Source: a virus. From it: DNA of 29,461 nucleotides. Below are positions 1 through 29,461 of this stretch, in pieces. The position numbers were made by a program, and so were the translations under genes. Below the pieces are notes generated by a model, which was given only the letters and a program-made list of their open reading frames with translations, searched no databases and was not told the origin of the DNA. Location: positions 1 through 29,461 of the IMG/VR virus record IMGVR_UViG_3300030419_002472; one strand, given 5' to 3'. Every line of letters begins with the position of its first letter. Within the stretch, counting starts at the first letter, position 1.

Positions 1-435
1 ACCTAACTCATCTTCAGTGATTATCTTAAATTGAATCATACGATCCTTACAGAACTCAACTGCTGCTTTCCACTTTGCTTGATTGACAGCATAGGTTTGA
101 CACTCATAGATATATGATTTAGTTGCTCTTTGTTTCTTCTTGGGTGGTCGAGTTTGTTTTTTAGGTTTAACTTCGACAACATAGTTCTTAATTTTATTAT
201 TTTTTTCTTTTACTTTAATGATGTAATCAGGGAAATAACGATGCATACGATTATCAACTGGAGACATGTACGGTATAGAAAACTCCTCTGATGCCCAAGA
301 TATTATGTTCTCATTCTTATCGCACCACACACAGAAACGTCTTTCCCAACTACTTCTACAGATAATATTGTTTGGATTGCCCTGATATTTCTCTGGATTA
401 GATGGTTTATAGCGACTTTTTATACTTTCTGCCAT
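1..435 (-). CDS. 4: T4 gp4-like head completion protein (3' end outside window)
   Basis: The reading frame opens with ATG at 435-433 and stays open for 145 codons to the window edge, so the C-terminus is missing. The protein is basic and resembles T4 gp4 (also called gp50/gp4), which acts late in head maturation before tail joining. It has a plausible PD-(D/E)xK nuclease pattern: Glu31 in a SWER motif, Asp70 in RYFPDY, and Glu88-Val-Lys90 in VEVKPK, followed by a Lys/Arg-rich stretch at about 90-104. It is the only minus-strand gene here and is divergent from the tail-tube gene by 41 bp. A TATAAATA late-promoter motif on the minus strand at 475-468 would serve it. The family call comes from recognised sequence pattern; the nuclease residues are my inference. 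Confidence 0.8.
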   Translation of the reverse strand, partial: MAESIKSRYKPSNPEKYQGNPNNIICRSSWERRFCVWCDKNENIISWASEEFSIPYMSPVDNRMHRYFPDYIIKVKEKNNKIKNYVVEVKPKKQTRPPKKKQRATKSYIYECQTYAVNQAKWKAAVEFCKDRMIQFKIITEDELG

Positions 436-467
436 TATCTTGCATACATAATATATAAGGTCAAATG

Positions 468-475
468 TATTTATA
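468..475 (-). promoter_or_regulatory. T4-type late promoter motif for the gp4-like gene
   Basis: The minus strand reads TATAAATA, the T4 late-promoter -10 consensus, about 32 bases before the minus-strand ATG. The surrounding ATTTATAAAT is palindromic (469-478), so a weaker plus-strand copy overlaps the start of the tail-tube gene. Confidence 0.6.
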
Positions 476-476
476 A

Positions 477-1274
477 ATGGCTTCCATCCCACCACAGAGA
501 TTAACAGTAGATAAAATTGTAAGTGACTTGTTAGAACCAGCAACTACCTCGTTTTATCAGGTTACAATTAAAGATCCAAAGCAATTAAATGAAAAAGGAG
601 ATTCTTTTTCAGATTATCTTGCTAAACAAGGTCTTTCTGTTTTGTTTTCGCCAGGTCTTGATGTATCGAGAAAAAATAAATTGCAACTGTTTTGCTCAGA
701 AGCAACACTTCCAGGCTCATCAATGGCAACAGCAAACTTAGATAATGATTTCACAGGAGTTTCAGAAAAGTATGCTCACCGTAGAGTATTTGATGAAGAG
801 ATTACACTGACGTTTTATTGTGATGCAAAAGAATACTTACCGATCAGATTTTTTGAAGCTTGGATGTCATATATGACAAATGATACAGATGATGGCCATT
901 TTGGTGAATTTCATTATAAGATGAAGTTCCCTGCCAAGTATAAAGGTGGTTTAGAAATAACTAAATTTGAAAAGAACTTGAACTCACAAGATCCAGTTAG
1001 AGGTAGAACAAGACCATTAACATATACTTTTATTGATGCATTCCCAAAATCAATCTCGGCAATGCCCGTTTCATATGATGCATCGGATTTATTAAGATGT
1101 TCAGTTTCATTTACTTATACAAGATATAGTGCAAAACCTGCTGCAAAGTCTTTAGATCAAACATTTGCATATTATGCTGGTCAATTTGCTAATATTGCTG
1201 TAGATAAATTAACTGGAGTAGATCTTCTTGGTGATGTTGTGGGAGGAGTTGTTCAGAGATCACTCTCTCAATAA
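477..1274 (+). CDS. Tail-tube-fold protein, probably gp54/gp48-like baseplate tube initiator
   Basis: This 265-residue protein has the look of the T4 gp19 tail-tube family. A CSEATLPGSS segment near residue 75 is followed by a β-rich stretch with the ExxLTFYCD pattern (about 108-117), a FFEAWMSYM helix (about 124-132), and a late FPKSISAMPVSYD segment (about 197-209) before alternating β residues (SVSFTYTRY). It is longer than gp19-type tube proteins. It also sits next to gp4 and the chaperone/tape-measure genes, which favours a baseplate tube-initiator role (gp54 or gp48) at the bottom of the tail tube. The start at 477 gives MASIPPQRL; an AAGG at 457-460 is a distant possible ribosome site. 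The tube-fold family is fairly secure; the exact T4 equivalent is not. Confidence 0.65.
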   Translation: MASIPPQRLTVDKIVSDLLEPATTSFYQVTIKDPKQLNEKGDSFSDYLAKQGLSVLFSPGLDVSRKNKLQLFCSEATLPGSSMATANLDNDFTGVSEKYAHRRVFDEEITLTFYCDAKEYLPIRFFEAWMSYMTNDTDDGHFGEFHYKMKFPAKYKGGLEITKFEKNLNSQDPVRGRTRPLTYTFIDAFPKSISAMPVSYDASDLLRCSVSFTYTRYSAKPAAKSLDQTFAYYAGQFANIAVDKLTGVDLLGDVVGGVVQRSLSQ

Positions 1275-1313
1275 CCCTGCTATATAATATACTGAATTGC
1301 ATAATAGGATATC

Positions 1314-2033
1314 ATGCCTTTACCAAAAATTGCGACACCAACGTATAGTATGGTGTTACCATCTACAGAAAAGGAAATAAACTATCGACCTTTTCTTGTG
1401 AAAGAAGAAAAACTTTTAGTTCTTGCTTTAGAAAGTGAAGATAATAAACAAATCACTACAGCTATCAAAGCAGTTCTTAAGAGTTGTGTTCTAACAAAAG
1501 GAATTAAAGTAGAATTATTACCTACATTTGATATTGAATTTTTATTCTTAAACATTCGTGGAAAGTCTGTTGGTGAATCAATAGATGTGAATGTAATTTG
1601 TCCTGATGATGAAAAGACCAGTGTTAAGGTGGTAATTGATTTGGATGATATCAAAGTTCAAAAAAATGAGAGTCATACAAACAAAGTTGAGTTGGATAAG
1701 AACTTAATAATGGAATTAAAGTATCCTTCTCTAGATGAGTTCATTAAAAATAACTTTGATTTCAAAGATGAGAGTGCAATGGAACAATCTTTTAGATTAA
1801 TTGCATCTTGTATTGATAAGATATACAATGAAGAAGAAGTATGGGTTGCAGCAGACTGTACAAAGAAGGAGATAACAGAGTTTCTTGAGTCGATGAACTC
1901 ATCTCAATTTAAAAAGATTGAAGAGTTCTTTACAACAATGCCTAAATTATCACATACTATAAAGGTAAAAAATCCAAATACAAAGGTCGAAAGTGAAGTT
2001 GTACTTGAGGGTTTAGCGTCTTTTTTCGGGTAG
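1314..2033 (+). CDS. 26: gp26-like baseplate hub subunit / tail assembly chaperone, zero-frame product
   Basis: The 239-residue protein matches the T4 gp26-type baseplate family (Pfam T4_baseplate): an N-terminal LPSTEKEINYRPFLVKEEK segment, then KAVLKSCV (about 49-56) and PTFDIEFLFLNIRGKSVGE (about 70-88). Position just upstream of the tape-measure genes, with a short extra frame behind it, is the layout of tail assembly chaperones, which coat the tape measure during tail assembly. The start at 1314 follows an AGGA ribosome site. The last codons contain a T TTT TTC slippery heptamer at 2021-2027, before the TAG at 2031, so a fraction of ribosomes should make a longer -1 product. Family confidence is high; the chaperone role is inferred from context. 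Confidence 0.8.
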   Translation: MPLPKIATPTYSMVLPSTEKEINYRPFLVKEEKLLVLALESEDNKQITTAIKAVLKSCVLTKGIKVELLPTFDIEFLFLNIRGKSVGESIDVNVICPDDEKTSVKVVIDLDDIKVQKNESHTNKVELDKNLIMELKYPSLDEFIKNNFDFKDESAMEQSFRLIASCIDKIYNEEEVWVAADCTKKEITEFLESMNSSQFKKIEEFFTTMPKLSHTIKVKNPNTKVESEVVLEGLASFFG

Positions 2034-2057
2034 CAATGATCCATATGGATCTTGCTA
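2021..2057 (+). promoter_or_regulatory. Programmed -1 ribosomal frameshift site with downstream hairpin
   Basis: The zero-frame codons TCT TTT TTC give the slippery heptamer T TTT TTC (2021-2027). Three bases later a stem-loop begins: TAGCAA (2031-2036) pairs with TTGCTA (2052-2057), one T is bulged (2037), GATCC (2038-2042) pairs with GGATC (2047-2051), and ATAT is the loop. A -1 slip would read CGG GTA GCA ATG ATC and enter the downstream 59-codon frame with no stop between. The spacer is shorter than the usual 5-9 bases, though partial melting of the stem would lengthen it. Confidence 0.75.
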
Positions 2058-2215
2058 GCTATTACAAGTTAAACTTTTCGTTGATGCAATACCATAAATA
2101 CTCATTAACTGAGATTGAAAACATGATGCCTTGGGAACGAGACATCTATGTTGGATTATTAAAACAACATCTCGAAGAAGAGGAACTTAAACGACAGCAA
2201 TCGAAGAATGCCTAA
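2036..2215 (+). CDS. Tail assembly chaperone C-terminal extension (-1 frame)
   Basis: A 59-codon frame follows the gp26-like gene and overlaps the next gene by 8 bases. It reads as a compact helical domain with YYKLNF, YHKYSLTEIENMMPWERDIY (about 19-38) and an acidic EEEE tail. The tyrosine-rich start, the S-L-x-E-I-x-x-M-P-W pattern and the small size resemble the frameshift extensions of tail chaperones such as P2 E' or lambda T. No convincing ribosome site precedes ATG 2036 or ATG 2045. The frame is exactly the one reached by a -1 slip at 2021-2027, so it is most likely made as a fusion of roughly 300 residues to the gp26-like protein. Separate expression is not excluded. Confidence 0.7.
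   Translation: MIHMDLASYYKLNFSLMQYHKYSLTEIENMMPWERDIYVGLLKQHLEEEELKRQQSKNA
2093..2100 (+). promoter_or_regulatory. Possible late promoter motif before the tape-measure genes
   Basis: CATAAATA fits the NATAAATA late motif and lies about 108 bases before the 2208 start. It is inside the chaperone extension frame, so it may be coincidental. Confidence 0.3.
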
Positions 2216-3818
2216 AACACCTGGTGCACTAGAAATATTAGAAGGTCTCGGATACGATCCAGTTGATATCGAATCCGATGCTGATTATATTCGTGCGTTA
2301 AAGGAATCATTTAATAAACTTCAGATACAAAATCCAAGTGATCCTAGATTAGAACCATTAGCAGATGCAGTAAAAGGATATAGACACGCAAAGAGTAAGA
2401 AAGAAGCAGCAAAGAGTGGTGGGGAATCAAGAGCAGCAAAGAGGAGGAAGGGTGAATCTTATGATGATGTAAAGGCAAAGATAGATGCGAAGGAGAAGAA
2501 GAAAAAAGATGCAATGAATTTCATATCACCAGGTTCTGCACCTCCTGCATTACCTCCAGCAGAGGCTGATGGTGATGGTGATATGTCTGGTGCACTTGCA
2601 AAGATATCTAGTGATGTAAATGTTATTAAAGGTATTGTTGAGGCTCAAAAGAAAATTGGTGAAGATCAAGCAGATGATACTAGAGAAGCAAGAGAGAAAA
2701 AGAAAAGAGGTATGGCAGAGAACCTTTTAGAGGGATCAAAAAAAGCGTTTGGAAAGGTTAAAAATGTAGCTGCAAAAATGATCAAACCAATGGAGGGTAT
2801 TTTTAGTAGAATATTTAAGTTTTTAACTTTGTTTCTACTTGGATCTGGTTTGATGAAACTTCTTGATTGGATGGGAAATCCTGCTAATAAAAAAAAGATA
2901 CAATCTATATTCAGATTTTTAGCAGATTGGTGGCCTGCTTTGGTTGCTCTCCTTTGGCCTCTTCTTGGTGGTATAGGTATGGTTGTGGCGGTGATCGCCC
3001 TAACAGTTGATTATCTTCCTAAGATAATTGATACTGTTAAAATGTTATTTGGATTTGGTAAACAAGTCGATAAAGAGATTGCAAAGAATGAAAAAGATTT
3101 AACGAAAGAAACTACTGTAAAACTTGATGACAAAACAGGGGAAGATCCACCTAGTCAAACAGTAACTGATGCAGAAACTAATGTAGATAAACCAAAAGAT
3201 ACACCAAAAGTTACAGAACCTCCTATGTATGCCAATAAGGGTGGTGAGGTTCCAGGCCAAGGAAATACAGATACAGTTCCTGCTATGCTAACACCTGGTG
3301 AATTTGTATTGACTAAGGAAGCAGTGAATCGAGTTGGTGCTGATACTTTATATGGAATAAATGCTGCTGCTGGTGGTGTTGGTAAATCTTCACAGAAGAA
3401 AAAATCTAAACCAGCGAAGAAATCCAAACCTAAAATGAAGACTTCAACAGTCGGAACTATGATGAATATGGGTGGATTGAATATGGGTGGTATGAGTAAT
3501 GATGTGCAGTATATGAGTTATGGTGGCCCTGTTCAACATATGTTCATGGGTGGTTTAGTTAAGAGAGTATCTGGTGTGATTGCTAAAACACCACAAGCTC
3601 GTCTTCTAAAATTTGCAAGAAATCAAATCAGGAAAACTGGAGTTGGAGCACCACTATCAAAGTTGGCATCTAAGTTTCCTAAGATGTCATTTACTTTCCC
3701 TCAAACACCGACTGGAGATGCTAGTGGAGGGGAGACTCAAGGCCCTGCAATACCATCATTTGATGTTCGTGCATCTGGAGGTATAGCAAAAGAACAGACA
3801 TTGGGGATAAGGAGATAA
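2208..3818 (+). CDS. Tape-measure-like tail protein 1
   Basis: The 536-residue protein begins with a small helical domain (1-60), followed by a highly charged Lys/Glu-rich region (about 60-200). Two hydrophobic segments follow (about 201-223, IFKFLTLFLLGSGL, and about 236-272). A GGEVPGQG...VPAMLTPGEFVLTKEAV motif (about 344-373) recurs in tape-measure and tail-hub proteins. A Met/Gly-rich stretch (about 417-455) ends the recognisable part. Position behind the chaperone frameshift pair is where a tape measure is expected, which is the role of gp29 in T4. The hydrophobic segments would suit membrane insertion on DNA ejection. It shares a central segment with the next gene. The exact division of labour with that gene is unknown. 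Confidence 0.6.
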   Translation: MPKTPGALEILEGLGYDPVDIESDADYIRALKESFNKLQIQNPSDPRLEPLADAVKGYRHAKSKKEAAKSGGESRAAKRRKGESYDDVKAKIDAKEKKKKDAMNFISPGSAPPALPPAEADGDGDMSGALAKISSDVNVIKGIVEAQKKIGEDQADDTREAREKKKRGMAENLLEGSKKAFGKVKNVAAKMIKPMEGIFSRIFKFLTLFLLGSGLMKLLDWMGNPANKKKIQSIFRFLADWWPALVALLWPLLGGIGMVVAVIALTVDYLPKIIDTVKMLFGFGKQVDKEIAKNEKDLTKETTVKLDDKTGEDPPSQTVTDAETNVDKPKDTPKVTEPPMYANKGGEVPGQGNTDTVPAMLTPGEFVLTKEAVNRVGADTLYGINAAAGGVGKSSQKKKSKPAKKSKPKMKTSTVGTMMNMGGLNMGGMSNDVQYMSYGGPVQHMFMGGLVKRVSGVIAKTPQARLLKFARNQIRKTGVGAPLSKLASKFPKMSFTFPQTPTGDASGGETQGPAIPSFDVRASGGIAKEQTLGIRR

Positions 3819-3821
3819 GAT

Positions 3822-5678
3822 ATGCCAGCACCAGCGATTGGAGCGTTACTAGGAGGTTCGGTGAAGGGAGCTGCTGTAGGAGCAGCAAAATCTTATGCTG
3901 TAGATAAAGCAAAGAGCTTTGTTAGTGGTAAGAAAAAAGGTGGTGCTTTAGTAAAGGCAGGTGGTCAGAAACCAACGGTAAATCCTTCTAATTTAATGGG
4001 TAGACAAGTTGGTGGAGATAAAGGGGGAGTAGATATTCCAGCATCAAGACAAACTATTAATGTAACTGCTATGGGATCTGATTCTCCTGTTGGATCAGGT
4101 GGTGGTAGTGGAGATGTAAAAATTGTACAAGATATTAGTGTTGCAGTCTCTGCAATTGCTGAGAGTATGAAGAGTGGTCTTGTATTAAAAGATAAACAAG
4201 AAGCCAAAAAAAGAAAAGCAAGAGAAAAAGATAAACGTGCTGCACAAGAAAAGGGTATAGAGGCTGGTAAACCAAAGAAAGAAGGTGGTGGTGGAGGAAT
4301 GAACTTTAAAGTTCCTGGTGTTGGTTTGTTATCTGGTATATTTGGTTTTATTAGTAAGTTTTTATTTGGTGCATTATTAATGAAACTAGTTGATCTTGCT
4401 CCAAAGCTTGCACCATTACTTAATAATATTGCTAATGGTATTAAATTCGTAGATAATTTTTTCGGTGTGTCTGCGGGTGTTAGTTCTTTATTAAATGGTT
4501 TAGCTTCTTTTATTGATTTTGGATATCAATTAGTTGATGGTGCGGAGAAAGTAATTGGACAAGTTTTTGGTGTAGAGGGTGCTGAAAAATTCAAAATCTT
4601 TATGGAGAACGTAAGGAATTTGATCAATGGATTTATACTATGGAAACTTATAGGTCAAAAAATATTTCAACAAGTTGTTAAAAATATAACAAATGCTTTT
4701 AAACTTGTTAGAGGTTTTGCAAGAAGAGCATTTGTTGGTTTGAAAAGATTAATGGGGCCTGGTGCAAGAAAAGGTATAAGAGGAATATTTAAAGCAGGAA
4801 GAGGATTGGCAACTAAAGGATTGTCGAAGGTTGGTGGATTTGCTGCGAAGATATTTGGTAAGGCAGCACCTTTGATTACACCAGGTTTCAAGGCAGCTAA
4901 ACCTTTTGCTTCTAAGTTCTTTAGTAAGATTCCAATCGTAGGGCCTCTTGTTGTTACTATTGTATCTCTTTTATCTGGAGAACCAGCAACTCAAGCAATA
5001 TTCAAGGGTTTAGGTGCTGCATTAGGTGGTGCATTAGGAACTCTCATACCTATTCCTGTCTTAGGAACACTAATTGGTGAAACAATTGGTGTGTTTGTTG
5101 GTGATTTACTTTATGAAGGAATGTTTGGTAAAGGATGGGGTGAAGCAGGGAAGAAATTAAAGGATACACTTGTGACTATCTTTAAGGGTGGTAAATTTGT
5201 ATTTGACTTTATGAAGAGTGGATTCGTTAATTTCATTAACAATTTTAAGAAAGAACATATGGTTAAATTACCTAAAATTCTTGGAGTTCAAGTTAAATTA
5301 CCAGGTATAGGAGATACAATACCTAATCTTCTTCAACTATATAATCCGCTTGCAATGGTTCCTCTTCTTGTTAAGTCATTCTTTGGTGGAGAAAAGGAAG
5401 GAGACAATATTAAAAAAGATAGCAGTAATGCAAAAGTTGATGATACTAAAAAAGATATGGTTCTTGATGATGTTCAAGGAGGTGGTAAGAAGAATGATGC
5501 TGTAGAAGTAGCAAAAGAAACAACCTACGAAGAAGATGCTGGTGCGGTTAAGTTTATTCCAGTTCCAGTTGTACAATCTACACCAGTTACAGTTAAGAAT
5601 GGTGGTGGTGGATCTGGTGGTGGAACAAATACAGTTCTGATAGATGATACTGAACTAGCCTTGTACGGAGGTAAATAA
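3822..5678 (+). CDS. Tape-measure-like tail protein 2
   Basis: The 618-residue protein follows the previous gene by 3 bases and has a strong ribosome site (GGAG at 3811-3814). It has a Gly/Ala/Lys-rich N-terminus, a charged coiled region (about 120-155), a hydrophobic segment GLLSGIFGFISKFLFGALL (about 167-186), and a long glycine/alanine-rich hydrophobic region (about 370-433). The tail is acidic and ends in a flexible GGGGSGGG linker and a short TVLIDDTELALYGGK C-terminus. The charged region plus the LMKLVDL-type segment match the preceding protein, indicating a tandem duplication. A tail-interior or tape-measure role is inferred from hydrophobicity, length and position. I do not recognise a T4 counterpart with certainty. 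Confidence 0.55.
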   Translation: MPAPAIGALLGGSVKGAAVGAAKSYAVDKAKSFVSGKKKGGALVKAGGQKPTVNPSNLMGRQVGGDKGGVDIPASRQTINVTAMGSDSPVGSGGGSGDVKIVQDISVAVSAIAESMKSGLVLKDKQEAKKRKAREKDKRAAQEKGIEAGKPKKEGGGGGMNFKVPGVGLLSGIFGFISKFLFGALLMKLVDLAPKLAPLLNNIANGIKFVDNFFGVSAGVSSLLNGLASFIDFGYQLVDGAEKVIGQVFGVEGAEKFKIFMENVRNLINGFILWKLIGQKIFQQVVKNITNAFKLVRGFARRAFVGLKRLMGPGARKGIRGIFKAGRGLATKGLSKVGGFAAKIFGKAAPLITPGFKAAKPFASKFFSKIPIVGPLVVTIVSLLSGEPATQAIFKGLGAALGGALGTLIPIPVLGTLIGETIGVFVGDLLYEGMFGKGWGEAGKKLKDTLVTIFKGGKFVFDFMKSGFVNFINNFKKEHMVKLPKILGVQVKLPGIGDTIPNLLQLYNPLAMVPLLVKSFFGGEKEGDNIKKDSSNAKVDDTKKDMVLDDVQGGGKKNDAVEVAKETTYEEDAGAVKFIPVPVVQSTPVTVKNGGGGSGGGTNTVLIDDTELALYGGK

Positions 5679-5682
5679 TAAT

Positions 5683-7032
5683 ATGGAAATTAATAATGCA
5701 CAAAAATCAGGCCCATCTAAGATTACAAAGGCAGATATAACTTCTAATTTTAAATTAGATCAACAGGAAGGGCCTAATAAAGGTAAACCATTAAACGCAA
5801 GTTTAGTTAATGGAATACTTCGTATGACTTACTACGAAAGTGTCTTACAAGATTCTATTAAAGCTAATATTGTTTATGGTGATGTTGGTAATGCTGTTGA
5901 GGGTAAGTCAGCAATAGAAGGTCTTCCTATTGTAGGAACAGAAGATTTTAGGTTAGAGTTTGAAGATAATAGTGAGAATAAAATTAAGGTGGATATGAAT
6001 GTTAACACAGTGACTCCTGTATATGAAGACTCACAGAAGAATGTAGTTAGTATGGAATTAGTATCTGAAGAATTTCTTCTCAATGAAATGGGTGAAACAA
6101 GATTGCGTTCTAGATTTTACGGAAAAGTATCTGAGCATATTAAACAAATATTAGAGAAGAATCTAAAGACAGAAAAGGAATTGCATATTGAAGATTCTCT
6201 TAATGAATATAATTTTATTGGTAATGGTCGTAAACCTTATTATATGATGAACCTTCTTTCTAAACAAGGTATCCCTGATGGTTATCCTAGTAGAAGTGCT
6301 GGATTTCTTTTCTTTGAAACTTCTGAAGGTTTTCATTTCAAATCTCTAGAAGGTTTGTTCAAACAGAAACAAAAAAAATCATATATTTTTAATAATTCTA
6401 CTGATATACAAGGAACTCCTGCTGGTTATGATGGTAAAATATTAAAATATCAATCAAATGCAACTCTTAATGTTCAATCAAAGATGAATATGGGTGCTTA
6501 TAAAACTAAAATTGTTTTGTTTGATGCTTATAACTGCAAGTATATGACAGAAACTCATAGTGCTTATGGTGAAGCAGATGCTATAGAATCAGTAGTAGGT
6601 CAGGGTCTTCCTAAATTTAATACTAAATTTGATAGTGAAAATAAGAATGAATTTACTAGAACTACACTATACATGGTAGATAGTGGAAGTTTACCTGGTG
6701 CTAAAAGCACTGAGGATCAAATAAAGGCAAACACGGCAGATAATTTTAAGGCCATCTCAACATTAAATCAATCTATTCGTAGATACAATCAACTTTTTGG
6801 TGGTATGATGGAGATAACTATTGCTGGAGATTTTAGTTTACACGCAGGAGATGTAATATTTGTTGACATCTTCTCCGTTCAAGCAGAGAAAGATGATACA
6901 GTGAATAGGGAAAGTGGTGGTCTATATATTATAGCTGACTTATGCCACTTTATTAATGCTGATGGAACCTATACTAAGTTAAACTTAGCAAGAGATTCCT
7001 TCGGTAGAAAAGGTAATCATAGCACGAGGTAA
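5683..7032 (+). CDS. 27: Baseplate hub protein, gp27-like
   Basis: The 449-residue protein has the β-rich layout of myovirus hub proteins of the gp27/Mu gp44 type. An N-terminal MTYYESVLQDSIKANIVYGD segment (about 49-68) is followed by a LEFEDN...IKVDMNVNTV strand pair, a central domain with SAGFLFFETSEGFHFKSLEGLF (about 206-227), and a C-terminal β domain ending in GGLYIIADLCHFIN. It lies between tape-measure-like genes and the gp5-like spike, the expected place for the hub ring that receives the gp5 spike. A GGAGGT ribosome site lies about 10 bases before ATG 5683. The hub call is well supported by pattern and order; identity with T4 gp27 by sequence is weak. Confidence 0.7.
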   Translation: MEINNAQKSGPSKITKADITSNFKLDQQEGPNKGKPLNASLVNGILRMTYYESVLQDSIKANIVYGDVGNAVEGKSAIEGLPIVGTEDFRLEFEDNSENKIKVDMNVNTVTPVYEDSQKNVVSMELVSEEFLLNEMGETRLRSRFYGKVSEHIKQILEKNLKTEKELHIEDSLNEYNFIGNGRKPYYMMNLLSKQGIPDGYPSRSAGFLFFETSEGFHFKSLEGLFKQKQKKSYIFNNSTDIQGTPAGYDGKILKYQSNATLNVQSKMNMGAYKTKIVLFDAYNCKYMTETHSAYGEADAIESVVGQGLPKFNTKFDSENKNEFTRTTLYMVDSGSLPGAKSTEDQIKANTADNFKAISTLNQSIRRYNQLFGGMMEITIAGDFSLHAGDVIFVDIFSVQAEKDDTVNRESGGLYIIADLCHFINADGTYTKLNLARDSFGRKGNHSTR

Positions 7033-7035
7033 CTT

Positions 7036-7263
7036 ATGAAAAGCATAGAAGATCACATTCAAAAAGACAAGGAAATTCTTGCTGATCCAAATACATCAGA
7101 ACCAATGCGTCATCACATTGAAGAGGAATTGCATGAACTAGAAGTATATGAAGAGCATCACAAAGAAGAGATAGAAGCAGGAGATCATCACGATCCTAAT
7201 GCTATTGAACTATTCTGTGAGATGCACCCAGATGAGCCAGAGTGTTTAGTATACGACGATTAA
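7036..7263 (+). CDS. Small acidic protein with CP12-like C-terminus
   Basis: The 75-residue protein is helical and acidic, with many His and Glu residues. Its last 16 residues (FCEMHPDEPECLVYDD) carry the CP12 C-terminal hallmark: two cysteines eight residues apart (Cys61, Cys70), a P-D-x-P-E core, and a final YDD. CP12 links GAPDH and phosphoribulokinase and switches off the Calvin cycle in cyanobacteria, and cyanophages are known to carry CP12 genes. The N-terminal cysteine pair of full CP12 is missing. The gene sits 3 bases after the hub gene and 3 bases before the spike gene, so it would be made late with virion proteins. Either a CP12-type metabolic regulator or a conserved structural-operon protein with this domain is possible. 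The ribosome site is GAGG at about 7026. Confidence 0.6.
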   Translation: MKSIEDHIQKDKEILADPNTSEPMRHHIEEELHELEVYEEHHKEEIEAGDHHDPNAIELFCEMHPDEPECLVYDD

Positions 7264-7266
7264 AAT

Positions 7267-9573
7267 ATGGAGGGAGGATCATTATTTAATCCTGGTTTTT
7301 TAGGTGGCAGTTTTCTTTGGTTTATAGGCCAGGTTGCTGATGATTCAACGTGGAGAGAAAACCAAAATCCTGGTAAGTTTGAAGAAGTTTCGGAGATGCC
7401 AGCATGGGGTTACAGATATAAGGTTAGAATAATTGGTCAACACGAGCAAGATGAAGCAGATGTAACTGCGGAGGAACTTCCTTGGGCTCAGGTGATGTAT
7501 CCTGTGACTGCTGGAACTGGTCACGGTGGATCATATCAAACCCCCGCAATCAAACAAGGTAGTTTTGTTTTTGGTTTCTTTCTTGATGGAAAGGATCAAC
7601 AGACTCCAATAATTATGGGTTGTCTTGGTAACAATGCTAAGACTAAACTTGAAAGAAAAATGGGAACCGAGGGTAGCGGTGGTAAAAACTTTACTCCCGT
7701 GAGTTTCTTCTCTAAGATGATGGAAGAAGAACCTGTTGAGCAGAAACATCTTAAGGATGGAGATCTTGCACCTAAACAAGCAGGAAATGATGCATATAGT
7801 TCACCATCAAAAGAAAATGTAACGAAAGAATCATCAGACGCAAATAATTTAAAGACTACTGCTGATAGAAAAAAATATGGTGTCTTAACCGAGAAACATG
7901 CACTTGCTTGCCCAGACCCAGATAATCAATCTGAGGTGAAAAATATGCAGACAGTTATAGAAAAAATATCTACTAAGATAGAAGAGTTTCAACAATCTCT
8001 TTTAGATGCTGACCTCTCTGCTGGTTTACCTATTCTTGAAAACGATAAAAATATAGATCAAACAATTGAAGAAGGGGCTGAGGAGATGGCAAAATATATG
8101 AAAGGAATAATGGGTAAAGTTCAACAGTTCACAACTAAAGAATTTAATGACAAATTATTACCATTAGAAAATGTAACTCCACCTTCACATAAATTAGACG
8201 TATTAGATAAAAAAGTAAAAGGTCTGGAAAAAATTGCTTGTATGTTTAATAAGTTGGCAGGAATTGCACTTGTAGGATTACTTGCTGCTGCATTGAAGAA
8301 TGCTTTTAATAGAAAGAAAAAGAAGGCAGAAGATGCTGCTGCTAATGCTGCCACATCTGAAGCAGGAGTTGTTGGTGTAAGTACATCAGCAGTAATACCT
8401 AGTGTTCCCACTTTAGATACACCTGGTTCTGGAGATGTTGCACCACCATCTGCTGATGGGTTCTATAGACCTACACCTCTCTGTGAGACAGAAGAAATTA
8501 TTGGTGAAGTATTGGGTGGAACAATTAATACTATTATGTCAGGATTTGATAGTGCAATTGGCCCTGTGGTTGATGAAATTCAAAATTCTCTTGGAGGATC
8601 GTCAACAGAAACTGGATCAGAAAATATAGGAACTATTGATAATGCAATAAATGAAAATAATGTTTTAGCATCTCTATCTTCTGGTGCTTTAGTTTTAAGT
8701 ATAACTCAAACTTTAGCAGATGAAGCAAAGATAGATCCTAATAGTGTTGGAAGAACGAATCGTTATTGGTCAGATGGAACTTGGGGTAGTGGATTAGTTG
8801 CATTTATTGATTCTGTTGGTCGAAACACACCAGACAATCAGCAGTTGATCGCGGATGCTCTATTATTAATTGATGATAAATCAGATCCAGATGGTATAGC
8901 AGCAGGATTAACATTAACTTCAAATATATTAGGTATCAATGAAAATCTTTTAACTGGAATAGGGAGTGCTTTTCAAGCAATCAGAACTGGTAATATCCCT
9001 GATTTAATTGCTGCTGCAGGTAGTTTAGCAGCGACTAATCCAAGAATCTTGAATGCTATTGTTGGCGAAGGTTCTGCACTTGCTGGCCCATTATCAGGTG
9101 GGTTGGGTTTAGGTGCATTGGGTGGTATGAACTTTGATATTGCATCAGCTTTAAACTTTGTTAATTCAATCACTAAATTATTTGATTGTGATCCTAAAAC
9201 AGAGTGTTCACCAAATGATACATTTACTATGCAAAGTGGTGGTGGATCTTCGGGTAAACCTAACTCTTCATCTATTGCAGACTCTGCACAGAACACTGCA
9301 AACTCCGTTCCTGATAGAAAATCTTATGGAACTAGCACAGAAAAGTTGAGTTCCAGTAAAAAAGGTGTTACAATAAAGAAAGTATTTGCTAAACCAAAGT
9401 CAAGAACAAAAGACCTAACTAATCTAGTCGGTTATGTTAAAGGTCAACCATATTATGGCCCATTTCATATTCATGAAAGAGGTGATGGAAGTTCTGTTAA
9501 GATGGTTGGTATTGCACATACAACAGCTCCTCATGATATCATATATGACACAGTTCAAGAGAGTTTAGACTAA
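7267..9573 (+). CDS. 5: gp5-like baseplate central spike protein with N-terminal OB fold, no lysozyme seen
   Basis: The N-terminal domain (about 15-145) reads like the gp5 OB fold: a WGYRYKVRIIGQHE segment, then LPWAQVMYPVTAGTGHGG, then GSFVFGFFLDGKDQQTPIIMGCLG. In T4, gp5 carries this fold, then a lysozyme domain and a β-helix needle. Here no T4-lysozyme-like signature is visible. Residues about 210-680 are a long Ala/Gly/Ser-rich region, starting with predicted coiled segments (about 215-335). A DRKxYGxxTEK motif occurs on each side of it, near residues 200 and 683. The C-terminus (about 722-768) is a GYVxGxPYYG domain also found in the next gene. The protein is larger than T4 gp5. The spike function is well supported; loss of the lysozyme is an observation by eye. 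Confidence 0.7.
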   Translation: MEGGSLFNPGFLGGSFLWFIGQVADDSTWRENQNPGKFEEVSEMPAWGYRYKVRIIGQHEQDEADVTAEELPWAQVMYPVTAGTGHGGSYQTPAIKQGSFVFGFFLDGKDQQTPIIMGCLGNNAKTKLERKMGTEGSGGKNFTPVSFFSKMMEEEPVEQKHLKDGDLAPKQAGNDAYSSPSKENVTKESSDANNLKTTADRKKYGVLTEKHALACPDPDNQSEVKNMQTVIEKISTKIEEFQQSLLDADLSAGLPILENDKNIDQTIEEGAEEMAKYMKGIMGKVQQFTTKEFNDKLLPLENVTPPSHKLDVLDKKVKGLEKIACMFNKLAGIALVGLLAAALKNAFNRKKKKAEDAAANAATSEAGVVGVSTSAVIPSVPTLDTPGSGDVAPPSADGFYRPTPLCETEEIIGEVLGGTINTIMSGFDSAIGPVVDEIQNSLGGSSTETGSENIGTIDNAINENNVLASLSSGALVLSITQTLADEAKIDPNSVGRTNRYWSDGTWGSGLVAFIDSVGRNTPDNQQLIADALLLIDDKSDPDGIAAGLTLTSNILGINENLLTGIGSAFQAIRTGNIPDLIAAAGSLAATNPRILNAIVGEGSALAGPLSGGLGLGALGGMNFDIASALNFVNSITKLFDCDPKTECSPNDTFTMQSGGGSSGKPNSSSIADSAQNTANSVPDRKSYGTSTEKLSSSKKGVTIKKVFAKPKSRTKDLTNLVGYVKGQPYYGPFHIHERGDGSSVKMVGIAHTTAPHDIIYDTVQESLD

Positions 9574-10793
9574 TGCCAATAACACCAACGTCATTTGATA
9601 ATATTAAAGTAGGATACATCAGTGAAACCGATGGTTACATTAAAGATGTATCAATTTCTGATGCAAATTCATATGCAGAATTAAATCCAGAGACAGAATT
9701 TATTTTTATAGATGGTGATGAGAAGGTTAGATTTTTGACAATTAATGAAGTCAATGCATTAACTCCCAAAAATTTACTGAGATCTGATCCTTGTCTAACT
9801 GGAGATCAACCTTGTGGCCCACCAAAACTTAAGTTTTTTGGAGGAGGTGGTGTTGGAGCAGCTGCTAATCCAGTTGTAGATAGTAGTGGTAATTTAATTG
9901 CAGTTGATCTTGTGAGTGGTGGGTTTGGATACACTTCACCTCCACAAGTTCAAGTGATTGACCCTTGCAAAAACGGTAGTGGTGCTGTTCTTCAAACAAT
10001 ATTAGGAACTGGTTCTTTAACTGGAGTTGTTGTAAAAGTGATCATTAAAGATAGTGGTCAAGGTTATCTTCCACCACCACAAACAGTTCCACAATATCCT
10101 GCTGTTCTTGAACTTACGGGTGTCACTGTGACTAATCCAGGTTTTAATCATAATTGTGGTGTTGATAAGATAGAAATTGTACCAAGTAATGGTAGTGTTC
10201 TCTCCTATAAGTGCGATCCTTTTGGTAAGATAAAATCAGTATCTGTTGATAAAGGTGGTAGATTTACAGAGTTACCACAAATTAGAATGAACACTGAGAC
10301 AGGATTCAATGCATCTTTTGTTCCTGATTTTAGTATTGTTCGTGATCCACAACCAGTTGAACCTGTAATTACAGATGTGGTTCAGGTGTATGATCTTGTT
10401 GGGTTAAATATTAATGGTTATGTTGATGGCAAACCTTACTATGGAAACATATATTATGTAAATGGTGTCAGATATGCAGGAACGTCTGCACAAACATCTG
10501 GAACTAATATTGTGGTTTATGATACTCAACTTGCAAGTCTTCAGAAGAGACAAATTGATGGTACAATTTCTCCAAGTCAAATACAGGAGAGTGAAACTCA
10601 GGAGGACACTATAGAACCTATAAGTTCTCCATCAAGAGGAAGTTACTCCACTACACCAACGAGTACTCCATCAACCACTCCAGCAACACCAAGCACACCA
10701 TCAACAACACCTAGCACACCATCAACAACACCTAGCACACCGTCAACACCAAGCACACCTAGTAGCGGTGGTGGATACGGAGGAGGATACTAA
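9573..10793 (+). CDS. Virion structural protein with GGxGYxxPP repeats and Pro/Thr/Ser tail
   Basis: The start overlaps the previous stop (TAATG), implying translational coupling. The 406-residue protein has a small N-terminal domain (1-85), then β units of the SGGFGYTSPPQVQV and SGQGYLPPPQ type (about 112-175), which recur in marine phage structural proteins. A GYVDGKPYYG domain follows (about 282-325), homologous to the end of the gp5-like protein. The C-terminal 45 residues are a low-complexity run of TPST/TPSTPS units ending in GGGYGGGY. Position in the spike operon suggests a baseplate or tail-tip component. No T4 counterpart is recognised. Confidence 0.55.
   Translation: MPITPTSFDNIKVGYISETDGYIKDVSISDANSYAELNPETEFIFIDGDEKVRFLTINEVNALTPKNLLRSDPCLTGDQPCGPPKLKFFGGGGVGAAANPVVDSSGNLIAVDLVSGGFGYTSPPQVQVIDPCKNGSGAVLQTILGTGSLTGVVVKVIIKDSGQGYLPPPQTVPQYPAVLELTGVTVTNPGFNHNCGVDKIEIVPSNGSVLSYKCDPFGKIKSVSVDKGGRFTELPQIRMNTETGFNASFVPDFSIVRDPQPVEPVITDVVQVYDLVGLNINGYVDGKPYYGNIYYVNGVRYAGTSAQTSGTNIVVYDTQLASLQKRQIDGTISPSQIQESETQEDTIEPISSPSRGSYSTTPTSTPSTTPATPSTPSTTPSTPSTTPSTPSTPSTPSSGGGYGGGY
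10692..10754 (+). repeat. 21-bp tandem repeat encoding STPSTTP units
   Basis: Two identical 21-bp copies lie at 10692-10712 and 10713-10733, and a diverged third starts at 10734. They encode the Ser/Thr/Pro tail of the 9573-10793 protein and are flanked by further TPS codons from about 10660. Confidence 0.8.
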
Positions 10794-11350
10794 TGTCTGA
10801 GAAAAAGAATTTTTGGAACCAAGTATGGAGTGCCATGAATGGTGCTATTACTTTTGGTAAACTAAGTCCAAAAGGTGATGTTACTTCAAGTGTTGCCATA
10901 GAAGCAAGAGATGGTAGACATTTTATATGTCTTGATGAAGATGGTGAACGCACAGGTTATACTTTAATGAGTGCACCTGGTGCAACTTTTATTGAGACGG
11001 GAGATGATTTAACCAAAGAACAACAAGCAGTCATGATTCTAGCAAAGAATGGTGACATAACATTAAAGGCATCAAATGGTAAGATTAAATTAGAGGCACT
11101 TGATATTGAACTCGTTGCTAATGGTAATGCTCCACATGGTATACTTTGGGCAAAAGCAGAAGAGGCCTTGAAACTTGACTCAAAAAATGTTACAGTAGAT
11201 GGAAAGCAATCTTGTAAAATGATGACAACAGGTTTGATGGCAGTAGAGGGAAAGCTTGGTATGCAGATGATATCACCTCTTATTGAGGGAGTTTCTTCTG
11301 CTCTGGCCAAAACTGAATTACCCAAACCCGCAGAAATAAACAAGGAGTAA
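10793..11350 (+). CDS. Virion protein with needle-like β repeats, possible spike tip component
   Basis: The 185-residue protein overlaps the previous gene by one base (TAATG) and has a strong GGAGGAGG ribosome site. Its central part (about 83-120) shows short-period β repeats, NGDITLKASNGKIKLEALDI, of the kind that form β-helix needles in gp5 and VgrG C-termini. An N-terminal WNQVWSAMNGAITFG segment and a GRHFICLDEDGERTGYTLMSAPG segment precede it. The gp5-like gene upstream lacks an obvious needle, so this protein may supply the equivalent on a separate chain. That is inference from repeat pattern and gene order. It is followed after one base by the next gene. Confidence 0.5.
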   Translation: MSEKKNFWNQVWSAMNGAITFGKLSPKGDVTSSVAIEARDGRHFICLDEDGERTGYTLMSAPGATFIETGDDLTKEQQAVMILAKNGDITLKASNGKIKLEALDIELVANGNAPHGILWAKAEEALKLDSKNVTVDGKQSCKMMTTGLMAVEGKLGMQMISPLIEGVSSALAKTELPKPAEINKE

Positions 11351-11351
11351 C

Positions 11352-12176
11352 ATGTCATTTTCATTAGACGAAATATTTTGTTATACAGGGCAACTTATTG
11401 TTGCTGCGAAGAAAAAAGTTCCTAAAGCATTAGGAGTAGGAAAAGCTAAAGTAGAACATACTGCATACATTGAAGGTAACACTCAGATAGGAAAGGTGGA
11501 TGCCTTTTCCAATCCTACTGCAACATTGATGGTTGGTAGAGAAGATGCAATAGGAACAAATCTTGCAATAAACACGAAGGGTAATCAAAAAATAGAGGGA
11601 GATGGTGGAACCACATACTCTTTAGAAGTAACAGGCGGTAAGGTTCACTTTACTGATGATTTAATATGTGATGCGATTGGCCCTACCAGTCTTGCTGCTA
11701 GATTTGGTGTGGCAGATAAAAAACCAGTAAAACCTTTTGATATTCAACACCCAACAAAGGGAGAGGGTTGGAGACTACGTTATGTTTCTCTTGAAGGCCC
11801 AGAATCTGGAGTATATTGTAGAGGTAGAGTTAAAAATCAAAAGATAATAAAATTACCAGAATATTGGAAAGATTTAGTTCACGAAGATAGTATATCTGTT
11901 CAACTACAACCAATTGGTCATCATCAAAACATTATTGTAAAGAGATGGGATAGTGAATTCATTTATTTACAAGGTCAAGGTGGAGGCCCTGTCAATTGTT
12001 TCTATCATGTTTACGCAGAGAGAAAAGATGTCAATCCTCTACTCACAGAATATGAGGGTAATAGCAGATATGATTATCCAGATCCAAACTTTAGTGAAAA
12101 ATCTGATATTCCAATAGAAGAGAGAAATTACACAGATCCAAATTATAAATTCCCAAGAAATACTTACACAGTTTGA
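11352..12176 (+). CDS. Virion structural / tail-fibre-related protein
   Basis: The start follows an AAGGAG ribosome site one base after the previous stop. The N-terminal half (about 35-110) is β-rich with short Gly-containing repeats (HTAYIEGNTQIGKVDAFSNP, GTNLAINTKGNQKIEGDGG). A conserved domain (about 130-215) starts with FDIQHPTKGEGWRLRYVSLEG and has PESGVYCRGRV and LPEYWKDLV motifs. This domain is found near the C-terminus of many fibre proteins. The acidic C-terminus (about 220-274) is rich in Tyr, Asp and Pro (YDYPDPNFSEK, NYTDPNYKFPRN). The TGA stop overlaps the -35 box of a sigma70 promoter. Specific function is unknown. Confidence 0.55.
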   Translation: MSFSLDEIFCYTGQLIVAAKKKVPKALGVGKAKVEHTAYIEGNTQIGKVDAFSNPTATLMVGREDAIGTNLAINTKGNQKIEGDGGTTYSLEVTGGKVHFTDDLICDAIGPTSLAARFGVADKKPVKPFDIQHPTKGEGWRLRYVSLEGPESGVYCRGRVKNQKIIKLPEYWKDLVHEDSISVQLQPIGHHQNIIVKRWDSEFIYLQGQGGGPVNCFYHVYAERKDVNPLLTEYEGNSRYDYPDPNFSEKSDIPIEERNYTDPNYKFPRNTYTV

Positions 12177-12201
12177 CAAACCGTATTGATTGTGCTATAA
12201 T
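12173..12201 (+). promoter_or_regulatory. Consensus sigma70 promoter with extended -10
   Basis: TTGACA (12173-12178) and TATAAT (12196-12201) are exact consensus boxes with the ideal 17-base spacer, and TGC just before the -10 gives an extended -10 as well. The predicted start of transcription is about 12208, so the mRNA for the following gene would have almost no leader. The -35 overlaps the stop codon of the preceding gene. Confidence 0.9.
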
Positions 12202-12209
12202 CATCATAT

Positions 12210-12407
12210 ATGCAACAATCACTAATGGATGATGAATACTTGACACGCTGTGTCGTTGATCCACTCAAACGTAAACTTTATCTTTATTCTAGTGAGGGTG
12301 ATGAGAAAACCGTAGACTGTGAAACCGTGGATCAGTTTATGAACTTGCTACGGTTTGTGCGTGATACAGCAAGCGATGAGGTGTTATCATACGTTAATCC
12401 TCTTTAA
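12210..12407 (+). CDS. Small conserved-type hypothetical protein in its own transcription unit
   Basis: The 65-residue protein has no recognised domain: an acidic start, a basic DPLKRKLYLYSSEGDEK stretch (about 17-33), and a helical DQFMNLLRFVRDTASDE segment. I recall similar short proteins starting MDDEYLTRC in cyanomyoviruses, but cannot check it. ATG 12210 is only about two bases from the predicted transcription start, so translation would be leaderless. In-frame ATG 12225 (MDDEYL) would leave a leader of about 17 bases without a clear ribosome site. A perfect promoter in front and a terminator behind isolate it from the late operon and suggest expression by the unmodified host polymerase, possibly early. 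Confidence 0.6.
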   Translation: MQQSLMDDEYLTRCVVDPLKRKLYLYSSEGDEKTVDCETVDQFMNLLRFVRDTASDEVLSYVNPL

Positions 12408-12434
12408 CGGCCACCAAAATTAGCTTTAGCTTCC

Positions 12435-12468
12435 AAAAAGGCGGGAAAAAAATCCCGCCAATTTTTTT
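12435..12468 (+). terminator. Rho-independent terminator
   Basis: GGCGGGA (12440-12446) pairs with TCCCGCC (12453-12459) around a six-A loop. A run of A precedes the stem and seven T follow it (12462-12468). It closes the 12210-12407 unit and would also insulate the oxygenase gene downstream. Confidence 0.93.
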
Positions 12469-12490
12469 GCTCTATTAGTTTTTTTATAAA

Positions 12491-13090
12491 ATGTTATTGT
12501 CTCTTTTTCCTACTATTATCCATAGTCATAAAATAACTAATTTTGAAAATAGTCAAAAAAAGTTAATTGAGTTTATATACGATGAAAGGGAAAAAGATGA
12601 TATTGGTGTAAAAGCATCTAATAGTGGTGGATGGCATTCTAAGAGAAATTACCATGAGAAGCAAGATAACATTTTGTATCACATAGTAAAATCGGCAGTA
12701 AAAACACATTTTTCAGATAATGATGTTTTTAAGGAAAACCTTCAAATAGAAATTAGTGCTTTATGGGCAAATATAAATGGAAAGGGTGATTATAATGTTT
12801 CGCATATTCACCCAGACTCAGATATATCGGGTGTTTTGTGGATTCAGATCCCAGAAAATTCTGGTGTTATAGAATTTACTTCTCCTCACATGTATAATCA
12901 GTTTAGAGAGAGACAAATTTATAAAAAGAAAATAATAGATAATGCTGGAATTCATTCGGCTTGGTATTTAATACCCACTGAGGGAAATGTTATATTCTTC
13001 CCTTCTTCTCTTTTTCATGAGGTTGATACTAATAATTCGGAAAAAGATAGAATATCCGTTTCCTTTAATTTAAATATTATAAATACCTAA
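12491..13090 (+). CDS. 2OG-Fe(II) oxygenase superfamily protein (1 of 6), TIGR02466-like
   Basis: The 199-residue protein follows the putative 2-oxoglutarate/Fe(II) dioxygenase pattern of the TIGR02466 group. His105-Ile-His107-Pro-Asp109 (SHIHPDS) lies at the start of the jellyroll, with SGVLWIQIP after it, and FHEV (His176) and Arg187 (DRISVSFNL) near the end. These enzymes normally use 2-oxoglutarate and O2 to hydroxylate a substrate. The metal triad here is either His105/His107 or His107/Asp109 plus His176; I cannot decide. The gene sits just after the terminator and ends 18 bases before a tail-fibre gene. The ATG at 12491 has no clear ribosome site. The superfamily is well supported; the substrate is unknown. 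Confidence 0.75.
   Translation: MLLSLFPTIIHSHKITNFENSQKKLIEFIYDEREKDDIGVKASNSGGWHSKRNYHEKQDNILYHIVKSAVKTHFSDNDVFKENLQIEISALWANINGKGDYNVSHIHPDSDISGVLWIQIPENSGVIEFTSPHMYNQFRERQIYKKKIIDNAGIHSAWYLIPTEGNVIFFPSSLFHEVDTNNSEKDRISVSFNLNIINT
13078..13085 (+). promoter_or_regulatory. T4-type late promoter motif TATAAATA
   Basis: An exact TATAAATA lies 23 bases before ATG 13109, a spacing typical for a late-gene leader. It overlaps the end of the oxygenase gene. Confidence 0.65.
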
Positions 13091-13108
13091 AAAGTATAGC
13101 GAGTAAAA

Positions 13109-14803
13109 ATGGCTGTTCGCATAGATGGAAATAATGATCTGATAAACGCTGCAGATGGTACGCTCACGGTAGAGGGTATATCTGTTAATATAACTGGTAT
13201 CTCTACTGCCAGTGGCGGTTATAAGGTTGGAACTGCTTATACAGTATTCCCTAATGGAAACGTTGCAACTGCTGGTATCGTAACCGCAACTTCGGGATCA
13301 TTTACGAATGGTGTAGATGCAAGTAGCAGCACTGTAACAGCAAATAAAGTAACTTTATCTGATACAATAGAACATAGTGGTGATTCAAATACAAAGATAA
13401 GATTTCCAAGTGCTGATACTATTTCATTTGAAACTGCAGGTAGTGAAGCACTTCGCATCAATTCTGATGGTGATATTAATGTATCAACAGCCGCAACCAT
13501 CAAGGCAAATGGAAACGCTACTTTCTCTGGTATTGTAACTGCTGCATCATTCTCTGGAGATGGGTCAAGTTTATCTGGTATAGATGCTACTACTATTAAA
13601 GATAGTGGTGGTAACGTAGTGGTTCAAGGTACTATTGGTGGTGCTGTTGTAACTGGAGTCATGACTGCTAATGTTTCTGGTGTTTACTTAGGAACTCATG
13701 CAGTGGGAGTTGGAACTACAACAACAACGGGTAGAGATGCAGGTATTGGAACTCCCGTAGGATCATTAGTTTTTAATCGCACTGCTAATGCTGTTCAAGT
13801 TTTTAAAGGCAATAAATGGAGTGATATTACTGACGGTCAGTTTACTGCAACTGGTGGAACTAAGAGTACATCTGGTGGAAAAATATACCATACGATGACA
13901 GGATCCACACCGTTTGTTGTTTCTCGTGGTACTGGAAATATAGAACTTATGGTTATTGGTGGTGGTGGATCTGGTGGTGGTGCTGAAGGAGCGATTACTG
14001 GTACTAATGGCGGTGGCGGTGGTGGCGGTGCTGGTGCGGTCATCTATAAGGCTACATATCCTGTTACTACTGGAACATATAGTGTTAGTATTGGTGCTGG
14101 TGGTGCTGCAGTGTCTACACGAGTTCAAGGTAATGATGGAGGAGACACTACTTTTGGTTCACTTACTGCTGGAGGCGGTGGTGGCGGTGGAGTAGCGTCT
14201 GAATCACCAAATGTTGGTGATAATGCTGCTGGAAATGCTGGTACGGGTGGTGCATCTTCTGGTGGTGCGGGTGGTGGCCCTAATAATGCTCAAGCACCTG
14301 ATCCCCCTCAATCTTGGCCAGGAAGTGGTGATTCCCCAGATAATGGATGGGGTGGAAGAGGTGGAAAAACTAATTCTCATCCAAATACTGGTGGTGCAGG
14401 TGGAGGAGGTGCTAGATATGATGGAATGAATTGTGTTACTAATAATCTTGGCACTGCAGATGGTGCACCAGGTGGTCAGGGTGTGACTCTCTCTACTTCA
14501 GGTAGCCCAGTTGGTTATGCAGGTGGTGGTGGAGGAGCAGGTGGTGCTCAAGAAGCTCCAGGTGGTCAAGGTGGGCATAATAATCCAGGTGCAGGAAATG
14601 CTCCATATCCAGATACTAACGCATTTGGAGCAGCTAAAGGTGCAATGATCGCAAGTGGAGTTGTAACACCTGCTACTGCTGTTACTGCAAACACTGGTGC
14701 TGGTGGAGGTGGTGGTGCTGAATATCCTGGTGGCCCTTCTCCTAATACCTGTGGTGCTTCTGCTGGAGCAAGTGGAGTTGTAATAATCAACTATCCAGAG
14801 TAA
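13109..14803 (+). CDS. Tail fibre / glycine-rich adhesin
   Basis: The 564-residue protein has two parts. Residues 1-270 carry fibre repeats of the ITGIST, NVATAGIVTATS, SEALRINSDGDI and NGNATFSGIVTAASF types, then a GSLVFNRTANAVQVFKGNKWSD module. From about 280 the sequence is built of poly-glycine stretches (GGGGSGGG, GGGGGGGAGA, GGRGGK, GGGGAGG) alternating with short β segments, ending in GASGVVIINYPE. This is the layout of glycine-rich tail tip domains as in T-even gp38-type adhesins, where loops between poly-glycine runs bind the receptor. The role in host binding is inferred. The gene lies between an oxygenase gene and fibre-associated genes, with a late-promoter motif in front. Confidence 0.7.
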   Translation: MAVRIDGNNDLINAADGTLTVEGISVNITGISTASGGYKVGTAYTVFPNGNVATAGIVTATSGSFTNGVDASSSTVTANKVTLSDTIEHSGDSNTKIRFPSADTISFETAGSEALRINSDGDINVSTAATIKANGNATFSGIVTAASFSGDGSSLSGIDATTIKDSGGNVVVQGTIGGAVVTGVMTANVSGVYLGTHAVGVGTTTTTGRDAGIGTPVGSLVFNRTANAVQVFKGNKWSDITDGQFTATGGTKSTSGGKIYHTMTGSTPFVVSRGTGNIELMVIGGGGSGGGAEGAITGTNGGGGGGGAGAVIYKATYPVTTGTYSVSIGAGGAAVSTRVQGNDGGDTTFGSLTAGGGGGGGVASESPNVGDNAAGNAGTGGASSGGAGGGPNNAQAPDPPQSWPGSGDSPDNGWGGRGGKTNSHPNTGGAGGGGARYDGMNCVTNNLGTADGAPGGQGVTLSTSGSPVGYAGGGGGAGGAQEAPGGQGGHNNPGAGNAPYPDTNAFGAAKGAMIASGVVTPATAVTANTGAGGGGGAEYPGGPSPNTCGASAGASGVVIINYPE

Positions 14804-14821
14804 TTAATAGAGGTTAAAAAC

Positions 14822-15265
14822 ATGGCACATTTTGCAAAAATAGGTGTTGATAACATTGTTCTCAATGTAGTGGCATTACGCAATATTAATTGTGTAGATG
14901 AGGATGGTGTTGAAAAAGAATCAATTGGAAAAGAATACTTAGAACAAAATACTGGTCACAGTGCATGGGTGCAGTGTTCTGCTAATACCCAAGATGGTGT
15001 TCATAAAGAAGGAAGAACTCCTTTGAGGGGAACTTTTCCTTCTAAAGGATGGGTGTATGATTCTACTAATGATATCTTTTATAATCCAAATGCCAAACCA
15101 TATGATTCATGGGTTTTAGATACAACCACTTCTCGATGGGAACCACCCACTGCTAGACCCACTGAAACTGATGCAGAGAGAGCTGCAGGTAAATGTTATA
15201 AATGGAATGAAACTAATAAAGCATGGGAACTGAAATCAGGAGTTGGTATTTCGACAGTAACATAA
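14822..15265 (+). CDS. Small fibre-associated protein, Trp-rich
   Basis: The 147-residue protein starts MAHFAKIGVDNIVLNVVAL, a pattern typical of conserved marine phage hypothetical proteins next to fibre genes. A cluster of aromatic repeats follows: GWVYDSTNDIFYNP, DSWVLDTTTSRWEPP and CYKWNETNKAWEL. The repeats suggest short β hairpins. It has an AGAGG ribosome site 18 bases after the adhesin gene. A tail-fibre attachment, capping or assembly role is possible but not shown. Confidence 0.5.
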   Translation: MAHFAKIGVDNIVLNVVALRNINCVDEDGVEKESIGKEYLEQNTGHSAWVQCSANTQDGVHKEGRTPLRGTFPSKGWVYDSTNDIFYNPNAKPYDSWVLDTTTSRWEPPTARPTETDAERAAGKCYKWNETNKAWELKSGVGISTVT

Positions 15266-15268
15266 ATA
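15261..15268 (+). promoter_or_regulatory. Late promoter motif CATAAATA
   Basis: The motif overlaps the stop codon of the preceding gene and lies 20 bases before ATG 15289. It could serve the small-protein gene and the oxygenase run behind it. Confidence 0.5.
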
Positions 15269-15288
15269 TAGTCACTTGTTAAAATAGT

Positions 15289-15654
15289 ATGACAACTCGT
15301 AAATTTCATGATATTGAGTATCCAATTCCAGGATTAAATACTGCAATGAATGTATTAAGGCCAGGTGCTAATTTTACATTAGGTGGTGGTAAATGGGTCG
15401 AGTGGGAGCATGAATCTCCACCGCCAACTTGGGATGAATTAGATGCAGAACTTAATAGGCAAAAACCAATTTGGGAATATTATGAGTATGAAAGATTGAG
15501 AGAAAAAGCTTTCCCTCGTGTGACAGATCAATTAGATATGTTGTATCATGACATTAAAAGTGGTAATATTGAAAATGGATTATTTGTTCAAGCAATTGAT
15601 AAAGTAAAGAATAAATTTCCAAAACCAGAAGGATCACCTCCAAAATATCCATAA
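15289..15654 (+). CDS. Small tail-fibre-assembly-like protein
   Basis: The 121-residue protein ends in a segment recalling tail-fibre assembly and XkdW-type proteins: EYYEYERLREKAFPRVTDQLDMLYHDIKSG, then FVQAIDKVKNKFPKP. The N-terminal half is proline- and glycine-rich (IEYPIPGLNTAMNVLRPGANF). It lies between fibre genes and the oxygenases, two bases before the next start. Chaperoning fibre folding is an inference from this family look. Confidence 0.5.
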   Translation: MTTRKFHDIEYPIPGLNTAMNVLRPGANFTLGGGKWVEWEHESPPPTWDELDAELNRQKPIWEYYEYERLREKAFPRVTDQLDMLYHDIKSGNIENGLFVQAIDKVKNKFPKPEGSPPKYP

Positions 15655-15656
15655 TA

Positions 15657-16160
15657 ATGCAAATATATGATGATTTCCTTCCTCAAGATGAGTGTCAATT
15701 GTTGAAGGAACAAATTTGTTTTAATAAAAATTTTCCATTTTATCTTCATAATTACGTTGCTCTTTGTGATGAAGAGACATCATTATGGAATTGGTATGGA
15801 ACACATGTTTTTTACGAAGATGGTAATATTAATAGTCAATATTTTGAATTTGTGAATGAGATTTTTATTCCTAAATTTATTGAGATGGGAATTTTTAAAT
15901 CTCTTATAAGAATAAAAGCTAATTTTTATTCCAATACAGACTCTATGAAGGAGCACGGATCTCATCGGGATTATCATTATTCTCATAATGCAGCAGTTTA
16001 CTCTTTAAATACTTGTGATGGGTTTACACGCTTAGAAAGTGGTGATATAATTAATAGTGTAGAGAATAGATTGGTTATTTTTGATGGAGATCAAATTCAT
16101 AATTCTAGCACTACCACTGATCAACCTGTAAGATTTAATCTTAATTTTAATTTTAATTGA
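15657..16160 (+). CDS. 2OG-Fe(II) oxygenase superfamily protein (2 of 6)
   Basis: The 167-residue protein opens with IYDDFLP, common at the start of 2OG oxygenases. It shows a classical HxD pair, His103-Arg-Asp105 (GSHRDYH), a distal His148 (DQIHNS), and Arg159 (PVRFNLNFNFN) for 2-oxoglutarate. Length is near the minimum for a full jellyroll. It starts two bases after the previous stop and is followed immediately by another oxygenase. Substrate is unknown. Confidence 0.75.
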   Translation: MQIYDDFLPQDECQLLKEQICFNKNFPFYLHNYVALCDEETSLWNWYGTHVFYEDGNINSQYFEFVNEIFIPKFIEMGIFKSLIRIKANFYSNTDSMKEHGSHRDYHYSHNAAVYSLNTCDGFTRLESGDIINSVENRLVIFDGDQIHNSSTTTDQPVRFNLNFNFN

Positions 16161-16165
16161 TAATT

Positions 16166-16792
16166 ATGGCATATCAAAGCGTTTGGTATTTTACAGATCT
16201 CCCTGCGGATGTAGTTAATATTATAGAAAGAGACGTATCTGAGAAGTTTGATATGAATATGGGTGAATCAAGATTGGATGGAAATACTGTAAATAAAGAT
16301 AAAAGAAATTCATATAATGCATGGATTCCTACTAGTCATTGGGTGGGAGGATTTCTTTGGCATTATGTGCAAAGGGCTAATAGAGAGAACTTCTTGTATG
16401 ATTTGCGGTGTATTGATGCTGAGAACATGCAATATACCCGTTATGCTGAAGGGCAACACTATACTTGGCATAATGATTCTGGATTGGCTGGTCATTACAA
16501 ACCTATATCAAATGGTGATCATAAAGAAGCTGATAAAAAACATCAAGATTTTATAAATGAAAACACAGAATTGGTAAGGAAACTATCTTTTACTTTACAA
16601 TTATCTGATCCTGATGATTATGAAGGTGGAAATGTTCAGTTACTTGATGAGACAGGAAAAAGTTATATTGCACCTAGACAACGTGGTTGTATAATTTTAT
16701 TTGATTCTCGAACTCAACATAGAGTATTGAAGGTGACTAAAGGAACTCGTAAATCTATTGTAGGTTGGGTCGTTGGGCCACGCTGGAAGTAA
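16166..16792 (+). CDS. PKHD-type 2OG-Fe(II) oxygenase (3 of 6)
   Basis: The 208-residue protein fits the prolyl 4-hydroxylase-like/PKHD group. It has YAEGQHYTWHNDS with His102-Asn-Asp104, an LSFTLQLSDPDDYEGGNVQL strand pair (about 140-159), distal His185 (RTQHRVLKVTKG), and Arg195 in the GTRKSIVGWVVGP ending. ATG 16166 is chosen over an upstream in-frame TTG at 16157 because the TTG overlaps the previous gene's stop. This is the clearest of the six for an active HxD...H...R site. A prolyl hydroxylase-type activity is the usual reading for this group, but the substrate is unknown. Confidence 0.85.
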   Translation: MAYQSVWYFTDLPADVVNIIERDVSEKFDMNMGESRLDGNTVNKDKRNSYNAWIPTSHWVGGFLWHYVQRANRENFLYDLRCIDAENMQYTRYAEGQHYTWHNDSGLAGHYKPISNGDHKEADKKHQDFINENTELVRKLSFTLQLSDPDDYEGGNVQLLDETGKSYIAPRQRGCIILFDSRTQHRVLKVTKGTRKSIVGWVVGPRWK

Positions 16793-16797
16793 ATATT

Positions 16798-17511
16798 ATG
16801 ACAGAACTTGAAATTGTTAAAAATGAGTATGACAATGCGGGAACTTCTTGGACTCGTAATGAACAATTTGATAAAAATGGTTATCTATTAGTTAACAATT
16901 TATGGGATCCGAAAGAACTTTACTCTCCATGTGGTGTTGAGAGGGGAAGATATACTTGGTGGGGGAGAAAGATGGATCAATTTAATGTAACGAGTGAAGT
17001 TGAAGAACAGGTAGAAGGTTCTTTTGCACGTTACTTTTATCCACAGTATATACATGTTCATAATGGTATTAGATTAATATTAGAAAAAATTATTGGTCGT
17101 AAACTTTATAATACCTATTATTATGATCGTTTTTATTTTCCTGGCCAAAGGTTAGACAAACATACTGATCGTGATGCTTGTGAAATATCAGTGACAGTTC
17201 ATGTTAGTACTAACATTGAAGAACAATGGCCTATCTGGATAAAAACACCTGATGTTTTTAAAGATGACAAAAAAACAGAACTTTTAACTAAAGGAGAGAA
17301 AAATGGTATTATCTTAGAGCCTGGAGCTGGAGTAATATATAAGGGTTGTGAAAGACCTCATTGGAGAGAAGAATTGCCAGGTCTTTTAGATATGTCATTA
17401 AATCTTTATCATAAAGGTGAGACACAACAACTTTATTACCATCAAATTTTTTTCCATTATGTTTTGCAGGATGGAATAAGAGCTCATTGTGCATGGGATA
17501 GGAGAGTATAA
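16798..17511 (+). CDS. 2OG-Fe(II) oxygenase superfamily protein (4 of 6)
   Basis: The 237-residue protein begins with FDKNGYLLVNNL, has PGQRLDKHTDRDACEIS with His122-Thr-Asp124, the strand PIWIKTPD, and EPGAGVIYKGCERPHWRE with distal His188. The ending YYHQIFFHYVLQDGIRAHCA has a pattern common in marine phage oxygenases. ATG 16798 has a GGAAG ribosome site at about 16784. The longer frame from ATG 16765 would overlap the previous gene by 28 bases and is rejected. Substrate is unknown. Confidence 0.8.
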   Translation: MTELEIVKNEYDNAGTSWTRNEQFDKNGYLLVNNLWDPKELYSPCGVERGRYTWWGRKMDQFNVTSEVEEQVEGSFARYFYPQYIHVHNGIRLILEKIIGRKLYNTYYYDRFYFPGQRLDKHTDRDACEISVTVHVSTNIEEQWPIWIKTPDVFKDDKKTELLTKGEKNGIILEPGAGVIYKGCERPHWREELPGLLDMSLNLYHKGETQQLYYHQIFFHYVLQDGIRAHCAWDRRV

Positions 17512-17513
17512 TT

Positions 17514-18176
17514 ATGAGTGAATTATCACAATTACAAAAAGTAAATTGTGGGGAAATTAGAGTTGTTATTCCTGAAAATCTTGGGTGGTTAGAATATAGA
17601 TTGAAAGAGGAAGAAATGAATTATGTCAAACAGTGTATTGATAATAGAAAAGGTGATCATAGAAAAATACTTGCTGGTAACATAAAAGACAGTAATACTT
17701 TATATGATAAAGATAATTGGTTCTTTAACAATACGATTCAGAAATTAATTCATATCTATGGAACAGAATTCAGTAATTTGGGAGAGGATATTCCTCTCAA
17801 TCAATTTCATCCATATTATATGGATAATTGGTGGGTGAATTATCAATATAAACATGAATTTAATCCTTTACATACCCATACAGGAGTTTATAGTTTTGTA
17901 ATTTGGATTAAAATTCCTACTGATTTTGAAAAACAGAATGAAGATAATGTAAGTAATATGCCATCTAAATCAGCTTTTAAATTTATTCATACGGATAATT
18001 TAGGGCAATTTAGGCATTATAATTATGAATTAACTCCTGCAGCCGAGGGAATAATGTTATTTTTTCCAAGTAAATTAAATCACATAGTATACCCTTTTTA
18101 TGAATGTGATGAGGAAAGGATAAGTATTTCTGGAAATATTGGTGTGGATACCATCAGAACTAAAGATAAAAAATGA
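17514..18176 (+). CDS. 2OG-Fe(II) oxygenase-like protein with HxH motif (5 of 6)
   Basis: The 220-residue protein has the layout NWWVNYQYKHEFNPLHTHTG (103-123), then a SFVIWIKIP strand, FFPSKLNHIVYPF (His190) and ERISISGNI (Arg202). His120-Thr-His122 replaces the usual HxD. It starts two bases after the previous gene with an AGGAG ribosome site and overlaps the next by four bases (ATGA). Similar proteins are annotated as 2OG oxygenases; with an HxH the metal ligation or activity may differ. Confidence 0.65.
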   Translation: MSELSQLQKVNCGEIRVVIPENLGWLEYRLKEEEMNYVKQCIDNRKGDHRKILAGNIKDSNTLYDKDNWFFNNTIQKLIHIYGTEFSNLGEDIPLNQFHPYYMDNWWVNYQYKHEFNPLHTHTGVYSFVIWIKIPTDFEKQNEDNVSNMPSKSAFKFIHTDNLGQFRHYNYELTPAAEGIMLFFPSKLNHIVYPFYECDEERISISGNIGVDTIRTKDKK

Positions 18177-18715
18177 AATGCCCTTTATTTGACTTCCCTT
18201 CTTATCGATATGAGGTTGATGATTGGGAATTTAAAAAGAAAGAATTATTAAAACAAATTGACAAGCAAGAGTTCGTAAGAACTAAACTTCAATGTTTTGA
18301 AACTGATAGACAGACAAATGATAGAAGTTATATTCATGATTTGGAAAAAATTCTAAGACCCACTCTTATTGAATTTTGCGAGGAAGAACAAGTTAATTGT
18401 GTATTGAAGGATGCTTGGTGTGTTAAATATAAGAAAGGAGACCATCAAACCATTCATAATCATAGAAGTTGTGGATACTCTGGAATTTTGTATTTGCAAT
18501 ATGATCCCGAAGTTCATACACCCACATGTTTTATGGCTCCTTGGCAAAATCCTAAAACAGATCAAACCTCTCTTTCATATCCCCCACATATTAAAGAAGG
18601 AGTAGTTTTTATTTCCCCCTCTTCTACTCATCATTTTGTTGAACCGAATATGAGTGATAAACAAAGAACTATTATTGCTTTTGATTTAGTGCCTATCATG
18701 AATTATGATAAATAA
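18173..18715 (+). CDS. 2OG-Fe(II) oxygenase-like protein with HxH motif (6 of 6)
   Basis: The 180-residue protein overlaps the previous gene (ATGA), implying coupling. It has GDHQTIHNHRSCGYSGILYLQYD with His95-Asn-His97, then FISPSSTHHFVEPN (His153/His154) and Arg165 (KQRTIIAFDL). The SGILYLQ strand after the HxH motif matches the TIGR02466-type pattern in the 12491 gene, though overall identity is low. An HxH instead of HxD makes catalytic activity uncertain. Confidence 0.65.
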   Translation: MKCPLFDFPSYRYEVDDWEFKKKELLKQIDKQEFVRTKLQCFETDRQTNDRSYIHDLEKILRPTLIEFCEEEQVNCVLKDAWCVKYKKGDHQTIHNHRSCGYSGILYLQYDPEVHTPTCFMAPWQNPKTDQTSLSYPPHIKEGVVFISPSSTHHFVEPNMSDKQRTIIAFDLVPIMNYDK

Positions 18716-18770
18716 TCCGTAGAGAAACACAGCAGAAGCAGCTGACTAAATATATTGGATTCACATACAC

Positions 18771-18778
18771 TATAAATA
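18771..18778 (+). promoter_or_regulatory. T4-type late promoter motif TATAAATA
   Basis: An exact TATAAATA lies 36 bases before ATG 18815 in the roughly 100-base gap after the oxygenase run. The rest of the gap shows only a GGA ribosome site before the start. Confidence 0.7.
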
Positions 18779-18814
18779 ATCCATAACGCATTAATATAAG
18801 ATTGGAATAACAAC

Positions 18815-21800
18815 ATGGGTCTTTCCAGATTAGAGAATTTTTTAAAGAACGTTCGCGGGAACATCCTGTATGTAAGTCCTAATGACTTGGATGCGACTGA
18901 TAGTATCGAAAATAAAGGTAATTCTCTCACTCGCCCTTTCAAGACAATTCAGAGAGCTTTAATCGAAGCAGCAAGATTCTCATATCAGTCAGGGTTAAAC
19001 AACGATAGATTTGCACAAACAACAATTCTTCTATATCCTGGTGATCATGTCATAGACAATAGGCCTGGTTATATTCCTGATGGATCAGGTAATTTTAGAA
19101 CTAGAAATGGATCAACCACTTCTGATTTTTCTGCATGGGATTTAACTACAAACTATGAGTTAGCAAACGTAAATAATGCTCTATTCAAGATGAATAGTAT
19201 TCATGGTGGTGTGATAATACCCCGTGGAACTTCACTTGTAGGTTTAGATTTAAGAAAGACAAAGATAAGACCAAAATTCGTTCCCAACCCATTAAATGAT
19301 ACAGTTCAAAATTCAGCTATATTTCGTGTAACTGGTGCTAGTTATTTCTGGCAATTCTCTATATTTGATGCAGACCCAAATGGTGTTGTGTATCTTGACT
19401 ATACTGAAAATACATATAAACCAAACTTTTCACACCATAAGTTGACTGCATTTGAGTATGCTGATGGTGTCAATAAAGTAAGAATTAATGATACATATCA
19501 AACTTACGGTTCTAACACTAGAACTGATCTTGACATGTATTATGAAAAGGTAGGTTTAGTGTATGGTGTTACATCTGGTCGTCAGATTGAACCAGACTAT
19601 CCATCTACTGGATTAGATATTCAAGCAAAAATTGACGAGTTCCGTATTACTGGGCCTAAGACTGGATCTGTTGGTATCAGCAGTATCAAGGCTGGTGATG
19701 GAACAACATCATCAAACGTTGTTACAGTCACAACAAGTTCTGCACTTTCTGGTGTTGATGTAGATACTGCGATTGTAATTGATGGTATCACTGCAACTGG
19801 ATATGATGGTCAACATGTTGTGACTGATAAGATCAGCAATACAGTATTCAAATATAGTGTTCAAAATTCACCTTCTGATGCACTTCCATCAGTATCTGGA
19901 TCTACAGCATCACTTACAATTGATACAGTAACCTCTGCATCTCCTTATATCTTTAACATATCACTTCGTTCTGTATTTGGAATGAATGGTTTACTTGCAG
20001 ATGGTAACAAAGCATCTGGATTTGCTTCTATGATGGTTGCCCAGTTCACAGGTATTGGATTACAGAAGGATAATAATGCATTCTTAAAGTATAACTCTAC
20101 CACAGGTGCATATGATGATGGCACAGTATCTGGTAATGAGAGTCTAAACACAGATTCAAGAGCAGTATATAAACCAACATACTCAGGTTCACATATTAAA
20201 GCAATCAACGGTGCAACAATTCAGGCTGCATCTGTATTTGCAATTGGTTATGCAGAGCACTTCCTATCAGGAACTGGTAGTGAAATGTCAATTACCAACT
20301 CCAACTCAAACTTTGGAGCAAAGGCATTAGTTGCAGAGGGATTCAAGAAGAACGCATTCTCACAAGATGATGTAGGATATATCACACACATAGTTCCACC
20401 AAAAGAATTTTCAACTTTAGATAAAACCGTTGAGTTTCAGACTTTAGACATTGCTACAACTGTAGGTGTCACAACAACGACTGAACGCTTATATCTAAAA
20501 GATCAAACAAACCCATCAGTCAAACCAGAGAATGTTTTAGATGGATATAGAATCGGTGCAGGAACATCTGATAGATTACATGTTCTAATTCCTATTTCAG
20601 CAGGTGTTACATCAGAATTCAGCTCTAGAATTGTGATGCCTAACTCACAGTCAAGTGGTGAGAAGTCATTTAATGTAAATAGAAGTTCTGCTGGTATCAA
20701 TAGTATTACAAGTAATCAGATAGAATTAACCGCAGCACATACCTTTGAAAATGGTGAATCTATTAGAATTTTAAGTGATGATGGTTCTTTACCTGATGGT
20801 TTAGATCCAAATGAGGTATATTATGCAATTACGAGTGGTATATCAACAAATATTGGTTTAAAAGTTGCTAAAACTTTATCAGATGCAGAAAATACGACTG
20901 CTTTAACAATCAATAACCGTGGTGGATCATTAAAGGTCGTAAGTAGAGTATCTGATAAGAATTCTGGTGATATAGGCCATCCAATACAGTATGATGATGT
21001 TGTTAAGAACCAATGGTATATTAAAGTTGGTATAGACACAACAGATTCTGGTGCAAAGAACAAAGATACTATTTACAATTACTTCTTAAATCAAGGAACA
21101 TCAGGATTAGGAAATGCTTCTCCTCGTTCATATATTAAGAGAAAATCTGATGAAAGAAAACAGGATGATACAACATATCGTTTAAGATATGTAATTCCAG
21201 CAGCAACTGGAGTTGCAGTCGCAAGACCACCAAAAGTTGGTTATGTTCTTCAAGAATCAAACACTTCTATTGGATCTACAACTGCTGAGATTCAGACATA
21301 CTTTGGATCTGAGAACTTTACAAACGTAGCACAACAGAGAAACTTTAGTTTCATTGCAAATGCAAACTATTCATCTTCAAGTGCAAATGTCATCACAGAG
21401 ATGCCACACAATTTATCTGTGGGATCTTTAGTTGAAGTTATAAATGCAAAGAGTAGTGTCAATACAACAGGTGCTGGTAACTCTGGATTCAACGGAACAT
21501 TCAGAGTCACAGGTATCAGTAGTGCAAGAGAGTTTACTGTTGGAATGTCAACAGATCCTGGTACATTTACTGTAATTGATACGATAACCAGAGACACTAC
21601 ACTTCCACATTTCAAGAGAAAGGATTATAAGACAACATATTACATACAAGACACAGAAGAAGTTCAAGAGTATATCAGTGGAACACAAGATGGTATCTAC
21701 TATCTTACCGTATTAAATTCATCTGTATCTCCTACAGTCACACCATTTACTGGAGAGAAGTTTACTCAACCAATTAAGTATCTTTATCCTCAAGTTAATC

Positions 21801-24199
21801 GTGATAATCCTGTTGCAGACCCAGATGCAGCCACATCACATGCACTTTCAAGAACTATTGGTGAGACTACCATCAATGATGTAAGAGATAGTCTTACTAA
21901 AGAAACAGTCGATGCATTTGTTCGTGACAATAATATTGGTATAGGAATCACACAGATCATTACAGATGCTGGTATTAAGACAGACCATACTAAGATACCT
22001 GTAGATCATTTCCAATATCCACTATCTAAAAAGCATACAATTTTCACAGATGTTGATCATGGATTCAACGGAATACAAAAAGTTAGTATCGCAAGTAGTG
22101 GTGCTGGATATGGAACTGGTGGTGCTAGTGACGAAATATATTACAATGCACAGTTATTAAATTCTGAAGAACTTGGAGTTCCTACATTTGGTAGTGATGG
22201 AGTAGAAAATGCAGTTGGTGTTGGAACTACAACTGGTAAACATGCGACTGCAAAAGTCACTGTAGATAAAAATAATGGTGGTATCACTGCGATTACCATC
22301 ATGAATCCTGGTAGTGCTTTTGGTATCGGTAACACAATGTATGTTGCTGGTATTGGAACGGCTGCTGCTAATATTGGTGGAGGTCACAGTGCTGCGAAAA
22401 TCACAGTCACGAAGATTGATAGTAATATTGGAGATATAATTAGAATTACTGGTGTATCATCAGAAACTTATTCACAATACAACGATCTATATCGTATTAG
22501 TGATGTTCATGTTGGTGCTGCACGAAGTTTCACTGTTATTGGTAACTCTGCTGTAACTGGTGTTACGACTGCTGGAATAGGATCAGTATTGACTGCAAAT
22601 GCTGTGGTCACTCTAACTGGAAAACCAATCGGAATCAGTACATACACATATGATACTGCTACAGGTATAGCAACTGTTGGAACATCAACCTATCATGGAT
22701 TAGGTGTTAACTCTAAGGTGACTGTTGCAATATCTACAGTCGGTGTTAGAACTGATGGTGATTCCACAATTCCTTTAGCAAGAGAATTGGGTAACTTCAC
22801 TGGATCATTTACTGTCGTTAAGGATAGTGGAGATCAGAAGTTTGAGATAAATCTAGGTATTGCTGCTACAACCACAACGACATTATCAGTTGGTTCATCA
22901 ATGTTTGTAATGCCAGAAGGCATCTCATCAAATGATGGTACACCTACAGTTGATGATGAGAGTTTAAGTGGTAGAATGGTATCCATTTATGATGGAACTC
23001 AGACATATCTTGATACTGCAATGACTAAGACAACTACAGAGATGAGACCTGTAGGCCTTGGTCTTACCAACCAGATTGGTGTGAAGATAGGTGATTACTA
23101 TCAGATTGACGATGAGATTGTTAGAATCAAGAACAATCCACATCCGCATTCAGCTGCTAGTGATCCATCCAACCCATTGACTGTGTATCGTGCAGTTCTT
23201 GGAACTAGAGCAGCAGCACACGTTGTTAAATCTGTGGTTCGCAAGATTAAACCGATACCAGTTGAATTAAGAAGACAATCTATTAACAGAGCAACGGGTC
23301 ATACATTCGAGTATCTTGGATTTGGGCCTGGAAACTACTCAACATCTCTACCAGAAAGACAAGATCGTAACTTATCAGAGGCAGAGGAACTTATAGGTCA
23401 ATCTCTTAGAAAGAATGGTGGTGTAAACTACTTCTCTGGAACTAATGATAAAGGTATTTTATTTGCTGGTAACAAGAAACTAGATCCTATTGCTGGTAAG
23501 GAGGAGATACATAGTACTCCAATCAGAACAGTCACAGGTGAAGATATCTCTGTCAAGAAGGGTATCAATATAGTTAAGGCAACAGAAGGTGACTTCTCAT
23601 CATCTATCAATGTAACTGGTGGTGATGAAGGTAAGATTATTTCTGAGTTCAAAGGCCCTGTGGTCTTCAGTAATAAGGTAACATCTTCTTCTACTAAGGG
23701 TCTTGAAGCATCATCTCTATTCTTACAGGGAGATGCAACAGTTTCTAGAAAATACACTGTTGGAATCGCAACTCCAACTTCTGCAGGAACTGCTGGTGAT
23801 ATTACATTCAGTAATAACCCACAAGGTGGTAAGTATCTTGGTTGGGTCTACACAACTGATAATGCGTGGAAGAGATTTGGTAGCATAAGCACCGAAGCAA
23901 ACTATGATTATCATACAGTTGATAAACTACACATCGGAACAGGTGTAACTATTACATCAGATGGTGCATACACATCAAGTGGTAATGTATCAATCGCTGG
24001 TTCAATCGGTGTAGGAACTGCGGCTCCAAGAGCAACACTTGATCTTTCACAAGGTGCAATTGGAATCAACACATTTATGATACTACCTAAAGTAAGCAGC
24101 GTTGTTGGATTAGGAACAACTGCTGGTGCAATGATGTTCAATACTGCTACAAGTAAGTTCCAAGGATTTACTGGTGCAGCTTGGGTTGATCTACACTAA
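18815..24199 (+). CDS. Very large virion structural protein, fibre or baseplate, β-helix N-terminus
   Basis: This 1794-residue protein is the largest in the window. The N-terminus MGLSRLENFLKNVRGNILYVSPNDLDATDS leads into a pectin-lyase-like β-helix start (RPFKTIQRALIEAARFSYQSG, TTILLYPGDHVIDN, IIPRGTSLVGLDLRKTKIRP). The middle has many β modules with Gly-Val-Ser-Thr turns, including an SSGAGYGTGGASDEIYYNA unit (about 1095). A PVELRRQSINRATGHTFEYLGFGPGNYSTSLPERQ segment follows near 1490. The C-terminus has fibre-type SIAGSIGVGTAAP and GAMMFNTATSKFQGFTGAAWVDLH. Such proteins are conserved in T4-like cyanophages and annotated only as virion structural. It probably forms a fibre or baseplate-to-fibre component; the exact role is not known. 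Confidence 0.65.
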   Translation: MGLSRLENFLKNVRGNILYVSPNDLDATDSIENKGNSLTRPFKTIQRALIEAARFSYQSGLNNDRFAQTTILLYPGDHVIDNRPGYIPDGSGNFRTRNGSTTSDFSAWDLTTNYELANVNNALFKMNSIHGGVIIPRGTSLVGLDLRKTKIRPKFVPNPLNDTVQNSAIFRVTGASYFWQFSIFDADPNGVVYLDYTENTYKPNFSHHKLTAFEYADGVNKVRINDTYQTYGSNTRTDLDMYYEKVGLVYGVTSGRQIEPDYPSTGLDIQAKIDEFRITGPKTGSVGISSIKAGDGTTSSNVVTVTTSSALSGVDVDTAIVIDGITATGYDGQHVVTDKISNTVFKYSVQNSPSDALPSVSGSTASLTIDTVTSASPYIFNISLRSVFGMNGLLADGNKASGFASMMVAQFTGIGLQKDNNAFLKYNSTTGAYDDGTVSGNESLNTDSRAVYKPTYSGSHIKAINGATIQAASVFAIGYAEHFLSGTGSEMSITNSNSNFGAKALVAEGFKKNAFSQDDVGYITHIVPPKEFSTLDKTVEFQTLDIATTVGVTTTTERLYLKDQTNPSVKPENVLDGYRIGAGTSDRLHVLIPISAGVTSEFSSRIVMPNSQSSGEKSFNVNRSSAGINSITSNQIELTAAHTFENGESIRILSDDGSLPDGLDPNEVYYAITSGISTNIGLKVAKTLSDAENTTALTINNRGGSLKVVSRVSDKNSGDIGHPIQYDDVVKNQWYIKVGIDTTDSGAKNKDTIYNYFLNQGTSGLGNASPRSYIKRKSDERKQDDTTYRLRYVIPAATGVAVARPPKVGYVLQESNTSIGSTTAEIQTYFGSENFTNVAQQRNFSFIANANYSSSSANVITEMPHNLSVGSLVEVINAKSSVNTTGAGNSGFNGTFRVTGISSAREFTVGMSTDPGTFTVIDTITRDTTLPHFKRKDYKTTYYIQDTEEVQEYISGTQDGIYYLTVLNSSVSPTVTPFTGEKFTQPIKYLYPQVNRDNPVADPDAATSHALSRTIGETTINDVRDSLTKETVDAFVRDNNIGIGITQIITDAGIKTDHTKIPVDHFQYPLSKKHTIFTDVDHGFNGIQKVSIASSGAGYGTGGASDEIYYNAQLLNSEELGVPTFGSDGVENAVGVGTTTGKHATAKVTVDKNNGGITAITIMNPGSAFGIGNTMYVAGIGTAAANIGGGHSAAKITVTKIDSNIGDIIRITGVSSETYSQYNDLYRISDVHVGAARSFTVIGNSAVTGVTTAGIGSVLTANAVVTLTGKPIGISTYTYDTATGIATVGTSTYHGLGVNSKVTVAISTVGVRTDGDSTIPLARELGNFTGSFTVVKDSGDQKFEINLGIAATTTTTLSVGSSMFVMPEGISSNDGTPTVDDESLSGRMVSIYDGTQTYLDTAMTKTTTEMRPVGLGLTNQIGVKIGDYYQIDDEIVRIKNNPHPHSAASDPSNPLTVYRAVLGTRAAAHVVKSVVRKIKPIPVELRRQSINRATGHTFEYLGFGPGNYSTSLPERQDRNLSEAEELIGQSLRKNGGVNYFSGTNDKGILFAGNKKLDPIAGKEEIHSTPIRTVTGEDISVKKGINIVKATEGDFSSSINVTGGDEGKIISEFKGPVVFSNKVTSSSTKGLEASSLFLQGDATVSRKYTVGIATPTSAGTAGDITFSNNPQGGKYLGWVYTTDNAWKRFGSISTEANYDYHTVDKLHIGTGVTITSDGAYTSSGNVSIAGSIGVGTAAPRATLDLSQGAIGINTFMILPKVSSVVGLGTTAGAMMFNTATSKFQGFTGAAWVDLH

Positions 24200-24207
24200 T
24201 CAATTTT

Positions 24208-24215
24208 AATAAATA
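24208..24215 (+). promoter_or_regulatory. Late promoter motif AATAAATA
   Basis: The motif lies 30 bases before ATG 24246, in the gap after the large structural gene. Confidence 0.55.
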
Positions 24216-24226
24216 GTAAAAAAGCA

Positions 24227-24243
24227 AGGGGGAGAGTGAACCC
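24227..24243 (+). repeat. Leader repeat copy 1, AGGGGGAGAGTGAACCC
   Basis: This 17-base sequence lies two bases before the ATG of the 24246 fibre gene. An exact second copy sits at the same place before the next fibre gene. It contains a GGGGGAG ribosome-site-like run. Confidence 0.85.
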
Positions 24244-24245
24244 GA

Positions 24246-27170
24246 ATGGCAATCAATAAGAATTTTGTCATAAAAAATGGGGTTCAGGTCGCTACAGATC
24301 TGATCGTTGGTGATTCAGACACCAAGAAAGTAGGTATAGGAACCACGATAGCTGGTTATACCTTACATGTTGGTGCGACAAATGTTGGTGGTAGAGGTGG
24401 TATAGGTGCAACAGATGCGGTTATAACTGGTGTAGGTACTGTAAAAGATTTATTAGTTACTGGATATTCTGGGTTTAGTTCCGATGTAAGTGTCAGTGGA
24501 ATAGTAAGTGCTCAGTCATTCGGTATAGGAACGACAGAAATAATAGATAGAGGAATGCGTTTAAGTGGTATTGCATCACTTGACGCAACAACAACAGCAA
24601 CAATTGAAGAAGCAATCAGGGTAGGCCCTAACAGTTTCAGTGATCTAAAGGTCTCTGGAATTTCTACATTTGTGGGTGTAGCAACATTTGCCACAGGTTT
24701 AGATGTTGTCTCAGGTGTCTCAACCTTCGGTGCACCACTTAGAATTGGTTTTGCTGGAACTACAGACCATGCTGGAGTTGCTTTAGGTGCAACAGTCGGA
24801 TTTGGAACAAGTGCATTCTTCCAAGATGGTGCTGCCATTTATATGGGTGATGATTCTGATCTAAAGATATTCCACGACTCATCGAATAGCTTCATTCAAG
24901 ATTTAGGAACAGGAAATTTATATGTTGATAGTAATAGTCTACAGATAAGAAATGCTACGGGAACTGAAACACAAGCAGTTTTCACAGAGAATGGCTCAGT
25001 AGATTTATATTTTGATAATTCTAAGAAGACAGAGACCACTAGCGGAGGCTTTAAGGTCACTGGTATCACAACTCTTACCAATAGATTACACGTTCAAGCT
25101 GGTGTATCAACATTTGATGCAGACGTAAGATTTGGTATCGGTGCTACTGTAGGATTTGGAACAAGTGCATTCTTTAAAGATGATGCGGCTATATTCTTAG
25201 GTGATGATTCAGATCTTAAAATTCATCATGATGGCTCAAATTCTAGAATTCAAGATGTAGGAACTGGTGATTTAATACTTCAAGGATCTGCTGATATTAA
25301 ATTGCAGAGTGCAAGTGCAGAAAATTATATAGTTGCTAATGATACTGGCTCAGTAGAAATATACTATGATAACTCGAAGAAGCTAGAGTCTACCAGTGGT
25401 GGTTTGAATGTAACAGGTATCACTACATTCTCAGATAGAATTAACGTAGTATCTGGTGTATCAACTTTCCAAGATAATGCTAAACTTACATTCGGTGCTC
25501 AGAGTGATCTAATTGTATATCATAGTGGATCACATAGTTTCATTCAAGATACAACTGGAACTGGTAATTTATACATTGATAGTAATAGTTTACAGATAAG
25601 AAATGCTGCAGGAGATGAGACACAGGCAACATTTGCAGAAAATGGAGCTGTATCTCTTTTCTATGATGACGGAAATGTATTCCAAACAACTCCACAGGGT
25701 ATAAATGTTAGTGGAGTCACAACAAGTAATAGATTAAACATCAGTGGAGTATCTACCTTTACATCTATCGGTAGTAATTTAATCCCTGATACAGACGGAA
25801 GTAGAAATATTGGTGCTGCTGGTAGTGAGTGGCAGGATCTATTCATAGATGGAACTGCTAAAATTGACGCACTAGAGGCAGACACTGCTAAGATTGGAGA
25901 TCTAACAAACAATAGAGTTGTTATTGTTGGAGCCTCTGGAGAGTTAGAAGATGATGGTAACTTCACATTTGATGGATCTACACTTGCGGTCACGGGTGAT
26001 GAAACTGTAAGTGGTAAGATTACAGTTGGATCAGGAGCGAGTATTCATAGTTCCACAGGTAATGCTGCATTTGCTGGCATTGTAACCACAGGTGGTGCTC
26101 TTATTGTTGGTGCTGGTGCAACAATCAGTGGAGATATTTTACCAGACGCTGATGGATCAAGAGATTTAGGTTCATCCACATTAGAGTTTCAAGATCTATT
26201 CATAGATGGAACAGCGAACATTGACACTCTTGCTGCAGATACTGCTGCTATAGCTGATTTAACAGACAATAGAATTGTTATTGCTGGATCTGGTGGAGAA
26301 CTAGAAGATAGTGGTAACTTAACATTTGATGGATCAACATTAGCAGTCACAGGTGATGAAACTGTAAGTGGTAAGATTACAGTCGGATCAGGAGCAAGTA
26401 TTCATAGTTCCACAGGTAATGCTGCATTTGCTGGTGTTGTCACCGCAAATGGTGGGATCAACGTTGGAACTGCCGTAACTATACATCCACATGGTGGAGT
26501 TTCAATTGCTGGTATTGTTACTATCGGATCAGACTTAAATGTTCAAGGTGATATTGTATATGATGAGATCACTGGTAGAAACCTCAACATTACAGGAATC
26601 AGCACACAGGCTGGTCAGGTAAACTTTGGAACATCTGGTGTTGGTGCTACAATCGCAGTAAATGGAAACGCAACCTTTGCAGGTATCGTAACTGCTGCAC
26701 AATTCCAAGGTGGTGGTGTTGGTGTTGGTATTGGATCAACGACTGATAATCCATTCGCTGGTGAAAAAGTTGGATATGGATTTACATTCATCAAATTCGC
26801 TGGGCCAGGAATCACAACAATCTATGCTGATACAAGAGCTGGATACACTGGTTTTGCTACTGTCTTCTTTGAAGGTGGAGGCAGTAGTGTTGGTGCTGCT
26901 GGAACTTGGCAAAATGATCAGGTTGGTATATCAACTGCTAAGTCTGTTGGTGTAAATACGAACACGATCAATGATGCAGATCTACAAGGTCGCCCACACG
27001 TTGGTGCTGCTGGATCATTCCAAGGTCTTTATATTGGTAATGGTATGATTGTAAATGATAACCAATTAAATGGAGATCATTACATTGGAACCGCATTTGG
27101 TGGTATGATGGCAGGCCCCGTTACGATCAACGGAGTGTTGACTGTCGATGGTAGTTATGTGGTGGTATAA
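24246..27170 (+). CDS. Long tail fibre protein with internal repeats
   Basis: The 974-residue protein starts MAINKNFVIKNGVQVATDLIVGD, typical of marine phage fibres. Three repeats of about 100-118 residues follow from about 184, each with GxxSDLKIxHxxSxSxIQD and a STFQ/STFD turn. Two repeats of 119 residues follow from about 514 and 633, with LFIDGTAxIDxLxADTA and GDETVSGKITVGSGASIHSS. The C-terminal part (about 810-974) holds NGNATFAGIVTAAQF and a different end, GYGFTFIKFAGPGITTIYADTRAGY...TINGVLTVDGSYVVV. A trimeric fibre shaft with a distinct tip is the likely form. The start follows a 17-base leader repeat and a late motif. Confidence 0.75.
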   Translation: MAINKNFVIKNGVQVATDLIVGDSDTKKVGIGTTIAGYTLHVGATNVGGRGGIGATDAVITGVGTVKDLLVTGYSGFSSDVSVSGIVSAQSFGIGTTEIIDRGMRLSGIASLDATTTATIEEAIRVGPNSFSDLKVSGISTFVGVATFATGLDVVSGVSTFGAPLRIGFAGTTDHAGVALGATVGFGTSAFFQDGAAIYMGDDSDLKIFHDSSNSFIQDLGTGNLYVDSNSLQIRNATGTETQAVFTENGSVDLYFDNSKKTETTSGGFKVTGITTLTNRLHVQAGVSTFDADVRFGIGATVGFGTSAFFKDDAAIFLGDDSDLKIHHDGSNSRIQDVGTGDLILQGSADIKLQSASAENYIVANDTGSVEIYYDNSKKLESTSGGLNVTGITTFSDRINVVSGVSTFQDNAKLTFGAQSDLIVYHSGSHSFIQDTTGTGNLYIDSNSLQIRNAAGDETQATFAENGAVSLFYDDGNVFQTTPQGINVSGVTTSNRLNISGVSTFTSIGSNLIPDTDGSRNIGAAGSEWQDLFIDGTAKIDALEADTAKIGDLTNNRVVIVGASGELEDDGNFTFDGSTLAVTGDETVSGKITVGSGASIHSSTGNAAFAGIVTTGGALIVGAGATISGDILPDADGSRDLGSSTLEFQDLFIDGTANIDTLAADTAAIADLTDNRIVIAGSGGELEDSGNLTFDGSTLAVTGDETVSGKITVGSGASIHSSTGNAAFAGVVTANGGINVGTAVTIHPHGGVSIAGIVTIGSDLNVQGDIVYDEITGRNLNITGISTQAGQVNFGTSGVGATIAVNGNATFAGIVTAAQFQGGGVGVGIGSTTDNPFAGEKVGYGFTFIKFAGPGITTIYADTRAGYTGFATVFFEGGGSSVGAAGTWQNDQVGISTAKSVGVNTNTINDADLQGRPHVGAAGSFQGLYIGNGMIVNDNQLNGDHYIGTAFGGMMAGPVTINGVLTVDGSYVVV
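24795..25690 (+). repeat. Three tandem coding repeats of about 100-118 codons
   Basis: The SDLKI-type core starts at 24858, 25212 and 25506, spacings of 354 and 294 bases. Copies one and three share SNSLQIRNAxGxETQA; copy two differs there. Confidence 0.8.
25785..26455 (+). repeat. Two tandem coding repeats of 357 bases
   Basis: Copy 1 runs from 25785 and copy 2 from 26142 (offset 357 bases, 119 codons). The stretches 25995-26076 and 26352-26433 differ at only a couple of third-codon positions, much closer than the rest of the repeat. Confidence 0.85.
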
Positions 27171-27174
27171 TGAT

Positions 27175-27182
27175 GATAAATA
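27175..27182 (+). promoter_or_regulatory. Late promoter motif GATAAATA
   Basis: The motif lies 31 bases before ATG 27214, at almost the same distance as the motif before the 24246 fibre gene. Confidence 0.55.
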
Positions 27183-27194
27183 AAAGTATACAAA

Positions 27195-27211
27195 AGGGGG
27201 AGAGTGAACCC
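27195..27211 (+). repeat. Leader repeat copy 2, AGGGGGAGAGTGAACCC
   Basis: It is identical over 17 bases to 24227-24243 and lies two bases before the ATG, as in copy 1. The flanks differ apart from some A-rich matches. Confidence 0.85.
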
Positions 27212-27213
27212 AA

Positions 27214-28989
27214 ATGACAGTAATAAATCCAAATAGCGTTGCTGGTATAAATTCAATCACTGTTGCAAGTGGTAATGCTCTTAGTGTACATAAATCAGAC
27301 GGAACATTAATAAGAACTATCACTGAGAGTTCAGGTATATCTACATTTACCTCAATCTCTGTAGGTAGTGCAACAACAACAAATAACGCAGACAAAAGTA
27401 TTAACATAGGTTTAGGTGCATCAATATATCAACATACCGTTAATTCGTTGTCATTAGGAACTCGTGGTGATGAAAGGTTTCTCATCAACTCAACTGGTAG
27501 AGTAGGTATAAAAAATAATTTATCTAACACTTTTGACAGTAATGCAAATACTTTATGTATAGGTGATGGTGGTGGTGCTGTTGGATTAACATTCTACACT
27601 GCTGCAGCAGCAGATGGATCACACATATCTTTCACAGAATCAACTGGTAGTACATCAGAGGGAATGATATCATATTATCAAGGTAGTTATGGCACTGCTA
27701 ATGATCGTGATGCTATGATATTTAAAACTAATGGAGGTGAAAGACTTCGCATCACATCAGCAGGCTTAGTTGGTATCGGAACTAACACACCAGTAGAGGA
27801 GCTCCATATTACTGCTAGTGGGTATGCAGGGCAAGTTTTTCAATCTGCAAGAACAACATCAACTGATAATATAGGTGGGCCATTATGGCATGATGCTGGT
27901 GGTAATGTTAAAGCAAAAGTTCAATCAACTGTTGCTGGTGATCTTAAATTTACTTCTGGTGGATCTAGTGAGACAGCTCGCATCGATTCAAGTGGCCGAT
28001 TACTTGTAGGTGGCACAGGAAATACCGAATCTGATGTTAGGTTATATCTCCATAATTCATCTGCAGCTGGATCTCAGATACAAATTACTGGTAGTGGATC
28101 AGGAACAGGTAATAGTGATGGATTTAGACTTGGATATAATGGTAGTGGTGCTCAGTTGTGGTTATTTGAGAATGAATATCTAAGATTCGCAACTAACAAT
28201 GAAGAGAGACTTCGCATCGACGCATCAGGTAATATTGGTATTAATAAAACTAGTCCAAATATGGGTAGTCATAGTACTGCATTAACAGTAAGTAATGTGG
28301 ACTCATCAGCAAGGACTGCTATTGAAATAGAAGGTAATACATCTAACTGTCATGCTGCTATAGACTTTAGAAGTAATGGTACTTTAGTTAGTGCTATTAA
28401 TAGTAGAGGTACGGATAGATTACAACTTTGCACAGGATCAAGTGGAAATGTTAAAGCAGAGGTAACTGGAGATAATTTTAAAATAGAAGACGGAGACCTA
28501 GTAATAGGAACTTCTGGTCATGGTATTGACTTCTCTGCAACTAGTGATGGTAGTGGTACAGATTCAAGTGAACTGTTGGCAGACTACGAAGAAGGCACAT
28601 GGACGCCTGCTAACACTGTTGGATTAACTTTAGTTAATAACAATACTGCTTATTATGTAAAGGTAGGAAAATTAGTCACTGTTTGGTTTGATATTTCATT
28701 CAGAGGATATGCTGATAGTGCTCAGTGTAGTCAAATTCAAGGTTTGCCATATGCTGCTTCAAGTTCTAGTGGTTATCATTCACAAAGTTATAATGTTTGG
28801 TATAGCAATACTAATAGTTCTGCAAGAGATTATGATGATGATAATACTTTAATTTACATAAATGGAGGTGATACAACAATCAGAATATGGAGTGTCTCTG
28901 GTGGTCACGTAAGAGTAAGATCTTGGGCAGTTGTGGATAGTAATACTGGTAGAAGATTGAGAGGAACTATGACATATATGAGTGCTTAA
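27214..28989 (+). CDS. Tail fibre protein with ERLRI repeats
   Basis: The 591-residue protein has an N-terminal VINPNSVAGINSITVASGNALSVHKSDG segment. Several modules of the type ERLRITSAGLVGIGTNTP, ARIDSSGRLLVGG and ERLRIDASGNIGINKTSP follow (about 176-350), common in fibre shafts. Near 465 LADYEEGTWTP marks the start of a C-terminal head domain (VGLTLVNNNTAYYVKVGKLVTVWFDISF), known from many fibre tips. A receptor-binding tip is likely. It shares its leader sequence with the preceding fibre gene, which suggests coordinated expression. Confidence 0.75.
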   Translation: MTVINPNSVAGINSITVASGNALSVHKSDGTLIRTITESSGISTFTSISVGSATTTNNADKSINIGLGASIYQHTVNSLSLGTRGDERFLINSTGRVGIKNNLSNTFDSNANTLCIGDGGGAVGLTFYTAAAADGSHISFTESTGSTSEGMISYYQGSYGTANDRDAMIFKTNGGERLRITSAGLVGIGTNTPVEELHITASGYAGQVFQSARTTSTDNIGGPLWHDAGGNVKAKVQSTVAGDLKFTSGGSSETARIDSSGRLLVGGTGNTESDVRLYLHNSSAAGSQIQITGSGSGTGNSDGFRLGYNGSGAQLWLFENEYLRFATNNEERLRIDASGNIGINKTSPNMGSHSTALTVSNVDSSARTAIEIEGNTSNCHAAIDFRSNGTLVSAINSRGTDRLQLCTGSSGNVKAEVTGDNFKIEDGDLVIGTSGHGIDFSATSDGSGTDSSELLADYEEGTWTPANTVGLTLVNNNTAYYVKVGKLVTVWFDISFRGYADSAQCSQIQGLPYAASSSSGYHSQSYNVWYSNTNSSARDYDDDNTLIYINGGDTTIRIWSVSGGHVRVRSWAVVDSNTGRRLRGTMTYMSA

Positions 28990-29061
28990 TATAGATAGAC
29001 CATTCGTTATGTCTATAAACTGATACGCTATAAACCTGTTTTAATCGGAGATTAATCCTAA

Positions 29062-29388
29062 ATGGCCCTTGCTGAAACAATTTTTGTAGATAAATGTGAA
29101 GTAGTTTCTTTTGCTTCCACTTATTGTACTGGTAATGAAAAAGTTATATCAATTCAAGTGAGAAAAGCTGATGTAATAAAAAAAGATGGAGTAGAGATTG
29201 CAAGATCTTTTCATCGTCATACAATCCAGGCTGGCACAGTTGCTGCTGGATCAACTGCTCTTACCCAAACTGATATTTCTGGAGAAGAGCCAATAGTTCA
29301 ATCAATTGCTAATGCAGTATGGACTGCTGATAATAAAGAAGCATATAGAGCGTATTTGGTCGGAATACGCAGTGAAGGATTAAGATAA
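29062..29388 (+). CDS. Small hypothetical protein after the fibre genes
   Basis: The 108-residue protein has GGAG as a ribosome site at about 29047. It shows a β-rich CTGNEKVISIQVRKADVIKKDGVEIARSF stretch and a HRHTIQAG segment, ending in NAVWTADNKEAYRAYL. I do not recognise a family. Its place between fibre genes suggests a virion or assembly role. The 72-base gap in front holds two copies of CTATAAAC but no full late motif. Confidence 0.55.
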   Translation: MALAETIFVDKCEVVSFASTYCTGNEKVISIQVRKADVIKKDGVEIARSFHRHTIQAGTVAAGSTALTQTDISGEEPIVQSIANAVWTADNKEAYRAYLVGIRSEGLR

Positions 29389-29391
29389 ATA
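29384..29391 (+). promoter_or_regulatory. Late promoter motif GATAAATA
   Basis: The motif overlaps the stop codon of the preceding gene and lies 17 bases before ATG 29409. Confidence 0.5.
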
Positions 29392-29408
29392 ACTAGAAAA
29401 GTAATAGC

Positions 29409-29461
29409 ATGCCGATAGGAAGACCGCTAGATTTAACTGCTAATGTTGCCACTAAGAGAAT
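29409..29461 (+). CDS. Start of a virion structural protein (truncated by window end)
   Basis: The 17 codons MPIGRPLDLTANVATKR match the N-terminal look of marine phage virion or fibre proteins. A late-promoter motif precedes it. Nothing further can be said because the sequence ends. Confidence 0.5.
   Translation, partial: MPIGRPLDLTANVATKR

What the first reader, a model, noticed from the sequence alone, without database searches (positions are those of the whole stretch)
1314..2215. gp26-like gene with a programmed -1 frameshift into a short extension, before the tape measure
The sequence shows a T TTT TTC slippery heptamer at 2021-2027 in the correct codon phase, a stem-loop three bases downstream that contains the zero-frame stop, and a 59-codon frame in exactly the -1 register without a good ribosome site of its own. 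Chaperone frameshift pairs (lambda G/GT, P2 E/E') sit just before the tape measure, as here. If right, the T4 gp26-type protein of these phages is a tail assembly chaperone with a frameshifted long form, and the small extension gene is routinely missed by gene finders.
Basis: partly seen in the sequence, partly recalled or inferred. Interest (0 to 1): 0.75.

Follow-up and report, generated by a model that had tools for sequence, protein, structure and literature searches.

The report
Frameshifted tail-assembly chaperone in cyanophage
This virus of marine cyanobacteria almost certainly makes a second, longer version of a tail-building chaperone by having ribosomes slip back one base near the end of the gene; this is a well-known trick of long-tailed phages, and it explains why a neighbouring 'gene 51' in these viruses looks mysteriously short.

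Summary
Gene 26 (1314-2033) ends with an in-phase slippery T TTT TTC (2021-2027), then a strong hairpin (-16.9 kcal/mol, z -4.1) containing the stop. The -1 frame (2027-2215) encodes a conserved 62-residue extension. In 287 of 292 related loci a T TTT TTN heptamer keeps this phase. In a 133-sequence non-redundant set the preceding codon always ends in T although its amino acid varies. Predicted structure peaks exactly after the heptamer, stems covary, and an SD-like GAGGG lies 8-10 nt upstream. In 48 of 133 relatives the extension has no start codon before its conserved domain, so independent initiation is excluded there. The extension is annotated 'gp51' in many cyanophages; T4 gp51 is an in-frame fusion of the same two parts. 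The gp26 model's best PDB matches are tail-assembly-chaperone folds (HK97 gp13, Z 7.8; suggestive only). Most likely it is a short/long tail-assembly-chaperone pair made by -1 frameshifting. Such pairs are a known kind, and Vladimirov et al. 2022 (not held, known through citing papers) identified these chaperones in T4-like phages. Added here: broad evidence, and an answer to the 'truncated' or 'missing' gp51 puzzle. Frameshifting itself is not measured.

The parts
1314..2033 (+). Short form: gp26 (PF12322 T4_baseplate), 239 aa, zero frame; putative tail assembly chaperone TAC-N
   Evidence: Pfam PF12322 E 9.5e-75; phrog_150 E 2e-79; hhalign to T4 gp26 E 2e-14; AF2 pLDDT 88, best PDB match HK97 tail assembly chaperone
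2005..2011 (+). SD-like TGAGGGT (GAGGG core) in the Leu-Glu-Gly codons, about 9-10 nt upstream of the heptamer; putative upstream frameshift stimulator
   Evidence: at least 4-nt anti-SD match 8-11 nt upstream in 95.5% of 133 nr loci against 33% at other in-phase positions; Glu codon GAG 86 of 114 here, GAA preferred at most other Glu columns
2021..2027 (+). Slippery heptamer T TTT TTC
   Evidence: 287 of 292 loci have in-phase T TTT TTN; F237 TTT 133/133, F238 TTC 110/111; preceding codon ends in T 133/133 with 6 different amino acids
2028..2060 (+). Downstream RNA hairpin containing the zero-frame stop (2031-2033); putative frameshift stimulator
   Evidence: MFE -16.9, z -4.14; positional MFE minimum exactly here across 133 loci; 37 two-sided compensatory cells against 20.7 +/- 4.2 in shuffles
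2027..2215 (+). -1 frame extension, 62 residues RVAMIHMDL...SKNA plus stop; long form is 238 + 62 = 300 aa; the ATG-initiated part 2036-2215 is what is annotated as gp51 in relatives
   Evidence: phrog_634 E 3.5e-28, phrog_150 tail end E 1.3e-5; alignment A5 with 8 invariant columns; T4 gp51 residues 207-245 align, E 6e-5
477..1274 (+). Upstream neighbour: tail tube family protein
   Evidence: Phage_TTP_2 E 2.8e-20; phrog_45 tail tube E 3e-37
2208..3818 (+). Downstream neighbour, overlaps the extension by 8 nt: putative tape measure protein (weak)
   Evidence: weak PHROG tape-measure matches E 5e-7 to 1e-5

Best explanation
Gene 26 encodes a tail assembly chaperone made in two forms. Most ribosomes stop at the TAG at 2031 and give the 239-aa short form. 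A minority, paused on T TTT TTC by the hairpin just ahead and probably pushed by the SD-like GAGGG behind, slip back one base (tRNA-Phe re-pairs on TTT TTT), miss the stop and add 62 residues, giving a 300-aa long form (...LASFF-RVAMIHMDL...). By analogy with lambda gpG/gpGT the common N part would coat the tape measure and the minor C part would recruit tail tube subunits. Shown here: the signals, their conservation, the absence of alternative starts in many relatives, homology to T4 gp26 and to T4 gp51, and the gene order. Inferred: actual frameshifting and its rate, and the chaperone function.
For: Heptamer phase and -1 frame conserved in 287 of 292 loci. Selection on the slip site itself: third base of codon 236 is T in 133/133 while the amino acid varies; TTC favoured at codon 238 while TTT is favoured at most other Phe columns; one clade changes F238 to Leu but becomes T TTT TTA, still slippery. 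No start codon before the conserved domain in 48 of 133. Mean 40-nt MFE is lowest (-9.25, positional mean -4.1) exactly after the heptamer, with compensatory stem changes in three clades. SD-like element 8-10 nt upstream. T4 gp26 and gp51 are both PF12322 and the C-terminus of gp51 matches the extension. Best PDB folds are HK97 gp13, 3fgx and YqbN. Aeh1, reported to lack gp51 (PMC3037559), has it in the -1 frame after T TTT TTC.
Against: No protein-level or reporter evidence. In the window's own clade an ATG (2036) lies 3 codons after the slip, so additional independent initiation cannot be excluded for this phage. Freshwater and Straboviridae relatives lack a strong hairpin. Five loci lack T6; one is a truncated gene, four form a clade with weaker sites. 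Fold match Z is below 8 and covers only residues 1-90. Tape-measure identity of the next gene is weak.
Confidence: 0.9

Rival explanations
1. Two separate genes: the extension (annotated gp51) is translated independently, from ATG 2036 or 2045, by reinitiation after the gp26 stop.
For: Annotators call it a gene; ATG 3 codons after the slip in 106 of 287 loci with the heptamer; TAATG/TGATG stop-start overlaps in some distant relatives.
Against: 48 of 133 nr relatives, in several clades, have no ATG/GTG/TTG before codon 14, yet residues from the slip site onward (R-[IVL]-...) are conserved. The start position is not conserved while the heptamer is. Independent initiation would not need an invariant in-phase heptamer or a fixed T before TTT TTC.
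Confidence: 0.05
2. Transcriptional slippage on the T6 run makes mRNAs with one base fewer or more, so the fusion is read from altered mRNA rather than by ribosome slippage.
For: A T6 run (T7 in the Sinorhizobium phages) is the invariant feature.
Against: The run is only six in nearly all loci, whereas known slippage usually needs about nine (from knowledge); a hairpin downstream and an SD-like element upstream are ribosomal stimulators.
Confidence: 0.04
3. Neutral relic: the -1 frame is left from an ancestral in-frame fusion split by a frameshift mutation, and the short gp26 alone suffices.
For: T4 gp51 is an in-frame fusion of the same parts.
Against: The extension is under strong constraint and stays open in hundreds of loci; slip-site codons are constrained beyond the protein.
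Confidence: 0.01

Closest known systems
Lambda gpG / gpGT (and P2 E/E', HK97 gp13/gp14) tail assembly chaperone -1 frameshift pairs
   Same: Short form plus minor -1 frameshifted long form, slippery site near the 3' end, gene between tail tube and tape measure; N-terminal fold resembles HK97 gp13
   Different: Longer N part (239 aa) with an extra C-terminal domain; T TTT TTC instead of lambda's G GGA AAG (from knowledge); strong downstream hairpin in marine clades
T4 gp26 and gp51 (PF12322); [quoted passage not shown]
   Same: Same family: T4 gp26 corresponds to the short form, T4 gp51 to the long form with the C-terminal extension domain
   Different: T4 encodes the two forms as separate genes without frameshifting; here one gene plus a -1 frame
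Pakpunavirus Adele / Vandenendeviridae TAC locus (PMC12846349)
   Same: Poly-T -1 frameshift at the end of TAC-N, extension previously annotated as a separate hypothetical gene
   Different: Motif GTTTTT, different phage families; homology to this locus not tested here

Membership tests
Programmed -1 ribosomal frameshift site | X XXY YYZ heptamer in zero-frame phase just before the stop, -1 frame open across it | tested here: met
   T TTT TTC at 2021-2027; conserved in 287 of 292 loci
Programmed -1 ribosomal frameshift site | Stimulatory RNA structure a few nt downstream | tested here: met
   z -4.1 hairpin; covariation; absent in some distant clades
Programmed -1 ribosomal frameshift site | Measured fusion product | not testable with these tools
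   needs mass spectrometry or reporter assay
Tail assembly chaperone pair (lambda G/GT kind) | Located between tail tube and tape measure genes | tested here: met
   Tail tube family upstream; downstream gene has weak tape-measure matches only
Tail assembly chaperone pair (lambda G/GT kind) | Short and long form sharing an N part | tested here: met
   At the sequence level: -1 extension without own start in 48 of 133 relatives; in-frame fusion in T4 gp51
Tail assembly chaperone pair (lambda G/GT kind) | TAC fold of the N part | tested here: inconclusive
   Top rows 2ob9 (HK97 TAC) Z 7.8 rmsd 4.0 over 84, 3fgx Z 7.6, 3klu YqbN Z 7.2, next row 4.9; Foldseek E 0.65. Favourable but below the tool's caution level of 8
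Tail assembly chaperone pair (lambda G/GT kind) | Binds tape measure / tail tube and is absent from the virion | not testable with these tools
   needs biochemistry and virion proteomics
PF12322 T4_baseplate (T4 gp26/gp51 family) | Match above gathering score | tested here: met
   251.5 bits, cutoff 24.5
T4 gp51 baseplate hub assembly catalyst (the small ORF taken alone) | Full-length gp51 including about 200 N-terminal residues | tested here: not met
   The small ORF matches only T4 gp51 residues 207-245; the rest is supplied by the gp26 frame

The most novel reading that the evidence does not exclude
Across most T4-like phages outside the T4 group there is no free-standing gp51 at all: the 'baseplate hub assembly catalyst' is the frameshifted long form of gp26. 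The frameshift arrangement is ancestral, and T4's two genes are a later duplication with in-frame fusion. The heptamer is nearly invariant while the RNA stimulators were re-invented clade by clade.
Probability: 0.55. Interest if true: 0.5.

Novelty: new member of a known kind. Interest (0 to 1): 0.42.

Why it matters
It explains an old oddity: the 2010 comparison of T4-like genomes noted that cyanophage gp51 is only about 20% of normal length, missing some 200 N-terminal residues, and absent in Aeh1 (PMC3037559). The missing part is supplied by gp26 through frameshifting, and Aeh1 has the extension hidden in the -1 frame. It affects hundreds of annotated cyanophage genomes, where gp26 and gp51 should be one joined feature, and lets tail-assembly models be carried over to abundant ocean phages.

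Tried and rejected
Sequence search of solved structures with gp26 and with the extension found no credible homologue. The extension model alone gave no informative PDB match. NCBIfam had no model. A viral-contig scan with Vibrio D525 gp26 found nothing. The tree of PF12322 proteins recovers T4 gp26, T4 gp51 and the weak-site group each as one group, but the root and the order of deep branches are unresolved, so the duplication scenario is not proven. A single conserved hairpin for all clades was considered and rejected: stems differ between clades and are missing in some. Rarity of the bare heptamer as evidence was rejected. The Virology 2022 paper could not be read; what is said about it comes from its title and papers citing it.

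Full report
WHAT IS IN THE SEQUENCE. The window carries, on the + strand, a tail tube family gene (477-1274), a 239-codon gp26 (1314-2033), a small ORF (ATG 2036, stop 2213-2215) and a 536-codon gene starting at 2208. gp26 matches PF12322 T4_baseplate (E 9.5e-75). The small ORF matches PHROG 634 'baseplate hub assembly catalyst' and also the tail end of PHROG 150 'baseplate hub', so some database members appear to contain both parts. The last codons of gp26 are GCG TCT TTT TTC GGG TAG: T TTT TTC is in the right phase for tandem slippage, and the small ORF is in the -1 frame, open from about 2009. A slip at the heptamer gives a 238 + 62 = 300 residue protein with the junction LASFF-RVAMIHMDL.

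IS IT MORE THAN CHANCE. The heptamer alone is not unusual in this AT-rich window, and an in-phase T TTT TTN in the last 11 codons occurs in 1.5% of codon shuffles of gp26. Conservation is decisive. Among 292 loci with a complete gp26 end (IMG/VR contigs and annotated phages), T TTT TTC occurs in 258, T TTT TTA in 26, T TTT TTT in 2 and T TTT TTG in 1; 5 have no T6. The search patterns used to fetch loci lay upstream of the site, so this is not selection by the query. In a set of 133 sequences below 85% identity (built from loci with the heptamer), the codon before TTT TTC ends in T in all 133 while encoding Ser, Asn, Asp, Ala, Gly or His. Elsewhere in the gene those residues (Gly not computed) use a third-base T in 37-82% of cases. 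Phe237 is TTT in 133 of 133 and Phe238 is TTC in 110 of 111, although TTT is favoured at most other Phe columns. One clade has replaced Phe238 by Leu yet reads T TTT TTA: the protein changed but the slipperiness did not.

NO INDEPENDENT START IN MANY RELATIVES. In 48 of the 133, spread over several clades, the -1 frame has no ATG, GTG or TTG before codon 14 of the extension. In most of these the first is codon 18-19, inside the conserved LxxYYxxNFxLMxxHKYSL block. These extensions can hardly be made except as a fusion. Residues directly after the slip (R-[IVL]-...) are conserved although they precede any start codon. The window's own clade does have an ATG three codons after the slip, so additional independent initiation cannot be excluded for this phage.

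STIMULATORS. The window hairpin at 2028-2060 has MFE -16.9 kcal/mol, z -4.1, 0 of 200 shuffles as low. Averaged over 133 loci, the lowest 40-nt folding energy over 450 nt falls exactly at the base after the heptamer (-9.25, mean of positions -4.1). The stems are different helices in different clades, and each shows more two-sided compensatory changes than shuffled controls (20 against 6.9; 15 against 4.6; 37 against 20.7). Relatedness inflates such counts, so this is supportive rather than proof. Freshwater and Straboviridae relatives lack a strong stem. An SD-like GAGGG/GGAGG lies 8-10 nt upstream in 95.5% of loci against 33% at other in-phase positions; part of this comes from a conserved Leu-Glu-Gly, but the Glu codon is GAG in 86 of 114 there, whereas GAA is preferred at most other Glu columns. 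Upstream SD elements at this distance stimulate -1 frameshifting in E. coli dnaX (from knowledge).

WHAT THE PROTEINS ARE. T4 gp26 and T4 gp51 are both PF12322 (E 9e-64 and 4e-52). The cyanophage profile aligns to T4 gp26 almost end to end (E 2e-14), and the extension profile aligns to T4 gp51 residues 207-245 (E 6e-5). T4 gp51 is therefore gp26-like plus extension in one frame, and T4 gp26 is the short form. Structure prediction of gp26 is confident (pLDDT 88). Its best PDB matches are the HK97 tail assembly chaperone 2ob9 (Z 7.8, residues 1-86), 3fgx (Z 7.6) and YqbN 3klu (Z 7.2), with the next row at 4.9. The Foldseek E-value is weak (0.65), so this is favourable but not conclusive. The extension model is helical with no informative PDB match. 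The next gene has only weak tape-measure matches.

RELATION TO WHAT IS KNOWN. -1 frameshifting of tail assembly chaperone genes is widely conserved in long-tailed phages; the 2016 review excepts T4 (PMC5009743). [quoted passage not shown] The paper is not held here, but PMC10885494 reports from it that some T4-like phages carry separate short and fused long genes instead of frameshifting, and PMC12846349 cites it for poly-T frameshift signals in T4-like TAC-N genes. The concept is therefore known and this locus is a member of it. The 2010 comparison of T4-like genomes remarked that cyanophage and marine vibriophage gp51 lack about 200 N-terminal residues, and that gp51 is missing in Aeh1 (PMC3037559). 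Aeh1 in fact has T TTT TTC followed by the extension in the -1 frame with no start codon until +50.

EXCEPTIONS. Ackermannviridae (GOT, 3M), Vibrio D531 and Pseudomonas Cygsa01 keep the -1 extension but have N NTT TTC instead (A ATT TTC, G GTT TTC, A CTT TTC, C ATT TTC), and form one group on the tree. GOT and 3M have no start codon until 32-35 nt after the stop, so a weaker single-tRNA type of slip is likely there.

VERDICT. Observation confirmed; interpretation supported with corrections (the extension is usually annotated as gp51; T4 itself does not frameshift here; prior art exists). The remaining gap is experimental proof of the fusion and of its function.

Noticed in passing
L085, L088, L090, L132 (gp26 ends): A clade of T4-like phages (Ackermannviridae, Vibrio D531, Pseudomonas Cygsa01) keeps the -1 extension but with N NTT TTC instead of T TTT TTC; 3M has G GTT TTC, the heptamer I recall from T7 gene 10. 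GOT and 3M have no start codon near the stop.
   Followed up: partly
L300:1201-2150 (Aeromonas phage Aeh1): Aeh1, described in 2010 as lacking gp51, has the gp51 extension unannotated in the -1 frame after T TTT TTC.
   Followed up: yes
L265-L298: A marine clade uses mostly T TTT TTA, with a short covarying hairpin (GGCUCUC-NNNN-GAGAGCC) in many members.
   Followed up: partly
L190 (gp26 region): The gp26 reading frame ends early in this contig and the heptamer was not found downstream; possibly an assembly error or a disrupted gene.
   Followed up: no
window 12491-13090 and 15657-16160: 2OG-Fe(II) oxygenase gene and a DNA endonuclease V match within the tail gene region.
   Followed up: no
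window 3822-5678: Second large glycine/lysine-rich protein after the putative tape measure, partly similar to it (both hit phrog_35029); possibly a split or duplicated tape measure.
   Followed up: no

Follow-up and report, generated by a model that had tools for sequence, protein, structure and literature searches.

Few genes recur as often in marine T4-like phages as those for 2OG-Fe(II) oxygenases, for which no demonstrated function there was found in the literature examined. The oxygenase genes described in T4-like cyanophages (Sullivan 2010; S-SCSM1; S-SM2) belong to the same virus family and to the same enzyme families as those studied here, and S-SM2 holds relatives of four of our genes in unchanged order (SSM2_035-038, corresponding to oxygenases 3-6 below). 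In earlier work, however, they are assigned to auxiliary metabolism or to repair. In pelagiphages a gene pair of the same kind, a phrog_2954 gene beside an oxygenase, has been described as ferrochelatase and 2OG oxygenase (PMC9599517, PMC11561400), that is, as an iron-inserting enzyme with an oxygenase, whereas the predicted structures presented here point to two oxygenases. A precedent for hydroxylation is PBCV-1, for which 4-hydroxyproline in viral proteins and a virus-encoded prolyl 4-hydroxylase have been reported (Eriksson 1999, as cited in PMC9301287); structures of this 2OG hydroxylase, vCPH (5c5t, 5c5u), are among the structural matches below. PBCV-1, though, is a Chlorella virus with a collagen-type enzyme, while our locus has six divergent enzymes and an adhesin that is glycine-rich but not collagen-like. 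Oxygenase arrays in cyanophages are already known; their location beside glycine-rich adhesins is the new result. Neither this link nor the recognition of two of the six genes as oxygenases was found in the earlier literature examined.

The window, by which we mean the whole stretch of 29,461 nucleotides analysed, comes from a marine T4-like cyanophage of the Kyanoviridae. It contains six intact genes of the 2OG-Fe(II) oxygenase type, all on the plus strand: one at 12491 (oxygenase 1, P0001, 12491-13090) and five head to tail at 15657-18715. Rechecking of the reading frames showed that the original prediction had placed and arranged these genes correctly. The five-gene array consists of oxygenases 2 (P0002, 15657-16160), 3 (P0003, 16166-16792), 4 (P0004, 16798-17511), 5 (P0005, 17514-18176) and 6 (P0006, 18173-18715), in which successive genes are 5, 5 and 2 bases apart and the last two overlap by 4 bases. 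Between oxygenase 1 and the array, also on the plus strand, lie a glycine-rich tail adhesin (P0007, 13109-14803), a small fibre-locus protein (P0008, 14822-15265; phrog_7759), whose cluster is found again in 27 of 64 relatives' loci, and another small protein (P0009, 15289-15654; phrog_9114/1787), which ends 2 bases before the array and leads its apparent transcription unit. A large tail fibre protein follows (18815-24199, plus strand; phrog_529). That a glycine-rich adhesin is found among the oxygenase genes is borne out by the match of P0007 to PF21722 (Gly_rich_2; E 1e-8, 35.9 bits, above the curated cut-off of 24.3); its richest 80 residues are 40% Gly.

Four of the six proteins match a Pfam 2OG-oxygenase family above the cut-off of 27 bits: oxygenases 1, 5 and 6 match PF13759 (85, 42.5 and 46.5 bits) and oxygenase 3 matches PF13640 (60.4 bits), while oxygenases 2 and 4 are without a Pfam match above the cut-off. 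The PF13759 members also belong to phrog_81, and oxygenase 1 in addition to TIGR02466, with the motif HxH...H...R and the relatives 3bvc and 2rg4. Among 142 sequences of this type HxH...H...R/K is kept, and the motif lacks a conserved Asp; the second His may take the place of the carboxylate. A reading of the motif as an oxygenase-halogenase was dropped, the missing Asp being its sole evidence. Oxygenase 3, the partner of oxygenase 4, is PKHD/PiuC-like: it matches PKHD equivalog models and PiuC chains (E about 2e-5), but with 58 bits in the best model against a cut-off of 143 it falls outside the bacterial PKHD equivalog family. As had been claimed, the six genes are divergent from each other. 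In BLASTP only the PF13759 trio shows mutual matches (P0001 against P0005 and P0006, 23-31% identity, E 1e-6 to 1e-8), the remaining pairs giving no meaningful match, and profile-profile comparison found no similarity between the P0002 and P0004 families. The catalytic residues are nearly invariant in the alignments of all four oxygenase groups, indicating that these are maintained enzymes.

Oxygenases 2 and 4 belong to families with quite different database names, phrog_274 ('DNA endonuclease V') and phrog_2954 ('ferrochelatase'). Given the predicted structures and the conserved HxD...H residues, both names are very probably wrong, the true identity being a 2OG-oxygenase fold. At E 0.1 in Pfam/NCBIfam there is no ferrochelatase match for P0004, and for P0002 there is no match at all, to pyrimidine-dimer glycosylases or otherwise. 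Searched against solved structures at E 1, the P0004 profile (32 sequences) found no ferrochelatase chain and the P0002 profile (43 sequences) no T4 endonuclease V-type chain; neither profile had a relevant match there, so that a comparison of structures was required. AlphaFold2 models (pLDDT 95.8 for P0002 and 86.6 for P0004) were compared using Foldseek and then a second structure comparison. Both models have the double-stranded beta-helix fold, and their structural matches are 2OG oxygenases almost throughout, the highest-ranking ones including PKHD enzymes and protein prolyl hydroxylases. For both, the best Foldseek match is the P. putida prolyl-4-hydroxylase, a protein also solved bound to EF-Tu. 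In the second comparison P0002 has its best Z, 16.5, to 6n1f (rmsd 2.2 over 155), with 15.7 to 3dkq (rmsd 2.3 over 144) and about 15 to PHD2; for P0004 the best Z is 14.3 (rmsd 3.3 over 171), with 14.0 to 4j25 (rmsd 2.9 over 160) and about 13 to both PHD2 and the viral collagen prolyl hydroxylase 5c5t. The 50 Foldseek and 50 second-comparison matches listed for P0004 do not include a ferrochelatase, nor do those listed for P0002 include a T4 endonuclease V, absences that alone exclude nothing. The iron triads, H103-x-D105...H148 in P0002 and H122-x-D124...H188 in P0004, are invariant in the alignments and 96-98% conserved in larger sets. The candidate 2OG-carboxylate residue is R159 in the oxygenase-2 family (100%, usual spacing) and R190 in the oxygenase-4 family (98%, but with unusual spacing). 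The claim that all six genes are of the 2OG-oxygenase type therefore holds even against the database names, for four by Pfam and for two by AlphaFold2 and HxD...H. The two families are matched in 147 and 226 phage records, and both names are widely used, also in published ecology; claims on viral ferrochelatases and cyanophage denV rest partly on them.

To what are the oxygenases linked? The co-location set comprised 14 isolate cyanophage genomes, 13 of them with a glycine-rich adhesin. For fibres in general the association is weak: 59 of 145 oxygenases lie within 5 kb, with 42.5 expected (49/2000 shifts), and at 2 kb there is no significant association, so fibres in general were rejected as the partner. 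For glycine-rich adhesins, an oxygenase is present within 2 kb in 9 of the 13 genomes, compared with a shift mean of 3.5, and this was reached in 1 of 1000 shifts. Beside other fibres, oxygenase neighbours are rarer than expected (16/121 vs 30.9). Among size-matched genes (130-300 aa), oxygenases account for 16 of 42 near glycine-rich adhesins and 15 of 101 near other fibres (Fisher p 0.0035). When curated domains are used, an oxygenase lies within 2 kb in 10 of the 13 genomes that exceed the PF21722/PF12810 cut-off, including those of the SAR11 phages Mosig and HTVC008M. The idea of an oxygenase battery at the fibre locus thus stands for glycine-rich adhesins but not for fibres in general, and the co-variation of oxygenases with fibres, examined through co-location, is present for the same class. 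The majority of cyanophage oxygenases are located away from adhesins. S-SM2 has the same four-gene array, yet its closest glycine-rich protein is more than 5 kb distant, and in S-SCSM1 there is no glycine-rich protein nearby. Proline or Pro-Gly content, judged by eye in 25 proteins, shows no consistent difference between adhesins near and far from oxygenases.

Among IMG/VR relatives of P0004, a P0003-type partner is found at most 6 genes away in all 64 distinct loci, and immediately upstream in 55. A glycine-rich protein lies within 2 kb of relatives of the 16166-17511 pair in 27 of the 31 metagenomic loci with full flanks, or in 13 of 14 groups at 80% identity; the background rate is 3.7% of genes overall and 20.7% of genes near any fibre. 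The adhesins beside this pair are very diverse, their 34 proteins falling into 28 clusters, so that whatever they offered as a common substrate would have to lie in the glycine-rich fold. SAR11 myophages likewise have oxygenases beside a glycine-rich adhesin, and the arrangement recurs in related viruses of two bacterial host phyla.

Late promoters had also been proposed for this region. The cyanomyovirus late promoter is reported as NATAAATA (PMC2984593). The number of ATAAATA copies in the window, 9 with 13.5 expected by chance, was rejected as evidence, and only their positions are informative: five of the eight plus-strand copies stand 21-37 nt ahead of a start codon (13109, 15289, 18815, 24246, 27214), and to that extent the proposal survives. 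These late-promoter-like motifs include one at 13079-13085, 24 nt ahead of the adhesin start, one at 15262-15268, 21 nt ahead of 15289 and the closest preceding the five-gene array, and one at 18772-18778, after the array and ahead of the tail-fibre gene at 18815. No ATAAATA was found directly upstream of the gene at 12491, which is preceded by a strong intrinsic-terminator-like hairpin (12440-12459, plus strand; 7-pair stem with 6 G-C pairs and a T tail). None of 148 oxygenases surveyed has its own late-promoter motif, and of those near adhesins 8 of 19 lie within a late-type unit.

The best-supported mechanism, to which we assign a probability of about 0.4, is late-expressed hydroxylation of the glycine-rich tail adhesin by the enzymes of the array. 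The six proteins would be Fe(II)/2-oxoglutarate-dependent hydroxylases, probably produced from the tail-fibre transcription units in the late phase of infection. They would modify the phage's own adhesin, and perhaps adjacent fibre proteins, post-translationally, either ahead of tail assembly or while it proceeds. With 2OG and O2 bound at the iron site, each would hydroxylate particular side chains of the glycine-rich domain (e.g. Pro, Asn, Asp or Lys), by which the stability or receptor binding of the adhesin may be tuned. Direct support exists for the fold (two predicted, four by family), the catalytic residues, the intact frames, the common transcription direction and the recurrent location beside adhesins; an enzyme activity, a protein substrate, the adhesin as that protein, late timing and a benefit are what we infer. 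Oxygenases are not named among the virion proteins in the proteomes published for S-SZBM1 and S-SCSM1, although the enzymes could still act on such proteins inside the cell. No phage report of 2OG enzymes acting on fibres was found in the literature searched. To our knowledge, the glycine-rich adhesins of other T4-like phages function without such enzymes, which counts against hydroxylation of the adhesin.

It is also conceivable, but rather unlikely, that the host and not the virion is modified, through hydroxylation of a host protein or a change to a receptor glycan or lipid on the surface. The enzymes would then adjoin the adhesin as a result of joint exchange of the genes for adhesins and for receptor modification, and the location suits such a role equally. 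The P. putida enzyme that is the best Foldseek match of both models hydroxylates EF-Tu, and the arrays are accompanied by a Nol-like carbamoyltransferase in S-CAM8 and S-SSM5 and by a tryptophan halogenase in syn9 and HTVC008M, either of which could tailor surface molecules. A common fold, on the other hand, reveals no substrate, and a role on host proteins leaves the preference for glycine-rich adhesins over other fibres unexplained. Further, the gain from modifying a receptor is smaller for lytic phages than for prophages.

A somewhat less likely explanation still is that the ends of the adhesin cluster form a recombination and insertion hotspot that gathers accessory genes, the oxygenases being general auxiliary genes (for host metabolism, 2OG level or iron) independent of the adhesin. 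Oxygenases are abundant throughout, with 1-14 phrog_81 matches per genome in 18 genomes and 24 annotated 2OG oxygenases in S-SCSM1 (PMC9602691), the same sites hold other accessory genes, and cyanophage 2OG enzymes have been proposed to influence the level of 2OG and the transcription driven by NtcA (PMC3037559). However, oxygenases are over-represented against other genes of 130-300 aa near glycine-rich adhesins and not near other fibres, and mere consumption of 2OG would not need six dissimilar enzymes. Since SAR11 phages carry the same arrays, a role in cyanobacterial NtcA regulation cannot be the general reason. An AlkB-type function in DNA or RNA repair or modification, as proposed for the syn9 oxygenases beside uvsX and uvsY (PMC2984593, PMC3037559), is very improbable here. 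AlkB-family structures do appear among the Foldseek matches, but the second comparison is led by PKHD, PHD and P4H structures, the array sits among tail genes and not repair genes, and the one gene here that had been taken for a repair gene ('endonuclease V') encodes an oxygenase according to its predicted structure.

To return to hydroxylation of the adhesin, the arrangement suggests that the viruses themselves chemically modify the protein with which they bind their host. More generally, and as a tentative and on balance doubtful extension, marine T4-like phages of cyanobacteria and SAR11 may use a dedicated, variable set of hydroxylases to write a pattern of post-translational modification on the glycine-rich tail adhesin, which would alter its stability, or how it recognises receptors, in ways that the adhesin gene does not itself encode. 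With the oxygenases linked specifically to a single class of host-recognition protein, their function becomes testable, as a mass shift in one protein of existing isolates.

The closest annotated relatives of this linear 29.5 kb IMG/VR virus record are Synechococcus and Prochlorococcus myophages, Kyanoviridae for those with taxonomy read, and its source is a T4-like cyanophage. On the plus strand, tail and baseplate functions are followed by an oxygenase region and then by tail fibres (18815, 24246 and 27214). The region contains, as originally predicted, six 2OG-Fe(II)-oxygenase-type genes: one at 12491-13090 and five head to tail at 15657-18715, with the hallmarks present in all six. Between them, on the same strand, lie a glycine-rich adhesin (13109-14803) and two small genes (starting at 14822 and 15289). 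The claim that the array did not arise by recent duplication also stands; on sequence comparison such an origin is excluded, as recognisable kinship is confined to the three PF13759 members, at 23-31% identity.

Ahead of the first oxygenase, a sigma-70 promoter match (12173-12201; 12 of 12, with TG ahead of the second hexamer) precedes a 65-aa gene of phrog_662 (12210-12407), which is followed by a strong terminator (12440-12459). The stretch 12173-12459 is apparently an early mini-unit within the late tail module.

Active-site residues are conserved in every oxygenase group, which argues for active enzymes. In 142 PF13759-type sequences the HxH histidines are kept in 99% and 97% and the distal histidine in 98%; a basic residue is also kept, but there is no conserved Asp. 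The iron site of the PF13759 members (12491, 17514 and 18173) may be a three-histidine site and not the usual two-His-one-carboxylate one.

Next, we studied gene neighbourhoods in 14 isolate genomes, picked for a match to the gene at 15657 (P0002) or 16798 (P0004), that is, for the presence of oxygenases and not for gene position. Simple gene calling was used; oxygenases were identified by iterated profiles and fibre-like genes by length and composition. Within 5 kb of a fibre we find 59 of 145 oxygenases against 42.5 expected (49 of 2000 circular shifts as high, in 14 related genomes), and within 2 kb 31 of 145 against 23.2 (224 of 2000); these shift tests ignore kinship among the genomes. 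Overall, oxygenases are thus only modestly near to fibres. Runs of at least four oxygenases are near a fibre in 7/7 genomes that have one, but these cases are not independent, since the genomes are related and have their runs at similar positions.

The association is clearly stronger for glycine-rich proteins, a class set, like the fibres, by composition, with curated domains concordant where checked. The 14 genomes encode 25 glycine-rich proteins, of which 12 lie within 2 kb of an oxygenase, against 5.4 expected (29 of 1000 shifts). Counted by genome, this is seen in 9 of 13 against 3.5 expected (1 of 1000 shifts). Other fibres fall below expectation, 16 of 121 against 30.9. The proposed battery at the fibre locus is supported, by co-location, for glycine-rich adhesins and is weak for fibres in general. 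When non-fibre genes of matched size (130-300 aa) are compared, the share of oxygenases is 38% for those at most 2 kb from a glycine-rich protein, against 15% for those beside other fibres and 16% for the whole set (Fisher p 0.0035 and 0.0003, the genes being partly dependent); Bellamy alone supplies 5 of the 16 oxygenases counted near glycine-rich proteins. With the class defined as PF21722 or PF12810 above cut-off, such a protein is present in 13 of 20 genomes, and an oxygenase lies within 2 kb in 10 of these 13, the exceptions being syn9, S-SCSM1 and P-SSM2. Judged by composition, P-SSM2 does have proteins rich in both proline and glycine that lie at most 0.9 kb from an oxygenase. The specific partner of the oxygenases is the glycine-rich adhesins, not fibres overall. 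No earlier report of this link was found in the open-access library searched.

A few of these adhesins deserve mention. In P-SSM2 (NC_006883.2, 18953-26794) four fibre-like proteins rich in glycine have a collagen-like composition (12-16% proline, 9-26 Pro-Gly pairs); they end 0.9 kb ahead of a PKHD-type oxygenase gene (27677). The oxygenase-adjoining adhesins of P-SSM4 and Syn19 (at about 37060 and 40772) match PF12810, the glycine-rich domain of the animal ALK/LTK receptor kinases.

The pair at 16166-17511 (P0003 and P0004) can be followed in IMG/VR. In 64/64 distinct loci with P0004 relatives a P0003-type gene lies at most six genes away, in 55 directly upstream. Where 2 kb of sequence is present on both sides (31 loci), P0004 relatives have a fibre-like gene within 2 kb in 30 and a glycine-rich protein in 27, the latter in 13 of 14 groups at 80% identity. 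Values for P0002 relatives are much lower (7/20 and 6/20 loci). As genome background, a fibre lies no more than 2 kb from 16% of genes and a glycine-rich protein no more than 2 kb from 3.7%. The statement is limited to the P0004 subfamily, since more distant phrog_2954 members, those of S-PM2, S-RIM32 and Syn30, are sited away from adhesins.

In two phages of SAR11 a run of oxygenase-type genes lies close to a PF21722 protein, six genes at about 0.5 kb in Mosig and five at about 1.1 kb in HTVC008M; this layout is thus not tied to cyanobacterial hosts. Directly 3' of the Mosig array (L321, the Mosig sequence, 10828-12064) are annotated a heme oxygenase and a phycocyanobilin:ferredoxin oxidoreductase, an odd find since the host of this phage is not known for phycobilins. 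Other tailoring enzymes occur alongside oxygenase runs (phage sequences L168, L169, L177 and L322): a Nol-like carbamoyltransferase in S-CAM8 and S-SSM5, and a tryptophan halogenase in syn9 and HTVC008M.

Late promoters had been described as interleaved with the cluster. ATAAATA, the core of the reported cyanomyovirus late promoter (PMC2984593), is found 21-37 nt upstream of five window genes. The adhesin is one of these, and 15289, which opens the array's apparent transcription unit, is another; among the genomes examined the motif stands directly before no oxygenase. A unit with ATAAATA holds 8 of the 19 oxygenases near adhesins; for the remaining oxygenases the share is 18%, and for fibre-like genes it is 89%. 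Since the motif precedes 15289 and the adhesin, and not the oxygenases themselves, late expression of the array through read-through is plausible.

What the enzymes act on is a separate question. From gene location the adhesin would be the substrate, and we give hydroxylation of adhesin or fibre a probability of about 0.4. Protein prolyl hydroxylases are among the best structure matches, but a shared fold does not reveal the substrate, which could instead be host proteins or surface glycans. No oxygenase is named among the virion proteins of S-SZBM1 and S-SCSM1; this is indecisive, because enzymes acting in the cell need no packaging. Alternatively, the adhesin locus could be an insertion hotspot, with oxygenases gathered there by position and no functional link.

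Two of the six genes belong to families that carry other names. A Pfam search gave nothing above cut-off for 15657 and 16798, which are assigned to phrog_274 ('DNA endonuclease V') and phrog_2954 ('ferrochelatase'). We aligned their IMG/VR relatives, predicted the structures and compared these with solved ones. For P0002 (pLDDT 95.8, pTM 0.91) the top match on a second look is the 2OG-Fe(II) oxygenase 6n1f (Z 16.5, rmsd 2.2 across 155 residues), with the PKHD oxygenase 3dkq (Z 15.7), PiuC (15.6) and PHD2 (about 15) further down. For P0004 (pLDDT 86.6, pTM 0.86) the matches are almost all 2OG enzymes, from Z 14.3 (5erl, rmsd 3.3 across 171) down to about 13. HxD...H is present without exception in both alignments, and neither a ferrochelatase nor an endonuclease V turned up when profiles of the two families were searched against solved structures. 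By predicted fold and these invariant residues both families are oxygenases, their activity being predicted; the names endonuclease V (denV) for phrog_274 and ferrochelatase for phrog_2954 are very probably wrong. Possibly there is a third misnamed oxygenase family, judging from syn9 gp52 (L177, the syn9 sequence, 5513-6124), named minor coat protein, which matches DUF6445 (PF20043, E 2e-13) and has a weaker match to a family of 2OG oxygenases.

By tblastn, phrog_2954 has matches in 147 phage records and phrog_274 in 226, and many among the matches listed bear the names ferrochelatase or endonuclease V; S-RIM2 SWTG_00018, labelled tail fiber protein, is a phrog_274 member. A 2010 review states that the cyanophage genomes then known lack a denV homologue (PMC2984593), whereas a survey, also from 2010, gives denV for 13 cyanophages (PMC3037559); the oxygenase fold of the 'endonuclease V' family possibly explains this conflict. 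In two studies a 'ferrochelatase' and the 2OG oxygenase adjoining it are discussed as partner genes or as seasonal ones (PMC9599517, PMC11561400), and the published discussion of viral ferrochelatases depends in part on the phrog_2954 label.
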